Origin: Bacteroidia bacterium
Lineage (GTDB): Bacteria; Bacteroidota; Bacteroidia; AKYH767-A; OLB10
DNA: 62,427 nt
Assembly: GCA_016788065.1 (NCBI GenBank)
Contig: JAEUTI010000008.1
Coordinates: forward strand, 1-62,427
Direction of reading: 5' to 3'
Part shown: in pieces, positions 1 to 62,427 of the stretch
Numbering within the stretch: the first letter of the stretch is position 1
Layout: each line of letters starts with the position of its first letter
Program-made: the position numbers and the translations under genes
Notes under the pieces: model-generated
Told to the model about the DNA's origin: nothing
What the model saw: only the letters and a program-made list of their open reading frames with translations
Database searches by the model: none

Positions 1-580
1 GGTTTATCTGCCGAAAATGGCCAAGTCTGACTCTGGTGTACCACTTATCCAGATTTTCACTCAATTCATCCAACAATTTCCGCAACTCAAACTCCTTGAC
101 CTCAATTTTGGCTAAAGAAGTCGCAGGTGGTTCATAATCAGCGAATTGTATTTGATTCACATTAATTCCAATCCCAACCACGGAATGCGTAATTTTTGTT
201 CCCCGCAGCGAGTTTTCAATCAGAATTCCGGCAATTTTTGAATTTCCCACCAAAATGTCGTTAGGCCATTTAATGGCAACATCAACCGAAATTTTCGATT
301 TTATAAAGTCGTAAACACCCAATGAAATAGCCTGATTCAGCACAAAATGATTGGTGATTGGTAAAAAGCCAGGGTTCAGTATATAGCTGACTGTTAGGTT
401 CTTATGAGTTTCACTTTCCCAGCCGGAACTACGTTGTCCTCGTCCGGAGGTCTGGAAATGAGCCATTATGGCAGTTCCTTCAGCCACCTCATGTTCCTGC
501 AATAACCTGGAGGCATAGCTGTTTGTTGAGTCAGTTTCTTCCAACTCAATCACTAAACTGCCTATTTTGTTTCCTATCAT
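1..580 (-). CDS. birA: Biotin--[acetyl-CoA carboxylase] ligase, C-terminus cut by window edge
   Basis: Biotin protein ligase makes biotinyl-AMP and attaches biotin to a lysine of the biotin carboxyl carrier protein. Reading the minus strand from ATG at 580 gives an open frame to base 1, so the 3' end lies outside the window. Visible family motifs are TDSTN near residue 17, the biotin-adenylate loop GRGQR at residues 46-50 and KWPND near residue 104, followed by GILIE and GIGINVN. The protein starts directly with the catalytic domain, so it is the monofunctional type without the N-terminal DNA-binding domain of E. coli BirA. It is divergent from rsfS with a 49-bp gap. Identification is firm; only the C-terminal domain is unseen. 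Confidence 0.9.
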   Translation of the reverse strand, partial: MIGNKIGSLVIELEETDSTNSYASRLLQEHEVAEGTAIMAHFQTSGRGQRSSGWESETHKNLTVSYILNPGFLPITNHFVLNQAISLGVYDFIKSKISVDVAIKWPNDILVGNSKIAGILIENSLRGTKITHSVVGIGINVNQIQFADYEPPATSLAKIEVKEFELRKLLDELSENLDKWYTRVRLGHFRQIN

Positions 581-597
581 AGATCGTAAAAAAACAC

Positions 598-605
598 TAT
601 TTTTG
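598..605 (+). promoter_or_regulatory. Predicted -7 element (TATTTTTG) upstream of rsfS
   Basis: The sequence matches the Bacteroidota sigma factor consensus TAnnTTTG, and ATG lies 24 nt downstream at 630. No clear TTG -33 element is visible at the usual spacing, so this is a plausible but unproven promoter for the rsfS-ftsH direction. Confidence 0.4.
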
Positions 606-629
606 TACAAACATAGGTAAACCGGTTGA

Positions 630-1022
630 ATGGGTAGTAAAATTAAGAAAGTCTCGAATAAACGACAGGAGTCGAATACTTTAGAAGTGCTGGCAGATGC
701 GGTAGTTCAGGGAATACAGGAAAAAAAAGGACATGATATTGTAGTATTGGATCTTAAGCCGACGGGAACTTCCATCGCCGATTTTTTTATTGTTTGTCAT
801 GGTGATTCGAACACACAGGTGGATGCCTTGGCGCGTTCAGTTGAAGATGAGGTTCATAAACTGACAGGTGAAAATCCGGTTTACCGGGAGGGATATGAGA
901 ATGCTGAATGGATTCTTTTAGATTACATTTCTGTTGTTGTTCATATTTTCGGCAGGGAACAACGCGATTTTTATGGCATCGAACGCTTATGGGCCGATGC
1001 AGAAACAAAACGCATAGCATGA
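630..1022 (+). CDS. rsfS: Ribosomal silencing factor RsfS (Iojap/YbeB family)
   Basis: RsfS binds ribosomal protein uL14 on the large subunit and blocks subunit joining, lowering translation when nutrients are limiting. The 130-residue product has the family core: LDL near residue 40, then a stretch running from SIADFF through VCHGDSNTQV, then EWILLDY and VVHIF, and near the end FYGIERLW. It has about 30 extra residues at the N-terminus, some of them charged. It lies 112 bp upstream of ftsH on the same strand, an order common in Bacteroidota. The start at 630 is the only ATG that keeps the whole domain and follows a TAnnTTTG element. Confidence 0.92.
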   Translation: MGSKIKKVSNKRQESNTLEVLADAVVQGIQEKKGHDIVVLDLKPTGTSIADFFIVCHGDSNTQVDALARSVEDEVHKLTGENPVYREGYENAEWILLDYISVVVHIFGREQRDFYGIERLWADAETKRIA

Positions 1023-1066
1023 ACTAAAACAACATCAGGTTGTTTAGATATAACATTATCGGGAAC

Positions 1067-1089
1067 AACTGCCAAATGTGCAGTTGGCA
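1067..1089 (+). promoter_or_regulatory. Two overlapping, mutually exclusive hairpins in the ftsH leader
   Basis: AACTGC (1067-1072) pairs with GCAGTT (1080-1085), while the overlapping TGCCAA (1070-1075) pairs with TTGGCA (1084-1089). Only one can form at a time. The segment sits 45-68 bp before the ftsH ATG. It could be an operator dyad, a leader RNA switch or chance. Confidence 0.25.
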
Positions 1090-1134
1090 TAATAGTTGAC
1101 CCCGCAACAACATAAATTTTGAGATAACGCAGCA

Positions 1135-3210
1135 ATGTCAGATAATTCATCATCAGAAAACAATAACGACGGCAAAAAGCGGTCGATGAACCCTTTGAGT
1201 AAGATCCCGAAACCGGGTGGAGGCTCAAAGTTTAATTTTTACTGGATATATGCCATTTTGATCCTGGTCATTTTTGGTGTTCAATTCATGGATTTTGGAA
1301 ATAAACCCCGCGAAGTTACCTGGGTGCAGTTCGAGAATGAAATGTTGAAAACACATGATGTAGCCAAACTGGAAGTGATTAATCGCGAAACAGTAAATGT
1401 TTACATCAAAAAGGAAAAACTTTCGCAGGAAAAATATAAAGCAGTTTCCAGCAAAGCTTTCAGCAATACTCCCAATGAAGGACCACATTTTAAGTTCACT
1501 ATTGGAGATGTAGCTACCTTCGAAAAGAAAATTGAAGAGGCTCAGAAAGAATTTGCCAATGCCGATCAGGTAAGTATCAGCTACAACAATAACAAAGAGA
1601 GTTATTGGGATTTTATTTTAGGCTGGTTTTTCCCAATCCTTTTGCTCGTATTCATCTGGATCATTATGATGCGTCGTATGGGCGGCGGTGGTGGTGGCAG
1701 CCAGATTTTCAATATTGGAAAATCGAAAGCTACTTTATTCGATAAGGACATGCATGTGAAAGTTACTTTCAATGATGTTGCCGGACTCGAAGAAGCTAAA
1801 GTTGAGGTGATGGAAATCGTGGATTTCCTCAAAAACCCTAAAAAATATACTTCTCTTGGAGGTAAAATTCCAAGAGGTGCATTGCTGGTTGGTCCTCCCG
1901 GAACCGGAAAAACATTGCTTGCAAAAGCTGTTGCCGGTGAAGCACAGGTTCCATTCTTTTCTTTATCAGGATCCGATTTCGTGGAGATGTTTGTAGGTGT
2001 TGGTGCAAGTCGTGTACGTGATTTGTTCCGTCAGGCAAAAGAAAAAGCTCCTGCAATTATTTTTATTGATGAGATTGATGCAATTGGTCGCGCACGTGGA
2101 AAAGCTCCTTCATTCAGTGCTAATGATGAGCGTGAAAGTACACTCAATCAGTTGTTGACTGAAATGGATGGTTTTGGAAGCAATAGCGGTGTTATTATTC
2201 TTGCAGCTACCAACCGTGCCGATGTTCTCGATCGTGCATTGTTACGTCCGGGACGTTTCGACAGACAGATTTATGTGGAGCTTCCTGATTTAAATGGACG
2301 TAAAGAAATATTTATTGTGCATTTAAAACCGGTGAAGACCGATGCCTCTGTTGACATTGATTTCTTAGCACGTCAAACACCTGGATTCTCAGGTGCCGAT
2401 ATTGCCAACTTGTGTAATGAAGCAGCACTGATCGCAGCACGCCACAATAAATTAATGGTTGATAAGCAAGATTTTCTGGATGCTGTTGACAGGGTAATCG
2501 GTGGACTTGAAAAGAAAAATAAAATCATCACCGCACACGAGAAAAAAGTTATTGCATACCATGAAGCCGGACACGCAACTGTGAGCTGGTTACTGGAGCA
2601 CGCACATCCACTCATTAAAGTTTCTATCGTCCCAAGAGGTAATTCTCTGGGTGCTGCATGGTACTTGCCTGAAGAGCGCCAGATTACAACCAAGGAACAA
2701 ATCATCGATGAAATATGTGCTGCCTTAGGTGGTCGTGCTTCTGAAGAAGTAGTTTTTGGACAGGTTTCTACCGGTGCATTGAGTGACCTTGAAAAAATTA
2801 CCAAACAGGCTTATGCTACTGTAACTATTTTCGGTTTGAATGATAAAATCGGAAATATCAGTTATTATGATTCAAGTGGTAATCAGGATTACAACTTCAC
2901 CAAACCTTACAGTGAAAAAACGGCTCAGGTAATTGATGAGGAAGTAAGTAAGCTGATTGAAGCTTGCTATGAAAGAACGAAAGCAATTCTTGTAAAACAT
3001 AAAGATCATCTCGATCAGTTGGCGCATCATTTATTAGAGAAGGAAGTAATCTTCAAGGAAGATCTGGAACTGATATTTGGAAAACGTCCGTTTGAAGATC
3101 AGATTCTGATGAATGATAAGAGTGCAGTTCCTCCGGTAATTTCTGCCAATGGTAACGGACAGCATCAGCAAGCTGTTCCCGATTCAAAGGGTGAATCACC
3201 GGTTGCATAA
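1135..3210 (+). CDS. ftsH: ATP-dependent zinc metalloprotease FtsH
   Basis: FtsH is a membrane-anchored AAA+ protease that extracts and degrades misfolded membrane proteins and selected regulators. The 691 residues show: a polar N-terminus; a membrane segment around 35-53; a periplasmic domain; a second membrane segment around 155-177; a GGGGGGS linker; the AAA module with Walker A GPPGTGKT at 253-260, Walker B IIFIDEID near 310 and the second region of homology ending RPGRFDR; and the M41 peptidase with zinc motif HEAGH at 476-480. The C-terminal tail after about residue 650 is polar and Q-rich. Length is normal for the phylum. The LUD protein follows after only 20 bp, suggesting co-transcription. 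Confidence 0.97.
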
Positions 3211-3230
3211 TTTAAGCTTCTAACAGAAAA

Positions 3231-3872
3231 ATGCAGGATAGTACTACCAGGGAAAAAGTTCTGAAAAAAATACGGAGTGCATTAATTTCAAAAACTCCGA
3301 ACCCTTTCCCTAACCTGGATTTCGACAGTTCCGTATTCCGCATGAATGACGAAGTACCAGAATTGATTTTTGCTCAGGCTTTCCGGGAGGCAGGTGGTAA
3401 CTTTGTCTTTTGTGAAACGATGCTCGATTTTGCCGAAGGACTGCTGAATATAGCACAGGAAAAAAAGTGGAGTAAATTATTGTGCGTCGAAAAGGAACTA
3501 GCCGATTTTTTAGATCAGTGCGAGTTTCCTGTCAATCGCGATCCTGCTGCTGTTACTTCCACCCAGGCAGCCATCACACAGTGTGAATGCCTCGTTGCAC
3601 GTACCGGTTCTATTATGGTTTCATCAGCCCAAACATCCGGACGAGGCATTCCGGTTTTTACACCCATTCATGTGGTAGTTGCTTTTCCCGATCAGTTGGT
3701 GGATGATTTGAAAGATGCGTTTAATTTCATTAAAAGTAAATATAAGGATCAACAACCATCCGCCACTACCTTTATTACCGGACCATCACGGACTGCTGAT
3801 ATTGGGAATGAATTGGTGACAGGTGCACAAGGGCCTGCTGAGGTTTATCTTTTTTTGGTAGATAAAAAATAA
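3231..3872 (+). CDS. LUD-domain (LutC/YkgG-like) protein
   Basis: The 213-residue product matches LUD-domain proteins such as LutC, which belong to the LutABC lactate-oxidation group. Family-type features are an N-terminal helix (REKVLKKIRSAL), the central segment ITQCECLVARTGSIM with the GS turn near residue 125, HVVVAF near 145, and the closing TGPSRTADI near residue 185. No lutA or lutB gene is next to it. In Bacteroidota a lone copy between ftsH and cdsA is common and its role there is unknown. It is packed with its neighbours (20 bp after ftsH, 5 bp before the next gene). The domain assignment is good; a role in lactate use is not shown by this context. Confidence 0.8.
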   Translation: MQDSTTREKVLKKIRSALISKTPNPFPNLDFDSSVFRMNDEVPELIFAQAFREAGGNFVFCETMLDFAEGLLNIAQEKKWSKLLCVEKELADFLDQCEFPVNRDPAAVTSTQAAITQCECLVARTGSIMVSSAQTSGRGIPVFTPIHVVVAFPDQLVDDLKDAFNFIKSKYKDQQPSATTFITGPSRTADIGNELVTGAQGPAEVYLFLVDKK

Positions 3873-3877
3873 GCAGC

Positions 3878-4096
3878 ATGACAGCAGCCGTAAATCAGGA
3901 TTGGATTCGTGTTTATGTTTCCGAACTGGAGCACAAAATAAATATTGTGAAGGCTGTCCTTGAAGATAATCAGATTGCTGCATTCGAAGTCAATAAAAAA
4001 GATTCTGCATATACTTTCATAGGCGAAATAGAACTATATGTCCATGAGAATGATGCTGTACTTGCAAAATTTCTTATTAATTCAAATCAATTGTGA
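3878..4096 (+). CDS. DUF2007-like small protein
   Basis: A 72-residue soluble protein with the pattern of DUF2007 ('putative signal transducing protein'): an N-terminal beta strand (WIRVYVSE), a helix containing VKAVLEDNQI, and a last part resembling a ferredoxin-like fold (GEIELYVHENDAVLAKFLI). The family typically carries this small ACT-like domain and has no proven function. It starts 5 bp after the LUD gene, and its stop codon overlaps the GTG start of cdsA, so translation of the two is probably coupled. Confidence 0.7.
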   Translation: MTAAVNQDWIRVYVSELEHKINIVKAVLEDNQIAAFEVNKKDSAYTFIGEIELYVHENDAVLAKFLINSNQL

Positions 4097-4923
4097 GTAA
4101 CCTGCTTCAACGTGTAATAACCGGTGCCGGCTTTGGAATAGTCATGATAGCGACTGTTTGGTTCAGCCACTGGAGTTTTAGTGCCATTTTTTTTCTGATT
4201 GCAATTTTGGGCTTGAGAGAGTTTTTTCAGTTGATTACAAGTGATCGCATTCAACCTCAGGTAATCTCCGGTTTAATGATTGGTGCCGGTGCATTTTTGA
4301 TGAACTGGCTTTTTGCCAACGGAAGTTATACTGCAGCAATTTTTATGTGGCTAATTCCTGCTATTGCGCTCCTGTTCATAATCGAATTGTATCGAAATAA
4401 AGCACATCCATTCGAAAATATTGCCATGACTTTAACGGGTCTGGCTTATATCATTGTTCCTATCCTCCTGTTAGTTCAAATGGCATATCGGTTTAATCCT
4501 GATGATGCAATTACCTATCATAATAACGTGGTACTGGGATTTATTTTCCTGGTCTGGTCATCCGATACCGGAGCATATTTTATAGGCTCCAAATTTGGTA
4601 AAAACCGATTGTTTGAAAGAATATCCCCAAAGAAATCGTGGGAAGGCTTTTTTGGGGGACTGGCTTTAGCATTACTGGTAGCGCGTATTTTATCGCTGTA
4701 TTTTACGGAACTCGATTTTTATCAATGGATGATTGTCGCTACTATAACCGTTGTTGCAGGCACACTTGGCGATCTGGTTGAATCCATGCTCAAAAGAAGT
4801 ATTGGTGTTAAAGATTCCGGAACGCTATTACCCGGCCATGGCGGTATACTCGATCGGTTTGATGCATTTTTTATTGCAGTACCACTCATCTATTTTTATT
4901 TTCACTTAATAGGTAAACTGTAA
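4093..4923 (+). CDS. cdsA: Phosphatidate cytidylyltransferase
   Basis: CdsA makes CDP-diacylglycerol from phosphatidate and CTP at the inner membrane, the branch point of phospholipid synthesis. The 276-residue product has about eight hydrophobic segments and the CDP-diglyceride synthase signature at residues 223-258 (GTLGDLVESMLKR, then VKDSG, then PGHGGILDRFD with its paired aspartates). WSSDTGAY near residue 155 is also typical. The start is GTG at 4093, inside the stop of the preceding gene; the methionine-like start and the MSNLLQR opening agree with homologues. A weak hairpin (CCTGC/GCAGG at 4935-4948) after the stop may end the transcript. Confidence 0.95.
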   Translation: MSNLLQRVITGAGFGIVMIATVWFSHWSFSAIFFLIAILGLREFFQLITSDRIQPQVISGLMIGAGAFLMNWLFANGSYTAAIFMWLIPAIALLFIIELYRNKAHPFENIAMTLTGLAYIIVPILLLVQMAYRFNPDDAITYHNNVVLGFIFLVWSSDTGAYFIGSKFGKNRLFERISPKKSWEGFFGGLALALLVARILSLYFTELDFYQWMIVATITVVAGTLGDLVESMLKRSIGVKDSGTLLPGHGGILDRFDAFFIAVPLIYFYFHLIGKL

Positions 4924-4985
4924 TACTATTTTTGCCTGCTGGGGCAGGATGTTTTTGAAGAGTCAAAAAAATATTTTGAGTCGAC

Positions 4986-6053
4986 TTATTCTGCTATCTT
5001 AAAAGGAAGCTTTTCTTTGCGGCTGGCTTTGGATGCAATGTCAGTTATGAAAAATTTAAAATCAGAACGATAGGTTGTCCGGTACACTTCGCTGAATAGA
5101 TCCTGTTTTTCACGATAGCGTAAAAATGCCATAAACTCAGTATTATTAGGAAGAGTTTTGGTTTGGAAATTGAAGCGATATCTTTTTTGAGAACGGAAAG
5201 GGAGTTTATTTTGTTCTAAAAGAATTGATGCAATCATCCGGTATTTTAACAATGCTTTCTCAGGATTAGTTAATGTAGAAGGCAATGCATTGTATAAGCT
5301 ATCGAGTTTACGGGATGATGCAATCATGTGTCGGGTATAAAGAGCTTCATCATGCAGGAATTCTCTGTAATTTTGAAGTTCGGATGATCCTTCCCCATAT
5401 TTGAAAATTAAAAATAACTCAGCTCCTTTTTCTCCTGTGAAAGTGGCAAAATTTTCATTGAAATCGACACTGCTTTCCAGATACAAAGTAGCATGGGTAA
5501 GTTCATGAATAATTAGTTCTGCCAATCGGCCCGGACTGCGTTTTAGCATACCTGATAAAACCGGATCTGTAAAATAGCCTAATGTTGACCAGGCTGAAGG
5601 AGAGTAGATATCTGTTTCATAACCTTCGTTTCTTATTTTGGAAGCCTCTTCCAAAGCAGCCGGTTCATTAAAAAAACCTTTATAACTCACTTCACCAACC
5701 ACAGGAAATTTCCACTTCTTGGCTTTAAGTTTGTAAGGTTCGCAACCGGTGACAACCCACATCAAAGGTTTCCCCTGCTGATCATAATATGTGGTGTAGT
5801 TATCAGCATTTGCCAATCCGAGTGAATCAATTGCAAATGATCTGATTTCATTGATGAGGTTAAGTTTTTCAAGGGTCTCAGGTGCTGTTTTCGGATCTTT
5901 CAGTACATCGGCAACATCAACAGTGTTGAAGACAATATTGAGCTGTCCACGAAGCTGTGAAATGCCGTAGCCAATCAACTTATAATTCCAGAGAATAGCG
6001 ATTACAATTACTATTGCTGAAATTTTGAAGACTTTTACCAGATTTTTTTTCAT
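4986..6053 (-). CDS. Putative membrane-anchored aminopeptidase (PF10023-type)
   Basis: A 355-residue protein with one N-terminal membrane anchor (residues 9-22) and a large extracytoplasmic domain. It has the zinc metallopeptidase motif HELTH at 183-187, followed by a downstream NENFATF (199-205) and GEKG that would supply the third ligand. This arrangement and length fit the predicted aminopeptidase family PF10023 (COG4324), whose substrate is not established. The upstream part carries the family-like segment YYDQQGKPL and VVTGCEP. It is convergent with cdsA and monocistronic. Alternative: another gluzincin-like peptidase; the metallopeptidase call itself is solid. Confidence 0.8.
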   Translation of the reverse strand: MKKNLVKVFKISAIVIVIAILWNYKLIGYGISQLRGQLNIVFNTVDVADVLKDPKTAPETLEKLNLINEIRSFAIDSLGLANADNYTTYYDQQGKPLMWVVTGCEPYKLKAKKWKFPVVGEVSYKGFFNEPAALEEASKIRNEGYETDIYSPSAWSTLGYFTDPVLSGMLKRSPGRLAELIIHELTHATLYLESSVDFNENFATFTGEKGAELFLIFKYGEGSSELQNYREFLHDEALYTRHMIASSRKLDSLYNALPSTLTNPEKALLKYRMIASILLEQNKLPFRSQKRYRFNFQTKTLPNNTEFMAFLRYREKQDLFSEVYRTTYRSDFKFFITDIASKASRKEKLPFKIAE

Positions 6054-6125
6054 TTACTTGCCTGCATCCACACTTAAGGCAAATTTAACATGAAAAGTGG
6101 TAAGTCAGCCACTACTTTAGAAAAA

Positions 6126-7001
6126 TCAGTAGTCCGGGCGAATTATTAGCAATTTATGGGCAGAAACAGTCCCGTCGTGATATAATTTCACAAAGTAGGA
6201 GCCAGGTGAAAGCATATTAACATCAAAAATGACGGGATTTTGTGAATTGGCGCCCATTCTCGTCAAAATAACTTTGCCTTGGGTATCGATTATGTCGATT
6301 CTGGAAAAACTTCCATTTTCAAGAATGAAGTAATTATTTGCAGGATTTGGAAATAGTTTGATGCCAGAAGCTGATTCATTGGGCTCGGAAATGGCAGTAT
6401 TGATGACACAATCCGTAATCTCATTAGCAGCAACATCACCATTCAGATAGACCTGTGAATCTTGAAAATCACTTAAGCACAACTCATTGTTCATTGAAGA
6501 TACAATGACATTGAATAATTTAGTTTCAGAAATTATCGGATTAGGTGAATATGACGTTAATCTGAGAATAGAGTCATTTGGGTTGAAATAGTACAAGTAA
6601 TTGATGGAAGGCTCGAGTGAAATCAGCGTATCAAATGTAATATTGGGTTGCTTAAATTTAATCGCAAAATCAACTGAATATATGGTGTTCGATGTTCTGG
6701 TGAAAATTGGAAAATTTATAGAGCTTCCGTTTTTTAAAGCATTTGCCAAGTCATAAACCAAAGTATCATACATGCTTGTGTTTCGATTGTTCCGATACGA
6801 AGATTCAAAAACATTTGAAATATAATTTTGAATTTCTGATACTGGAATAGAATCGGGAAGGATCAGTTTTCCTGAAGGAATATATTTTGATTCGGTTGTA
6901 CCCACTATTGCATTCCGGTTAGCCGCATAAATCGTCGGGCATGCAACTATTTGTAAGTATAGTGATGCTATTGTAAAAAGATATTTAAAAATTACTTTCA
7001 T
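6126..7001 (-). CDS. Secreted T9SS protein with cohesin-like domain
   Basis: I place the start at ATG 7001 (291 residues) because it opens with a signal peptide (MKVIFKYLF... IYAA); the frame extends upstream to 7064 without a signal-like sequence. After the signal comes a polar stretch, then a beta domain of about 110 residues beginning DTLVYDLANAL, with PIF, then VDFAIKF, and later YNYYFNPND-like and RLTSYS elements. The same pattern recurs in the proteins at 19829, 21192 and the C-terminal part of 16524, and resembles cohesin folds. The last ~75 residues (LFPNPANNYFIL ... GSYFVKLYHDG) are a T9SS type A sorting tail. It is divergent from the next block of surface proteins. Function unknown; adhesion or complex assembly is an inference. 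Confidence 0.8.
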   Translation of the reverse strand: MKVIFKYLFTIASLYLQIVACPTIYAANRNAIVGTTESKYIPSGKLILPDSIPVSEIQNYISNVFESSYRNNRNTSMYDTLVYDLANALKNGSSINFPIFTRTSNTIYSVDFAIKFKQPNITFDTLISLEPSINYLYYFNPNDSILRLTSYSPNPIISETKLFNVIVSSMNNELCLSDFQDSQVYLNGDVAANEITDCVINTAISEPNESASGIKLFPNPANNYFILENGSFSRIDIIDTQGKVILTRMGANSQNPVIFDVNMLSPGSYFVKLYHDGTVSAHKLLIIRPDY

Positions 7002-7015
7002 ACAGCCGGCTGTAT
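7000..7015. promoter_or_regulatory. 16-bp perfect palindrome touching the start codon of the 6126-7001 gene
   Basis: ATACAGCCGGCTGTAT reads the same on both strands and overlaps the first base of the minus-strand start codon at 7001. It lies between the predicted -7 element (7037-7044) and the coding region. It could be a repressor site or an RNA hairpin that hides the start codon. Confidence 0.4.
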
Positions 7016-7036
7016 ATAATATATATTGTCGGGCAA

Positions 7037-7044
7037 CAAATATA
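7037..7044 (-). promoter_or_regulatory. Predicted -7 element (TATATTTG) for the 6126-7001 gene
   Basis: On the minus strand TATATTTG matches TAnnTTTG exactly and lies 35 nt upstream of ATG 7001. It forms a divergent pair with the + strand element at 7240-7247. The 7002-7264 spacer holds nothing else that I can recognise. Confidence 0.45.
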
Positions 7045-7239
7045 TTTAAAATATACGATAGCACAACCTTAGGCAGGTTCAGTCATAAGTCTTTAAAGAA
7101 ACACCTGCATAGAATTAACACTTTCTTCATATATCGATATTTGAATTCTTATTTGAATATCAACTGCATGTTATGCAACATTTTTATGTCGTTAACGGAA
7201 TCTTAATATAAATATCAGTTTTACTTACCCTGTCAGCGG

Positions 7240-7247
7240 TAATTTTG
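7240..7247 (+). promoter_or_regulatory. Predicted -7 element (TAATTTTG) for the 7265 gene
   Basis: TAATTTTG fits TAnnTTTG exactly and ends 17 nt before ATG 7265. Almost the same geometry is seen before ATG 21192. Its position supports the start at 7265 over the upstream GTG at 7247. Confidence 0.45.
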
Positions 7248-7264
7248 TGCAAATATTGAATGAA

Positions 7265-8098
7265 ATGAAAGGGTATTTATTCTATTTAGGAATCATAGTT
7301 GTATTTGCAATTAATTTGAATGTGACCTGCGGGCATGGTTTGGATAGTATTTATGTAGAAAGATATTATGTTTCAGATAGTACCGATAAGTTGCTTTCAA
7401 CTCCTGATGCATTACCTGTTGGTTCTGTTACGTACCGAATATTTGTCTGCATGAAACCCGGATACAAGTTGCAGGCAGTTTATGGTTCTGAATATCATCA
7501 AATGACAATTGGATCCAGTAAACAAATATATAACCATCCTAATTACGGTAATTATATTCCAAACTTAATTCCTGATTATAGCCTAAGGTATAATACGGTG
7601 ATGCTTGATAGCTGGATCAGTATGGGGGCAGCCTCTATGGATGGATTTGGAATCCTTAAAAACCACGATGATACTGCTTCAACAGTTGAAAATCGTTTTA
7701 CACCGCCCATGTTACATAACACAAACGAAGGTATTGGTTTCCCTCTTTTTGAGAGAGATGGCATCCGTTTTAATAGCGGCAAACCACCGAGAGTGACTGC
7801 TATTGGATTGGACAGCTTGTTAGCGGATATGAATAAGTTTGTTGCGGGAACAGATTCAACCGGATATTATTTTAAAACCAACAATGGTGCATGGGCTTGT
7901 CTGGAGGGAGCAAAAAATGTGGATGGTACTCCTAATAATGTGGTTATTGCCCAGTTCACAACATCAGGTGATTTGCATTTCGAATTTAACATTCAGTTAG
8001 GAACACCTGAAGGTCAGGTCGAGCGTTTTGTTCACTCCAACCCAGATGCCAATGAAATTTTATTTCCCGCACTAAAATTCAATTCTAATAATCAGTAA
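7265..8098 (+). CDS. Secreted protein of the local repeated-domain family, no sorting tail
   Basis: A 277-residue protein with a signal peptide (hydrophobic to about residue 20, ending near TCGHG). The rest is a single domain shared with the proteins at 8327, 12561 and 16524. Matching landmarks are VERYYVSDSTD, PVGSVTYRIFV, a cluster around NTVMLDSWISMGA, FKTNNGAWACL, the strand pair IAQFTTSGDLHFEFN, and a closing FVHSNPDANEILFPAL. Unlike its relatives it stops right after this domain and has no T9SS tail, so it may stay periplasmic, be exported otherwise, or work with a tailed partner. I do not recognise a named family. Start chosen at 7265 because of the signal peptide and the promoter at 7240. 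Confidence 0.7.
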   Translation: MKGYLFYLGIIVVFAINLNVTCGHGLDSIYVERYYVSDSTDKLLSTPDALPVGSVTYRIFVCMKPGYKLQAVYGSEYHQMTIGSSKQIYNHPNYGNYIPNLIPDYSLRYNTVMLDSWISMGAASMDGFGILKNHDDTASTVENRFTPPMLHNTNEGIGFPLFERDGIRFNSGKPPRVTAIGLDSLLADMNKFVAGTDSTGYYFKTNNGAWACLEGAKNVDGTPNNVVIAQFTTSGDLHFEFNIQLGTPEGQVERFVHSNPDANEILFPALKFNSNNQ

Positions 8099-8326
8099 TA
8101 CACAATTTTTGTTGTTGATTTTATTTTCATTTAAGATTGCAATAGCATAAACGCGCTTTTAAACTAACTCGTTTTTAACCGAATGGTAAAGTTGAGTTGA
8201 TACACACTCAATTTATAATAATGAATTTTGAGCCCATCCAAACAGGGACATTAGCTCTTGTTTAGAAACCTCACTTCAGACTCTTATTCTTAAACAAATA
8301 TTTCTAATCAGTAAATAAATAAAAAA

Positions 8327-9406
8327 ATGAAAACACTAGTACTAACTGTATGCGCATTCCTGTTAACATTAACGGTAAATTCTCAGGGACTTGAGAATGT
8401 TATTGTTGAGAAGTATTATATCTCTGATGCGAATGATGCAACAGTAAATTCAACCGGAGGTGTGCTTCCTGTAGGATCTGTAACTTACCGGGTTTATCTC
8501 GATTTGTTACCCGATTATATTTTCCAGGCAGCATATGGTGATGGTAATCATGAATGTAGAATTGAAACTACAACTTTGTTTTTTAATAACGAAGATCGTG
8601 GTGCAACAACTCCAACTTTCAGCAAAAACTTCTGCGACGACAATACGGTGATGCTTGATTCATGGCTTTCTGTCGGAGCTGCTTGTGCTGCTAATTTTGG
8701 AGTTCGCAAAATTTATGACGATGGAGTAGCTACAGTTGTAAATAATGATGGTGTTCTGACTAACAATGATCCTTTGATTGGAATTCCTTTAACAGTTCAG
8801 GACGGGTTTCTGGCTGGGACTCCTCAACCTGTTACAGAAGTTGGTATTACTACTGAGATTGCTGTTTTCGACGCTCAGAATGATGGCACAAACGGCCCTG
8901 TATTCAGTACCAATAATGGTTCCTGGGCGTCGTTGAATGGTAGCTCCGGACCTGATCCGCTATTGAATGAAGTGTTGATTGCTCAAATCACAACGGATGG
9001 AATATTTTCTTTTCAATTAAATGTTCAAATCAGAAATAACATAACAAGTGTTGTAGAGAATTATGTAGCTTCAAATCCTGTAGGCAGTGAAGTGTTATTT
9101 CCTGCATTAAATTACAACTCAAGTACAGGTATCAATGATGCTTCTGAACAAACGTTCTCCATTGGTTTGTATCCAAATCCGGCAACTGATGTTTTATATG
9201 TACGGTTCAATAGTCTGAGAAGTAATGGGACTGCTACTTTTAAACTAATAGACATGTTAGGTAATGTTTTATCATCAAGGGAAGTTAAAACTACGCAAGG
9301 CTTATCTTCAGAAAAATTTGATTTGTCACAATTGTCAAATGGAATCTATTTCCTGGAAGTTGATCAGGATGGTGTTAGAAAAACAAAGAAAGTTGTTAAA
9401 CACTAG
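8327..9406 (+). CDS. T9SS-sorted secreted protein of the local repeated-domain family
   Basis: 359 residues: signal peptide 1-19, the shared domain at about 20-255 (VEKYYISDAND, LPVGSVTYRVYLD, FNNEDRG, NTVMLDSWLSVGA, STNNGSWASL, IAQITTDGIFSFQLNVQI, ENYVASNPVGSE), then a T9SS type A sorting domain from about 281 (LYPNPATDVLYV ... GIYFLEVDQDG). The tail implies export through the outer membrane and attachment to the surface or release. It opens a same-strand run of four genes (8327, 9463, 12561, 13915) with gaps of only 56, 41 and 19 bp that ends at the terminator at 14706. Domain function is unknown; its close copy at 16524 shows the longest identical stretches. Confidence 0.75.
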   Translation: MKTLVLTVCAFLLTLTVNSQGLENVIVEKYYISDANDATVNSTGGVLPVGSVTYRVYLDLLPDYIFQAAYGDGNHECRIETTTLFFNNEDRGATTPTFSKNFCDDNTVMLDSWLSVGAACAANFGVRKIYDDGVATVVNNDGVLTNNDPLIGIPLTVQDGFLAGTPQPVTEVGITTEIAVFDAQNDGTNGPVFSTNNGSWASLNGSSGPDPLLNEVLIAQITTDGIFSFQLNVQIRNNITSVVENYVASNPVGSEVLFPALNYNSSTGINDASEQTFSIGLYPNPATDVLYVRFNSLRSNGTATFKLIDMLGNVLSSREVKTTQGLSSEKFDLSQLSNGIYFLEVDQDGVRKTKKVVKH

Positions 9407-9462
9407 AACGGTACCTGCTGTAATCATTTCATAATCCTCAGATTTTATATTTTTTGAATCAA

Positions 9463-12400
9463 ATGAAGAAGTTACTTCTGTTGTTACTGAATTTACTTGT
9501 ATTCACCGGCTTTATATATGCTCAGGGTATCGTCCGCGGGAAGGTAACTGATGACATTGGTGAGCCGGTAGTAGGTGCAACCCTGGTTTTGAAATCCAGT
9601 CCAACAACAGGAACTATTACGGATTTTGATGGTAATTATACCTTTAAAATACCCGATTCAACATCACAGGTAATCGTGATATCATACATAAGTTTCCAGA
9701 AACAGGAAATTCCGGTTAAGGTAACTAACGGTCAGGTATTGATTAAGAATATTGTTTTGAAGTCTGCAACTCAGGATATTGGTGAGGTTGAGATTGTTGC
9801 CAAAGTTTCCAGGGAACGTGATGGTTATATGGAGAAGATGAAGATGAATTCCGCCTCTTCTGTTGATTACATTTCTACTGAAACTATTAAGAAGACCGGA
9901 GATTCATATGTTGTTGCTGCCGTAGCCAGGGTATCTGGAGTATCGACAACCAGCAATGGTTTTATTACTGTACGAGGTATTGGCGACAGGTATGTAAAAA
10001 CTACTTTAAATGGTAGCATGATACCAACACTGGACCCGTTCACCAACAATTTCAGGCTCGACCTGTTCCCTACAAGCCTCATTGATAACGTTTCTTTATT
10101 AAAAACGGCACGACCCGATATTCCCGGCGACTGGTCAGGAGCATATATCAATGTATTGACGAAAGATTATCCGGATCAGTTATCGGTTAATGTTGAAACC
10201 TCATTCGGGTACAATACCAATTCAACTTTTAAAGATGTTCTTACATCTCAAAAAAGCTCCACCGATTGGCTTGGTTATGACAATTCATTCCGTGATATTG
10301 ATCATGATTCCTACATATCTGTAATTGCTTCTCCCACACAATATCAGCAAATGGTAGCATTGGGCTTGGGTAATTATTTCAGCACTTTAGGTGTTACATC
10401 TTCCTGGCTTCCCGGTAGCGATGCCGGAGAGACTTATTTTAAATTGGGATTAGTTCAATTAGGACTCCTTGGGCCGGCTTTATTTAATGACCCTACAGCT
10501 GTTGCAGCCGCCAAAGATGAATTTATAAGTGGACAATACAGTAATCAGGCTTATACATCAATTAATACTCCTGGGGTTACCTCATCTCAAAAATTACCCA
10601 ACAACTGGAATACCAGTTATACAAAGGCTCCAATCGATTTCAGTCAGAGTTTCAGTATTGGAAATCAAATCGAATTATTTGGTAAACCATTAGGATTTAT
10701 CGGAGGATTCAGATACGCTAATAGCTATCGATATGATGATAACTCCGTATCAAACCGGGCATATGTTGATGTCAATGGTAATAGCGGAGTGGAAATAGCG
10801 GCTGTTCAAAAGGCTGCAGTTGAATCGAACGGATGGAGTGCATTGGCAAATCTGGCTTATAAATTGAATAGCAATAACAGTATTTCTCTGTTATTTATGC
10901 CCAACTTTTTAGGCGTTAACAAGGTGCGTGATATATCAGATCAGGGTACATCTCAATCTTATAATCAATCGTTGACGAAGAGTCAGTTCTATGAACAACG
11001 GAAACAATTGATTTATCAGTTGAAGACAGAGCATTTTATACCAAAATTTAAGGCAAAATGGGAATGGAACGGCTCTTATACAACCGGAAAAAGCAGTGCA
11101 CCTGATTTTAAATCATTGACATATTTTGAAGATCAGGGACAGTATTTGATCGATATCAAAGAATCGGATACACACAGATATTACAGATACCTTGATGAAA
11201 ATATGGTTGATGCATCAACTGCTATTGAAATTCCGATATTCACTAAGCCCGCTGTTACCAGAAAAATCAAAGTAGGAGGTGGGTATCAGAAAAATGACCG
11301 GTTAAGTGAACAATACGATTATAAAGTAATTTATAATGGAGGTGGTGATCTCATTATTGACAACAATGACATTGACAGTTATTTCGATTTGAATGAATTT
11401 GGATTCTATACCGATTCTTCCGGTTTAGTAACTATAGATAAATATTATGAAGAACCAAGAAATCCTGCAAATAACACTATCGGATACAGTGAAGTAATCA
11501 GTGGCTTTGTGATGTCAGATTATGCTGTTTCACCGGTTCTAAGATTTGCCGGAGGTCTTCGCATTGAGAATGCAGTTATTTTTACAGATGTTAAAAAGTA
11601 TGACGAATTGGGCTATGAAGCAAATGATCCCCGTCGTCAGTTTCCCGGAGAAATATTTACTGTAAATCCGGGATCCATTAAAGAACTTAGTTTTTTACCA
11701 TCACTGAGTGTGATTTATAAAATTGACGAAAGTGAAAAAAGTCCTATAACAGCCCGTTTAAATTATAGCCGCACTGTTGCCCGCCCGGGTATAAGAGAGT
11801 TATCTGATGCAGTTGTATTTGACTATGAAGTTCAGGATTTCATTTTTGGTAATTCTAATTTGAAGACTGTTTCAATTGATAATTACGATGCTCGTCTCGA
11901 GTATTATTTTAATAATGGTGATAATTTTTCGATTAGTCCGTTCTTTAAAAATTTCACGAATCATATTGAGTTGGTAAATACCAATCAGGGCTTTACCTGG
12001 CAGAATGTGGATAAATCAACCGTGCGCGGGATTGAACTGGAAGGAAGAAAGAAAATCAGCAAGAATTTCGATTTTTTAGGAAATGTGACGCTGGTAAAAT
12101 CTCAAACTGAATTTGTGCTTTATCGTTTGGAAGTTCAGGATGGTTTGAAGAATTATGTTCCAATTGATACAACTGAAAGAACCATGTTTGGACAGGCTCC
12201 ATTTGTGGTGAATGGAATTATTAATTATACTTCCGATAGTATCGGACTTTCTATTGCTTTAAGTTATAACATTCAAGGTAAGAAACTTGTATTTACAAGT
12301 ACTGATGGTACGCCTGATATTTTCGAAATGCCACGACATAATCTCGATCTTAAGATATCGAAAAAACTTGGTAAACATTTCAATGTAAGTCTTAAGGTTC

Positions 12401-12519
12401 AGAATATTCTGGATGAATCGACCAGGAGATCTTATATCTATGATAATGATGATACTCTCGACTACGATCGATATACCTATGGCACTACATATACTTTGGG
12501 CTTTAGTTATAAATTATAA
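9463..12519 (+). CDS. TonB-dependent outer-membrane receptor with carboxypeptidase-regulatory-like domain
   Basis: 1018 residues from ATG 9463 (a TTG three codons upstream is less likely). Order: signal peptide (MKKLLLLLLN...YAQ); CarboxypepD_reg-like beta sandwich at ~22-105 (GKVTDDIGEPVVGATLVLK, TDFDGNYTFKIP); plug domain from ~120 with VRGIGDRYVKTTLNG and ARPDIPGDWSG; then a long beta-barrel ending in aromatic YTLGFSYKL. No SusD-type gene follows, so this is not a standard polysaccharide-utilisation SusCD pair. Its neighbours encode secreted repeated-domain proteins, suggesting that the receptor imports or senses something they bind. Ligand unknown. The receptor call is firm; any role in export is speculation. 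Confidence 0.9.
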   Translation: MKKLLLLLLNLLVFTGFIYAQGIVRGKVTDDIGEPVVGATLVLKSSPTTGTITDFDGNYTFKIPDSTSQVIVISYISFQKQEIPVKVTNGQVLIKNIVLKSATQDIGEVEIVAKVSRERDGYMEKMKMNSASSVDYISTETIKKTGDSYVVAAVARVSGVSTTSNGFITVRGIGDRYVKTTLNGSMIPTLDPFTNNFRLDLFPTSLIDNVSLLKTARPDIPGDWSGAYINVLTKDYPDQLSVNVETSFGYNTNSTFKDVLTSQKSSTDWLGYDNSFRDIDHDSYISVIASPTQYQQMVALGLGNYFSTLGVTSSWLPGSDAGETYFKLGLVQLGLLGPALFNDPTAVAAAKDEFISGQYSNQAYTSINTPGVTSSQKLPNNWNTSYTKAPIDFSQSFSIGNQIELFGKPLGFIGGFRYANSYRYDDNSVSNRAYVDVNGNSGVEIAAVQKAAVESNGWSALANLAYKLNSNNSISLLFMPNFLGVNKVRDISDQGTSQSYNQSLTKSQFYEQRKQLIYQLKTEHFIPKFKAKWEWNGSYTTGKSSAPDFKSLTYFEDQGQYLIDIKESDTHRYYRYLDENMVDASTAIEIPIFTKPAVTRKIKVGGGYQKNDRLSEQYDYKVIYNGGGDLIIDNNDIDSYFDLNEFGFYTDSSGLVTIDKYYEEPRNPANNTIGYSEVISGFVMSDYAVSPVLRFAGGLRIENAVIFTDVKKYDELGYEANDPRRQFPGEIFTVNPGSIKELSFLPSLSVIYKIDESEKSPITARLNYSRTVARPGIRELSDAVVFDYEVQDFIFGNSNLKTVSIDNYDARLEYYFNNGDNFSISPFFKNFTNHIELVNTNQGFTWQNVDKSTVRGIELEGRKKISKNFDFLGNVTLVKSQTEFVLYRLEVQDGLKNYVPIDTTERTMFGQAPFVVNGIINYTSDSIGLSIALSYNIQGKKLVFTSTDGTPDIFEMPRHNLDLKISKKLGKHFNVSLKVQNILDESTRRSYIYDNDDTLDYDRYTYGTTYTLGFSYKL

Positions 12520-12560
12520 ATTAATAGGAGTGAAGTGAATTTAAAATCGGATAAATACTC

Positions 12561-13895
12561 ATGAAATATATAAAATTACTGGTACTTGTGATAATGTCAT
12601 TTACTTTATCACAAGTTACATATGGACAAATTGAGGATGTTATAGTCGAGAAATATTATATTTCAGATGCAAATGATGCAACCGATACCACGGAATTTAG
12701 ATCTGTGGCAGTTGGTTCAGTTACGTACCGTATTTATGTTGATCTTAAAGAAGGTTCCAGAATCAGAAAGATATACGGTGATACCTATCATGCATTAAAA
12801 ATTGAAAGTACACAGGATTTTTATAACAATATTGACCGACCTAATGCAAACTTTGGTTATCTGATAAATAAAACCTGGCTTGACGATAATCCAACACTGG
12901 CGCTGGACTCATGGATTACCCTTGGACTGGGAGCAATTGGACAGGCAGGCGTTTTGAAGCCTTCTGATACTGATGGATCATTTTTATTTCCAAATAATGG
13001 TGGTACCTATGGTGTTCCGGGAGGTTTATTGTTAAATAACAATCCTGATGCAGGTATAACCTTAAATAATGCCGATGGTTATGTCACGAACACTTCAACC
13101 TATGGTCAGTGGGTCGATTTTGGCTTTGAGGATATTGCAGGAGATGACACGACTGTTTTTGGTGCAATTAACACAGGAAATTCATTTGTAAGTAATGATA
13201 TTTATCTCCAGCAGAACGCAGGAGTCATGGGTTTCGATACGGTAAGTAATATAGTCCTGGTGGCGCAGTTAACCACAACTGGAGATTTGTCGTTTGAGTT
13301 GAACTTTGAAATAGAAGAAATTAACGGAGGGTCAACAAACATTGTTAAATATGTAGCTTCCAATGATACGTTGTTGCCCGGTGAAGTAGTTAGTCCGTTT
13401 TTGAAATATCCTTCTGTTTGTGGATGTACAGATCCCGATTATCTGGAATACAATAGTTCATTTGCATGTAGTGATGCTGCACAATGTTTAACACCGGTAG
13501 TTTTTGGATGTATGGATACGTTGGCATGTAATTATGATAGTCAGGCAAATTTTTCAATTCCTTCACTTTGCTGTTATCCGGGGTTGTGCAACGACAGAAA
13601 CCTGACATTGGTTTGTCCTGATATTTCAAATGGGCGATTTGGAATCATGGAAACAGCTCCAAATCCTGCTTCTGAATCTGTTTCATTTTCTATTTTTATG
13701 GACACCCAAAAATCGGGTTCGTTGAAAATATTTGATGTTTTTGGTAAATTAATTTACAAGGAAGAATTAACAGGTACAAGTGCCGTACAAAATAGAAAAG
13801 TTGACCTGAATGAATTCGCTAACGGTGTTTACATCGTTCATTTATTATCAGGTAATGATGTAAGTAGTACCAGATTTATTAAGAATTCTAATTAA
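12561..13895 (+). CDS. T9SS-sorted protein: repeated-domain family plus Cys-rich repeats
   Basis: 444 residues with a signal peptide (to about residue 22, TYGQ). The shared domain follows (VEKYYISDAND, VGSVTYRIYVD, ALDSWITLGLGA, VAQLTTTGDLSFELNFEI, KYVASNDT), with an insertion rich in G/N before residue 200. Residues ~290-350 carry two Cys-rich repeats of the type GC-x-D-x-x-Y/CNY (GCTDPDYLEYN and GCMDTLACNYD), a module frequent in Bacteroidota surface proteins. A T9SS type A tail begins near residue 365 (APNPASESVSF ... NGVYIVHLLSG). It lies 41 bp after the receptor gene and 19 bp before the FISUMP lipoprotein, so it is probably in the same transcript. Confidence 0.75.
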   Translation: MKYIKLLVLVIMSFTLSQVTYGQIEDVIVEKYYISDANDATDTTEFRSVAVGSVTYRIYVDLKEGSRIRKIYGDTYHALKIESTQDFYNNIDRPNANFGYLINKTWLDDNPTLALDSWITLGLGAIGQAGVLKPSDTDGSFLFPNNGGTYGVPGGLLLNNNPDAGITLNNADGYVTNTSTYGQWVDFGFEDIAGDDTTVFGAINTGNSFVSNDIYLQQNAGVMGFDTVSNIVLVAQLTTTGDLSFELNFEIEEINGGSTNIVKYVASNDTLLPGEVVSPFLKYPSVCGCTDPDYLEYNSSFACSDAAQCLTPVVFGCMDTLACNYDSQANFSIPSLCCYPGLCNDRNLTLVCPDISNGRFGIMETAPNPASESVSFSIFMDTQKSGSLKIFDVFGKLIYKEELTGTSAVQNRKVDLNEFANGVYIVHLLSGNDVSSTRFIKNSN

Positions 13896-13914
13896 TCTAT
13901 TAATACAAAATAAA

Positions 13915-14676
13915 ATGTTGATAAAATCGATTTTTCACTGTTGGAACTATTCTTCCAGAATATTAAACATGTTTTTTGTTATCTCTTTGGTTGTAGGATT
14001 CAGTTCTTGTGAGAAAGATTCGGATGAGGAAGAAGTTAAAGTTATTGAGACAGGTTCTGTGACTGATGCTTCCGGCATAACTTATAAAACAGTTAAAATA
14101 GGTGGTCAGTGGTGGATGGCTGAAGATCTAAAAACTACGGTCTACAGAGATGGTTCACCAATTACACAGTCTCAGACATTGGCATCATGGTCAACGGATC
14201 AGGAAGGCTATTGTATTTTCGAAAATAATCCTGCGGCACCCGGATTATTGTATAACTGGTATGCTGTAAATGATTCAAGAAATATTGCTCCTCAAGGATG
14301 GCGGGTTCCTACTGATCAGGACTGGAAAGTGCTGGAACAGTATCTTGGATTAAATGCTGCTGATGCAGATAAAACCGGATGGAGAGGAACAGATCAAGGC
14401 GAGAAACTCAAAAGTAAAGGAACTTCTGGTTGGCAACGCTTCGGTGATGTGTGGCCAACTAATTCTTCCGGTTTCACTGCTCTGGCAGGAGGTTGCCGAT
14501 TACCAAATGCAACATTTGGCAATCCCGGATTATTCAGTACCGGTTTTTGGTGGACAATTTCTGAGCATAATAGTGAAGAATCATGGTATCGTCATCTTGA
14601 TTATAAATCAAAAAACATTTTCCGTTACCATTCTGATAAGAATTATGGGTTTAGTATAAGATGTATAAAAGAATAA
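13915..14676 (+). CDS. FISUMP-domain lipoprotein
   Basis: 253 residues. The N-terminus has a hydrophobic segment and a lipobox-like end (VVGFSSC, Cys32), followed by the acidic stretch EKDSDEEEVK, so the mature protein is predicted to be lipid-anchored. The remainder is a Fibrobacter succinogenes major paralogous (FISUMP) domain: TYKTVKIGGQWWMAEDLKT, YCIFENN, LYNWYAV, PQGWRVPTDQDW, SSGFTALAGG, FWWTISE, and the closing GFSIRCIKE. FISUMP proteins are abundant surface proteins of unknown biochemical role. It is the last gene of the 8327-14676 run; a strong terminator follows after 30 bp. Confidence 0.85.
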   Translation: MLIKSIFHCWNYSSRILNMFFVISLVVGFSSCEKDSDEEEVKVIETGSVTDASGITYKTVKIGGQWWMAEDLKTTVYRDGSPITQSQTLASWSTDQEGYCIFENNPAAPGLLYNWYAVNDSRNIAPQGWRVPTDQDWKVLEQYLGLNAADADKTGWRGTDQGEKLKSKGTSGWQRFGDVWPTNSSGFTALAGGCRLPNATFGNPGLFSTGFWWTISEHNSEESWYRHLDYKSKNIFRYHSDKNYGFSIRCIKE

Positions 14677-14705
14677 AAGCTATCTTTTTATGTTTGTTGA
14701 TGTTG

Positions 14706-14732
14706 GTCCGGATTTATCCGGACTTTTTTTTT
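14706..14732 (+). terminator. Rho-independent terminator after the FISUMP gene
   Basis: GTCCGGAT (14706-14713), a two-base loop and ATCCGGAC (14716-14723) form a perfect 8-bp stem, followed by nine T residues. It ends the 8327-14676 operon. Confidence 0.9.
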
Positions 14733-14918
14733 GGGATAAGATGCAACACGAATATTTACTTTAATGTAGTTGTTAATCTTAACCTAACGTAAATGGTGCT
14801 CTTCTTTAACGATTTCATAAATTGAAACGCTAGGTGTAAACATGTTGACGGGGGATATTTGTGGTGTTCAAAAAAAGGAACTACTCTAAATCGAATTCTA
14901 ACCAATTAATCTAAAAAC

Positions 14919-16475
14919 ATGAAAAAAACAATGTCAAAAATGATGCTTACTGCACTTATCGCAGTTTCATCTGCTGCAACGGGAGTTGCACAAACTAACT
15001 TAGGCGCCGATTGCGGTTGTCCTGCGGTGGGAAGCCGTACATCTGTTAACATGTCAACACTTGCTGCTTCTGGTGGGACTACTGATGGTGACTTAACTGC
15101 TACCAACACTATCCTTACTTGCGACAAAATTTATGTGCTTGACAAAAAAATCTTTGTTCCATCTGGAAAATCAATTACCATTCAACCAGGTACTTTGATC
15201 AAAGCTAATACCAGTGCAACTCCAGGAGATGCAACTGCATTAGTAGTTTCAAGAGGTGGTAAAATCTTTGCAGCAGGAACACAATCTTGCCCAATCGTTT
15301 TCACTGCTGCTGCTGATCCAATGAACGGTACTTATGGTGTTACCAATCAGGGACAATGGGGTGGACTTGTAATCTTAGGAAAAGCTAAGAACAACCTGGT
15401 AGCAGGAAATACCCTTGCGATTTCTACCGGAGTTGGTATCATTGAAGGTTTTGCTACTGCTGATCCACGTGCTTATTATGGTGAAGCTCCAGGTTCTGAA
15501 GATGCAAATGACAATTCAGGTATTGTTCAGTATGTTTCATTGCGTCATGGTGGTGCTACAGTTGGACCAAACAATGAATTGAACGGTCTTACTTTAGGAT
15601 CAGTAGGAAGAGGAACTACTCTTGATCACATTGAAGTTGTTGCTAACAGTGATGACGGAATTGAGTTTTTTGGTGGAACTGTTGATTTGAAATATGGAGT
15701 TGTTATGTTCAATGATGACGATGGTTTCGACTGGGATCAGGGTTGGTCAGGAAAAGGACAATTCTGGGTTACTGTTAAAGTATCAGGTAAAGGTGATAAT
15801 GGTTTTGAAATTGATGGTGATGACAACACAAGCGGTGCTGCTCCACTTTCTCATCCATTCGTTTACAATGCAACATGCATTGGTGATGCAACTGATGCTG
15901 GTATTGAAGCAAAAGAACTTACTGAAGGCGAAATCTACAATTCTATCTTCGCAAATTATGCTCAAGGATTTAACTTGTACAACGTTCGTGCAGGTGGCGA
16001 CGTTTACGGAAAATGGAATGGTGGACAATTCAAAGTTAATAACAGTACTTTCATTGGTAACGTTGCTGGATTCACTATCCAAACTGCCGGTAACACTATT
16101 ACTCCTGCTGCTGGTGCTGATTTGACTAAATTCAATACTGATGGAAACGTTGTTGCTGCAACTGTACCAGGTTTTGATTTCGCATTCGCAATGAACCAAA
16201 CAACTAATGCAATTACTGATCAGTATGATGCTACTCCAAATCCAAGTCTTACAAGCAGCATTACTCCTCCGGTAGATGGTTTCTTTAAGCCTGTTACTTA
16301 CAGAGGCGCATTCGCTGATGGTGAAACTTCATGGATGACTAACTGGACTTATTCTGCATTCGTTGATGCATCAAATGGTCTGGTTGATTGCCCAACAGAT
16401 TTGAATGGTGACGGTATCACTAAAGTTGAAGATTTCTTGATCCTTGTAGGACAATTTAACCTGTCTTGCGATTAA
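14919..16475 (+). CDS. Secreted beta-helix-like protein ending in a dockerin-like EF-hand motif
   Basis: 518 residues with a signal peptide ending ATGVAQ (~25). The body is rich in G, N, T and A, with repeated short strands and turn motifs (IQPGTLIKA, SRGGKIFAAGTQSCPIVFTAA, QWGGLVILGKA, then NSDDGIEFFGG, FNDDDGFDW, NGFEIDGDDN), as in right-handed parallel beta-helix surface proteins. The extreme C-terminus is CPTDLNGDGITKVEDF followed by LILVGQF, a single Ca-binding loop plus helix like half a type I dockerin. There is no usual T9SS type A tail. Codon choice is strongly biased, as in the next gene, suggesting high expression. It is preceded by 242 bp without genes and followed after 48 bp by the 16524 gene. 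Exact function unknown. Confidence 0.75.
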   Translation: MKKTMSKMMLTALIAVSSAATGVAQTNLGADCGCPAVGSRTSVNMSTLAASGGTTDGDLTATNTILTCDKIYVLDKKIFVPSGKSITIQPGTLIKANTSATPGDATALVVSRGGKIFAAGTQSCPIVFTAAADPMNGTYGVTNQGQWGGLVILGKAKNNLVAGNTLAISTGVGIIEGFATADPRAYYGEAPGSEDANDNSGIVQYVSLRHGGATVGPNNELNGLTLGSVGRGTTLDHIEVVANSDDGIEFFGGTVDLKYGVVMFNDDDGFDWDQGWSGKGQFWVTVKVSGKGDNGFEIDGDDNTSGAAPLSHPFVYNATCIGDATDAGIEAKELTEGEIYNSIFANYAQGFNLYNVRAGGDVYGKWNGGQFKVNNSTFIGNVAGFTIQTAGNTITPAAGADLTKFNTDGNVVAATVPGFDFAFAMNQTTNAITDQYDATPNPSLTSSITPPVDGFFKPVTYRGAFADGETSWMTNWTYSAFVDASNGLVDCPTDLNGDGITKVEDFLILVGQFNLSCD

Positions 16476-16523
16476 TATTTATTAAATAAACCCAAACTTA
16501 ATAATTAGAAAAAACTTATCTAT

Positions 16524-19500
16524 ATGAAAAAATATTTAATTGGCTTATGCCTCTTATTATCAGGTACCTTCGTAAAGTCTCAGGGACTTGAAGGTATCGT
16601 TGTGGAAAAATTCTACGTGTCGAATGCCGCTGATGGCGCCGGCAGCGTGGGAACTCTTCCTCCCGGTTCAGTAACATGGAGATTCTATGTTGATATGGCT
16701 CCAGGATATATATTCCAGGCAGCTTACGGAGATGGTAACCACTTGCTTCGTTTCCAGACTTCTACTACCTTCTTTAATAATGAAGACAGAGGTTCTACCA
16801 ATGCAAATGCAATTGGTTTCAACTTTATCGATGACAACACAGTAATGTTGGATTCTTATCTTTCTGCAGGTGCAACTTGCAGCAACCGTTTCGGTGTTCT
16901 TAAATCAGAAGATGATGCAGTTGGCCAGGTGGTTAACAGCAACGGTTTATTGCAAAATGCTGATCCTTCTGCAGGTATTCCTTTGACTTCACGTGATGGT
17001 CAAACTGGTACTGCAGGTGCTCCTTCTGCATTCACAGAATTAGGTTTGGCTTCAGCATTGTCAGTATTAGATGCAACCAGCGGTGCAGGTTCTATCCTTT
17101 CAACTAACAATGGTTCTTGGGCTTCTTTGGCTGGTGCTTCCGGTCCAACTGCTACTAACCGTGTTTTGATTGCACAAATCACAACTGATGGTGTATTACA
17201 GTTCGAACTTAACGTTCAGATCCGTAGTGCTTCTAACGTGGTTGAGAATTATGTTGCTTCAAACCCTGTTGGAACTGAGCAAGTATTCGCAGGTTTGTCT
17301 GGAACTTTGAACCAGGCTAACGCTTCTCCTACAATTTCTATTACTGCTCCTACTGCAGGAAGTACTTATTTAACCGGAGATCCTGTTACTATCGATGCAA
17401 CAGCTGCTGATGCTGATGGTACAATAACTAACGTTCAGTTTTTGGTTGATGGTGTTGTAGTTGGTAGTGATGCTACTGCTCCTTATTCATTTACATGGAC
17501 CAGCACTGTTGGTTCTCATTCATTAACCGCTCGTGCAACTGATGATTTAGGCGCTCAAACAACTTCTTCTCCAGTTGGAATTACAGTTGGTAACGTTATT
17601 GCTCCAACTGTTGCTATCACTTCTCCAACTTCAGGATCAACATTTGTTCTTGGTGACGTAGTAAATATCACTGCAAACGCTAATGATGCTGATGGAACTG
17701 TTTCTCAGGTTGAATTCTTTGTAAATGGTGTTTCTGTTGGTGTTGATGCTACTGCTCCTTATGCATTTGCTTGGCAGTCAGTAGTTGGTAACTCAAGCTT
17801 AACTGCTGTAGCTACTGATGATGATAACGCTACCGGAACTTCTGCTCCAATTTCTATCTCTGTATTTGATTCAAGCAGCGCTTACGTTATTTCAACTTCT
17901 TCAAATCCTTGCTCTGCAAATACATTCTGCCTTCCAATCGTTGCGATCACTCCAGTTAATGATGTAATCGGATACGATATCGTTCTTGAATACGACAATA
18001 CTAAGGTTCTTCCTTCTGGTGTTGTTTCTGTTGGTAACGCTTTAATCAACCCTGCTATCACATCAACTGCTAACAGCATTGATAACGCAAATGGTAAAAT
18101 GTACATTTCTGTGTTCTTCAACGCTTCTGCACCAATTACTGCTGAATTTAATGGTTCAGGACAGTTATTGTGTGTTGAGTTTACAAGAACTGCCGGATTC
18201 AGCTCTGTTGATACTGCTGCTTTCTCTGTATCTTCTTTACAGGAAAGTTATTTCAATGGTGTACTTCCTAAAGTTGTTAGTCCAGGAGAATATATTACCT
18301 TCCAGGAAAGTGACTATACAAGCAACTTGAAGTTCTGGTTTGATGGTAGCCCAATCCGCTACAATCCAGCTGTTCCAACTGATTATGTTATCACTAACAT
18401 CTATGGATCTAACTTAACTTGTACTTCAATTTCAGCTACTGCTGTTCAACCTGATTTAGCTGGTAATTTCACTTACGATATCGCTAACGGTCCTTCAATC
18501 GATATCCGTAAAGATATCCCTGCAACAACTTCTGTTCAACCTGTAGTTAACGGATTTGATGCATTCCTTACCCGTCGTGTTCTTATCAACGATCCTACTT
18601 ATATCCCTTCAGTTTATTCATTAATCGCAATGGATGTTAATATTGATGGTGTTGTGAGTGCTGGTGACTTGTCACAGATCAATCAGCGTGCTGTTTTGAT
18701 CCTTGGAGAATTCAGACAAGCATGGAATTACTCTGCAGGTGGTGTTTCTAACGGTGAACTTTCAAAAGACTGGTTGTTCGTTGATCAAACAACTTTGAAC
18801 TCTGATCCTTCATTTATTATTTCTGCAAACTTCCCATTCCCTGATGGAGCTGGATATGATAAATCAAATGTTCCAGTTCTTGATTTCTGTATTGAAGTTC
18901 CTGTATTCTCTTCTCCTTCATGCTCTGTATTTGGAATCGAATCTTATACAGGTATCTTAATGGGTGATGTGAATGGTAACTATGCAACTGTTGTTCCTAA
19001 CGGAGCATTCCGTACTGCTGCTAGCGATAAAATGGTTTTCGATCTTACTAAAGCTGTTGTTGAAAATGGTGTAATTGAAGTTCCGGTTTATGCTACTGCT
19101 GCTGAAACTGTAAATTCACTTGACTTCGCTATGATGTTCAATGGTTCTAAAATGTCTTTCAAAGAAGTTAGAACTAATGAAAGTAACTTAGAGTCATTAT
19201 CTTTCTTCAACACTGCTGATCAGGCTTTACGTTTCACTTCTTATAGCCTTGAGTCAATTGATCTTACTAAATCTGTTGGATCAGTTATTTTCGAAACAGC
19301 TGCTGAATTAACTGCTGATGACTTCAATTCAATTGAAGCATTTATCAATGGTGAAAGAGTTGCTGCTGAAGTTATCGGAAATCGTGCTGCAGTTAGTGAT
19401 GTAATGGTAAATGTTTACCCTAATCCTGCTTCTTCTTCAATCAATGTACTTCTTTCTGAAGATGCTTCAGTTGAGATCTTTGATATGAACGGAAAAGTTG

Positions 19501-19631
19501 TTGTTTCTGAATCAGGTGTGAAAGCATTTGAGAAGTATTCTATCAATACTCAACATCTTGCAAAAGGTGTTTATACTTTGAAAGCTTCTAATGCAGGTTT
19601 CGTTACTGTTCAAAAAGTAGTTATTCAGTAA
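16524..19631 (+). CDS. Large modular T9SS surface protein (repeated domain, two Ig-like, two cohesin-like, dockerin-like)
   Basis: 1035 residues. Order: signal peptide 1-19; shared family domain ~20-258; two Ig-like (Big_7-type) repeats at ~266-355 and ~359-450, each with a P-T-x-x-I-T-x-P-T opening, DADGT and VGSDATAPY/VGVDATAPY; a first cohesin-like domain ~452-592 (GYDIVLEYDNTKVLPSG); a linker with the dockerin-like loop DVNIDGVVSAGDLSQINQR at ~703; a second EF-like DVNGN near 814; a second cohesin-like domain ~834-945 (DKMVFDLTKAV, SLDFAMMFNG, LRFTSYSLE); and a T9SS type A tail from ~963 (VYPNPASSSINVLL). Codon use is biased like its upstream neighbour. It is probably abundant on the surface and a scaffold or adhesin candidate; no enzyme motif seen. 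Confidence 0.8.
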   Translation: MKKYLIGLCLLLSGTFVKSQGLEGIVVEKFYVSNAADGAGSVGTLPPGSVTWRFYVDMAPGYIFQAAYGDGNHLLRFQTSTTFFNNEDRGSTNANAIGFNFIDDNTVMLDSYLSAGATCSNRFGVLKSEDDAVGQVVNSNGLLQNADPSAGIPLTSRDGQTGTAGAPSAFTELGLASALSVLDATSGAGSILSTNNGSWASLAGASGPTATNRVLIAQITTDGVLQFELNVQIRSASNVVENYVASNPVGTEQVFAGLSGTLNQANASPTISITAPTAGSTYLTGDPVTIDATAADADGTITNVQFLVDGVVVGSDATAPYSFTWTSTVGSHSLTARATDDLGAQTTSSPVGITVGNVIAPTVAITSPTSGSTFVLGDVVNITANANDADGTVSQVEFFVNGVSVGVDATAPYAFAWQSVVGNSSLTAVATDDDNATGTSAPISISVFDSSSAYVISTSSNPCSANTFCLPIVAITPVNDVIGYDIVLEYDNTKVLPSGVVSVGNALINPAITSTANSIDNANGKMYISVFFNASAPITAEFNGSGQLLCVEFTRTAGFSSVDTAAFSVSSLQESYFNGVLPKVVSPGEYITFQESDYTSNLKFWFDGSPIRYNPAVPTDYVITNIYGSNLTCTSISATAVQPDLAGNFTYDIANGPSIDIRKDIPATTSVQPVVNGFDAFLTRRVLINDPTYIPSVYSLIAMDVNIDGVVSAGDLSQINQRAVLILGEFRQAWNYSAGGVSNGELSKDWLFVDQTTLNSDPSFIISANFPFPDGAGYDKSNVPVLDFCIEVPVFSSPSCSVFGIESYTGILMGDVNGNYATVVPNGAFRTAASDKMVFDLTKAVVENGVIEVPVYATAAETVNSLDFAMMFNGSKMSFKEVRTNESNLESLSFFNTADQALRFTSYSLESIDLTKSVGSVIFETAAELTADDFNSIEAFINGERVAAEVIGNRAAVSDVMVNVYPNPASSSINVLLSEDASVEIFDMNGKVVVSESGVKAFEKYSINTQHLAKGVYTLKASNAGFVTVQKVVIQ

Positions 19632-19660
19632 TTATAGTATTAAAGTTTGATTCTTTTCTC

Positions 19661-19696
19661 AACCGGGCTGTCCGTTCATGACAGCCCGGTTTTTTT
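19661..19696 (+). terminator. Strong Rho-independent terminator after the 16524 gene
   Basis: AACCGGGCTGTC (19661-19672) pairs perfectly with GACAGCCCGGTT (19680-19691); the T-run continues to 19696. It closes the 14919-19631 pair. Confidence 0.92.
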
Positions 19697-19828
19697 GTTA
19701 ATATAAATGCATGTTTTGCTTAATATTATCTTAAGTATATATCATTTTTGATTATTTAAACCAATTAGTTACCAATAGTAATGTTACGGTAACACTTTTA
19801 AATGTTGCCATTTTTACTTTTACACGAA

Positions 19829-21106
19829 ATGAAATACCCCAGAAAATATAGTAATGTTGATACCGGAATTAATTTGGTATGGCTACAATTCGTTGGGCTT
19901 TTTATGCTTTTTATAACTATAACCGGTTCGGTAAAGGCAAACGACAATTTCTTTATTTCTAATCAGGATACTATAATATTTGATTTTTCTAATGCTGTTT
20001 GCGCGTCAGGTTATATGGAAGTGCCAGTTCGTTTTAATTCGGATGAACAGGTTTATGCAATGGACTTCGCATTAAAGTTTAATCCTGCAGTCTTTACATA
20101 TATTTCTGTTACCACTCATAAAGCGTACTTATCTGTATCTGCAAACTACAATAGTGGAGATAGTACATTGCGATTTTCTTCCAGTAGCCTGCAGGTTATT
20201 GATAATAACACAACCCTGGTTTCTGTTAGATTTTCATTACCTGTTTCTCAAATTGATTATGCTGATTTTGTTTCTGTATATACATTACTTAATGGTGACG
20301 ATTGCAGTGCCAAAGCTATTGAACCATTACCTGCCGGTAACATTACACCCGGTGGCGATACTTCTATTCTTCCCGGTGATTCACTCTCATTAAGTTTTGT
20401 GCCTAATCCTGCATTAAGCTATGTCTGGTCTACCGGACAAACGAATAGCACTATTTATGTCAATGCTCCCGGAATTTACTCGCTAACTACTTTTTATGGA
20501 AATGGTTGCCAGACGGTAAATTCGATATTGATCACTGAAGCAAATCCGTTGCCTGTTACTTACCTCTATTTTGATGCATTTCAGGATGGAGAAAATGTTG
20601 AAGTTGTATGGGCCACTGCTACCGAATTGAATTGTAACTATTTTAATATCGAAAGAAGTTCTGATCTGAAAGACTGGATAACGCTTGCTTCCGTGGAAGG
20701 GGCCGGAAATTCAAACACTGTGACAGATTATACTTTCGCGGATATTAAACCTTTATCCGGACTAAATTATTACCGGTTAAAACAAGTAGATTACAACGGA
20801 GAATTTAGCCATTCTCTGGTGATTGCTGTCGATTTTGATACTCCGCTTTCTGAAACGGAACTTAAAATCTTCCCAAATCCTGTTTCCGGAAATACAATTC
20901 AGTTTAAAAATCGGGGATTTAATGCAAGCACTGTTTCGGTGCGACTAACAAGCATATTGGGAAAGTCCTTTGAGGTGCAACAAGTTGAATATCAAAATAA
21001 TATAGGAGTGGTCACTCTGCCCGACGCCATGGCAGATGGTTTCTATTTTATTACTGTTTTAGATGGGTTTAAAACGCTGTCAACTCCATTTTTCTTTAAT
21101 AAATAG
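19829..21106 (+). CDS. T9SS secreted protein with cohesin-like, Ig-like and FN3-like modules
   Basis: The start at ATG 19829 (425 residues) is preferred over 19802 because a TACTTTTA element (19815-19822) lies within the longer reading. A hydrophobic export segment (~20-38, GLFMLFITITGSVKA) is followed by a cohesin-like domain from ~47 (DTIIFDFSNAV, MEVPVRF, AMDFALKFNP, LRFSSSSLQ, LNGDDCS). Next come an Ig-like segment around 195-235 (YVWSTGQTNS ... GCQTVNS) and the FN3-like module common before T9SS tails (VEVVWATATE, YFNIERSSD, YYRLKQVDYNG). The tail starts LKIFPNPVSG. The signal is unusual in lying some 20 residues from the start. It is 85 bp from the next, related gene. Confidence 0.75.
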   Translation: MKYPRKYSNVDTGINLVWLQFVGLFMLFITITGSVKANDNFFISNQDTIIFDFSNAVCASGYMEVPVRFNSDEQVYAMDFALKFNPAVFTYISVTTHKAYLSVSANYNSGDSTLRFSSSSLQVIDNNTTLVSVRFSLPVSQIDYADFVSVYTLLNGDDCSAKAIEPLPAGNITPGGDTSILPGDSLSLSFVPNPALSYVWSTGQTNSTIYVNAPGIYSLTTFYGNGCQTVNSILITEANPLPVTYLYFDAFQDGENVEVVWATATELNCNYFNIERSSDLKDWITLASVEGAGNSNTVTDYTFADIKPLSGLNYYRLKQVDYNGEFSHSLVIAVDFDTPLSETELKIFPNPVSGNTIQFKNRGFNASTVSVRLTSILGKSFEVQQVEYQNNIGVVTLPDAMADGFYFITVLDGFKTLSTPFFFNK

Positions 21107-21167
21107 TCATAACATAATCTTTACAAAAGCATAATTTTAAATGTATTCAATCGGGCAAACGGTTGTA

Positions 21168-21175
21168 TAGTTTTG
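21168..21175 (+). promoter_or_regulatory. Predicted -7 element (TAGTTTTG) for the 21192 gene
   Basis: An exact TAnnTTTG match ending 16 nt before ATG 21192, nearly the same spacing as the 7240 element. It suggests that 21192 can be transcribed separately from 19829. Confidence 0.45.
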
Positions 21176-21191
21176 AGGCAAAATAAGGAAA

Positions 21192-21956
21192 ATGAAAAAT
21201 TATTACACACTCATAGTTGTTTGCTGCTCATTGCTGCTATTAACAGGCTTGAAAGGATTTGCTCAGGAGGCAAAATTCAACTCACAAGGAAATAATCCAA
21301 ATACATTGGTAATCGATAGTCAGGATTCCGTTTTTTTCGATTTATTCAATGCAACTGTTGTTGGATCCACAATCGATTTTCCGGTTTATGTCAAATCGGA
21401 TGATGTAATTAATGCGTTGGATTTTTCATTTAAGTATAATGAAAATGAATTGGAGTATGATACTATTTTAAACCTGACGAATTATATTCAACATTTGTCA
21501 TATTACAATCCCGGCGACTCCACAGTTCGATTTACTTCTTATAGTTTTACCCAACCTTATACAGCCGATACACCTTTGGTAATAGTAAGATTTACTTTAT
21601 TGACAGGTGTTTTTTGCAGCAATGACCTGCTGAATGCAGAAGCATTGCTTAATGGTGATGGTTGCTCAGAAAAAATTATTGAATGTCAATCAACAGGTAT
21701 CGCTGATGAATTTAATGAAACATCTGTTAACTTTTACCCTAATCCTACAGATAAAACATTATTTATTGATGTAGATAAAAAATCGGATTTGGCAATCTAT
21801 GATATTTCAGGAAAGAATTATCTGATTAATTTTCCACTGGAAGAGAATTTCACCAATGAAATTCCTACTCACAATCTTGCAGAAGGTGTTTACTTCCTGA
21901 AAATTAATTATGAAAAGAAAGTGGTTGTTAAAAAATTGGTTATACAACACTATTGA
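21192..21956 (+). CDS. Short T9SS secreted protein with a single cohesin-like domain
   Basis: 254 residues: signal peptide (LLLLTGLKGFAQ, ~25), a polar spacer, then one cohesin-like domain from about residue 48 to 160 (DSVFFDLFNATV, DFPVYV, ALDFSFKYNENELEYD, YNPGDSTVRFTSYSF, LNGDGCSEK) and a T9SS type A tail from ~180 (FYPNPTDKTLFI ... GVYFLKINYEKK). It shares the pattern FDL-NA-V, then LDF-F/L-K/MF/YN, then RFTSYS with the 6126, 16524 and 19829 proteins. It is the minimal member of the group and a good model for the domain. It is followed by a bidirectional terminator. Confidence 0.8.
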   Translation: MKNYYTLIVVCCSLLLLTGLKGFAQEAKFNSQGNNPNTLVIDSQDSVFFDLFNATVVGSTIDFPVYVKSDDVINALDFSFKYNENELEYDTILNLTNYIQHLSYYNPGDSTVRFTSYSFTQPYTADTPLVIVRFTLLTGVFCSNDLLNAEALLNGDGCSEKIIECQSTGIADEFNETSVNFYPNPTDKTLFIDVDKKSDLAIYDISGKNYLINFPLEENFTNEIPTHNLAEGVYFLKINYEKKVVVKKLVIQHY

Positions 21957-21970
21957 TTAAAACAGGGAAA

Positions 21971-22006
21971 AGAAAGGCGCTCACTCATTCCCGGGAGCGC
22001 CTTTCT
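21971..22006. terminator. Bidirectional terminator between convergent genes
   Basis: AGAAAGGCGCTC (21971-21982) and GAGCGCCTTTCT (21995-22006) form a perfect 12-bp stem with A/T-rich flanks on both sides. It serves the 21192 gene (+) and the acyl-CoA dehydrogenase gene (-). Confidence 0.88.
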
Positions 22007-22011
22007 TTATT

Positions 22012-23796
22012 TTAAAAGCAATATTTATTTGCGTCTATAAGATTTTTCGCTATTCTTCTACGTGCTTCTTTAGAATTGAAAGGAGCAGTTTTAGTAAACC
22101 TTTTTAATCCCATGTGCAGCATTCTGTTTTCATCGCCTTCAGCCATGGAGTTAATAGCGTTTTTGCCGGCAATGTTCAACCTGTCTATACTGTCATTGAG
22201 ATGTGTTTTTAAGATATCGTGATAAATTGCCGCATCATCACCTTTCATTTCTGTAAGATTTTCTACACGTAATAAAACTGATTCACTGGTATAAATCTCG
22301 ATAATCATATCAGCAATATTCATGATGATTTCCTGTTCTTTGCCCAGTTGCATCATGTATTTCTGAACTGCACTTCCGGCAACCATGAGTGCTGCCTTTT
22401 TCATATTGGATAAAGCTTTTTTCTCAGATGCAAACGGAGTGTCTTCACCACTACCAAAATCAGGAATTGCCATGAGTTCTTTTTGAACATTCTGAGCAGG
22501 AGTCATTAAATCCAATTCTCCTTTCATAGCACGTTTCAATAACATATCCAGCATCAATAAACGATTGATTTCGTTTGTGCCTTCAAATATTCTGTTAATG
22601 CGGGCATCTCTGTAAGCACGATCCATGGGGTAGTCAGCAGAAAATCCATATCCACCAAAAATCTGAACACCTTCATCAACTACATAGTCTAAAACTTCAG
22701 AGCCATAAACTTTCAGAATTGCACATTCAACTGCATATTCTTCTGCAGCTCCAAGTAGTGCCTTAGCAAATTCTTTACCTTCCGAAAGTAATTGTTTTTC
22801 TTTTTCGTCGATTTGATGCGCTGCACGATAGAGTGACGATTCCATCGCGAAAGTTCTGATTGCCTGTTCAGCAAGTTTATGTTTGATAGCTCCAAATTTT
22901 GCAATCGGAAGTTTAAACTGCTCACGTGTGGAAGCATAGTTTACAGAAGTAGTGATAGCTCTTTTACATCCGCCCAAAGCGGCCCCAGCCAATTTAGCGC
23001 GACCAATATTCAGAATGTTGAATGCAATCAGGTGGCCTTTGCCAATATCACCAAGTAAATTCTCTACCGGCACTTTGCAATCCATGAAAAATACCTGACG
23101 GGTAGAGGATCCTTTAATTCCCATTTTATGTTCTTCTTCACCAAGTGTTAAACCATCATAGCCTTTTTCAACTATGAATCCGGTGAATTTGTCGCCATCA
23201 ATTTGTGCAAATACTACAAATACATCAGCAAATCCTGCATTGGTGATCCACATTTTTTGTCCGTTTAAAATGTAGTGCTTACCATCAGCAGAAAGAACCG
23301 CTTTGGTTTTTGCAGCTAAGGCATCTGAGCCTGATCCCGGTTCTGTTAAGCAATAAGATGCTTTCCATTCTCCGGAAGCCAGTTTAGGCAGATATTTGTC
23401 TTTTTGAGCTTTATTTCCAAAATAGAGGATTGGTAATGTCCCGATTCCGGTGTGAGCAGCCATGGCCACTGCAAAAGAATGTCCTGCTCCTAATTTTTCC
23501 GTGATCAGCATTCCGGTAATGAAATCCTTACCAAAACCGCCATATTCCTCAGGAACTGAAATTCCCAATAGCCCGAGTTCTCCGGCCTTGTCCATAATGG
23601 TCTCCATTAGCCCTGCTTCCTGGGCGTCTATTCGATCGAGGTTCGGAAAAACTTCTGCTTCCAGAAATTCATCAGCCATAGAAGCCATCATCAGATGCTC
23701 TTCGGAGAAACGTTCCGGAATGAATGTATCTGCTGAAACGGCATCCGTAATCAGGAATTCGCCTCCTTTATGGGTATTGGTGAGTGTTGCTGACAT
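22012..23796 (-). CDS. Acyl-CoA dehydrogenase
   Basis: An FAD enzyme that forms the trans-2,3 double bond in acyl-CoA, the first oxidation step of beta-oxidation. The 594 residues carry the N-terminal helical domain, the flavin-contacting LTEPGSGSDA (residues ~150-160) and WITNAG (~184), and the C-terminal signature YRDARINRIFEGTNEI with Glu405 (IFEGTNE) at the catalytic-base position of short/medium-chain enzymes. About 150 residues follow the core, a C-terminal extension typical of the longer family members. It is the last gene of a minus-strand beta-oxidation cluster, preceded by an OMP-barrel gene with its own terminator. Chain-length range cannot be told from the sequence. Confidence 0.95.
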   Translation of the reverse strand: MSATLTNTHKGGEFLITDAVSADTFIPERFSEEHLMMASMADEFLEAEVFPNLDRIDAQEAGLMETIMDKAGELGLLGISVPEEYGGFGKDFITGMLITEKLGAGHSFAVAMAAHTGIGTLPILYFGNKAQKDKYLPKLASGEWKASYCLTEPGSGSDALAAKTKAVLSADGKHYILNGQKMWITNAGFADVFVVFAQIDGDKFTGFIVEKGYDGLTLGEEEHKMGIKGSSTRQVFFMDCKVPVENLLGDIGKGHLIAFNILNIGRAKLAGAALGGCKRAITTSVNYASTREQFKLPIAKFGAIKHKLAEQAIRTFAMESSLYRAAHQIDEKEKQLLSEGKEFAKALLGAAEEYAVECAILKVYGSEVLDYVVDEGVQIFGGYGFSADYPMDRAYRDARINRIFEGTNEINRLLMLDMLLKRAMKGELDLMTPAQNVQKELMAIPDFGSGEDTPFASEKKALSNMKKAALMVAGSAVQKYMMQLGKEQEIIMNIADMIIEIYTSESVLLRVENLTEMKGDDAAIYHDILKTHLNDSIDRLNIAGKNAINSMAEGDENRMLHMGLKRFTKTAPFNSKEARRRIAKNLIDANKYCF

Positions 23797-23898
23797 ATTT
23801 TTTAATATTTATCCCAAATTTACGTAGAATGACATCGGAAAGATATACTTCACCCTAAAATATTTAGCTTAATGCGTGTTTTTGACACCATGTAGACA

Positions 23899-23926
23899 AA
23901 AAAGCCACCCTTTCAGGCGGCTTTTT
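23899..23926 (-). terminator. Terminator after the OMP-barrel gene
   Basis: On the minus strand GCCGCC/GGTGGC flanked by A5 and T6 forms a G-U-containing stem of about 11 bp. It follows the stop of the 23948-24544 gene by 21 bp and separates it from the acyl-CoA dehydrogenase gene. Confidence 0.75.
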
Positions 23927-23947
23927 CTGCTAAATTGTGGTTAAGTG

Positions 23948-24544
23948 TTAATCGTTTCCTAAAGTGTAACTGATGCTGAATTTTATGCAGTTATTGGAAT
24001 TGGAGAAATCATCGCCTCCCTCTGTATCTACTATGTTTGCCAGTCCAAGGTTATAGTTAAGTCCGAAACCTAATCCATTTTCCATCTGATAACCTAAGCC
24101 GCCGCCCACACCAAAATCAAATGAATTTAACCCATCTTTGGCATCTTCACCATCAAATTCAGCAGCCAGCAGAATTCCAATATGTGGTCCTGCCTGAAAA
24201 TTCAAACCGCTTTCTAATTGATAACGAACCCAAATTGGAATTTCAAGATAAGAAAGACGATAAACATAAGTTTCAGTCCCACTTACCACATTCTCTATTT
24301 CCACATTTGCACCCTTCATGGAGTACAAAACCTGAGGTTCAACAGATAAATTATCTGAGAGAGAGAAATTTACCAATCCACCTAAATGAGCACCCAGCAA
24401 CATGCTGTTATCATTCGAGTTATCGCCTGAAATGTTGGATATATTCAGACCGGCAATGGGACCAAATTTAATTTGAGCATTTACACTCTGCATAGAAGCA
24501 ATTGAGATTGCTAATACCAATACAATTTTCAGCGTTTTTTTCAT
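23948..24544 (-). CDS. Outer-membrane beta-barrel (porin-family, PorT-like) protein
   Basis: 198 residues: signal peptide (LVLAISIASMQSVNAQ) followed by alternating hydrophobic strands typical of an eight-strand barrel (GPIAGLNIS, LGAHLGGLVNFSL, SVEPQVLYSMKGA, YLEIPIWVRYQL, GPHIGILLAAEF, GVGGGLGYQM, GLGFGLNYNLGLANI, FSISYTL). It fits the 'porin family/outer membrane beta-barrel' proteins of Bacteroidota. It sits between fadA and the acyl-CoA dehydrogenase gene; a role in fatty-acid uptake is possible from position only. Confidence 0.8.
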   Translation of the reverse strand: MKKTLKIVLVLAISIASMQSVNAQIKFGPIAGLNISNISGDNSNDNSMLLGAHLGGLVNFSLSDNLSVEPQVLYSMKGANVEIENVVSGTETYVYRLSYLEIPIWVRYQLESGLNFQAGPHIGILLAAEFDGEDAKDGLNSFDFGVGGGLGYQMENGLGFGLNYNLGLANIVDTEGGDDFSNSNNCIKFSISYTLGND

Positions 24545-24638
24545 GGTTGTTGTTTTAGAGGTTTTACTTCTCTCAAAACTAATTGAAAAAAACTTTAGAA
24601 ATAATGATTTATATCAAGAAAACAGAAGTTGATAAAAA

Positions 24639-25817
24639 TTAATTCAGCAACTCAAAAATACCTGCTGCACCCTGACCGGTTCCTACGCACATGGTAACCA
24701 TACCATATTTCTTTTTTCTGCGACGCAATTCGTTGAAAAGCTGAACCGATAATTTTGCACCTGTACATCCTAAAGGATGACCCAATGCAATAGCTCCTCC
24801 GTTTACATTGACAATTTCCTGATTCAGTCCCAATTCTCTGATTACTGCCAGTGATTGAGAAGCAAAAGCTTCATTCAATTCAATTAAATCTATCTGGTCT
24901 TTATTCATACCGGCACGTTTTAATGCAGCCGGAATAGCTTCAACAGGACCTATTCCCATCACTCTTGGTTCAACAGCAGCAACAGCATAAGTAATAAACC
25001 GGGCAATAGGGGAGACCTGTAGTTGTTTGAGCATCTTTTCTGAAACTACTAACACGAATGCAGCTCCATCACTGGTTTGTGAAGAGTTACCTGCTGTAAC
25101 CGATCCTTTGGAATCGAACACAGGTTTAAGCTGAGCCAACTTTTCTAAACTGGTATCTGCTCTTGGTCCTTCATCTGTATCGACAATAAGTGTACGCGAT
25201 TTCTTCTTTTCCTTTTCATCGAGATAACTTTCTTCAATGGAAACAGGAACGATATCTTGCTTGAATAATCCGTTCTGAATAGCAGCAATTGCCTTCTGAT
25301 GTGAATGAAAAGAGAACAGATCCTGATCTTCTCTCGAAACTTTATATTCTCTGGCTACTGCTTCAGCTGTCAGACCCATTCCCCAATACCAATCGGGGTG
25401 ATTTTTTGCAACTTCATAGTTTGGAACTATACGCCATCCGCCAAATGGAATTGGTGACATGGTTTCAACGCCACCGGCAATGATGCAATCTGCAAGACCG
25501 GCCTTTATTTTTGCTGCTGCAATAGCAATAGTTTCTAATCCGGAAGAACAGTAACGATTCACAGTCATCCCCGGTACTTTGATGGTATCTAAGCCCATCA
25601 ATGAAATCATCCGGCCTATATTCAACCCTTGTTCTGCTTCCGGGGTTGCGTTACCAACTATCACATCATCAATTTGCTCTTTTTCAAGAGATGGAACAGA
25701 TGCAACAAGGTGCTTCACAACAGTAGCAGCCAGATCATCGGCACGCATGAAACGAAAATTGCCTTTTGGGGCCTTGCCGACTGCAGATCGAAAACCTGCA
25801 ACTATGTATGCATCCAT
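24639..25817 (-). CDS. fadA: Acetyl-CoA acyltransferase (thiolase)
   Basis: The enzyme cleaves 3-ketoacyl-CoA with CoA to acetyl-CoA and a shortened acyl-CoA, the last step of each beta-oxidation round. 392 residues, normal length. Catalytic residues are visible: nucleophile Cys90 in NRYCSSGLE, His347 in GHPLG and Cys377 in CVGTGQGAAG. The loop GGVETMS and the NEAFA motif are also present. It lies 9 bp downstream of the MORN protein gene and two genes after the fused FadB-type enzyme. Biosynthetic thiolase (acetoacetyl-CoA) is the alternative; the neighbours favour degradation. Confidence 0.93.
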   Translation of the reverse strand: MDAYIVAGFRSAVGKAPKGNFRFMRADDLAATVVKHLVASVPSLEKEQIDDVIVGNATPEAEQGLNIGRMISLMGLDTIKVPGMTVNRYCSSGLETIAIAAAKIKAGLADCIIAGGVETMSPIPFGGWRIVPNYEVAKNHPDWYWGMGLTAEAVAREYKVSREDQDLFSFHSHQKAIAAIQNGLFKQDIVPVSIEESYLDEKEKKKSRTLIVDTDEGPRADTSLEKLAQLKPVFDSKGSVTAGNSSQTSDGAAFVLVVSEKMLKQLQVSPIARFITYAVAAVEPRVMGIGPVEAIPAALKRAGMNKDQIDLIELNEAFASQSLAVIRELGLNQEIVNVNGGAIALGHPLGCTGAKLSVQLFNELRRRKKKYGMVTMCVGTGQGAAGIFELLN

Positions 25818-25826
25818 AAAATAGGA

Positions 25827-26483
25827 TTATTTAGGATTTGGAGTAGGTGTAGCGGCTGGTGGAGGAGGTGTGGTTCCTGGTGCTGGAGCGGTTCCGGGAG
25901 CTGCTGGTGCTTTGGCGCCATCTTTCTTTTTGGCAGCTTCCTTCTTCTTATCTTCTTCAGCTTTTGATGCGGCTACTGCTGCAACGTCAACTCCATCTTT
26001 ATATGTTACAGTGCTGATTTGCACTCCTTTACGATTATATATTTTCCAAACACCATCTCTGTTACCCATTTTGTAAGGTGTTTCAGCCTGTACTTCACCT
26101 GATTCAAAATATTTGGTCCAGGTTCCATGTTTTTTACCCTCCAGATATTCACCTTCCTGTTTAACACTTCCGGAATAAAAATATCTGACATAAGTCCCTT
26201 CTTTTACACCATTCTGATATTCAGTCTCTTCCATAATTTTTGAATATGGGTAGAAGCGCTTGGATACACCGTGGCGGACATCATTAACATATTCAATTTC
26301 ATGGATTAATTCGCCTCCGGAGTTATAATATTTCCAAACACCTTGTTTTTGACCGATTTCATCAGTCTTATTTCTGTGTTTTTCTTTACCCGGAGCGTAC
26401 TTTGGCTTCTGTTCTGATTGTGCATAAACCATTACCGGAAATACCAGTAGTATGATTATCAGCTTAATAAGATACTTCATCAT
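25827..26483 (-). CDS. Secreted MORN-repeat protein
   Basis: 218 residues: signal peptide (LIIILLVFPVMVYAQ), then about five MORN-type repeats (GVWKYYNSGGEL, GVSKRFYPYSKIM, GTYVRYFYSGSVK, GTWTKYFESGEVQ, GVWKIYNRKGV), and a low-complexity tail of A/K/E then A/P/T residues from ~170. Such proteins are named 'YwqK-family antitoxin-like' in databases, which says little about function. The position between the fused beta-oxidation enzyme and the thiolase suggests co-transcription (45 bp and 9 bp gaps), but no metabolic role is known to me. Confidence 0.75.
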   Translation of the reverse strand: MMKYLIKLIIILLVFPVMVYAQSEQKPKYAPGKEKHRNKTDEIGQKQGVWKYYNSGGELIHEIEYVNDVRHGVSKRFYPYSKIMEETEYQNGVKEGTYVRYFYSGSVKQEGEYLEGKKHGTWTKYFESGEVQAETPYKMGNRDGVWKIYNRKGVQISTVTYKDGVDVAAVAASKAEEDKKKEAAKKKDGAKAPAAPGTAPAPGTTPPPPAATPTPNPK

Positions 26484-26528
26484 TCGTGTGAGGTTTCAAT
26501 ATGGAGGCATAAAGTTACAAATCTAAAT

Positions 26529-28934
26529 TTAATTACGTAACGGTTTACCGGATGTTAAAATACTTTGAATTCTTTCAAGTGTCTTTTTCTCACCGCAAAG
26601 CGACAAAAATGCCTCCCGTTCCAGATCTAATAAATACTGTTCCGACACTTTAGTGGGAGCCGATAAATCGCCACCACACATTACCCAGCCCAGCTTTTCG
26701 GAAATCAGTTTATCGTGTGATGACATATAATGACCTGAATACATGGAGTTTGCACCTGCATAGACCATACCTAGTCCTGCTTTGCCCAAGACTTTTATGT
26801 CGGTTCTTTGAACAGGTTTGGTATACCCGGCATTGGCAAGTTCCAAAACCGCAAGTTTGGCATCGCTGATTAAACGTGAACGATTGATTGATATTTCATC
26901 GATTCCCGTTCTGAATACTCCCATATCGAATGCTTCATGGGCGGATGTTGCAACTTTAGCTGTGGCTATAGTCAGGAATTTCTCTTTTAAGAGATTAAGT
27001 TCAATATCACCTTCCCGGAAGGAATCACTTAAACGCAAAGCAAACTCTTTACTTCCACCTCCACCGGGAATCAAACCAACACCAAACTCAACCATCCCGA
27101 TATAGGTTTCAGCTGCAGCCTGTACTTTGTCGGCATGCATCGACATCTCACATCCACCACCCAGAGTTAATCCATGAGGTGCTACAACAACAGGTATTGA
27201 TGAATAACGAACTCTCATATTCGCATTTTGAAATGCCCGAATTGCAAAATCAATTTCATCATACTCCTGTTCTACAGCAAACATAAATACCATAGCAAGA
27301 TTTGCTCCTGCTGAAAAATTAGCACCATCGTTTCCGATAACAAGGCCTTTGAAATCCTTCTCAGCAATATCAATAGCTTTATTGATTCCTTCTAAAACTT
27401 CACCACCAATGGTATTCATTTTGGTATGAAATTCCAGATTGAGAACACCATCACCGATATCGAATAAGGTAGTGCCGGAATTTTTCCAGACCACTTTTGA
27501 ATCACGAAGATTATCGAGAATTATAAAATTATCTGCACCCGGAATTGCGAGATACGTTCCGCTGGAGATATCATAAAATTTACGGACTCCATTTTCATTT
27601 TTGTAAAAGGATGTATTTCCTTTTTCAATCATTTGGTATACCCATGCCGCCGGTTTTTTACCGGATGCTTCCATGACTTTTAGCGCATTGTTTACACCTA
27701 TAGCATCCCACGCTTCAAAAGGACCAAGTTCCCATCCAAAACCTGCCTGCATAGCTGCATCAATACGATAGGTTTCATCGGAAATTTCCGGCATCCGGTC
27801 AGAGACATATTTGAACAAACTGCTAAAAGCTGTACGATAAAATTCACCTGCCTTGTCGGTGCCACCAAACAATACAGGCATTCGCTGCTTTAGGTTATCG
27901 ATGGTTTTTGTTGCTTCTAAAGTTGCATACCGCACTTTTGTCTGCGGCTGATATTCCAGTGTATTTAAATTTAATTCCAGAATTTCACTCTTGCCGGAAT
28001 CGGATTTTACCTTTTTATAAAAACCCTGTCCGGTTTTATCTCCCAGCCATTTATTCTCCGACATTTTAGCAACAAATGCCGGCAATTTGAATTCATTTCT
28101 GTTAGCATCATCCTTGCAATTTGCATAAAGCCCATTGGCAACATGAATCATGGTATCTAGACCAACCACATCTGTAGTACGGAAAGTTGCCGACTTAGGT
28201 CTTCCCAATACGGGGCCTGTAAGCTTATCAACTTCTGCAACAGTGAGCTGCATTTTTTCAACCTGATGCAACAACGACATGATTGCAAATACCCCAATAC
28301 GATTTGCAATAAATGCAGGAGTATCTTTACAAAGTACGGTTGTTTTTCCAAGGAACAGATCGCCGTATTCCATGAGGAACGAAACAACTTCAGGATCAGT
28401 TTCAGGAGTAGGAATTACCTCGAGCAATCTCAGATATCGGGGAGGATTAAAAAAGTGCGTACCACAGAAGTTTTTTCTGAAGTCATCACTGCGTCCTGCT
28501 GCCATGAGATGAATAGGAATTCCGGAGGTATTACTTGTAATAAGTGTGCCCGGTTTTCGATGCTTCTCAACTTCATCATAAACTTTCTTTTTGATGTCGA
28601 GATTTTCCACAACTACTTCAATAACCCAATCGCATGTGCTAATTAGAGCCATGTTATCCTGAAAATTTCCAGTGGAAATTCTGGAAGCAAACGATTTTTT
28701 ATATAGTGGTGAAGGATTAGATTTTACAGCATTTGATAAGGAATCATTTACGATCCGGTTTCTAACCGAAAGCGATTCGATGGTCAGACCTTTCTTGATC
28801 TCATCAGCGGTTGGTTCTTTAGGTACAATGTCCAGTAAAATAACACTAACACCAATATTGGCAAAATGACAGGCAATACGGGAGCCCATAATACCCGAAC
28901 CTAATACAGCAACTTTTTTGATAGATCTTTTCAT
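26529..28934 (-). CDS. Fused 3-hydroxyacyl-CoA dehydrogenase/enoyl-CoA hydratase
   Basis: A trifunctional-type enzyme for the middle two steps of beta-oxidation. I start it at 28934 (801 residues) because the NAD-binding strand begins a few residues later; an upstream ATG at 28961 is possible. N-terminal Rossmann fold: VAVLGSGIMG at residues 8-17; hydroxyacyl-CoA dehydrogenase signature with His160 in CGTHFFNPP; C-terminal helical domain; then the enoyl-CoA hydratase part after ~510 (GNDGANFSAGANLAMV and GLTLGGGCEMSMHAD). The dehydrogenase comes before the hydratase, the FadN-like order, the reverse of E. coli FadB. It lies between the acyl-CoA synthetase and the MORN/thiolase genes. Confidence 0.93.
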   Translation of the reverse strand: MKRSIKKVAVLGSGIMGSRIACHFANIGVSVILLDIVPKEPTADEIKKGLTIESLSVRNRIVNDSLSNAVKSNPSPLYKKSFASRISTGNFQDNMALISTCDWVIEVVVENLDIKKKVYDEVEKHRKPGTLITSNTSGIPIHLMAAGRSDDFRKNFCGTHFFNPPRYLRLLEVIPTPETDPEVVSFLMEYGDLFLGKTTVLCKDTPAFIANRIGVFAIMSLLHQVEKMQLTVAEVDKLTGPVLGRPKSATFRTTDVVGLDTMIHVANGLYANCKDDANRNEFKLPAFVAKMSENKWLGDKTGQGFYKKVKSDSGKSEILELNLNTLEYQPQTKVRYATLEATKTIDNLKQRMPVLFGGTDKAGEFYRTAFSSLFKYVSDRMPEISDETYRIDAAMQAGFGWELGPFEAWDAIGVNNALKVMEASGKKPAAWVYQMIEKGNTSFYKNENGVRKFYDISSGTYLAIPGADNFIILDNLRDSKVVWKNSGTTLFDIGDGVLNLEFHTKMNTIGGEVLEGINKAIDIAEKDFKGLVIGNDGANFSAGANLAMVFMFAVEQEYDEIDFAIRAFQNANMRVRYSSIPVVVAPHGLTLGGGCEMSMHADKVQAAAETYIGMVEFGVGLIPGGGGSKEFALRLSDSFREGDIELNLLKEKFLTIATAKVATSAHEAFDMGVFRTGIDEISINRSRLISDAKLAVLELANAGYTKPVQRTDIKVLGKAGLGMVYAGANSMYSGHYMSSHDKLISEKLGWVMCGGDLSAPTKVSEQYLLDLEREAFLSLCGEKKTLERIQSILTSGKPLRN

Positions 28935-29023
28935 GAATGGGAATCGTTTAATCGACGTCAAAATTAGGAAATAACTGCAACAGCTTTTATAAATTGTGTA
29001 ATTAAATAACTTGAGTTAAAACG

Positions 29024-30787
29024 CTACGAAAATATCCTGTTTACCAGGTGGCTGTTTGCTTCCATGATAACTTTTCGTTTTAAACTTAGTTTAGGCGTCA
29101 TTTCACCCTTTTCAATAGAGAACTCTTTCGAAAGCAATTCAATTTTTTTAATGCTTTCGTAACTACCCAGACTTTTATTCATCTCTTCAACTTCCTCCAT
29201 AATCCTGGATTTTACCTCTGCACTATTAGCTATAGCTTCATTATTTTCAAAACTTAGACCTTTTCGCTCGGCCCATTCACGAATAAAGGCAAAAGAAGGA
29301 ACAATGAGTGCAGCAGCAAATTTTTGATTTTCTCCAATCACCATTGCCTGCTCAATGAACCTCGATTCTTTAAGCTTGTTTTCAATCATCTGAGGGGCAA
29401 TATATTTTCCCTGAGAAGTCTTAAATATTTCTTTCTTGCGATCGGTAATTTTAAGGAACCGGTTGAGAACCATTTCACCTATATCTCCGGTATGATAATA
29501 ACCGTCCTTATCAATTGCTTCTGCAGTCAAATCGGGACGTTTGTAATATCCCAGCATCACATTTGGACCTTTACATAAAATTTCACCATCTTCAGCAATT
29601 TTAATCTGTACACCATCAATAACAGGCCCAACAGTTCCAACATACATTCCATTTGGCTCCAGATTATTCACACAAATAACAGGAGATGTTTCAGTACATC
29701 CATATCCTTCCAAAACGGGTATTTGTGCAGCCCAGAATACTCGTGCTAATCTGGGTTGCAAAGCGGCACCACCGGAAACAATGGCTTTGGTATTTCCGCC
29801 CAGTGCCTCACGCCATTTATTAAAAATTATTTTATTGGCCAGCTTTAGCTGGAAGTTGTACCATGCTCCGCCATCGATATTCGGATCATATTTCAATCCT
29901 AATTCCAATGCCCAAAAGAATAGTTTCTTCTTGATTCCGGTGAGATCTGCTCCTTTCGCCACAATTTTGTCGTAAACCTTTTCAAGCAACCGTGGTACAG
30001 CTGAAAATGCCGTTGGCTGAACCTCTCTGATATTATCACCGATGGTTTCCATCGATTCAGCATAGTAGATGGATGTGCACAAATACATGTACAAATAAGT
30101 GAGCATTCGCTCGTAAATGTGGTTCAAGGGCAGAAAACTCAACACCTTATCTCCTGCTTTTACCGGTGGCAAATGTTGTACGGAAATGAAATTACTAACC
30201 AGATTGGCATGCGAAAGCATTACTCCTTTAGGATTTCCTGTAGTACCCGAAGTGTACAGTAAAGTGGCCAGATCACCCGTTTGAATAGCTTCCTTTAGTT
30301 GATTTAGTTTATTTTCATCTTTACTTTTTTCACCCGTTTCAAGCAATTCAGTCCAATGAGGTGCTCCGTTAACCCTGTTATAAGTGTAAATAAGTGGTTT
30401 TAAAGGCAGATTTTCAGCAATATTTTTAACCTTCAGGAAGAGTTCCTCTGTAGAAACGAAAACTATTTTTACATCGGCATCTGTTAATATGAATTTCAGG
30501 TCGCTTTCACTAATCGTCGGATATACAGGCACATCTATAGCGCCAATCTGTAAAACACCCAGGTCTGTGAAGTTCCATTCCAGCCGGTTATTGGAAATAA
30601 TTGCAATCTTGTCGCCCGGGGAAATACCTTTGGCTAGCAAACCATAACTAACCTGATCCGTGTATTTTTTGAAGTCAGCTGAACTGTGCGTGATCCAATT
30701 ACCATTTTCCTTTCCTGCAAAAGCTACCTGTAGCGGGTGTTTTTCAAGCTGGTTAGGAATTAAATCAAAGAGTCTGGTTACGTTCAT
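29024..30787 (-). CDS. Long-chain acyl-CoA synthetase (AMP-forming)
   Basis: Activates free fatty acids to acyl-CoA with ATP. 587 residues with the AMP-binding signature YTSGTTGNPKG at 178-188, the central GYGCTETSP (~330-340), GYYHTGDIGE and the C-terminal KITDRKKEIFKTSQGKYIAP, with the catalytic-lysine region near the end. It is first in the minus-strand beta-oxidation cluster, 89 bp from the fused enzyme, and divergent from the nitronate monooxygenase gene. No TetR- or MarR-type regulator gene, often found at this place, is present. Confidence 0.93.
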   Translation of the reverse strand: MNVTRLFDLIPNQLEKHPLQVAFAGKENGNWITHSSADFKKYTDQVSYGLLAKGISPGDKIAIISNNRLEWNFTDLGVLQIGAIDVPVYPTISESDLKFILTDADVKIVFVSTEELFLKVKNIAENLPLKPLIYTYNRVNGAPHWTELLETGEKSKDENKLNQLKEAIQTGDLATLLYTSGTTGNPKGVMLSHANLVSNFISVQHLPPVKAGDKVLSFLPLNHIYERMLTYLYMYLCTSIYYAESMETIGDNIREVQPTAFSAVPRLLEKVYDKIVAKGADLTGIKKKLFFWALELGLKYDPNIDGGAWYNFQLKLANKIIFNKWREALGGNTKAIVSGGAALQPRLARVFWAAQIPVLEGYGCTETSPVICVNNLEPNGMYVGTVGPVIDGVQIKIAEDGEILCKGPNVMLGYYKRPDLTAEAIDKDGYYHTGDIGEMVLNRFLKITDRKKEIFKTSQGKYIAPQMIENKLKESRFIEQAMVIGENQKFAAALIVPSFAFIREWAERKGLSFENNEAIANSAEVKSRIMEEVEEMNKSLGSYESIKKIELLSKEFSIEKGEMTPKLSLKRKVIMEANSHLVNRIFS

Positions 30788-30893
30788 AATTGATTAACTT
30801 TTCGGAAGTAACAAATTAAATCATTTTTGTTTTAATTTGAAATAAAAGAGCGACTTTTATGGTTTGACATTTTAATTATTGCCTTCTTTAACA

Positions 30894-31907
30894 ATGATAA
30901 ACTTAAAAAGTTCTCTTTGCAATCAGCTGGGCATCCGGCTTCCGGTTATCATGGCACCTATGTTTCTGGTCACCAATGAACCTATGTTAAAGGCTGCTTT
31001 GGATTCCGGCATCATGGGCGTTTTCCCCAGTCTGAATTATCGCAAAGAAGGGGAATTAGGAGCACTTATCAAACAATTGCATGAATATAAACAATCCAGA
31101 AGCAGCTCCGGCAATTTCGGTGTTAATTTGATTGTGCAGAAATCCAATCCTCTCTATCAACAACATCTCGACGTTTGTATCAACGGTAAAGTGCCCTTTT
31201 TCATAACTTCACTTGGGAGTCCTGCCGAAGTTATACAGAGAGCACACAGTTATGGTGCCAAGGTTTTTTGTGATGTCACCAATATGGAACACGCTGCTAA
31301 ATGTGCCAGTTTAGGTTGTGCTGGATTTATTGCGGTTGGACAAGGAGCTGGTGGACATGCCGGACCTAATCCGCTTACCGTTTTGGTTCCCGCTCTGAAA
31401 GAACAGTTTCCGCAAATCCCAGTTGTTGCGGCCGGAGGGGTTGCCACCGGTGCAGGAATAGTTTCGATGCTCGCAATCGGTGCTGCTGGTGTTTCGATTG
31501 GTACGCGGTTTATTGCATCTGTAGAAGCAGGCGTAAGTGATGCCTACAAGGAAGCTGTCGTTAATTCAGATATGGAAGATATTGTGATGACCGAACGACT
31601 TTCCGGTACTCCTTGCACCATAATTGATACCCCTTACGCGAAAAAAATAGGATACAGACAAGGTTGGCTGGAACGTTTTCTGAGTAAAAACAGTACCACC
31701 AAAAAATATTTTAAAATGCTGGTGCAGATAAATGGAATGAAAAAATTAGAGAAGGCAATCAAACCAGGAAATTACAATAACCTTTGGTGCGCAGGGAAAT
31801 CAGTTGCCGTTATACATGATATTAAATCCTGTACTGAAATTGTGAACACAATGGAATCTGAAATGAAAACATCCTTGCAGGAGTTAAATGCAATGGGAAT
31901 TCTCTAA
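30894..31907 (+). CDS. Nitronate monooxygenase (2-nitropropane dioxygenase family)
   Basis: FMN enzyme of the TIM-barrel NMO family that oxidises alkyl nitronates. 337 residues from ATG 30894 (an upstream TTG at 30879 is less likely). Visible: the N-terminal QLGIRLPVIMAPM, the SLGSPAEVI turn, the flavin-binding stretch GQGAGGHAGPN (~150-160), and VVAAGGVATGAGIVSMLAIGAAGVSIGTRF (broken by 'VAAGGVATG' and 'GVSIGTRF' as the FMN-phosphate loops). Many family members act on other substrates, so the exact reaction is uncertain. It is followed after 14 bp by a thioesterase-like gene. Confidence 0.88.
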   Translation: MINLKSSLCNQLGIRLPVIMAPMFLVTNEPMLKAALDSGIMGVFPSLNYRKEGELGALIKQLHEYKQSRSSSGNFGVNLIVQKSNPLYQQHLDVCINGKVPFFITSLGSPAEVIQRAHSYGAKVFCDVTNMEHAAKCASLGCAGFIAVGQGAGGHAGPNPLTVLVPALKEQFPQIPVVAAGGVATGAGIVSMLAIGAAGVSIGTRFIASVEAGVSDAYKEAVVNSDMEDIVMTERLSGTPCTIIDTPYAKKIGYRQGWLERFLSKNSTTKKYFKMLVQINGMKKLEKAIKPGNYNNLWCAGKSVAVIHDIKSCTEIVNTMESEMKTSLQELNAMGIL

Positions 31908-31921
31908 TCTGTTTTCTGCAT

Positions 31922-32431
31922 ATGTCAAAACTCCAATATCTCATAGCTAAATCTGCCGGTTCATCTTTTTATAAAACGGTATTGAATCTCGCACTCGATT
32001 TTACAATTCCGTTTAATAGTCCGCATCACTACAAAGTTTTAGATATTAAACCCGGTTTCGCACATGTAATGTTGCCATTCCGGCGAAGTAACAAAAATCA
32101 TGTAAACAGTTTGCATGCCTGTGCTTTGGCAACACTCTGTGAGTTTACCACCGGATTGGCTCTGGTAGGTGCAATTTCAGAACAGGAGTATCGTATTATT
32201 TTAAAGAACCTCAATACTTCTTATTTATATCAGGGTAAACAACCGGTAACTGCAACATTTGAATTGACACAACAATTTATTCAGGAACAAATTATAAATC
32301 CGTTGAAACAGGAAGAGTCAGTTACTGTAACTTTTGAAGTTGAAGTGAAGGATGCTTCTGCCAATCTTATCTGTAGTTCACTTGTTACGTGGCAAATTAA
32401 AAATTGGAGTAAGGTTCGTCTCAAATCATAA
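31922..32431 (+). CDS. DUF4442/hotdog-fold thioesterase-like protein
   Basis: 169 residues. The pattern matches hotdog-fold proteins of the DUF4442/YiiD C-terminal type: an N-terminal helix, SPHHYKVLDIKPGFAHVMLPF (strand pair; split here as SPHHYKVL and GFAHVMLPF), the central helix NSLHACALATLCEFTTGLAL, then the strands TFELT, SVTVTFEVEV and LICSSLVTWQI. Such proteins are acyl-CoA thioesterase relatives. It is co-directional and 14 bp after the nitronate monooxygenase, and 14 bp before the LEA lipoprotein gene. Substrate unknown. Confidence 0.7.
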   Translation: MSKLQYLIAKSAGSSFYKTVLNLALDFTIPFNSPHHYKVLDIKPGFAHVMLPFRRSNKNHVNSLHACALATLCEFTTGLALVGAISEQEYRIILKNLNTSYLYQGKQPVTATFELTQQFIQEQIINPLKQEESVTVTFEVEVKDASANLICSSLVTWQIKNWSKVRLKS

Positions 32432-32445
32432 CAACAATAAACTGC

Positions 32446-32904
32446 ATGAAAAATATTTTTTCAGTTCACTACATATTATTGCTTGTACTTTTAACCGGAT
32501 TGTATTCCTGCGGTTCTATTAAACCGGTTTCAATTAAAGGAATAGAAAATTTTAAAATGGGATCGGGTTTGTCGAAGCCTGAGTTTACATTCGATATTGC
32601 ACTCGAAAACCCCAATAAATTTGGAGTTACCGTGCAGCGAATGGGTGTAAATCTTTCATTGAATGATTCTTCTGTTGCAGGAATAAATATTCCATCCAAA
32701 ACCAGAATAGCAGCCGGTTCTGTAATTACGGTACCTGTAACCATTCAGCCTTCGGTGCAAACCATGACCAACCTGGTATTGGGCGGACTGAAGAATATTC
32801 TATCTGAAAATAAAAAACAACGGATCGAAATTAAAGGTGAAATTGCAATCCGGAAATTTATTTTCGTTAAAAAAATAAAAATACGGGAAGCAATTAAGTT
32901 GTAA
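32446..32904 (+). CDS. LEA type 2 (WHy-domain-like) lipoprotein
   Basis: 152 residues with a signal peptide ending in a lipobox (LLTGLYSCGS, Cys at ~22). The rest is a single immunoglobulin-like WHy/LEA_2 domain: PEFTFDIALENPNKFGVTVQRMGVNLSL, then a central NIPSKTRIAAGSVITVPVTI and an ending KGEIAIRKFIFVKKI. The pattern 'N-P-N' after the first strand is typical. The function of bacterial WHy lipoproteins is unclear; stress or membrane stabilisation is an inference. It is the last gene of the 30894-32904 run. Confidence 0.75.
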   Translation: MKNIFSVHYILLLVLLTGLYSCGSIKPVSIKGIENFKMGSGLSKPEFTFDIALENPNKFGVTVQRMGVNLSLNDSSVAGINIPSKTRIAAGSVITVPVTIQPSVQTMTNLVLGGLKNILSENKKQRIEIKGEIAIRKFIFVKKIKIREAIKL

Positions 32905-32910
32905 AGCCGG

Positions 32911-35097
32911 TTATTCTGTGATAACCAGTTTTTTTACGATCTGCATTTTATTCTTATCAGTTAGTTTTAACTGATAGCTTCCGGTAGCAATGTTTTTAGT
33001 ACTAAAAGTAAATGGAAATTCCCGGATGTTATGGAACTCCTTTACCGTTCTTCCCAATTGATCAATAACGGAAAGGTCACACTCTGAAACCTCATTTTCT
33101 TTAATCGAAATGGTGATCATGTCGCCTGCAAAAACAGGGTTTGGAAACAATGACATAGCATTATTTTCAGTGATGTCATCAAGCGATGTCAGCGAGCAAT
33201 TTACCAATGTGTTAAATGCATTTGCTTTGCCGTATCCCCAGGTAACATCAGGCAAATTGAAGCCGGTAAAATTATCCTGAACAGCACAATTTATGATTGC
33301 ATTTTTGACCTGCATAGCTGTTGCAGTTGGATTTTGTTGCAGATATAAAGCAGCAATTCCTGCAACAACAGGTGAAGAAGAACTCGTTCCGCCATCACGG
33401 AAATGAAACCCGCCTTGCGCAATTTTAGGAGCGTTGCCCGGTTGTGTAGCCCAAATAGTAAGTAAGGAAAGTTGTCCGCATGATAACATCAATCCACCCG
33501 GTGCAGCTATATCCGGTTTTATTCTTCCGTCTCTTGTTGGTCCCCAGGAAGAATTTAATGCAATTTCACCCGGTGTAACTGTAGCATCCGTATAAGTATT
33601 TCCATTGATATCAACATAGTTGCCTCTGTTTCCATAATTACCAACGGTAATCACATTATCCAGACATTGAAATCCGCTTACTATGGTTGATAAGGAATCG
33701 GGAAGTTTGTAGTGAACTATTTCAGGAACAATTGCAGCCGATGGTAATGCTGAATTGACAAATCCCGGTTGTCCTGTTCCATCATAAAATTTCCAGATAT
33801 CCAGTTTGCCCGAACCTGTGGTCATGAGTCGCCATTGATAAGTTGCAGAGTCAGGCACAATATTAATTTCAAGAAGATAAGTTGGTCCCTGGGTACTTCC
33901 AAACGATTGTACGATCGCAAGTCTGTTTCCGGAGGTACTGTACAAGGTATCTTGTTTGAAAACTCCAAGATTGTAAAATATATCACGGTAGTTTAATTTT
34001 CCTCTGAAACTTGCTGAGGTAGTATTTTTATCAGCACCAATGGTGTAATCAATATTTTTAAAGTCAGCAGTATCGCCCCAAACCTGGAAGTAAAGTGCAG
34101 AGAAAGCAGGATTATGTCGCACCCAGGTGAATGAAGTATCCGTTGTTACATTATAACCAAGATGAAATGGAATAGAACCTGCATTTCCGGCTGCTGCAAC
34201 CATCACACGTCCTACTTGTTGGTTAAGCAGTGTACTGATCATTTGTGATTGCAAATCATAACCATCATGTGAGCCGTAGTAATCACCTAAACTGGCATTA
34301 ATAACACATGGTTTACCAAGAATAGCTGCACGGTTGAAAATGTAATCTACTGCATCGATATATGTTGGATCAGTAGTATTGTTAAAGTCGAATGCAACTT
34401 CAATAATATCGGCACCGGGTGCAACTCCTTTATTCTTTCCATTAGCACTTCCATCCCCTGCAGTAATTCCGGTTACATGTGTTCCATGTCCAAAACCTTG
34501 CGCATCATTTGATGATGATGCAAGTCCTGCATCAATGTCGGTTTTATTCCATTCCTGTCCATAGCCATAAGCTGCAGGGGTGTTTGCTGCCACCGGTTTG
34601 CGTTGATCCCATAAGTATTGAACACGGGTGGTTCCTGCTGAATCCTGTAAATCAGGGTGGGTTAAATCTACACCTGTATCAATTATTCCGATGGCTATCC
34701 CTGTTCCATCATATCCCTGCAATAAGGGTGAAATACCTGCATGCACCGCATTTGCCTGTACAACAGACCGCATGGTATCATTCATGGTTGTGTATTTGTT
34801 TCCGGGATTTTCAATTCTGCTTACCTGATCACTGGCTGCCAATAACGGAATTGCCGAAACCGGAATTCTTATAGTAGCTATGTTGCCGTGAGCATAGCGG
34901 AACAAACCGCCGTTAATTTCCGCAAATTCTCGAATAGCTTCCACATTACCCTGAACAAGCAAATTAATCTGTTTCTGTTGCATCGTTTCGTCTGCTATCA
35001 TTTTAGCAAGATGGAAATTCAGTTTATGCGTTCCTTGCGCAAACAGCATTGCCGGCATCATGAACATAAAAAGCAGAAAGGGAATCGATTTTTTCAT
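32911..35097 (-). CDS. Secreted subtilisin-like (S8) serine protease with T9SS tail
   Basis: 728 residues: signal peptide (MLFA-QG, ~20), an inhibitor-like pro-region, then the S8 catalytic domain with Asp140 (GIIDTGVDLTHPDL), His204 (GFGHGTHVTG) and Ser572 (GGTSSSSPVVAGIAA). A ~200-residue beta-rich insertion sits between His and Ser (residues ~310-480), as in many Bacteroidota subtilases. The T9SS type A tail starts near residue 655 (LFPNPVFAGD ... GSYQLKLTDKN). It should be exported across the outer membrane to digest proteins. It is convergent with the LEA gene. Confidence 0.93.
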   Translation of the reverse strand: MKKSIPFLLFMFMMPAMLFAQGTHKLNFHLAKMIADETMQQKQINLLVQGNVEAIREFAEINGGLFRYAHGNIATIRIPVSAIPLLAASDQVSRIENPGNKYTTMNDTMRSVVQANAVHAGISPLLQGYDGTGIAIGIIDTGVDLTHPDLQDSAGTTRVQYLWDQRKPVAANTPAAYGYGQEWNKTDIDAGLASSSNDAQGFGHGTHVTGITAGDGSANGKNKGVAPGADIIEVAFDFNNTTDPTYIDAVDYIFNRAAILGKPCVINASLGDYYGSHDGYDLQSQMISTLLNQQVGRVMVAAAGNAGSIPFHLGYNVTTDTSFTWVRHNPAFSALYFQVWGDTADFKNIDYTIGADKNTTSASFRGKLNYRDIFYNLGVFKQDTLYSTSGNRLAIVQSFGSTQGPTYLLEINIVPDSATYQWRLMTTGSGKLDIWKFYDGTGQPGFVNSALPSAAIVPEIVHYKLPDSLSTIVSGFQCLDNVITVGNYGNRGNYVDINGNTYTDATVTPGEIALNSSWGPTRDGRIKPDIAAPGGLMLSCGQLSLLTIWATQPGNAPKIAQGGFHFRDGGTSSSSPVVAGIAALYLQQNPTATAMQVKNAIINCAVQDNFTGFNLPDVTWGYGKANAFNTLVNCSLTSLDDITENNAMSLFPNPVFAGDMITISIKENEVSECDLSVIDQLGRTVKEFHNIREFPFTFSTKNIATGSYQLKLTDKNKMQIVKKLVITE

Positions 35098-35376
35098 AGT
35101 AGATTGATTATGTAAACTTTAACGTTTAAGGCAAGGATTTTGTTCTGTAAATTTAAAGAAAATGTAATTCTGGTTGTTGTTCTAAAAGCATTGATTATCA
35201 ACACAGTTATGTTCAAAGAATGGAGATTCGCTTTTAGTTCGCTTTTTTCTTTTTCAAGGGGCTTTAATTTGAATGGTGAATAAATAGCTGGTTTCATATT
35301 TTCAACAGGCTGATTATCCATGTAATAATATTGTAATCTGTTAATAATTTTTCCTGCTGTTTTTTACCGGAAACCT
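35098..35376. other. Gene-free spacer between divergent genes
   Basis: About 280 bp between the protease gene and the predicted promoter of the hydrolase-fold gene. It contains AT-rich stretches and a short open frame on the minus strand (ending 35094, overlapping the protease start) that shows no convincing coding features. I see no repeat or RNA. Confidence 0.4.
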
Positions 35377-35384
35377 TATTTTTG
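35377..35384 (+). promoter_or_regulatory. Predicted -7 element (TATTTTTG) for the 35416 gene
   Basis: An exact TAnnTTTG match 31 nt before ATG 35416; no clear -33 TTG. Confidence 0.4.
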
Positions 35385-35415
35385 CCGTTATACTGATAAT
35401 AGAATTAAACGAATT

Positions 35416-36237
35416 ATGAAAAAATCCCCTTTATCTTATCTTTTTCTCCTGCTTGTTTTACTCGGATTAACTCCGGCAATGGCCTTAAATCCTTCTAAAG
35501 AGTATAAGGTTACTCCCGACAAATTCGGAATGCAATACAAAGAAGAAAAGATTAAAACATCTGATGGAGCAATCCTGAATGCATGGTTTTTTGAAAATGC
35601 GAAGAAGTCAACCAACTGGGTGGTGATTTCCGGAAGTGGTGATGGTAATATGGCCGATAACCTGGAAATTGTTAACTCATTTTTATCGGCAGGCTATAAT
35701 GTTGCCACTTACGATTACCGTGGTTATGGTGCCAGCAGTGAATTTAAAATTGATCCCGATTTATTTATTTACCCGCAATTTATCACCGATTTAAATGCAG
35801 TTCTCGATCATCTTCGCAAGTCGCGTGCTATCACTAAATTCGATTTATTCGGTTTAAATATTGGTGCCGGATTGTCAATTGGAGTAGGAGCAAATCGTCC
35901 TGAAACAAAGAAAATAATTGCTGATGGTCCGTGGACTAGCCTTGAAGGAATGAAATCAAAAATCAAAGACAAAACCGGTAAAGAAGTAAACATGCCATTT
36001 GGTTTTGATAAAACACATGAACCAATTTATGCATTTGATAAACCTAAAGGACCTATGAAAAATATGATGATCATAGTTTCTGCTCAGGATCCTATTATCG
36101 GACCAGGTGATGTTAAAAGCATCAAAGGTGTAAATGAAGTTTATATTGTTAAGAATAGTCCGGTTAATGCCGACAATTTTTCTACAGATAAAAACATGTA
36201 CTTCGAAAAAATTTCAAAATTCTTACTTGGGAAGTAA
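35416..36237 (+). CDS. Secreted alpha/beta-hydrolase-fold protein with degenerate active site
   Basis: 273 residues: signal peptide (LLVLLGLTPAMA, ~23), then a clear alpha/beta-hydrolase frame: LNAWFFEN, WVVISGSGDGN (oxyanion region), YNVATYDYRGYGAS, the helix before the nucleophile elbow, and FDLFGLNIGAGLSIG. The elbow should read G-x-S-x-G, but residues 146-150 are G-L-N-I-G, so Asn148 replaces Ser. The C-terminal catalytic His is also missing: the region after VKNSPVNADNFS has no histidine. The acidic residue SAQDPII (Asp) remains. It is probably a catalytically inactive binding or structural protein. It is flanked by a strong bidirectional terminator. Confidence 0.8.
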   Translation: MKKSPLSYLFLLLVLLGLTPAMALNPSKEYKVTPDKFGMQYKEEKIKTSDGAILNAWFFENAKKSTNWVVISGSGDGNMADNLEIVNSFLSAGYNVATYDYRGYGASSEFKIDPDLFIYPQFITDLNAVLDHLRKSRAITKFDLFGLNIGAGLSIGVGANRPETKKIIADGPWTSLEGMKSKIKDKTGKEVNMPFGFDKTHEPIYAFDKPKGPMKNMMIIVSAQDPIIGPGDVKSIKGVNEVYIVKNSPVNADNFSTDKNMYFEKISKFLLGK

Positions 36238-36251
36238 TCCAAACACACCAT

Positions 36252-36291
36252 AAAAAAACGGCGGGGTTAATTCTAACCCCGCCGTTTTTTT
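36252..36291. terminator. Bidirectional terminator
   Basis: An 18-base arm ending CGGCGGGGTTA (36259-36269) pairs with TAACCCCGCCG (36274-36284), with A-run and T-run flanks of seven bases. It separates the hydrolase-fold gene (+) and the NifU-like gene (-). Confidence 0.95.
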
Positions 36292-36304
36292 ATTCTATAC
36301 TTGA

Positions 36305-36562
36305 CTATACAATTTCATCATTCACAGCTACAACACCTTTCAGCTCAGGAATAGCTTTTAAAAGCGATTGTTCAATTCCTGCTTTCAAAGTCATCATACT
36401 CATAGAGCATGAACTGCACGCTCCGAGTAATTTCAATCTTACAATCATTTCCGGAGTAACTTCAACCAAAGACACATTTCCACTATCGGCTTCCAGATAG
36501 GGGCGAAGAGTATCTAAGGTACTTTCAATACGTGCAATTAAAGATGGGTCGGTGTTGCTCAT
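36305..36562 (-). CDS. NifU-like Fe-S scaffold protein (C-terminal NifU domain)
   Basis: An 85-residue protein made only of the NifU C-terminal domain, which carries or delivers Fe-S clusters. The two-cysteine motif is in GACSSCSMSM (residues ~50-58), preceded by RPYLEADSGNVSLVEV (as IRPYL... in the family). The chosen start, ATG 36562, gives the standard length; an upstream frame extension to 36640 would overlap the Mrp gene and adds no recognisable sequence. It lies 19 bp after the Mrp-type ATPase gene, so the two are probably one transcript for Fe-S cluster assembly. Confidence 0.88.
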   Translation of the reverse strand: MSNTDPSLIARIESTLDTLRPYLEADSGNVSLVEVTPEMIVRLKLLGACSSCSMSMMTLKAGIEQSLLKAIPELKGVVAVNDEIV

Positions 36563-36581
36563 AGTGCAAAAGTAATCATTT

Positions 36582-37685
36582 TTAATAACCTGCTGCTTGT
36601 ACCGGTTGTGTCGGTTGCATAGTAGCATTTCTGATTGCAACCTGTTGTGCCATATTTCCTGCCACCATCATAAATGCTGTTGCTGCAGGGTTAGAATCAT
36701 CGAGCACCACGGGTGCCCCGGAGTCACCACCTTCACATATACTTTGTACCAATGGAATTTGTCCCAGGAAAGGAACTTTCAAATCGTCTGCCAGGTTCTT
36801 GCATCCATCTTTACCAAAAATAAAATATTTGTTTTCAGGCAGCTCGGCAGGAGTAAACCATGCCATATTTTCTACAAGCCCCAAAACAGGAACTTTGATG
36901 GAGTCCATCTGAAACATTCCTATTCCTTTTTTAGCATCTGCCAGAGCAACTTTTTGCGGTGTAGAAACAATGACTGCACCAGTGACGGGAACTGCGGAGA
37001 CTAAGGTGAGGTGTATATCGCCAGTTCCTGGAGGTAAATCAATAAAAAGATAATCGAGTTCACCCCAATCGGCATCAGAGAATAACTGACGTAAGGCTTT
37101 TGATGCCATTGGTCCGCGCCAGACAATTGCTTGTTCAGGATCTACCAGGAAGCCAATGGATAACATTTTCACTCCGTATTTTTCTACGGGCACCATATAT
37201 GATTTGCCATCTCTTTCATTCACAAAAAGGCGTTCATTTTCTACTCCAAACATGATTGGAAGCGATGGGCCGTAAATATCTGCATCAATCAATCCAACTT
37301 TAGCTCCAGTTTGAGCTAAAGCAACTGCCAGATTAACTGCTACTGTAGATTTTCCAACACCGCCTTTTCCGGATGCAACCGCAATAATATTTTTTACTCC
37401 CGGTAGGAGTGGGTTTTCGATTGCCCTGCGACTGGTAACATCTGCAGTCATATTAACTGTTACTTCAGCTTCAGGATCTACAAAATGGATGATTGCATTG
37501 ATGCAGGCACGCTCAATCAGCGCTTTCAGAGGACAAGCGGGTGTTGTTAAAACTACCGTAAAGGATACTTTTTTGCCGGACACCTCAACATCTCGAATCA
37601 TATTAAGTGTTACCAGATCCTTTTTTAAATCTGGCTCCTCTACGTTACTGAGTGCCTCAAGTACCTGCTCTTTGGTGATATTCAT
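36582..37685 (-). CDS. Mrp/NBP35 family Fe-S carrier ATPase (ApbC-like)
   Basis: 367 residues: an N-terminal MIP18/DUF59 domain (residues 1-90, VEEPDLKKDL, TTPACPLKALI), then a P-loop ATPase with the deviant Walker A AVASGKGGVGKST (~103-113), DADIYGPS, YLFIDLPPGTGDIHLT and the segment VENMAWFT. The commonly conserved CxxC of ApbC/NBP35 (usually CPHC) is not evident; VENMAWFT occupies its place, so cluster binding would differ from the standard form. The family moves Fe-S clusters to apo-proteins. It is followed by the NifU-like gene. Confidence 0.88.
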   Translation of the reverse strand: MNITKEQVLEALSNVEEPDLKKDLVTLNMIRDVEVSGKKVSFTVVLTTPACPLKALIERACINAIIHFVDPEAEVTVNMTADVTSRRAIENPLLPGVKNIIAVASGKGGVGKSTVAVNLAVALAQTGAKVGLIDADIYGPSLPIMFGVENERLFVNERDGKSYMVPVEKYGVKMLSIGFLVDPEQAIVWRGPMASKALRQLFSDADWGELDYLFIDLPPGTGDIHLTLVSAVPVTGAVIVSTPQKVALADAKKGIGMFQMDSIKVPVLGLVENMAWFTPAELPENKYFIFGKDGCKNLADDLKVPFLGQIPLVQSICEGGDSGAPVVLDDSNPAATAFMMVAGNMAQQVAIRNATMQPTQPVQAAGY

Positions 37686-37763
37686 TATAAATTGGTTTTG
37701 TTCTAAATAATAACAAACGGAATTGCTTTCAGTTAAGAAAATGCAAAGATAGGAAGTAGTTGT

Positions 37764-38117
37764 TCAGAGTTCTTCTGAAGGATCCCAGAAATGTTTTTTA
37801 AAGTCCACTACTTTATCGTTTTCGATCTTAATGCCCTCATTTTCTAATAGTTGTCTCATTAAATCGGGTGATCCGAAGTGATGTTTCCCGGTCAATAATC
37901 CATTTCGGTTAACCACCCTTTGGGCGGGAACCGGTGGTTTTTCACGATGCGAGCCGTTCATTGCCCATCCAACCATGCGCGATGATCCTGCCGTTCCGAG
38001 GTATTTTGCAATAGCACCATAACTGGTTACCTTACCGCGGGGAATCAATCTCACCACCTCATAAACCATTTGAAAAAAGGAATCTTGTTTATTGACAACT
38101 TTCTTAGCCATATTCAA
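37764..38117 (-). CDS. Alkyltransferase-like (ATL/MGMT-family) protein
   Basis: 117 residues of the C-terminal methyltransferase DNA-binding domain: FFQMVYEVVRLIPRGKVTSYGAIAKYLG, then GSSRMVGWAMNGS, then PVPAQRVVNRNG. In active O6-alkylguanine transferases the last motif is PCHRV; here Ala-Gln replaces Cys-His, so it cannot take the alkyl group. ATL proteins bind O6-alkylguanine and hand the lesion to nucleotide excision repair. Start at 38117 keeps the expected length; the ATG two codons on (38111) is nearly equivalent. Confidence 0.9.
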   Translation of the reverse strand: MNMAKKVVNKQDSFFQMVYEVVRLIPRGKVTSYGAIAKYLGTAGSSRMVGWAMNGSHREKPPVPAQRVVNRNGLLTGKHHFGSPDLMRQLLENEGIKIENDKVVDFKKHFWDPSEEL

Positions 38118-38133
38118 AGGTACAAATCAAAAC

Positions 38134-38158
38134 AAAAAAAGGGGACCGAAGTCCCCTC
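38134..38158 (-). terminator. Terminator of the 38181 gene
   Basis: On the minus strand AGGGGAC, the very stable loop TTCG and GTCCCCT are followed by seven T residues. It lies 23 bp after the stop of the large T9SS gene. Confidence 0.93.
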
Positions 38159-38180
38159 TTTTCAATTATAATGGCAACAA

Positions 38181-40979
38181 TTATTCTACAACAATTTTTC
38201 TGATAGTGCTGCTTCCATCAGCAGAAACTTTCAACATGTACACACCTTTGCTCCAGTTAGAAACATCAATTCTTGAAGATTGATTTCCGTTTACTGTAGA
38301 AATGTTTTTAGTGAATACACTTCTGCCAATCATGTCAGACACTTCAATCACAACATCAGATGCTGTTACATCGGTGAATTTAACATCTACATAATCATTG
38401 GCAGGAACTGGCATTACATCAACACCCAGGTTCAGATTGGTTTCAACAATTGCATTGATAGCACAAACATTAATTGCGATATCATCAACGAAGAAGTTAG
38501 TACCTGTACCGTTGTTTCCGTAAATTCTGGAGAAGAAGGTTAATGTGTGTGGAAGTCCGTCAGCATAAGCATCAAGATTTACCACTTGTTGGCTATAACC
38601 AAGTACACCGCAAAGTGGACTTGCACCATCCGTAGTATAAACAGTATCTGCATCAATAGCTACCTTCAGGAAGTCATCAGGACTATCACAAATAATTTGC
38701 TCAAGGAAGAATGACAGGTTAGCTGTGTTGTTGGTAGGAATAGTGAATGTTTGAGATAATGAGCCTTCTTCGAAAGCTGCAACACCACCAAACCAAGCCC
38801 AGATATTTCCGGTATTTGGACCAGTTCCAGTTCCGTTTCCGCAACCTGCAAGATCACACAATGGTGTTCCGAAGGTAGCTGAGAATTCAACCCATGATCC
38901 TGATCCGATTCCTGCTTCAAAGCTTCCATCAACAACGATATCAGGACATCCCTGAATTGTGATTGATTGTGTTACTGTGTTGGTACCACAAGCATTTGTT
39001 ACAGTCAGAGAAACAGTATATGTTCCTGCAGCTGAATACAAATTAGTTGGGTTTTCAAGTGTGCTGGTATTACCATCACCAAAATCCCAAAGGTAAGTTC
39101 CTGTAGTTGCAGTTGTATTAGTAAATCCAACACTCAGAGAAGTTGCAATGTAAGTGAATGCAGCAACCGGAGTAGCACCATCAACAATGATCTCATTAGT
39201 TTCAGAATCTGAACAACCTGTTGTAATATCAGAAACAGTGTATGTAATGGCAATTGGTCCTGATAAACCTGCAGGATCAAAATTACTTCCTGTTACTCCT
39301 GAACCTGACCAGGTTCCACCTAACAATCCAACAACAGTTGGGTCAAGATTAATTGGAGCAGCAGATCCGCAAACAGTTCCTGGTGATACCCAGTTTGCAA
39401 CGGGACCATTATCAAACACTAATGACCACTCAATTAAGCTACCTGTATCTAAACCGGCATTGTCGGTAATGTTGATTGACCAGTTACCATTTGGAGAACC
39501 TCCGGTGTTGTTAATCAATTCAAGGTCTGCACCATTTGCAGCAGTCCATGATCCTGAAATAGCAGGAGCATTATTACATTCATTTTCCATTTCATTTCCG
39601 GTTCCTGTTGTAACACAAACATCCATGTTATCACCATCACAACCAGCTAAACTTGCAGGAACACCTGGACGATCTGTAAGAATTACACTTTCTCCATTTG
39701 GAGCAGTTAATGTTACAATAAGATCTCCAACCCAGGTATGGTCAATTTTGAAGCAAACAGCAGCTAATTCAACATCTCCACCTAAAGTTGTGCCTGGAGC
39801 AGAAGAAACTGTCTGTGAGTTTGTCAATCCTACAGGATCATTATCAGGAATAGCAAGGTTTAAGGCAGTAAAAGGAATTGTATCGGTACAGGTATTTCCT
39901 CCTGATCCGGTAGGGCAACTTGAAAGCACAACATCATCCACAAAGAAATTTGTTACGCCTCCATTTGCAGAAAATGTAGTTGAGTTGAAAGCAATCACAT
40001 GTGGGTTACCATCAGCAAAGAGAGATAAATCTATAACTTGAGAAGAATATCCAATTATTCCGCATAATGGAGAAGCTCCATCAGTAAGGAATACCTGAAT
40101 TCCATCAACAGTAATTTCAAGAAAATCTGTTGGTCCATCACACACTGCTTGCTCAAGAGCAAATTCCAAAGTAATGGAATCACCGGCAGGGAAAGTAACA
40201 GTTTGGGTCAAAGATGATGTTTCAGTACCACCACCAAATCCGCCAAACCATGACCAGTATGTTCCGCCATTAGGTCCGGTACCACCGCCTGCACCGCAGC
40301 CGGCTAAATCACATAAAGGAGTACCAAAGTTAGTTGAAGCTTCTGTCCATGATCCACTTCCCGGTCCAAGTTCAAAGTCACCATCTACAATAATATCAGG
40401 ACAAGTTCCACCACCACCGTTTGATGAAATAACAGAAATGTCATCAACGAAGAAGTTTGTAGGTCCTCCATTGTTAGAGAATGTTGAAGAATTAAATCTT
40501 AGTGTATGGCTATTGCCATCGGCATAAGCAGAGATGTCGATTACCTGCTGTGAATATCCTAATACACCACACAAAGCAGATGAACCGTCGGTAGAAAATA
40601 CTATGGTACCATCGATGCTTACATCCAAAAAGTCGATTGGATCATCGCAAACTATTTGTTCCAGGTAGAAACTTAAAGTAACAGTTCCTCCTGCAGGAAT
40701 AACAAATGATTGCTCAAGGGTTGCAGTTTCAGTTCCTCCGGGGAGTCCACCAAACCATGCCCAGATGTTTCCGGTACGTGGCCCTGTTCCTGTTCCATTT
40801 CCACATCCGGCAAGATCACACAATGGTGTTCCGAATGTTGTTGAACTCTCAGTCCATGCACCGCTACCAATTCCAGCTTCAAAGCTACCATCAGTAACCA
40901 GTTCAACTTGTGCACTCAGGCTGCCGACCATAAATATTCCGGCAACCACAGCAACTATTTTCTTATATATTTTATTCAT
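38181..40979 (-). CDS. Large T9SS protein: three repeats of one module, P-domain-like and PKD domains
   Basis: 932 residues with a signal peptide (VVAGIFMVGSLSAQ). Three copies of a ~165-residue module occur at about 24-190, 191-358 and 676-840. Each opens with D-G-S/D-F-E-x-G-x-G-S-G-x-W, then FGTPLCDLAGCG, WAWFGG or WSWFGG, LEQ/LEQA, LCGVLGYSQQV or LCGIIGYSSQV, and ends FFVDD. A region at ~362-526 resembles the proprotein-convertase P domain (IDHTWVGDLIVTLTAPNG ... NGNWSINITDNAG). A PKD domain lies near 603-676 (YLWDFGDGNTST). The T9SS type A tail begins ~860. The modules resemble MAM/jelly-roll carbohydrate-binding folds. It is probably an adhesin or binding protein; no catalytic motif found. 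Confidence 0.8.
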   Translation of the reverse strand: MNKIYKKIVAVVAGIFMVGSLSAQVELVTDGSFEAGIGSGAWTESSTTFGTPLCDLAGCGNGTGTGPRTGNIWAWFGGLPGGTETATLEQSFVIPAGGTVTLSFYLEQIVCDDPIDFLDVSIDGTIVFSTDGSSALCGVLGYSQQVIDISAYADGNSHTLRFNSSTFSNNGGPTNFFVDDISVISSNGGGGTCPDIIVDGDFELGPGSGSWTEASTNFGTPLCDLAGCGAGGGTGPNGGTYWSWFGGFGGGTETSSLTQTVTFPAGDSITLEFALEQAVCDGPTDFLEITVDGIQVFLTDGASPLCGIIGYSSQVIDLSLFADGNPHVIAFNSTTFSANGGVTNFFVDDVVLSSCPTGSGGNTCTDTIPFTALNLAIPDNDPVGLTNSQTVSSAPGTTLGGDVELAAVCFKIDHTWVGDLIVTLTAPNGESVILTDRPGVPASLAGCDGDNMDVCVTTGTGNEMENECNNAPAISGSWTAANGADLELINNTGGSPNGNWSINITDNAGLDTGSLIEWSLVFDNGPVANWVSPGTVCGSAAPINLDPTVVGLLGGTWSGSGVTGSNFDPAGLSGPIAITYTVSDITTGCSDSETNEIIVDGATPVAAFTYIATSLSVGFTNTTATTGTYLWDFGDGNTSTLENPTNLYSAAGTYTVSLTVTNACGTNTVTQSITIQGCPDIVVDGSFEAGIGSGSWVEFSATFGTPLCDLAGCGNGTGTGPNTGNIWAWFGGVAAFEEGSLSQTFTIPTNNTANLSFFLEQIICDSPDDFLKVAIDADTVYTTDGASPLCGVLGYSQQVVNLDAYADGLPHTLTFFSRIYGNNGTGTNFFVDDIAINVCAINAIVETNLNLGVDVMPVPANDYVDVKFTDVTASDVVIEVSDMIGRSVFTKNISTVNGNQSSRIDVSNWSKGVYMLKVSADGSSTIRKIVVE

Positions 40980-41003
40980 TTTTTTCGTTTTAAGGGTAAG
41001 AAA

Positions 41004-41402
41004 TTAATCTACAATGGTGTATTTGTCGGAATGACTCAACACAAATTGTTGCCTGTCTTTTGGCAAACGGTTGAAATCGGATCGCTTAATTGAATAAGGA
41101 TTTGCTTTCACCTTTGGAGTACAGTTGCGGGCACCTGTTCCTTGTTGAGTGGTTGCAACAGCTCCTCTTTTCTGAGCAGCTAATTTCGGATCAAGTTTTG
41201 CACGCACTACTCCCTGGTGACGAGCCTGTGCCGGCTTCTGATGGCTGATAACTTTAGCCTTAACAACCGGAGTGGCTACTCTGGTTGGTACATCCTTACG
41301 ACCTGGCTTTTTTGCATTGTCCTGCGCAAAAGCTGCCGTACTGAGTATGGTTGCAGCAATAGCTACAAATCCCATTCTCAGGAATAATCCTGCTTTTTTC
41401 AT
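41004..41402 (-). CDS. Small basic secreted protein, function unknown
   Basis: 132 residues: signal peptide (FVAIAATILSTAAFAQ), then a strongly basic, low-complexity region rich in K, R, A, P and Q (PGRKDVPTRV, HQKPAQARHQ, KLAAQKRGA), and a short C-terminal segment (SIKRSDFNRLPKDRQQF, VLSHSDKYTIVD). I do not recognise a family. The basic region could bind nucleic acid, LPS or capsule. It lies 24 bp upstream of the large T9SS gene on the same strand, so they may share a transcript. Confidence 0.6.
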   Translation of the reverse strand: MKKAGLFLRMGFVAIAATILSTAAFAQDNAKKPGRKDVPTRVATPVVKAKVISHQKPAQARHQGVVRAKLDPKLAAQKRGAVATTQQGTGARNCTPKVKANPYSIKRSDFNRLPKDRQQFVLSHSDKYTIVD

Positions 41403-41607
41403 TTGAAATGGTTTTAGTTGTTATGTATGTAATAGATTGATTGATTCTGCCTTCAAGCAAACTTATTTATTTAAATGCCCAATCGGTACCATGTGGTTCC
41501 GAAGTTTATAACAGTTAAAGTAATAATATTACAGGCTGATTAACAATTAGATACAATTTGATTGTCAACTGTTATTCACATTCTGAATTGCATATGAACT
41601 TTGTACC

Positions 41608-41615
41608 TAATTTTG
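41608..41615 (+). promoter_or_regulatory. Predicted promoter of pfkA (-7 TAATTTTG, -33 ATTG at 41587)
   Basis: TAATTTTG matches TAnnTTTG exactly. ATTG (41587-41590) lies 17 nt upstream, within the TTG-N17-23 spacing of Bacteroidota promoters. It falls inside the longer possible reading of pfkA (from 41558), so it supports the downstream start at 41636. Confidence 0.6.
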
Positions 41616-41635
41616 TAAAGCGAATGAATCATAAA

Positions 41636-42610
41636 ATGATCAAAAATATTGGGGTTTTTACTTCCGGTGGCGATAGTCCCGGAATGAATGCATGTGTCAG
41701 GGCTGTTGTACGGACTGCTGTTTATCACGAAATTAAAGTTACCGGTATCATGCGTGGGTTTCAGGGCATGATTGAAAATGACCTTTTTCCCCTTCATGCC
41801 CGTTCGGTGAGTAACATTATTCATCGTGGTGGCACAATCTTGAAATCAGCAAGAAGTGCCGACTTTATCAAACCGGAAGGTCGCAAAAAGGCCTATGAAA
41901 ATATTAAAGCAGCAGGAGTGGAGGCTTTAGTTGCTATTGGTGGTGATGGAACTTTCCGGGGTGCAACTATTTTCTTCGAAGAATATGGCATTCCGGTTAT
42001 CGGTATTCCGGGAACTATCGACAACGATTTGTTTGGAACCGATTATACTCTTGGTTTTGATACAGCAGTTAATACAGCTGTTGAAGCTATTGATAAAATC
42101 AGAGATACCGCTGCTTCTCACGACCGTTTGTTTTTTATTGAAGTAATGGGACGCGACGCAGGTTATATTGCACTCTGGTCCGGAATCAGTGGTGGCGCTG
42201 AAGCTATTTTACTCCCTGAAGAAAAGACAGATGTGAAAGCATTGGTTGATTCTTTGATGGCGGGAAAAAAGAAAGAAAAATCTTCAAGTATCGTAATCGT
42301 ATGTGAAGGTGATGATGCCGGTGGTGCAATGAAAATAGCGGAACAGGTTAAATCATTACATCCCGCATTTGATACTCGCGTAACTGTACTGGGCCATGTG
42401 CAACGCGGTGGAAGTCCCACAGTTTTCGACCGCATTCTGGGAAGCAGGTTAGGAGTAGCTGCCGTAGAAGCTCTAATGCGAGGTGAACATAGTAAAATGG
42501 CAGGCGTGCTGAATAACCAGTTATCGTGGACAGAGTTTAAAAATGCAACCAAACAGCATTCACCCCTCGACCCCGACATGCTGCGATTCTCTAAAATATT
42601 GGCAATTTAA
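41636..42610 (+). CDS. pfkA: 6-phosphofructokinase
   Basis: ATP-dependent phosphofructokinase, the committed glycolytic step from fructose 6-phosphate to fructose 1,6-bisphosphate. 324 residues from ATG 41636 (M-I-K-N-I-G). Motifs: GVFTSGGDSPGMNA (ATP-binding glycines), AIGGDGTFRGA, GIPGTIDNDLFGTDYT (catalytic Asp in TIDND), EVMGRDAGYIAL, CEGDDAGG and LGHVQRGGSPTVFDR. The upstream frame to 41558 overlaps the promoter and is unlikely to be translated. Followed after 14 bp by an N-acetylglucosamine-kinase-like gene. Confidence 0.97.
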   Translation: MIKNIGVFTSGGDSPGMNACVRAVVRTAVYHEIKVTGIMRGFQGMIENDLFPLHARSVSNIIHRGGTILKSARSADFIKPEGRKKAYENIKAAGVEALVAIGGDGTFRGATIFFEEYGIPVIGIPGTIDNDLFGTDYTLGFDTAVNTAVEAIDKIRDTAASHDRLFFIEVMGRDAGYIALWSGISGGAEAILLPEEKTDVKALVDSLMAGKKKEKSSSIVIVCEGDDAGGAMKIAEQVKSLHPAFDTRVTVLGHVQRGGSPTVFDRILGSRLGVAAVEALMRGEHSKMAGVLNNQLSWTEFKNATKQHSPLDPDMLRFSKILAI

Positions 42611-42624
42611 ATACTTTATAATTT

Positions 42625-43482
42625 ATGATTTTAGTATCAGATAGTGGTTCCACAAAAGCTGACTGGATTGCAGGTGATGCAGGAAAAGTATCAGGTGAGT
42701 TTAATACTAAAGGATTCAATCCGTTTTTTCATGATGAAAAATTTATTTTGGAAGAGTTATCTGCCAACACGGGATTATCTTCAATAAAAAATAATGTTGA
42801 TTCCGTGTACTTCTTTGGTGCAGGATGTTCCAGTCCAGATCGAAATGAAATTATAAGAAGCGGATTGAAGAAATTTTTTATCAATGCAAATGTGATTGTT
42901 GAACACGATATGCTGGGTTGTGCACTGGCTGTTTGTGATGGTAAGCCTGGCGTTGCTGCAATTCTTGGCACCGGTTCAAATATTTGTTATTTCAATGGAA
43001 CAAACATTAGTGAAACCCGACATGGTTTAGGGTATGTAATTGGTGATGAAGGAAGCGGTAGTTACTATGGAAAAAAATTACTCTCACATTATCTTTATAA
43101 AATTATGCCTGCTGATTTGCATGCTGCATTTTCAGAATGTTACCAACTTGATAAGGAGGCTATAATTTCGAAAGTGTATAAAGAACCAAATCCAAATGTA
43201 TTTCTTGCATCTTTTGCAAAATTCCTTTCCGATCACCAACACCACCCTTACATTCAGAAGTTAGTATATACCGGGATGCAAGAATTTTTTGAAACGAATG
43301 TGTTAAGTTATACTGAAAGCAAAACAGTGCCAATTCACTTTGTTGGTTCCATCGCACATTATTTCAGCGATGTTTTAAGACGAGTTGCGGAAGAATGTAA
43401 TGTAACAATTGGAAAAATAATTCAGAAGCCGGTAAGTGGATTGGCCGATTATTTCTTCAATGGAGGCAAAATGCCTGAATGA
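42625..43482 (+). CDS. BadF/BadG-type ATPase, N-acetylglucosamine kinase-like
   Basis: 285 residues of the ASKHA sugar-kinase fold: the phosphate-1 loop LVSDSGSTKADW at residues 3-14, the connect segment EHDMLGCALA, and the phosphate-2 loop AAILGTGSNICYF; then HGLGYVIGDEGSGSYYGK and the adenosine motif VGSIAHYFSD. The DEGSG motif and length match N-acetylglucosamine kinases of Bacteroidota. Substrate cannot be proved. It is in tandem with pfkA, suggesting a sugar-phosphate role. Confidence 0.85.
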   Translation: MILVSDSGSTKADWIAGDAGKVSGEFNTKGFNPFFHDEKFILEELSANTGLSSIKNNVDSVYFFGAGCSSPDRNEIIRSGLKKFFINANVIVEHDMLGCALAVCDGKPGVAAILGTGSNICYFNGTNISETRHGLGYVIGDEGSGSYYGKKLLSHYLYKIMPADLHAAFSECYQLDKEAIISKVYKEPNPNVFLASFAKFLSDHQHHPYIQKLVYTGMQEFFETNVLSYTESKTVPIHFVGSIAHYFSDVLRRVAEECNVTIGKIIQKPVSGLADYFFNGGKMPE

Positions 43483-43485
43483 AAT

Positions 43486-43944
43486 CTAAAGTTTTACGGT
43501 TTCCGGAATGAAAGCAGAAACATCTCCGCCGTTTCTGATGATATCCCTGACTATTGATGAAGAAACAGCTGCAAAACGTAAATCAGTTAAGATAAATGTG
43601 GTCTCCAGTCCATTCGAAATAGCACCATTCATATGCGCAATTGCTTTTTCAAATTCAAAATCGGGACTGTTTCGTAAACCGCGCAATATAAATCCGGCAT
43701 TCACTTTTTTACAAAAATCTACTGTTAATCCTTGATAAGTAACAACACTGATGCGCGATTCAGATGCAAAAGTTTGTTGAACCCATGCTTCGCGTTTTTG
43801 TAAATCGAACATATATTTTTTTTCAGCATTACTGCCGATGCCAACTATGATGCGGTCAAAAATTTTAAGTCCTCGTTTAATAATATCAACATGACCAACC
43901 GTAATTGGATCAAACGACCCAGGGAATACTGCAATTCTTTCCAT
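43486..43944 (-). CDS. coaD: Phosphopantetheine adenylyltransferase
   Basis: CoaD converts 4'-phosphopantetheine and ATP to dephospho-CoA in coenzyme A synthesis. 152 residues with the nucleotidyltransferase motif PGSFDPITVGHVDII (T/HxGH-type) at residues 7-21, the RGLRNSPDFEFE block, and the SSSIVRDI helix near the C-terminus. Length is standard. It is convergent with the kinase gene (3 bp apart) and 20 bp downstream of rsmD, its common neighbour. Confidence 0.96.
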   Translation of the reverse strand: MERIAVFPGSFDPITVGHVDIIKRGLKIFDRIIVGIGSNAEKKYMFDLQKREAWVQQTFASESRISVVTYQGLTVDFCKKVNAGFILRGLRNSPDFEFEKAIAHMNGAISNGLETTFILTDLRFAAVSSSIVRDIIRNGGDVSAFIPETVKL

Positions 43945-43964
43945 AGCTAGTGTTTGTCTGTAAT

Positions 43965-44507
43965 TTAAGGCTCTAATTTAGTAAAAAAACTGAAAGCTAC
44001 ATTACCATAGGTGCGATTCGATTGAAATCCGGGAAGGGAGCTCCAATCCTGTTTCGCATTGTGTTCCAGAATGAACATGCCACCTGTTGCGAGTAAATTG
44101 CCTTCAACAAGCGAATGGGTCAGTGACTCATGAATATTTAAATCGAAAGGCGGATCGGCAAAGATCAGATCAAAAGGCTCGTGTTTTTTTTTGATAAAAG
44201 TTAATACATCTGTTCTGATGATTCTGAGATTATGGATTCCTAATAAGCGGGTAGTCTCTTTCTGAAATGCCGTGCATCCATAATCCTGATCAACAGAAGT
44301 AACAGACTTCACACCTCGTGAAATAAGCTCCATACTTATGCTGCCTGTTCCTGAAAATAGATCGAGACAATTCAGATTTTCATATTCAATCTGATTTTCT
44401 AAAATGTTAAATAAGCCGGTTTTTGCAAAATCAGTTGTAGGCCGAACCGGTAAGTTTGCAGGGGGATGTAAAACCCTTCCTTTGTATTTTCCGCTTATGA
44501 TGCGCAC
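43965..44507 (-). CDS. rsmD: 16S rRNA (guanine(966)-N(2))-methyltransferase RsmD
   Basis: 180 residues. Class I SAM-dependent methyltransferase with the family start MRIISGKYKGR, PTTDFAKTGLFNIL, LDLFSGTGSISMELISRG (SAM-binding), SVDQD and the catalytic FADPPFDL (DPPF). It methylates G966 of 16S rRNA. Its start overlaps the end of the upstream DUF3822 gene by 13 bp, suggesting translational coupling. It is followed by coaD. Confidence 0.95.
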   Translation of the reverse strand: MRIISGKYKGRVLHPPANLPVRPTTDFAKTGLFNILENQIEYENLNCLDLFSGTGSISMELISRGVKSVTSVDQDYGCTAFQKETTRLLGIHNLRIIRTDVLTFIKKKHEPFDLIFADPPFDLNIHESLTHSLVEGNLLATGGMFILEHNAKQDWSSLPGFQSNRTYGNVAFSFFTKLEP

Positions 44508-45373
44508 ACCAGCTGACTAAAAATATGAAAGTACTGATGAGGTGGAATTTGATCGAACTCTTCAGAATAGGAATAGTTATCGGGTCGATCGGTTAATGCA
44601 ATATGCCGGATGTACTTCGATGATAGCACGTATGTGGCATCGGAAGCATCAATGCTTCCTGAGAATGATGCCAATAATGTTTCGGGGTTTAAATGGAGCT
44701 GCTCACATACAAACAAAATGTAATATACAAATTCTTCCGGAGTATGCACTTCAAAGCTGTTATAGAATAACAGATTCTTGCCCTTATTCACTATAATTTC
44801 TGCCATACGTTCACCGGCATTAATATGTAATAGCGGTTCATGCTGATTTTTATATTTGGAAAGCACATATTCAATCATTGCGGTTCCTGTATGATGAAAT
44901 TCAACTGTTGGAAACCATGAAGTAATTAATTCATAAATACCAGTTGGAATGGCAAATAAATGTCTTGCTTCCAACTGCCGCATTTCATCCGACAGAATTT
45001 CATTTTCTGTTCCAACCGGAATTAGAAATTGTAATTGTTCCATCGCAGATGATGGTTCAAATAAAGCATTCGGCACAAGTGCTGCTGCCCGAAATCCACT
45101 ACAACAAATTACTCTACGAAAACGGTTGTTTTGAATAATGGAGGATGTGTTCCTGATAGATTTTAACATCTCAGGTAAATCTCTTAAATCACTATTGTCA
45201 AGGCTCCACGATTCCAATGCGATAAATTCTTTCCGCAAACGATCAGCTACCAGACATGAAAATGATTCCGGTCCTACATATATAAACAGGTCATATCCTT
45301 CTGGCTTTAAGCCATCAAAAGATTCATTTAAAATTGCATGTTTTAAGATGCTTTTATTCCCAGTTACCTGCAT
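44495..45373 (-). CDS. DUF3822 family protein
   Basis: 292 residues, no signal peptide or membrane segment. The organisation (YDLFIYVGPESFSCLVADRL near the start, RFRRVICCSGFRAAALVPNALF, LQFLIPVGTENEILSDE, HINAGERMAEIIV, LLFYNSFEVHTPEEFVYYILFVCEQL, LLASFSGSIDASD...) matches the ASKHA-like fold of DUF3822, which is restricted to Bacteroidota and usually sits beside rsmD and coaD. Function is unknown. It overlaps both neighbours: rsmD by 13 bp and the upstream 45354 gene by 20 bp. Confidence 0.8.
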   Translation of the reverse strand: MQVTGNKSILKHAILNESFDGLKPEGYDLFIYVGPESFSCLVADRLRKEFIALESWSLDNSDLRDLPEMLKSIRNTSSIIQNNRFRRVICCSGFRAAALVPNALFEPSSAMEQLQFLIPVGTENEILSDEMRQLEARHLFAIPTGIYELITSWFPTVEFHHTGTAMIEYVLSKYKNQHEPLLHINAGERMAEIIVNKGKNLLFYNSFEVHTPEEFVYYILFVCEQLHLNPETLLASFSGSIDASDATYVLSSKYIRHIALTDRPDNYSYSEEFDQIPPHQYFHIFSQLVCAS

Positions 45374-45875
45374 TCGAAGGTTCAGTCATGGATCCAACTT
45401 TAAGGACCTCAGTTTTGTCGAAAGGAGCTGTATCTTCAGCTTCGAAAACTTTAACTTTCACCTTGCCTTTTTCAATTTCACCAGCCTGCATTTTGAATTT
45501 AGCTCCCTCACCAAAAGGAACAAATGGCAAGGAATCTATAGGAAAATTTGGAGGAAATATAGAGTCACGAACTGAAACCAGGATGGTATCACGAACAATT
45601 ACAGCTGTAGAATCTTCCACATTACCAATTTGCTTAATCAATGGGAACTGACCACTTTTTACAAACGCAATTAATGAGTCAAAATTTCCTGTGTAGGCAC
45701 CATTGACCGATTTGTATGCCAATTGAGCCGTACGGATGTCTTTGAGACGCTGAATAACCTGACTATAACGGTATTCTTTCTCTTTATTGAATTGAATTGG
45801 TTTGTTTATGCTCCTGAAAATCAAATAACTAAGTACAATAATGACTACAGTTAAGGCAATGTTAATTGGTTTCAT
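45354..45875 (-). CDS. Membrane-anchored protein, pilin/prepilin-like N-terminus
   Basis: 173 residues from ATG 45875 (an upstream ATG at 45905 is less likely). A single hydrophobic segment (INIALTVVIIVLSYLIF, 3-20) is followed by a charged helix, including VIQRLKDIRTAQLAYKSVNGAYTGNFD, as in type IV pilin-like or TcpA-like pseudopilins. The rest is mixed, with DTILVSVRDSIFPP and the closing EDTAPFDKTEV. I see no G-F/E cleavage site, so it may just be a bitopic protein. It is upstream of DUF3822 with a 20-bp overlap, and conserved here in many Bacteroidota. Function unknown. Confidence 0.65.
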   Translation of the reverse strand: MKPINIALTVVIIVLSYLIFRSINKPIQFNKEKEYRYSQVIQRLKDIRTAQLAYKSVNGAYTGNFDSLIAFVKSGQFPLIKQIGNVEDSTAVIVRDTILVSVRDSIFPPNFPIDSLPFVPFGEGAKFKMQAGEIEKGKVKVKVFEAEDTAPFDKTEVLKVGSMTEPSNAGNWE

Positions 45876-45978
45876 ATAAGGTTGGATATGATATCTGTCG
45901 GGCAAATCTACAATTTTTTATCAAAAAATAGATTTATCAGCAATGTCTTTACCGAATTTAACACTAATTTGACACCCT

Positions 45979-47409
45979 ATGAACGAAACTACAGCCAGCC
46001 GGCTTTTTTCATTGCTTGTCAAAGCATTTGCTCATCAACCAACCAGGGGACAAGAGGAGGCACTTAAGCGAATTTCCAATTTTGTGGAGAAAAGTACTTC
46101 TGGTGATACTTATTTGTTAAAAGGGTATGCGGGAACGGGTAAAACGACCATAATCAGTGCATTGGTCCGAACGCTCCCTTCTATTGGAGTGAAAGTCAGT
46201 CTTTTAGCTCCAACCGGACGAGCTGCTAAGGTCATGTCGACTTATTCCGGTAAGATAGCTTTTACCATTCACCGGAAAATTTATCGTCCGAAACGAAACG
46301 ACGGGAACTGGTATTCCTACTCCCTGGCACCCAATCAGCATGCGAATACACTTTTTATTGTGGATGAGGCTTCTATGATTCCTGACAACAGCAACGGACC
46401 TGATGCAAATGGCAATACTCAGAATTTGTTGCAGGATCTGATTGATTATGTAAAGGCAGGAATTAATTGCAGGATGTTGCTGGTAGGTGATAATGCCCAG
46501 CTCCCTCCGGTTGGCATGGAAAAAAGTCCCGCCCTTGATATAAAGCTGCTTTCTGGATATTATGGATTGCGGGCTGGGCATTTTGAACTGACTGAGGTTG
46601 TTCGTCAGGAAAAAGAATCAGGAATTTTATTTAACGCCACCAACCTTCGGGAGCAAATCCGTGAAAATGGGAAATTCCCCGCTTTTCGCGATGGTTTCCC
46701 CGATTTTGAACGGGTAGCCGGTTCTGAATTAGGAGATAAATTATCAGATGCTTACAATGAATCCGGTGCTGAAGAAGTAGTGGTTGTTTGTCGTTCGAAT
46801 CGTTCGGCTAATAATTATAACAGACAAATCAGGTTTGGAAGTTTGTGGATGGAGGACGAAATTGCTGCAGGCGATTATTTGATGGGAGTAAAAAATAATT
46901 ATTTCTGGCTTGAGAAAGATTCACCGGTTGGTTTTATTGCAAACGGGGACTTACTAAGAATAACAAGAGTAATTGGCTTTGAAGAAAGCTACGGATTTCG
47001 TTTCGCCAATATTGCTGCTTTGCTGGTTGATTATCCTGATCATCCTGCTATAGAATTGAAGGTGATTCTTGATAGCTTATACACCGAAGCCCCTGCACTT
47101 ACCCGGGAGCAATCGAATGATTTGTATAAAAAAATTCTGGAAGCACATCCCGAAGCCGATACCAAAACAGCAAAGCATGCATTGATTGCCAAAAGCGAAT
47201 ATTACCAGGCATTACAGGTTAAGTTTGCTTATGCAGTTACGTGCCACAAAGCACAAGGTGGTCAGTGGAAAAAAGTGTTCGTTGATCAGGGTTTTATTAC
47301 AGAAGAAAAAGTTGATCTGGCATTTTTAAGATGGCTTTATACCGCCGTTACCCGTGCTACTGAAAAAGTATATCTGGTAAATTTTAAAGACGAATTTTTT
47401 GAAGGTTGA
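45979..47409 (+). CDS. ATP-dependent DNA helicase, RecD/Pif1-like
   Basis: 476 residues of superfamily 1 helicase. Walker A GYAGTGKTTI at 49-58, LLAPTGRAAKVM, Walker B FIVDEASMI (~135), GDNAQLPPVG (motif III), the motif with TNLREQIRE, and the C-terminal block FAYAVTCHKAQGGQWKKVFVDQ with RWLYTAVTRATEKVYLV (motifs V/VI). It lacks the N-terminal region of full RecD2. Role in DNA repair or replication is inferred. Its start is divergent from the 45354 gene and 103 bp away. Confidence 0.88.
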   Translation: MNETTASRLFSLLVKAFAHQPTRGQEEALKRISNFVEKSTSGDTYLLKGYAGTGKTTIISALVRTLPSIGVKVSLLAPTGRAAKVMSTYSGKIAFTIHRKIYRPKRNDGNWYSYSLAPNQHANTLFIVDEASMIPDNSNGPDANGNTQNLLQDLIDYVKAGINCRMLLVGDNAQLPPVGMEKSPALDIKLLSGYYGLRAGHFELTEVVRQEKESGILFNATNLREQIRENGKFPAFRDGFPDFERVAGSELGDKLSDAYNESGAEEVVVVCRSNRSANNYNRQIRFGSLWMEDEIAAGDYLMGVKNNYFWLEKDSPVGFIANGDLLRITRVIGFEESYGFRFANIAALLVDYPDHPAIELKVILDSLYTEAPALTREQSNDLYKKILEAHPEADTKTAKHALIAKSEYYQALQVKFAYAVTCHKAQGGQWKKVFVDQGFITEEKVDLAFLRWLYTAVTRATEKVYLVNFKDEFFEG

Positions 47410-47955
47410 TTAACGGATTCCTTTTTCAGGAAATTTACCTTTTACTTTTCTGTAGTACGCCATCATAAATTCTATGTCTTTATCCATATCACCGGTCAAA
47501 TAATAAGGGGCTTCAACTTTGACTTCCTTTCTTCCGTAATCAAAGGCCACCATCACCACAGGGATGTTTGCTTTTTGAGCAATATAATAAAATCCGGTTT
47601 TCCATTTAGGGGCATAACTACGGGTACCTTCCGGAGTTATACATATTGAAAACCGATCATGTTCATTGAATAAATCAGCAACGGCATCTACAAAATTATT
47701 GTTTTTGGAACGATCAACCGGAAATCCTCCCAGTGATCTGAATATCCAACCAAAGGGAAACCGAAACAACTCTTTTTTGGCCACATATTTCGTGTCAATT
47801 TCCAGGATGCTTCTAGCTGCCAAACCCACAAAAAAATCCCAGTTACTGGTATGTGGTGCAACGATCATTACATACTGCTTCAGTGATGCGGGAATGGCTC
47901 CATTGACTTTCCAGCCAAATAGTTTAAACAACAATTTATAAAGTGGTCTCATCAC
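47410..47955 (-). CDS. 1-acyl-sn-glycerol-3-phosphate acyltransferase family protein
   Basis: 181 residues of the LPLAT/PlsC type: the acyltransferase motif H-x4-D in APHTSNWDFF (residues ~33-41), the second motif GGFPVDRSKNN, and ITPEGTRSYAPKWKTGFYYIA with PEGTRS. It probably acylates lysophosphatidate or a related lipid at the inner membrane. Length is short but complete for the group. It is convergent with, and touches, the helicase gene (47409/47410). Confidence 0.85.
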   Translation of the reverse strand: MMRPLYKLLFKLFGWKVNGAIPASLKQYVMIVAPHTSNWDFFVGLAARSILEIDTKYVAKKELFRFPFGWIFRSLGGFPVDRSKNNNFVDAVADLFNEHDRFSICITPEGTRSYAPKWKTGFYYIAQKANIPVVMVAFDYGRKEVKVEAPYYLTGDMDKDIEFMMAYYRKVKGKFPEKGIR

Positions 47956-48081
47956 TGTTTTGAAGATTTAAGCAGCCTGCAAGGTAATAAAAGTTATGAA
48001 AGTTGCTTTTTTTTGAGAAATCAGCAGTTTTTTAAATTTTGGAACAATTATTGAATAAACCGCAAAACCAATCCAAATATT

Positions 48082-48621
48082 ATGAAATCAATTACCTCTT
48101 ATCTTGGGCTTATTGTGCTATTTATTACTTTTCAGGCATGTGCCCCTGCCCGTGTTCCATTTACGCAACAACTTAGAGAAAAGTATGAATTAAAACCGGA
48201 AGAACTAAAAAGCATTCAGTTTTATACATCTAATGACCTCGTCTTAAGAAGAGGAGAAAATAAAAATAGTAAGGAAACAGAAAATGGTGAATTAAAACTG
48301 CTCAAAGACGGGTTGCTGGAAGAAATTGTAATTAAAGCAGGTACACCTTGTTTGATTGAGGAGGTTGTGGATGGGAACAGAGTGAAAGTTAGTTTTGAAG
48401 ATGGCGTAAATAAATACCTGGTTTTCGGAAGTATCAATAACAGGGATGGCTATTATACCTTGTTGGCCACTGAGTGGGTAGGAGGGAAAGGAAAAATGAA
48501 TTATGGTGAACAAATGTATATGTCAAATTCAGGGAGCAAAGACTTGTTTTTAACGCTCAGAGTAAAAAGTTTGCAGAAATTTAAAACTGATCAAAAAGTA
48601 GTTAAAGGGAAGAAAATTTAA
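48082..48621 (+). CDS. Putative lipoprotein, function unknown
   Basis: 179 residues with a signal peptide and lipobox-like ITFQACAPARV (Cys at 20). The body starts with PFTQQLREKYELKPEELKSIQFYTSNDLVLRR and ends LRVKSLQKFKTDQKVVKGKKI, with alternating strands that resemble a beta-rich lipocalin-like or DUF fold. I recognise no family. It is monocistronic and convergent with the tRNA-Val gene. Confidence 0.6.
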   Translation: MKSITSYLGLIVLFITFQACAPARVPFTQQLREKYELKPEELKSIQFYTSNDLVLRRGENKNSKETENGELKLLKDGLLEEIVIKAGTPCLIEEVVDGNRVKVSFEDGVNKYLVFGSINNRDGYYTLLATEWVGGKGKMNYGEQMYMSNSGSKDLFLTLRVKSLQKFKTDQKVVKGKKI

Positions 48622-48634
48622 TTGAATTTTATTG

Positions 48635-48709
48635 TGGGATGTACTGGACTCGAACCAGTGACCCCTGCCTTGTCGAGGCAGTGCTCTGAACCAACTGAGC
48701 TAACATCCC
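48635..48709 (-). tRNA. tRNA-Val (anticodon GAC), with C at position 33
   Basis: A complete cloverleaf on the minus strand: acceptor GGGATGT/ACATCCC; D arm GCTC/GAGC; anticodon stem CTGCC/GGCAG; loop TCGACAA with anticodon GAC (plus-strand bases 48672-48674); T arm ACTGG/CCAGT with TTCGAGT; discriminator A; CCA not encoded. GAC reads valine codons GUC/GUU. Position 33, nearly always U, is C here (plus-strand G at 48675). All other invariant features look normal. Confidence 0.9.
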
Positions 48710-48732
48710 TGAGGTGCTGCAAAGATACGCAA

Positions 48733-49362
48733 TCAAAATGTTCCTGTGAAAATTTTCACAATCATTATTATTCCATAAATACCGAGTGCCAGACCTGAAA
48801 TACGGTTCATCCAAACAAGAAAATTAGCTGTAATAATTCCTTTCAGCCTTGCTGCAACCCAGGCTTTAAGCAGGTCAGTGCCAAATACCATTCCTAACGT
48901 GCTCGAATAAAATAACAATGCATTGTAGCCGGTATAATGCTCTTTAACCGTTACTGCACCAGCTACACCGAGCCAGAAAAGCAGGGCAGACGGATTCAGG
49001 GTATTCATCGTAAATCCTTTCAGGATATCAATGATGCGGGTCTTGGAATCATCAATTACTTCCAAAGCTCCGGCATTTACGGTTGCCTCCTTAAAGAAGG
49101 TAAATATTCCAAAGGCAAGTATCAGTAAACCACCGGAAATTCCAATAATAAAATCATATTCTTTCAGATAAAAAATGAATGAACTTCCGAAGAATGTCAA
49201 TGCTGCAAAGAATGCATCGCTGAGCAATACCCCAACTGCAAGCATAGAAGCAGGAAGTACACCTTTTTTGATGCTTGTATTGATAATCATGAAAAACACC
49301 GGACCAACCAAAAGGGCCAGTACACCACCTAATAACAGTCCGCTTATTAGTGGTTCAAGCAT
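48733..49362 (-). CDS. LysE/RhtB family amino-acid exporter
   Basis: 209 residues with about six hydrophobic segments (PLISGLLLGGVLALLVGPVFF, FFAALTFFGSSFIFYL, ILAFGIFTFF, ALLFWLGVAGAVTV, LGLALGIYGIIMIV). The GPVFF turn after the first helix and the KGFTMNTLNPSALLFWLG stretch match the LysE family. Substrate unknown. It starts 653 bp from the tRNA end. Reads toward the tRNA gene and is probably monocistronic. Confidence 0.82.
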   Translation of the reverse strand: MLEPLISGLLLGGVLALLVGPVFFMIINTSIKKGVLPASMLAVGVLLSDAFFAALTFFGSSFIFYLKEYDFIIGISGGLLILAFGIFTFFKEATVNAGALEVIDDSKTRIIDILKGFTMNTLNPSALLFWLGVAGAVTVKEHYTGYNALLFYSSTLGMVFGTDLLKAWVAARLKGIITANFLVWMNRISGLALGIYGIIMIVKIFTGTF

Positions 49363-49443
49363 GATTCAAGTGTAACAAATTTGTTTGAAAATAGATTTGT
49401 ATTCATAAAAAAAGTTGAACGCGTAACTTGAAGTTAAACTATT

Positions 49444-50985
49444 TTATGCTTGGTTTTCAGCCAGTTCTTTTTCAACAAATTCTTCCCATTTTGCAAATTG
49501 TGTGCTCTTCATCACCCTTGGGAATTTATTTTGAGCACCAACTTTATTATGCACTTTCATCCAATTCAGAAAAACAGTGGAAGGCACAACTTTAACTATA
49601 ATGTTATTCAAGGCCGATGAACGTTCTACCCGATAATCGTCATTTAATATTTTAAGTTTCTCATCAAGTGCTTCTGTAATTTGTGACTCCTCGCAAGGAT
49701 CGTCAACACCAACATACCACTTATGAGCAAATAAACTTCCCGATGGAATTCCGCTTACCGTAAATTCATTAATACGAATGTTTAATTCTTCACTCACCAT
49801 TTCAATGGCTTTGTTCATGTTGTCAACCGACAAATGTTCTCCGCACAAACTGAGATAATGTTTGGTTCTTCCTACAATTACAATCTGACATTTTTCTTTG
49901 TCAGTGAATCGCACAACATCCCCAATTAAATAGCGCCATGCACCGGCATTGGTAGAAAGCATGATAGCATAATCCTGACCTTCTTCAACCTCATGCACCA
50001 TCAGTGTTTTGGGTTTGCCCATCACTTCTCCTTCACTGTTAAAGTAGGTATCATTAAATGGAATGAATTCGAAGAAAATTCCATTGTTAATGATCAGTTT
50101 CATACTTCTGTTTCCGGGCTCATCCTGATAGGCGATAAATCCTTCTGAAGCCAGATAGGTTTCGATATAAATCAATGGCTTTTCAAGTAGTCCCTCAAAG
50201 CTTTTCCGGTAAGGTTCAAAAGAGACACCACCATGAACGTAAATGCTGAGGTTGGGCCAAATATCATGAATCGTTTTTAGTTTATAACGTTCAATGACTT
50301 TTTCAATAAGCAATTGAGACCAGGCAGGCACACCCACAATAATTCCTATGTCCCATTCATGAGCCTTTTCTGTAATTTCATTCAGCTTTGCATTCCAATC
50401 AACTTCGTTGGCAATTTTTCTTCCGGGTTTATAAAAGTGTTGAAACCAGAAAGGAATATTACTGGCTGTAATACCACTTAAATCTCCTTCGAAATAACTT
50501 CCTTTCTGATGCAAATGGGTACTTCCCCCTAACATCAGAATTCCCTTTTCAAAGAGTGATTCAGGCAAATCATATTTCGCAAGCGATAGAATTTGTCGGA
50601 TACTCACTTTTTGTATCGAACGAATCATGTCACGGGTAACAGGAATGTGTTTACTGGATGAGTCGGAGGTTCCTGAACTCAAAGCAAAATATTTGACTTG
50701 TCCGGGCCAGCAAACATCTTCCTGATTATGCAAACTTTTATTCCACCATTTCGAAAAAATGGAATTATAATCATGAACAGGAACTGTTAGCCGGAATTTG
50801 GTAACGAATTGTGGACTGGCAATTATTTTAGAAAATTTGTATGCCTGTCCGAATAATGTAAATTGAGAAGTACGAAGCAACTGTCTAAGCACTTTTCGCT
50901 GATGTTGCTCAGGAGTATATCTTTCAAAACTGATTTTGTGCCTCAGCGCAATACCTTTCTTAATGATACTTCCCAATAAAGGCAT
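49444..50985 (-). CDS. GH3 auxin-responsive-promoter family protein
   Basis: 513 residues of the GH3 branch of the adenylate-forming superfamily, which conjugate acyl groups to amino acids in plants; the bacterial role is unknown. Motifs: YFALSSGTSDSSSKHIPVTRDMI (P-loop-like, SSGTS), the middle LIYIETYLASEGFIAYQ, then YAIMLSTNAGAWRYLIGDVVRFTD, and KHYLSLCGEHLSVDNMNKAI. No domain fusion. It is monocistronic, followed by icd upstream on the same strand 122 bp away. Confidence 0.85.
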   Translation of the reverse strand: MPLLGSIIKKGIALRHKISFERYTPEQHQRKVLRQLLRTSQFTLFGQAYKFSKIIASPQFVTKFRLTVPVHDYNSIFSKWWNKSLHNQEDVCWPGQVKYFALSSGTSDSSSKHIPVTRDMIRSIQKVSIRQILSLAKYDLPESLFEKGILMLGGSTHLHQKGSYFEGDLSGITASNIPFWFQHFYKPGRKIANEVDWNAKLNEITEKAHEWDIGIIVGVPAWSQLLIEKVIERYKLKTIHDIWPNLSIYVHGGVSFEPYRKSFEGLLEKPLIYIETYLASEGFIAYQDEPGNRSMKLIINNGIFFEFIPFNDTYFNSEGEVMGKPKTLMVHEVEEGQDYAIMLSTNAGAWRYLIGDVVRFTDKEKCQIVIVGRTKHYLSLCGEHLSVDNMNKAIEMVSEELNIRINEFTVSGIPSGSLFAHKWYVGVDDPCEESQITEALDEKLKILNDDYRVERSSALNNIIVKVVPSTVFLNWMKVHNKVGAQNKFPRVMKSTQFAKWEEFVEKELAENQA

Positions 50986-51107
50986 ATTCCTTCGTTCTAT
51001 AAATTAATGGAAAAGATGCCTGATTGACTATGATAATCAATCAGGCACCTTTAATTTGTTTACACAATGTTATGGTAAACTTAAAACAATTTACCGTATT
51101 TTCAAAA

Positions 51108-52388
51108 TCAGGCAGAAACAGGCTCCATCTGGCGGATGATTTCGGTTCCAAACTCGCTGCATTTCAATAAGGTAGCTCCTTCCATCAAACGGTGGAAATC
51201 GTATGTAACACGCTTGCCTGCAATAGCTTTTTCAACGCCATTGTAGATTAAATCAGCGGCTTCAAGCCATCCCAAATGCTCCAATAACATTGCTCCGGAA
51301 AGAATTACAGAACCCGGATTTACTTTGTCCTGGCCGGCATATTTCGGAGCTGTTCCGTGAGTTGCTTCAAAAATTGCATGTCCGGTCATGTAATTGATAT
51401 TTGCACCGGGTGCAATTCCAATGCCACCAACACAAGCAGCAAGCGCATCTGAAATATAATCACCATTCAGGTTTAAAGTTGCAATCACAGAATATTCATC
51501 GGGACGTAAAAGGATTTGTTGCAAAAATGCATCTGCAATAGAATCTTTAACGATTAATTTCCCACTTTCAACAGCGGCCTTCATTGCTGCTTCTGCTGCA
51601 TCTTTTCCTTTTTCTTCAGCAATCTTGTCATACTGCTGCCAGGTAAATGTTTGACTTCCAAATTCTCTTTCAGCTAATTCATATCCCCATTTCTTGAAAC
51701 CACCTTCAGTGAATTTCATAATATTTCCTTTATGAACTAAAGTGAGAGAAGGTTTTTTATGTTTCAAAGCGTATTCTAATGCAGCACGAATTAAACGTTC
51801 AGAGCCTTCTTTGGAAACTGGTTTAATTCCGATTGATGAAGATTCAGGGAATCGGATTTTGTTTACTTTCATTTCTCCCTGAAGAAACTTAATTACTTTT
51901 TCAACTTCAGGTGTTCCGGCCATATATTCAATGCCGGCATAAATATCTTCTGTGTTTTCACGGAAAATTACCATGTTGGTTTTTTCAGGATGTTTTACAG
52001 GAGAAGGAACACCTTCGAACCATCTTACAGGTCGCAGACAAACATACAGGTCAAGAATTTGACGCAAGGCAACATTTAATGAACGGATTCCGCCTCCAAC
52101 CGGAGTCGTCAATGGACCTTTGATGGCTATCAGATGCTCACGGATAATATCAAGTGTTTCATCAGGTAACCAGTTTCCGGTTTGGTTGAATGCTTTTTCT
52201 CCTGCAAGCACTTCTTTCCAGATAATTTTGCGTGATCCATTGTAAGCGCGTTCAACTGCTGCGTCGATTACTCTTACTGATGCAGCCCAGATATCAGCAC
52301 CGGTACCGTCACCTTCAATAAAGGGAACAATAGGGTAATTAGGAACATTTAGCTTTCCATTGCTGGTTGTTATTTTTTGTCCTTCCAT
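51108..52388 (-). CDS. icd: NADP-dependent isocitrate dehydrogenase
   Basis: 426 residues; oxidative decarboxylation of isocitrate to 2-oxoglutarate in the citric acid cycle. Homodimeric type. Visible: [17 protein letters not shown] near the start (as FIEGDGTG), the substrate loop [10 protein letters not shown] with the phosphorylatable Ser, [23 protein letters not shown], and NADP-specific [17 protein letters not shown]. Length is normal. The dnaX gene follows upstream 49 bp away on the same strand. Confidence 0.96.
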
Positions 52389-52437
52389 AATTATAATTTG
52401 GTTTTTTATTTTGTTGTGTAGTCGTTAATTGTATTTA

Positions 52438-54279
52438 TCAGAAGTCAAGTTCCAGATCGAATTGGGAACGTAATTGATTTAAATCCGGATTTTTTTCAGC
52501 CATCTTATTAAATTTTTCAGCAGGGGTATAAGCTGTATCTTTCAGTTCGGTTTCTTCAACTACCCGAGTTGAAATCGTAATCTGACCGTTTTGAAGTCCC
52601 TTTTTCATCCAGGCTAGTAACTCAACTTTAGTGCCCTGAATTTCTTCTGCCTGAATGGCATTATCAACAGGAATTTCAATATGCGTTTCATCTTTTAGGA
52701 TCGGCTGGTGTTTGTTTAGTGCAACTGCCAGTTGTTTCCGTCCTTCTGCATGATTTTTATCTGCAAAAGCCTTCCAAACTTTGAACATCTCTTCGGCATC
52801 AATCGGTCGGGTACCACTGAATTGTTCTTCAGCAGCAGCATTGTCTCCATCTTCTTTTTTCTGTGGATTCAGATTTTTGTTAATCGATACCGTTGCTCCG
52901 GAAGTTGCCCTTTTGCGTTGCACAGGTGCTGCTGGTTTGGTAACTGAAGGTTTTGAAATTTCTGCCTGTGGAGCAGGAGCACTTTTAACTTCTTCTTTTT
53001 TTTCTTCTGTTGCAACTGGTCTTTTCTCTTCAACCGGTGCGCTGGCCTGTACCGCCGCTGCAACTGGCGCAGCTATTGAAGCAGGTTTTTCTGCCTGTGG
53101 GGAAGGAGCAGCAACCGGAGCCGGTTTGACCGGAAGTGGAGTAACAGGTGCTGCCTGCGTGATAGCTTGTGGTGTTGTAAGCAGGGTAGAAGAATGTGCC
53201 GCCATTTTTAGTAGCGCTAATTCCGTATGTAAACGCTGATTTTGCGAAGCTTTAAACTCAATATCACAACGATTTCCTATTTCCAGATATCTGAATAATA
53301 ATTCGGCCGGACATTGTTTCGATTGTGAAAGATATTTCTCTCTGATTTTTGGTGTTACCTCAAGTAACTGGATGGTTTGTGCATCCTTGCACACAAGCAA
53401 ATCGCGGAAATGTCCTGATAGTCCAATTACAAAATGATGAATATCGAATCCGTCTTCAACCAATTCATTCAATAACATCAATGCTGAAGGAAAATCTCCT
53501 GCCAGTAAATAATCTGTAAGCCTGAAATAGTATTCGTAATCCAGGATGTTCAGATTTTCTATAACATGTTTGTAGGTAACATCATTACCTGCAAAACTTA
53601 CGATCTGATCAAAAATGGAAAGTGCATCTCTTAAGGCTCCATCTGCCTTTTGAGCTATCAGATGTAATGCTTCCGGTTCTGCATTAACATTTTCTTTTTG
53701 TGAAATCCATGCAAGATGACTTGCAATGTCTTCAATAGTGATTCTGTTAAAATCAAAAATCTGACAACGCGAAAGAATAGTTGGAATGATTTTATGCTTT
53801 TCTGTTGTCGCCAGAATGAATATTGCATATGGTGGCGGTTCTTCTAAGGTTTTTAGAAAGGCATTAAAGGCTGAAGCCGATAACATGTGAACCTCATCAA
53901 TGATATAGATCTTGAAATTCCCTGATTGTGGTGCATAACGAACCTGTTCAACCAAATTCCGCATGTCATCAACGGAGTTGTTTGATGCGGCATCCAATTC
54001 AAAAATATTTAAACTTTGTCCGTTATTGAATGAAATGCACGACTCACATTCATTGCAACCTTCCATGTCAGGTGTAGGATTGCTGCAGTTAATTGTTTTT
54101 GCAAGTATTCGGGCACAGGTTGTTTTTCCAACTCCACGAGGTCCGCAGAAAAGAAATGCTTGTGCCAAATGCTTGTTTTTAATAGCATTTTTTAAGGTGG
54201 TGGTAATCGATGCTTGTCCAACTACTGTGTTAAAAGTGGCCGGGCGGTATTTTCTGGCGGAGACAACAAAATGATCCAT
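52438..54279 (-). CDS. dnaX: DNA polymerase III subunit gamma/tau
   Basis: 613 residues; the clamp-loader ATPase. KYRPATFNTVVGQ start, Walker A GPRGVGKTTCARI at ~46-55, zinc-binding cysteines (CSNPTPDMEGCNECESC), DEVHMLSASAFNAFLKTLEEPP and ATTEKHKIIPTILSRCQ. After the AAA+ and domain III, a long P/A/K-rich linker (about 370-470) leads to a tau-like C-terminal segment that would bind the polymerase. It is followed by icd. It is divergent from the VWA gene with promoters for both in the 192-bp spacer. Confidence 0.95.
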   Translation of the reverse strand: MDHFVVSARKYRPATFNTVVGQASITTTLKNAIKNKHLAQAFLFCGPRGVGKTTCARILAKTINCSNPTPDMEGCNECESCISFNNGQSLNIFELDAASNNSVDDMRNLVEQVRYAPQSGNFKIYIIDEVHMLSASAFNAFLKTLEEPPPYAIFILATTEKHKIIPTILSRCQIFDFNRITIEDIASHLAWISQKENVNAEPEALHLIAQKADGALRDALSIFDQIVSFAGNDVTYKHVIENLNILDYEYYFRLTDYLLAGDFPSALMLLNELVEDGFDIHHFVIGLSGHFRDLLVCKDAQTIQLLEVTPKIREKYLSQSKQCPAELLFRYLEIGNRCDIEFKASQNQRLHTELALLKMAAHSSTLLTTPQAITQAAPVTPLPVKPAPVAAPSPQAEKPASIAAPVAAAVQASAPVEEKRPVATEEKKEEVKSAPAPQAEISKPSVTKPAAPVQRKRATSGATVSINKNLNPQKKEDGDNAAAEEQFSGTRPIDAEEMFKVWKAFADKNHAEGRKQLAVALNKHQPILKDETHIEIPVDNAIQAEEIQGTKVELLAWMKKGLQNGQITISTRVVEETELKDTAYTPAEKFNKMAEKNPDLNQLRSQFDLELDF

Positions 54280-54313
54280 TGATTCACGAAATGGGTTATA
54301 ATTCTGGAATACG

Positions 54314-54321
54314 CAAATTTA
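54314..54321 (-). promoter_or_regulatory. Predicted -7 element (TAAATTTG) for dnaX
   Basis: An exact TAnnTTTG match on the minus strand, 34 nt before the dnaX start. Confidence 0.45.
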
Positions 54322-54415
54322 GCGTTTTTCTTGCAGTAAAAGGCTCATTTTACATATATGGCGCAAGTTTTGATGAATTCGCTAACCTTACTTGCATTGT
54401 TACTGAAAGTCTCGG

Positions 54416-54423
54416 TAATTTTG
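54416..54423 (+). promoter_or_regulatory. Predicted promoter (-7 TAATTTTG, TTG at 54392 or 54397) for the VWA gene
   Basis: TAATTTTG is an exact match, with TTG (54392-54394) 21 nt upstream, or 16 nt from the ATTG at 54396-54399. ATG is 48 nt downstream. Confidence 0.55.
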
Positions 54424-54471
54424 AACCAAAATAAGTCTGTTACTCCTTCTGCTTAATATTATTGATTTCTG

Positions 54472-55635
54472 ATGTTTCGAATTGGTTTTAAGGGTTTTAT
54501 AATTCTTCTGGTTTTTCTGTTTACTATTCATGTTAAAAGCATGGCTGCAAATCAGGATTCACTTGATAATCAGACTCCTGTGGTGGAAGTTGTGTTTTGC
54601 CTCGATTTAAGTGGTAGCACTAACGGATTGATCGACAATGTGAGGGAACAGGTTTGGAGTATTGTAAACATGATTGAAACTGCCACTCCGAAAAGAAAAT
54701 TGCGAATCGGACTCGTAGGCTTTTCTCGTCCAAGTTTTGGTGGACAAAATAATTATGTGAAGACCATCAGTAAACTAACCGACGATTATGATTTGCTGGT
54801 TGCTGAAATGTGGAAAATTAAGCCACAGATAGAAAAAGGGGATCAGTTTGTAAGTAGTGCTCTTGAAGCTGCCGGTTTAAATATGAATTGGTCTAAATCG
54901 AAGGATGCTGTTAAAGTATTATTTCTGATTGGAAATGGACGAGTTGATACCGGTTCCCCGGATTACCGAAGTGTGGTTGCAACTATTTCTGAAAATGATG
55001 TTACGCTGGTTCCTGTTTATTGTTTGCGAGAAAGAAAATCAAATGAAATTGATGGTTGGAATCAAATTGGCAGAATCGTAAACCGGCCACTCGAAACAAT
55101 TTGGGTTTTGAAACGTGATCCTCTTATTAAGCCAGTTAAGGATGAAGGACGGCTGGCACAATGGAACCGCGATTTGAACCGGCTACTGATTTCTTATTCC
55201 AAAGAAAGCAAGGAATATATTAATGCTGTTATTACCTGCGATAATAAGAGTATGATTTTACATCCTGTTTCATATGAAAATAGGTTGTACTACCGTGTTT
55301 CAGAATATGCACTGAATAAATTACAACCCTGGGATCTGGCTGCTGCGAATATGACTTCAGCCTCCGATTTGTTAAAGTATGATATGTCGCTGATGGAGGA
55401 TAGTTTGCAACGAAGAACTATTAACCGAATATATGATGGAATCGAAAAAGGTAATGTAACCAAAGCTGCCATTATTGATAAAATAAAAAAACAGCTGCCC
55501 TATGAAAGGCAACTGTTTTATAATAGAATTGTTTCTAAACCTGATTTTGAATCTTCTAATATTCTTGAAAAGGTTATCTTGAAAAATGTATTCAATGCAT
55601 GTAAATCAAAATCTATATCTTTTCCTGTAGAATAA
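54472..55635 (+). CDS. Secreted VWA-domain protein
   Basis: 387 residues: hydrophobic N-terminal signal (GFIILLVFLFTIHVKSMA), then a von Willebrand factor A domain with the MIDAS motif D-L-S-G-S at 45-49 (VFCLDLSGSTNG) and the other metal ligands (GLVGFSRPSF, LIGNGRVDTGS). Two hundred C-terminal residues follow the domain and match no motif I know. It might bind a ligand or scaffold an envelope complex. It is convergent with the following 55647 gene and separated by 11 bp. Confidence 0.82.
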   Translation: MFRIGFKGFIILLVFLFTIHVKSMAANQDSLDNQTPVVEVVFCLDLSGSTNGLIDNVREQVWSIVNMIETATPKRKLRIGLVGFSRPSFGGQNNYVKTISKLTDDYDLLVAEMWKIKPQIEKGDQFVSSALEAAGLNMNWSKSKDAVKVLFLIGNGRVDTGSPDYRSVVATISENDVTLVPVYCLRERKSNEIDGWNQIGRIVNRPLETIWVLKRDPLIKPVKDEGRLAQWNRDLNRLLISYSKESKEYINAVITCDNKSMILHPVSYENRLYYRVSEYALNKLQPWDLAAANMTSASDLLKYDMSLMEDSLQRRTINRIYDGIEKGNVTKAAIIDKIKKQLPYERQLFYNRIVSKPDFESSNILEKVILKNVFNACKSKSISFPVE

Positions 55636-55646
55636 TATTCAGGCCC

Positions 55647-56327
55647 TTATTTTTTAACACTGCTTATTAATTCACAGGCTAATTTTCCGGGAGCTGGAAT
55701 TATGCAGTTAGCCAACGCAATTTGTTGTCTTCCGAACGACTGACTGATTGCTGTTATAGCTGTATTTTGTAAGCTATTTACCAAAGGTTCAACCGTCAAC
55801 CACCCGAATTCATTTTCTATTCCACTTATGTCGAATACAACGCTTCTGGCTTCAGCAACCGAATTCATGGCGGTGCTTGTGATTGTTATCTCAGGTAAGT
55901 CAACTACTGATATTATTTGATCATCCTCTGAAATCGTGGCTTTTTCAAGTCCGTTGATATTCATTTCAGAGCGTATTTCAATCACAGGCAAGTTAACAAA
56001 AGCCATCGACTCTCCATTGACAGATTGTACTCTGAATTTCACCAGAGCCGGCTTGCTGGCTATTATTTCTACCTCCTGGAGGAATACTTCTCCATAAACC
56101 TTTCCATCTCTGATTATGCATTTTAATACAAAGTTACCCGGTCTCGATGCAGTAACATTTATGGCCGGTAAATCTACTACAGGCATTAATTCGCCCTGAA
56201 CCATTTCCGCCTTTACCAAAGTCCCCCTGGATGGGTTAATTTGAACTGGAACCGATACCTCTGCTTTGATCCCTGTGGATAGCACTAACATTAATAATGT
56301 TGCGGCGATGGTGGTAAGTGTTTTCAT
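55647..56327 (-). CDS. Secreted repeat protein with dyad-regulated promoter
   Basis: 226 residues from ATG 56327: signal peptide (TIAATLLMLVLSTGIKAE) followed by a short repeat of about 40-45 residues centred on 'V-D/N-L-P-x-I-x-I': MPVVDLPAINVTAS, GEVFLQEVEIIAS, MAFVNLPVIEIRSE and SVVDLPEITITST. The C-terminus has four cysteine-poor helices with CIIPAPGKLACEL. No family is known to me. It lies behind a promoter that overlaps a 25-bp dyad operator (see separate entry), so it is likely tightly controlled, perhaps by a BlaI-type repressor. Alternative start: 56372, unlikely as it passes through the promoter. Confidence 0.7.
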   Translation of the reverse strand: MKTLTTIAATLLMLVLSTGIKAEVSVPVQINPSRGTLVKAEMVQGELMPVVDLPAINVTASRPGNFVLKCIIRDGKVYGEVFLQEVEIIASKPALVKFRVQSVNGESMAFVNLPVIEIRSEMNINGLEKATISEDDQIISVVDLPEITITSTAMNSVAEARSVVFDISGIENEFGWLTVEPLVNSLQNTAITAISQSFGRQQIALANCIIPAPGKLACELISSVKK

Positions 56328-56354
56328 GTTTTTTGTTGTTATTGTTATTTCTAA

Positions 56355-56413
56355 TAGTACTTGACGATGCAAAGATATATCTAATCAATAGTACTATGCA
56401 ATACATAGTACTA
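56355..56413 (-). promoter_or_regulatory. Promoter/operator region of the 55647 gene with three TAGTACT sites
   Basis: A perfect dyad, TAGTACTATG (56389-56398), loop CAATA, and CATAGTACTA (56404-56413), lies just upstream of the -7 element TATCTTTG (minus strand, 56370-56377) and overlaps where the -33 element would be. A third TAGTACT (56355-56361) lies at the predicted transcript start. This is the layout of an autorepressed or stress-inducible promoter; the motif resembles BlaI/MecI-like TACTA/TAGTA sites. The cognate repressor is not in the window. Confidence 0.65.
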
Positions 56414-56723
56414 AATTATTTTTCATTGTATTGATAATCAACGAGATTATTTTTATTTGGGAGCATATCCCCTTAGAACACGTCCGATATTCCTAAGATG
56501 GGGCGAGTAGAATAAAAGTTACAGAAAATTACAAAAATGGCTGTAAGTGGTTGAAAGATAGATACATAATGATTCGGTCAGCAAAATAATAATTCAATTT
56601 ACTATAATACATGAGGTGTAAAAAATATAAACCTCACCGACCCCAATAAACATCCTGCTTCACCCTTTTCGCCTCACATTTCCATTTTTTTTCCACAATC
56701 GCCTTTTTTACCTTTTTTGTATT
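56414..56723. other. Gene-free AT-rich spacer
   Basis: About 310 bp without an open frame. The only structure I see is a short hairpin TGAGGT (56612-56617)/ACCTCA (56631-56636) and a pyrimidine-rich stretch just before the 56724 promoter element. Confidence 0.4.
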
Positions 56724-56731
56724 TATCTTTG
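56724..56731 (+). promoter_or_regulatory. Predicted -7 element (TATCTTTG) for the HARE-HTH gene
   Basis: An exact TAnnTTTG match 20 nt upstream of ATG 56752; the same octamer precedes 57515 and the 55647 gene. Confidence 0.5.
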
Positions 56732-56751
56732 ACCTCATAAATATCATTGCC

Positions 56752-57204
56752 ATGGCTGAGTTAACAGATGATGACATTTTAAAGGGGCTTTACAAGAAAG
56801 CTAACGCTGAGGAAAAGATTATTTCAGAAAGTAAAAAGAGGCTCCAAAATATCCATAAAGCAATTGAAGCTTTTGGCGGTAATCTTAATTATTTAACCAA
56901 CTCCGCATCCTTACATTTAACTAATCATATAGATCTCCATGAAGTAGATTCTGTTGATGAGGGTGTGGATTGGGAAGATTTAACTTGGCGTGAAAAGGCT
57001 GAGTTTGCTATTTTAAACTTAGGAAAACCTGCAACTATCAGCGAAATTATTGATTATGTTTCCGAATCAGAAAGTTTGGATAGGGAGACCCTGCGCAAGA
57101 GACTAACTAATGCCCTCAGACAAAATGAAAATAAATATTTCAAGTTCAAACAGTTAAGTGGTAGAAAAAGAGTTTATAGCCTAATAAAAAAGACTGCCGA
57201 GTAA
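56752..57204 (+). CDS. HARE-HTH (winged-helix) protein
   Basis: 150 residues: an N-terminal helical/coiled-coil segment (residues 1-45, LKGLYKKANAEEKIISESKKRLQ), an acidic linker, and a C-terminal domain at ~80-145: WREKAEFAILNLGKPATISEIIDYVSESESLDRETLRKRLTNALRQN (the HARE-HTH core), then KFKQLSGRKRVYSL. HARE-HTH domains occur in chromatin proteins, restriction systems and transcription factors as DNA-binding modules. Standing alone without an enzyme partner is unusual. It ends in an overlapping terminator. Confidence 0.75.
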   Translation: MAELTDDDILKGLYKKANAEEKIISESKKRLQNIHKAIEAFGGNLNYLTNSASLHLTNHIDLHEVDSVDEGVDWEDLTWREKAEFAILNLGKPATISEIIDYVSESESLDRETLRKRLTNALRQNENKYFKFKQLSGRKRVYSLIKKTAE

Positions 57205-57215
57205 GGCAGTCTTTT
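57188..57215 (+). terminator. Terminator that contains the stop codon of the HARE-HTH gene
   Basis: AAAAGACTGCC (57188-57198) pairs with GGCAGTCTTTT (57205-57215); the stop TAA (57202-57204) is in the loop. Bidirectional. Confidence 0.9.
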
Positions 57216-57502
57216 AGTAATTCAGAGTAATAGCAATTAAGTGATTGAGTTGTGTCTCAGGGCTTAATGCTCCCTTCAGGTTTGTTAGCGCTACGCCTGA
57301 AGGTTTCTTTTAAATTTACAAGGATGAGTAAAAGAGAGTATTTCGAACTTACGACCGAGGATTGATCACCAAAATCAATTCTACAAGTTCCATTGATCTC
57401 CGGTAATAAGCCACCTTATTACCACTCATTTTTTAATGCTGCTACGGTATAGCAACGGCAAAGTTAATGTATATACGCATAATGTCCAAATTATTTTTTC
57501 TT
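57216..57502. ncRNA. Gene-free segment with several stem-loops, possible structured RNA
   Basis: Within 57272-57423 I see four hairpins: CCTTCAGG (57273-57280)/CCTGAAGG (57296-57303); GAACTT (57345-57350)/AAGTTC (57385-57390) enclosing ATTGAT (57361-57366)/ATCAAT (57374-57379); and GGTAATAAG (57402-57410)/CTTATTACC (57415-57423). A second ATTGAT (57392-57397) could compete for the ATCAAT. Strand is not clear, and no known RNA family is recognised. Confidence 0.4.
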
Positions 57503-57510
57503 TATCTTTG
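57503..57510 (+). promoter_or_regulatory. Predicted -7 element (TATCTTTG), four bases before ATG 57515
   Basis: An exact TAnnTTTG match; transcription should begin within or at the start codon, suggesting a near-leaderless mRNA. Confidence 0.5.
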
Positions 57511-57514
57511 CAAT

Positions 57515-57742
57515 ATGCCGACAAAAAATACCCCCAAAATCGAGACCGCAACCGAACGCAAAGAGCGAATTGATAAGGCAGCAAAGGAGCGAGTTAAGAA
57601 GTCAAAGAAGGCTAAAGAGAAAGAGTTGAACGACCCGAAAAACCTGAACAATAAAGGTCAGGAACTTTTTGATGCTATTTTAGGAGCAATTATTGAAGAC
57701 GGGGAACTTGTTCGTAAGCAAACAAAAAAGAAAAGGAAATAA
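57515..57742 (+). CDS. Small, highly charged protein, unknown function
   Basis: 75 residues from ATG 57515 (an extension to 57467 would cross the promoter). The first half is a long charged helix rich in K, E, R and D (TERKERIDKAAKERVKKSKK), the second half contains KGQELFDAILGAIIEDGEL and ends KQTKKKRK. I know no family; the composition suggests a nucleic-acid or partner-binding accessory. It is convergent with the transposase, whose stop lies only 2 bp beyond its own. Confidence 0.55.
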   Translation: MPTKNTPKIETATERKERIDKAAKERVKKSKKAKEKELNDPKNLNNKGQELFDAILGAIIEDGELVRKQTKKKRK

Positions 57743-57744
57743 CG

Positions 57745-58623
57745 TTATTCAACGCTATCTCCTTGCTCACTAATTCTATCAACTATTACATTAAACATCT
57801 GAAAAGGTGCGTGTCTCAGATTGTACCGGAAACAACTTTCATTGATATAATTCTGAAAGTATTTTTCACTTACTTGTATGTGAGTGCCTTTTATCATTCT
57901 TTTCAACTGGCTAAAATACCCTTCAATGGTATTGGTTGAAATATCCCTGACAACATACTCTTTACGCCCGTGAGCAATGCGCTGATGCTTATCAAAGCCT
58001 AATTTTTCCAATTGTACATAAGTGGAATTTTCGTCAGTATAAACCCACGATTGTTTGTCTACATGGGATTGAATTAACGGGATTAATGACTCAGCCTTGA
58101 TATTCTTTACGTGAAAAGCACGAACACTACCAAGACGCTCAACCAAACCGAAGACCATTTTTTGGGGTGGCACTTGGCGGGATATTGAGTTTGACTGGCT
58201 GCCTCCAACCCAAGACTCGTCAAATTCGACAAATCCTTTAAGCTTATCCTGCGGAATCGTTTCGAATAGCTTTCTAATTTGATGACCCATCCGAAAGGCG
58301 CATTTATAAGTTACACCCAATAGCCTTTCTATTTCCTTAGCAGAAACACCGTTTCGGGTGGTTGAGAATAGAAATATGATATAGAACCAGTCAGATAGAG
58401 GAACACGAGTTTTTTCAAATATAGTTCCGGCGGTAGGGTAGAATTGCTCGTAACATTTACGACACTGGTAGCACCTGCGAGTAGTTACCCGTCTGAATGT
58501 AGTCTCTTCTTTGCAATGTGGGCAATGGGTGATATTGCCGTACCTCATTTTAAATATCTTATCTAAACAGGCTGCATCTGATGGATACTGTTTGCGGAAC
58601 TCTTGTAAAGTAAATTTTGCCAT
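57745..58623 (-). mobile_element. IS1595-family (ISXO2-type) transposase
   Basis: 292 residues, apparently complete. Zinc ribbon with CPHC at 34-37 and CYQCRKC at 51-57, followed by GTIFEKTRVPLSDWF. Catalytic DDE: Asp135 (VEFDESWVGG), Asp197 (WVYTDENS) and Glu234 (TNTIEGYFSQLKR). This is the DDE_Tnp_IS1595 pattern of the ISXO2 group. I see no terminal inverted repeat or target duplication: only 2 bp separate the transposase stop from the convergent small gene. It may be immobile, domesticated or part of a bigger element holding the neighbours. Confidence 0.85.
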
Positions 58624-58639
58624 AGTATTAATTATTAAA

Positions 58640-58660
58640 AAGTATTACAAAGTAATACTT
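58640..58660. promoter_or_regulatory. Perfect dyad upstream of the transposase gene
   Basis: AAGTATTAC (58640-58648), AAA, and GTAATACTT (58652-58660), 17 bp before the transposase start and 20 bp after the RHH stop. GTAATAC also recurs at 58831, near the RHH start, so an RHH operator is plausible. Confidence 0.55.
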
Positions 58661-58679
58661 AAAGGGTAAAAAAATAGGT

Positions 58680-58820
58680 TTATTTATCGGTTGCTTTGAC
58701 TTTCTGCATAATCATGTGTTGAACGTAATTTGATAACGTTCTACCCTCATTTTCAGCAAGTTTAATCAACTGCATTTTAACAGATTTTTCGAGTCGGATA
58801 ACTAATTTATCATCTTTCAT
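58680..58820 (-). CDS. Ribbon-helix-helix (CopG-like) protein
   Basis: 46 residues from ATG 58820: DDKLVIRLEKSVKMQLIKLAENEGRTLSNYVQHMI, split here as VIRLEKSVKMQLIKLAENEG and RTLSNYVQHMI, a clear RHH pattern (strand, helix, helix). The upstream part of the open frame to 58901 is hydrophobic and unlikely to be translated, as a promoter element (58826-58833) lies within it. It sits in front of the transposase gene on the same strand and may regulate it. No toxin partner is adjacent, so an antitoxin role is open. Confidence 0.7.
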   Translation of the reverse strand: MKDDKLVIRLEKSVKMQLIKLAENEGRTLSNYVQHMIMQKVKATDK

Positions 58821-59036
58821 GGGTACAAATGTAATACATTGTAACAACAAAAGCAAGTGTTTTGAAAAATAAAATAAATTAAATTCTATCTTTACATTCA
58901 TATAATTTAATGAATCCTAAAATAATTAATAGCATATTTAACGCTATAGGTTTTATATATAATTTTATAGATTCTAAATAACAATATATAATTTTTAAGT
59001 TTTATTAAATTATTGATTATAAATAATATACAATAT
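58821..59036. other. Very AT-rich spacer
   Basis: Contains the RHH promoter element TACATTTG on the minus strand (58826-58833), five bases before the start. The rest (58870-59036) is nearly all A and T with no reading frame or repeat I can name. Confidence 0.4.
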
Positions 59037-59060
59037 GTTTCCCTTATTAATAAGGGAAAC
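59037..59060. promoter_or_regulatory. 24-bp perfect palindrome upstream of the regulator/Doc pair
   Basis: GTTTCCCTTATT followed by AATAAGGGAAAC is self-complementary without a loop. It lies 64 bp before ATG 59125, and a second dyad follows. Likely the operator of an autoregulated toxin-antitoxin unit. Confidence 0.6.
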
Positions 59061-59068
59061 ATCACACT

Positions 59069-59093
59069 AGTTATCAACATAATGTTAATAACT
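59069..59093. promoter_or_regulatory. Second dyad upstream of the regulator/Doc pair
   Basis: AGTTATCAACAT (59069-59080), one A, then ATGTTAATAACT (59082-59093); arms match except one base. It lies 31 bp before ATG 59125. Confidence 0.55.
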
Positions 59094-59124
59094 TTTTAGA
59101 TGAAAAATATATAAGTTATTAAAA

Positions 59125-60126
59125 ATGAAGGATTTAACTACATCAGAGATAGACAGGCAAAATATTCTTAATAATAATATTGCAATTGAAAATATCCGAG
59201 TTTATATAGGATTGAACGGAATGTTATTCAATGGAGAATACCATTTTACAAGACAACAAGTTGCTGATTTTTTTAATATAGACCAATCTACAATAGACAG
59301 ATACCTTTCGCAGCACGAAATGGAATTAAGGCACAATGGATACACAAACTTAAAAGGAAAGCAACTAAAAGATTTTAAAGACCAGTTCGGGTGGATGCTA
59401 CAAGAAGGAATGAGAGCCCCTCAATTAGGTATTTTTAATTTTCGCTCTTTCTTGAATTTAAGCATGTTGTTAAGCGAAAGCGAAAAAGCGAAAGCTTTAA
59501 GAAGCGTAATCCTTGACATAGTCATAGAAACATTAAATAATAAAATTGGGGGAAATACTAAATTTATCAATCAACGAGAGGAAGACTTCTTAGTTACGAT
59601 TTTAAAGGAGCCCCATTATAGAAAAGAATTCACAACCGCATTAAATAAGTATTTGAACATGGGGGTTTATAAATACTCCTTATACACAGATGCAATATAC
59701 AAAGCGGTGTTTAAAGAAAACGCAAAAGAATACAAAACTATATTGCAACTAGAAAAAAAGGACAATATTCGAGGAACTATGTACTCTGAAGTATTAACCC
59801 TAATTGCCTCATTCGAAAACGGGATTGCTTTTGAGATGAAAAAAGAGTTTGAAAATTTACATAGAAAACTAAATCCCAATGAGTTAGATGCTTTGATTGA
59901 TCGCTTTTCTAAACACCCTCTTTATGCTCCTTACATCGAAGATGCGCGGAGTAAGATGGCTTCTAGAGATTACGGACTTAGAAATATTACTCATGACAAT
60001 TTAAAAAAATATATTAAAACGTTATCTCCAGATGATTATGAAAAATTCTTAGGAGAAAAAAGTAAAGAATTAAAGGATAGAATAGAAGAGAATATAGAGG
60101 TTTTTTTAAGACTAAAGGATAAGTAA
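59125..60126 (+). CDS. DNA-binding regulator/putative antitoxin partner of Doc (RhuM-like)
   Basis: 333 residues. Residues ~41-64 form a helix-turn-helix (FTRQQVADFF-NIDQSTIDRYL) like that at the start of RhuM-type proteins. The middle has MLSESEKAKALRSVILDIVI; the C-terminal half is helical with repeated L/I and K/E. Its stop codon is 2 bp from the Doc toxin start, so the pair is translated together. It is much longer than the Phd antitoxin of classical Phd/Doc, which suggests a different antitoxin class. Two dyads in front suggest autoregulation. The functional call rests on context. Confidence 0.65.
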   Translation: MKDLTTSEIDRQNILNNNIAIENIRVYIGLNGMLFNGEYHFTRQQVADFFNIDQSTIDRYLSQHEMELRHNGYTNLKGKQLKDFKDQFGWMLQEGMRAPQLGIFNFRSFLNLSMLLSESEKAKALRSVILDIVIETLNNKIGGNTKFINQREEDFLVTILKEPHYRKEFTTALNKYLNMGVYKYSLYTDAIYKAVFKENAKEYKTILQLEKKDNIRGTMYSEVLTLIASFENGIAFEMKKEFENLHRKLNPNELDALIDRFSKHPLYAPYIEDARSKMASRDYGLRNITHDNLKKYIKTLSPDDYEKFLGEKSKELKDRIEENIEVFLRLKDK

Positions 60127-60128
60127 TA

Positions 60129-60554
60129 ATGCATTACTTTGATACTAATCACTGCGTAAAAATACATGATGAAATTATAAATCTCACAGGGGGTAAACTG
60201 GGGATTCTTAATGAGGGATTAATTGAAAGCATTTTAATCCATTCAAGGAACGATCAATACTACCCCACTTTGGAAGACAAGGTCACGCACCTTTTATTTT
60301 CTTTTGTAAAAAACCACTGTTTTGTAGATGGGAATAAGCGGTCGGCTGTTGCACTTTCGGCATATATGTTGGAAATTAATGCGTATGAAAACATGGTCTC
60401 TAATTATATGGTAAAATTGGAAAATATCACGATAGATGTAGCGCTAAATAGTATAAGTAAAGATCTTTTAAAAAAAATTGTAACTGCATTAATTTATGAC
60501 GGAGAGTATAGCGAAGAGTTGAAGATTGAAATAATTAATGCAAAAAATAATTAG
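60129..60554 (+). CDS. Doc (Fic family) toxin
   Basis: 141 residues with the Fic/Doc fold: the signature HCFVDGNKR at residues 63-71 (H-x-F-x-D-x-N-K-R), which in Doc transfers a phosphate from ATP to EF-Tu and stops translation. The N-terminus is MHYFDTNHCVKIHDEII and the helix LGILNEGLIESIL matches the start of the fold. The final residues are helical. It follows the putative antitoxin by 2 bp. The intact motif suggests an active toxin. Confidence 0.85.
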   Translation: MHYFDTNHCVKIHDEIINLTGGKLGILNEGLIESILIHSRNDQYYPTLEDKVTHLLFSFVKNHCFVDGNKRSAVALSAYMLEINAYENMVSNYMVKLENITIDVALNSISKDLLKKIVTALIYDGEYSEELKIEIINAKNN

Positions 60555-60640
60555 AAAAATCTCTCCAATCTACCTTTCGGTTTCATTTTTGGTTTTTAAC
60601 CTCTTTTTTTCTTAGGTTTACTTTTCATAAACTGAAACAA

Positions 60641-61177
60641 ATGCAGGTATTCAACTTAGAGGCAAGCCAAAAAAAGCTAAATGACACCATGAAATTAGCC
60701 GCAACCTATCGTGGCGAATACATTAACGAGGTTGCCATCTTGGAGTATCTAATGGAGGAAATAATAGTCTGCTATTTTACAAGCGGTCACAAGCAGAAAT
60801 CTTTAGAGTTAATTCATGCCTATTTTGGCTCAGTAGCATGTAATTTCAATACCAAAAGAAACTTAGTTATTTTTATTGCTGAAAAATATAGTGAATTTAA
60901 GAATATATACACAAAAATGGACGCTGCACTACAAGACATTGCAGCATTTAGAAATATAATTGCCCATCAAAAATTAGTACTTACACCTAAAGTCTGGAAC
61001 GCCTTTGATAATAATACTGTTTTCTTTTCAGATACAACTACAAAAGATAGAAAAGTTATTGAGAATCAAAAAAAGGTAAATAGGGCAATACTTGATAAAG
61101 AAATTAATAAAATAAAATTTACCTCTAATAAATGCATGGAGCTACATAGGTTAATTGTAGAAAAATTAAAAACCTAA
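60641..61177 (+). CDS. HEPN-domain protein (putative RNase toxin or defence factor)
   Basis: 178 residues, all helical. R104-N-I-I-A-H109 is the R-x4-H (RNxxxH) motif of HEPN RNases, preceded by an amphipathic helix and a NLVIFIAEKYSEF segment. HEPN proteins act as ribonucleases in toxin-antitoxin, CRISPR and abortive-infection systems; a minimal-nucleotidyltransferase partner is not next to it. It lies 86 bp after the Doc toxin and 360 bp before YkgJ, and is followed by an unusual inverted repeat. Assignment is from one motif and secondary structure, so moderate. Confidence 0.55.
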   Translation: MQVFNLEASQKKLNDTMKLAATYRGEYINEVAILEYLMEEIIVCYFTSGHKQKSLELIHAYFGSVACNFNTKRNLVIFIAEKYSEFKNIYTKMDAALQDIAAFRNIIAHQKLVLTPKVWNAFDNNTVFFSDTTTKDRKVIENQKKVNRAILDKEINKIKFTSNKCMELHRLIVEKLKT

Positions 61178-61274
61178 GGTGCTAACTCTATCCTCCCGGT
61201 CGACTTACCGCCCCGTTACAATTGAGGGTTTGACCTTATCAGGCTGCCCTTCTAATAGAATATCCTTAGGTTTT
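61169..61274. repeat. Inverted repeat (11-bp arms) enclosing 84 bp after the HEPN gene
   Basis: AAAACCTAAGG (61169-61179, overlapping the HEPN stop) and CCTTAGGTTTT (61264-61274) are perfect reverse complements. The enclosed 84 bp is less AT-rich and includes a small palindrome TTCTA-A-TAGAA (61250-61260). It could be a long-loop terminator, an RNA antitoxin or a MITE-like element. The next 180 bp hold a weak hairpin (AAGGC/GCCTT at 61328-61343) and nothing else I can name. Confidence 0.5.
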
Positions 61275-61536
61275 ACTGTACAGTGATTCAAAAGTAATTA
61301 AAAATCAGTGATATATTAAGTGTCCTGAAGGCATATACGCCTTTATTTGGGTTTCTGTTCACCACCCATTTTATATTGATTAAGATGGTTTCTGTCAAAT
61401 AAATGTTACAAATTTTTGAAAAAATATTTGTGGAAAGGCAAATAAAGTTGTCTAATAATACAATTTTGAGGACTCAGTGCACTGATAGGACTTAAAAGAG
61501 GTTCGGGAATAGTGGTTTCTTCCGTACTTTGGAGGC
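61275..61536. other. Gene-free spacer before the YkgJ-type gene
   Basis: About 260 bp with no reading frame that looks coding. The only structured element is the weak AAGGC/GCCTT hairpin at 61328-61343. A near-consensus TACTTTG lies at 61525-61531, just before ATG 61537. Confidence 0.4.
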
Positions 61537-62028
61537 ATGATTGACCCAGCGGAATTAAACCGGAAGCAAAAGGCAATTGAAGCTGAAAACGGTAAATTTT
61601 ACCGACGTCTGAAAAAGCGATTTCCACCTAATATAGATGAGGAACTGATTGAACTGGATGCCCGGGTGTTTTCCAGAATAGATTGTCTTGCATGTGCGAA
61701 TTGCTGCAAGACCATTAGTCCCGTTTTTAAGGAACGGGACATTACTCGTTTGGCAACCCATTTTAAAGTTAGACCGGCAATTTTTACAGATAAGTATCTA
61801 TATATGGATGAAGACGGGGATTATGTCTTAAAAACTACTCCTTGTCCATTTCTACTCGCCGACAATAAATGCAGTGTATATGAACATCGACCTTTTGCAT
61901 GCCGTAGTTATCCACATACAGCAACTTTACCGTTAAAAAAGTCCTTGGAACTGACCATAAAAAACAGTGCTGTTTGTCCTGCCGTTTATGAAATCACAAC
62001 CATTTTAAAGAAGAAGTATCAGTTTTGA
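61537..62028 (+). CDS. YkgJ-type cysteine cluster protein
   Basis: 163 residues of the YkgJ/Fe-S-or-zinc cysteine cluster family: CLACANCCK at ~51-59, CPFLLADNKCSVYEHRPFACRSYP at ~107-130 (given here as CPFL..C, then RPFACRSYP), and a final VCPAVYEI. The C-x2-C-x2-CC spacing is typical. The family may coordinate a metal or Fe-S cluster; function is unproven. Start is ATG 61537, preceded closely by a G-rich TTGGAGGC. It is convergent with the partial peptidase gene. Confidence 0.85.
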   Translation: MIDPAELNRKQKAIEAENGKFYRRLKKRFPPNIDEELIELDARVFSRIDCLACANCCKTISPVFKERDITRLATHFKVRPAIFTDKYLYMDEDGDYVLKTTPCPFLLADNKCSVYEHRPFACRSYPHTATLPLKKSLELTIKNSAVCPAVYEITTILKKKYQF

Positions 62029-62034
62029 TACGCA

Positions 62035-62427
62035 TCAGTCCATTCCCAGATGATGCATCATAAAAGTGAAAATATCTGATTGCTCATCAATGAGTTTTGA
62101 TACCGGTTTTCCGGAACCATGTCCAGCATTGACATCAATACGAATCAACACAGGATTTTCTCCTGATTGTTTTTGCTGTAGGGTAGAGATGAATTTAAAG
62201 GAGTGTGCCGGTACAACCCGGTCGTCATGGTCGGCGGTAGTGACTAAAGTTGCAGGATAATTTATATTATCTTTTAAATTATGAAGCGGAGAATATTTCA
62301 ACAATGCTTCAAACTCTTCTTTTTTATCACTTGAACCATAGTCACCGGTCCATGCCCATCCAATGGTGAATTTGTGAAACCTTAGCATATCCATAACCCC
62401 AACAGCAGGAAGAGCAACCTTAAATAA
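62035..62427 (-). CDS. Prolyl oligopeptidase family C-terminus, cut by window edge
   Basis: 131 codons of the 3' end; the frame is open to the window end. The visible part is the end of the S9 peptidase alpha/beta-hydrolase domain: [21 protein letters not shown], then [12 protein letters not shown], the Asp of the triad in [16 protein letters not shown] and the His in [11 protein letters not shown]. Serine lies upstream outside the window. Prolyl oligopeptidases cut short peptides after proline. Identification is firm. Confidence 0.9.

Follow-up and report, generated by a model that had tools for sequence, protein, structure and literature searches.

Organization and conservation of the cassette

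The window analysed in this study, i.e., the whole stretch of 62,427 nucleotides from a Bacteroidia bacterium, contains a seven-gene cassette in which four genes encode copies (A to D) of one N-terminal domain, here called the N-domain (Table 1). The original prediction had listed these four copies together with the receptor and the FISUMP protein, all of which stand, but it missed the beta-helix protein, a core component of the cassette that is key to its function. The hairpin 3' of the FISUMP gene suggests that the beta-helix gene and D are carried by a second transcript, in a consensus scan that found no more such hairpins than occurred in shuffles.

Table 1. Features of the cassette and of its surroundings in the window.
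Feature	Position	Strand	Remarks
T9SS-tailed protein	6126..7064	-	Divergent; related cohesin-like region; link to cassette not established
11-bp direct repeat	7192..7206	+	TTAACGGAATCTTAA; candidate PhoB-type box of the cassette promoter
Copy A	7265..8098	+	N-domain and signal peptide, without T9SS tail; probably periplasmic
Copy B	8327..9406	+	N-domain ~8384-9124; T9SS type A tail, residues 281-359
TonB-dependent receptor	9454..12519	+	CarboxypepD_reg_2 and plug; no SusD partner
Copy C	12561..13895	+	N-domain, then Cys-rich GCTDPxxxxY repeats, then T9SS tail
FISUMP lipoprotein	13915..14676	+	Lipobox SSC; acidic/lysine stretch after Cys; possibly surface-exposed
Terminator-like hairpin	14705..14724	+	3' of the FISUMP gene; consensus scan
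Beta-helix-type secreted protein	14919..16475	+	FI/FII/FIII low-phosphate relative, by layout and similarity (PMC8115612)
Half-dockerin	16389..16472	+	28 residues, extreme C-terminus of the beta-helix protein
Copy D	16524..19631	+	N-domain 16524-17318, two Big_7, cohesin-like region, weak dockerin (residues 675-721), cohesin-like domain (residues 822-951), T9SS tail
Strong terminator-like hairpin	19661..19691	+	3' of D
Second 11-bp TTAA repeat	19720..19734	+	Precedes the cohesin protein at 19802; five such repeats in the window
Cohesin-domain protein	19802..21106	+	Weak T9SS tail; relatives downstream of D in several other genomes
Cohesin-domain protein	21192..21956	+	T9SS tail

The order A–B–TonB receptor–C–FISUMP–beta-helix–D is kept in dozens of loci and genomes, and relatives of the protein at 21192 lie after D in loci L131 and L133 and close to D in L123. 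Within the order, the cassette occurs as an all-or-none block in 19 of 37 genomes, usually with 3-6 N-domain copies. It is rare outside the order (3 of 394 genomes of the phylum, the present one included); a fourth match, in G443, was spurious, being the antisense of a peroxiredoxin gene. The present genome has exactly four N-domain copies, all within the cassette, which together with the kept gene order agrees with the dedicated surface system proposed before. The carriers found are many water and soil Bacteroidota, mostly metagenome assemblies, many of them bearing lake or pond names.

The N-domain family

The N-terminal segments of A to D, approximately 250 residues each, are real homologues. 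The landmarks described in the original prediction are present, and the segments align end to end with 31-55% identity, far above chance (blastp E from 3.8e-87 for B/D to about 6e-29 for C/D). Residues E28, Y31, D37, R55, D111, D131, D159, G160, Q220, G225 and N232 (numbered as in the 8327 protein, copy B) are invariant in an alignment of 137 members. The absence of a named family also held, as the 250-residue N-domain had no significant match in Pfam, NCBIfam, PHROG or PDB. A model from 137 sequences reached a pLDDT of 95.7; an earlier one from four sequences was dropped (pLDDT 49). Fold searches of PDB and viral libraries gave weak beta-sandwich matches (Foldseek best E 0.096; VIA Z at most 5.6), with cohesins tied with many others, and no function was drawn from the fold.

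In the tree, N-domain copies from different genera cluster by their position in the cassette. A to D are old paralogues and positional orthologues across cassettes, and the earlier suggestion of copying within the gene block was misleading, since grouping by position rules out recent local duplication.

Secretion and location

All four proteins had been predicted to be secreted, but they are not alike in this respect. For B, C and D, T9SS tails were found in all orthologues tested (37/37 for B and C, 13/13 for D), each ending in the C-terminal sorting domain (TIGR04183/PF18962) that marks T9SS type A cargo. The best reading of these conserved tails is that the three proteins would reach the cell surface via T9SS. 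On the other hand, the tail is absent from A (0/34; copy A and 33 orthologues), and because no A orthologue tested carries it, A probably stays periplasmic. That the four copies have one common ligand is plausible.

No C-terminal sorting domain was found in the beta-helix protein at 14919-16475, and its cassette orthologues terminate in the half-dockerin or in a variant form. This element is one EF-hand-like loop between two Cys, i.e., a single repeat instead of the two EF-hand-like repeats of a type I dockerin, and it is restricted to genomes with the N-domain (15/19 versus 0/18). Cohesin-like domains are present in D and in neighbouring proteins. A search of the literature on cohesin/dockerin with TonB, and on FISUMP, found nothing on such a system.

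Pho-regulon neighbourhood and promoter repeat

The neighbours of the cassette in other genomes include phoB/phoR, pst/phoU/OprO-P, phoX, plcP–agt or ppk–ppx. With curated models, PhoB and PhoR were best models, PstS, PhoU, Porin_O_P and PhoX scored above the cut-off, and a PlcP/Agt-like pair was found. Of 71 contig loci, many with little flanking sequence, 15 have Pho-regulon genes close to the cassette. Such genes occur at 5 of 10 loci whose flanks are longer, versus none of 20 control stretches, each of 20 kb (p 0.002 for 5/10). PhoX or PlcP adjoin only some other cassettes, and unrelated genes, e.g., for sulfotransferases and flippases, are neighbours at some loci. The window holds no Pho gene, apart from the promoter repeat, and no PhoX was found in the present genome.

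Upstream of A, the first TTAA of the repeat is 52 bp from the TTTG of a -7 element (TAATTTTG, 7240-7247). The form TTAA-N7-TTAA (11-bp spacing) occurred in 22 of 37 cassette promoters versus 3.2 expected (0/200 shuffles) and versus 7 of 192 control promoters from distant stretches (p 3e-15), and the strict repeat was absent from 15 of the 37. A control with promoters of flanking genes (26/132) was replaced, because it had picked up Pho genes as well as shared divergent promoters. A pattern search of the present genome located the same repeat ahead of phoB, pstB-phoU and a PhoBR-linked TonB-receptor/beta-helix pair, and three of the five exact matches to a stricter form precede phoB, pstB-phoU and a lone receiver-domain regulator. 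The spacing from box to -7 element is 52-53 in seven loci and 40-41 ahead of phoB and pstB. A site at 45851 in the window, within a coding start region, was taken as a chance match. These clues to function lie outside the genes covered by the original prediction, which also made no mention of a link to phosphate starvation, the half-dockerin or a periplasmic A.

Relationship to known systems

Like the phosphate utilisation systems (PUS) of Bacteroidota, the cassette includes an outer-membrane TonB receptor; it has CarboxypepD_reg_2 and Plug domains and is a paralogue of the PhoBR-linked receptor in the same genome. The beta-helix protein likewise has phoBR-linked homologues in this genome, in which a TBDR/beta-helix paralogue pair stands behind phoB-phoR-ppk-ppx. 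That pair matches the PUSIV/FII module of Flavobacterium johnsoniae, i.e., phoBR, the TBDT Fjoh_0545 and the lipoprotein FII Fjoh_0546, and within Fjoh_0541-0546 expression of both the TBDT and FII rises strongly when Pi is depleted (PMC8115612). In a second genus, 15 of 19 loci share the Fjoh_0541-0546 layout, with a beta-helix relative in a TBDR-beta-helix pair by phoBR. The beta-helix protein of the cassette probably belongs to the FI/FII type (PUSIII/IV type), judging from layout and similarity to the PhoBR-linked paralogue in its own genome, the comparison being with phoBR-linked relatives.

As originally predicted, family searches bore out a lipoprotein for FISUMP and a receptor without SusD, none being found among the cassette proteins; nor was any phosphatase or diesterase. 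Without SusD, the cassette is not a PUSI/II-type member, and an ordinary SusCD locus was rejected, as no SusD lipoprotein adjoins the receptor. The cassette resembles PUSIV in its TonB receptor beside a beta-helix protein, its Pho neighbourhood and its lack of SusD. However, PUSIV is a receptor/FII pair, whereas the seven genes of the cassette include four for N-domain proteins and one for FISUMP, and its beta-helix protein bears a half-dockerin. PUSIII (FI Fjoh_3856, TBDT and two T9SS proteins) likewise unites TBDT, beta-helix and T9SS-secreted proteins in one low-phosphate cluster, but has its own sigma factor and FecR-like regulator; in L196, a cluster of matching layout, no N-domain protein was found at E 1e-3. 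FI-FIII have been reported as relatives of ElpS (PMC8115612). ElpS (CC0170) and receptor CC0171 of Caulobacter crescentus also combine an extracellular lipoprotein of phosphate starvation with a TonB receptor (PMC2996285); however, ElpS is a T2SS-secreted lipoprotein of Alphaproteobacteria without N-domain proteins. The logic of surface capture and TonB import is that of SusCD systems, although the capture proteins here are T9SS cargo with an unrelated domain. In combining cohesin-like domains with dockerin-type EF-hand loops, the locus recalls the cohesin-dockerin scaffolds of cellulosomes, but there is a single half-dockerin instead of a pair and there are no cellulases.

Possible function

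We consider it fairly probable that the cassette is a phosphate-starvation (Pho regulon) outer-membrane acquisition system, an elaborated relative of the Flavobacterium low-phosphate modules of TonB receptor and FI/FII beta-helix protein. Computation directly shows the homology, the conservation of the cassette, its Pho gene neighbours, the repeat in its promoters and the distribution of tails. Judging from motif and neighbours, PhoB-type regulators would act at the 11-bp TTAA repeat before A when phosphate is short. Once exported, B, C and D may, together with FISUMP and the beta-helix protein, hold a putative phosphorus-containing ligand, presumably too large for porins, at the receptor, which would import it; periplasmic A would then receive it through the same N-domain. 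The half-dockerin could possibly dock on cohesin-like domains of D or its neighbours, replacing the T9SS tail as surface anchor.

The Ig, cohesin and dockerin modules found across D, E and F, the half-dockerin on the beta-helix protein and the EPS/sulfotransferase loci adjoining the cassette in some genomes could also fit a Pho-controlled surface scaffold or adhesin, in which the N-domain, Ig, cohesin and half-dockerin proteins form an extracellular layer tying starving cells to particles, with the receptor as a bystander or a sensor. This is unlikely, however, as the receptor is central in nearly every complete cassette, the receptor/beta-helix paralogue pair by phoBR exists without scaffold proteins, and A is without a surface signal in all genomes tested. 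Even less probable is an unusual polysaccharide utilisation locus importing a glycan (sulfated or phosphorylated) for its carbon. The SusC-like N-terminus of the receptor, its pectin-lyase-like beta-helix partner (PMC8115612) and, in few genomes, GH5-like and sulfotransferase neighbours (named by eye, not by family search) would agree with it, but the cassette lacks both SusD and CAZymes, and its promoters and neighbours indicate phosphate rather than carbon. TonB receptors ordinarily import, and beta-helix paralogues that accompany this type of receptor rely on a T9SS tail, so that an Oar-like exporter of A and the beta-helix protein is highly improbable, although both are tail-less. The precedent is Oar of Myxococcus, which is required for PopC secretion (PMC6434023).

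Within a phosphate-starvation acquisition system, one could further speculate, with considerable doubt, that the N-domain is a new phosphorus-ligand-binding beta-sandwich family, used by one operon both inside (A) and outside (B to D) the outer membrane, with a cohesin/half-dockerin scaffold organising it together with the TonB importer at the surface. If true, this would be a modular phosphorus-scavenging complex, with a logic like that of a cellulosome joined to a SusCD importer.

Phosphorus is often limiting in lakes and ponds, and its route across the outer membrane of Bacteroidota is an open question. TonB receptors induced at low phosphate, with abundant beta-helix partners, have been described before, to our knowledge without a ligand or mechanism. 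The cassette supplies a defined set of parts around this receptor/beta-helix pair, its promoter motif predicts phosphate-controlled genes, and its four fixed versions of an unnamed domain lend themselves to simple tests of ligand binding and localisation.

Conserved cassette around an unnamed domain

All four open reading frames of the original prediction (A-D, see table) were found at their positions, and their N-terminal segments of about 250 residues (N-domain) are homologous beyond doubt in blastp comparisons, B and D being the closest pair (55% identity, E 3.8e-87) and C versus A or D the most distant (31-35% identity, E about 1e-29). Single N-domain sequences had no match in Pfam, NCBIfam or PHROGs, Pfam gave no consistent match over 137 relatives, and no PDB sequence matched. 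The segments thus align well above chance with no strong match to a known family, and the observation of a shared domain without a named family therefore holds. The AlphaFold2 model based on 137 sequences was confident (pLDDT 95.7, pTM 0.93) and predicts a beta-sandwich with a long, ordered, loop-rich insertion at residues 63-180; five of the 11 invariant alignment columns are acidic. Foldseek returned no significant match for this model. The top structural scores (Z 5-5.6) are common to many beta-sandwiches, with cohesins slightly lower, and no inference was drawn from them.

The genome studied here encodes exactly four N-domain copies, all inside this block. Within the order, the domain occurs in 19 of 37 genomes, usually in 3-6 copies (extremes being one genome with nine and one with a fragment only), and the remaining genomes have none; in the phylum it was present in 3/394 evenly drawn genomes, including our own. 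Scanning 84,980 species genomes yielded 203 N-domain-encoding stretches, from which 71 distinct loci were retained. The order A, B, TonB receptor, C, FISUMP, beta-helix protein, D was repeatedly seen among these loci at 30-60% identity, and for the most part the copies clustered in the tree by position (A and C cleanly, B and D mostly). The proposed copying within the gene block must therefore date far back, and what recurs is a conserved cassette instead of a local expansion. In G104, a distant member of the family, seven N-domain copies occur together with the receptor and the beta-helix protein, so the domain keeps these partners even when the layout differs.

Features of the cassette and its surroundings
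Feature	Position	Strand	Remark
Cohesin-like protein	6126-7064	-	mutual similarity
11-bp TTAA repeat, plain	7192		before gene A
Copy A	7265-8098	+	
Copy B	8327-9406	+	
TonB receptor	9454-12519	+	
Copy C	12561-13895	+	
FISUMP lipoprotein	13915-14676	+	
Beta-helix protein	14919-16475	+	missing from the components originally listed
Copy D	16524-19631	+	
Cohesin-like domain	18987-19376		mutual similarity
TTAA-N7-TTAA repeat, second	19720-19734		before cohesin protein 19802, after strong terminator
Cohesin-like protein	19802-21106		mutual similarity
Cohesin-like protein	21192-21956		mutual similarity
Secreted protein, 932 residues	38181-40979	-	three repeated ~165-residue units, PKD-like domain, T9SS-type tail; unrelated to cassette

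Secretion signals and terminal domains

T9SS type A tails were present in B and C including orthologues (37/37) and in D orthologues (13/13), and absent from A and its orthologues (0/34), ten of the latter having an Ig-like Big_7 extension in place of the tail. Copy A has a signal peptide but neither lipobox nor tail and would thus most simply be periplasmic. The FISUMP protein carries a lipobox, followed in about half of the orthologues by a Lys/acidic stretch after the Cys, which resembles the signal by which Bacteroidota lipoproteins are known to be exported to the surface.

In every cassette with a readable end, the beta-helix orthologue terminates in the 28-residue motif C-PTD-[IL]-N-x-DG-x-T-x(3)-DFL-x(5)-F-x(2)-SC, a single dockerin-like EF-hand repeat flanked by two cysteines (half-dockerin), or in a close cysteine-less variant. 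Where paralogues are encoded outside a cassette, their C-terminus is a normal T9SS tail. The half-dockerin tail occurs once in our genome and, within the order, in 15 of 19 genomes with the N-domain versus 0 of 18 without it (p 5e-7). As D combines a weak dockerin match with a cohesin-like domain whose relatives lie at 19802, 21192 and 6126, cohesin-dockerin-like docking is a natural idea, and the half-dockerin might hypothetically dock onto these domains. The four cohesin-like domains (E 1e-10 to 1e-31) are a second domain repeated locally around the cassette. Some cassette genomes also encode very large proteins (1954-3476 aa) with the half-dockerin motif in tandem (G041:C269:183619, G037:C42:10045, G006:C14:289203; genome:contig:position).

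Indications of Pho control

Three lines, namely neighbours, promoters and the beta-helix/receptor pair, point to the Pho regulon. PstS and PhoU beside cassettes scored above the cut-offs of curated models and Porin_O_P and PhoX above gathering; for PhoB and PhoR the curated models were best or near-best, at scores below the equivalog cut-off. A PlcP/Agt-like lipid-remodelling pair also adjoins cassettes, and such neighbours are spread over different lineages. Searches with these proteins placed Pho-type genes near the cassette at 15 of the 71 contig loci, whose flanks are often short, and in 5/10 loci with longer flanks versus 0/20 control stretches (20 kb, same genomes). Because the query proteins were partly drawn from the same loci, exact matches at the source loci are not independent; independent relatives (36-60% identity) were found at seven loci (L051, L090, L097, L123, L124, L131, L133).

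Binding sites of PhoB-type regulators are 11-bp direct repeats, as established for E. coli PhoB. Among 37 non-redundant regions upstream of cassettes, TTAA recurred at exactly 11 bp in 22 (3.2 expected; 0/200 shuffles), compared with 7/192 control promoters. Spacings of 9, 12 and 13 were at chance, and 5, 16 and 22 were mildly raised, as they belong to this repeat. At seven loci, a Bacteroidota-type -7 element follows, with its TTTG 52-53 bp downstream of the box. Our 4.26 Mb genome contains five copies of a stricter form, TTAAYNNTNNCTTAAYNNT, upstream of phoB, pstB-phoU and a lone receiver-domain regulator, and at two other sites. The repeat at 19720 may mark a separate Pho-controlled transcript for 19802.

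Several other genes were observed. The lone regulator (G000:C40:94364), which has a Pho-type box and relatives adjoining cassettes at four loci (L058, L071, L081, L102), is possibly an additional component of the Pho circuit. The pstB-phoU of our genome (G000:C83) lacks adjoining pstS, pstC or pstA. At seven loci, a divergent run of sulfotransferase-like, flippase, polymerase/ligase-like and glycosyltransferase genes looks like a sulfated exopolysaccharide locus. Five loci of one lineage have, within or adjoining the cassette, a large membrane protein like TPR-type O-mannosyltransferases, most often accompanied by an extra OMP_b-brl_2 barrel protein.

A second receptor/beta-helix pair of our genome immediately follows phoB-phoR-ppk-ppx, with the repeat, in relaxed form, four times in register in the receptor promoter. 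In a second genus, a beta-helix relative was found in 29/31 genomes. Of 19 loci inspected there, 15 have it paired with a receptor beside phoB-phoR, and Agt, OprO/P or pst genes are frequent companions; the repeat is present in 12 of 17 receptor promoters. The same layout was reported for Fjoh_0541-0546 of Flavobacterium johnsoniae, where the receptor and FII, a beta-helix protein with a pectin-lyase-type fold, are strongly up upon phosphate depletion; FI-FIII are reportedly related to ElpS, a Caulobacter phosphate-starvation lipoprotein (PMC8115612), which is likewise paired with a TonB receptor (PMC2996285).

Proposed function

The domain family, cassette, tails, promoter repeat and Pho neighbours were computed directly. 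In the mechanism proposed on this basis, PhoB would control the cassette, B, C, D, FISUMP and the beta-helix protein would capture a ligand at the surface, import would be TonB-driven, and the ligand would be handed over to A in the periplasm. Hypothetically, an organic compound or a polymer containing phosphorus is the most likely ligand, because orthophosphate enters by a separate route (pst, porins) and large ligands are typical of TonB receptors; polyphosphate is one candidate among several, because ppk-ppx lies near our second pair and near two cassettes (L124, L131). There may be two transcripts, 7265-14676 and 14919-19631, since the two groups are 242 bp apart with a terminator-like hairpin in between, the scan overall having found no more hairpins than in shuffles.

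Of the phosphate utilisation systems (PUS), the low-phosphate modules PUSIII/IV share their two core parts with the cassette, but it has neither the PusD nor the phosphatase feature of PUSI/II. By analogy, the cassette would work like PUSIII/IV modules, and it is filed here as a putative expanded Pho-type TonB system around an unnamed domain, with induction predicted.
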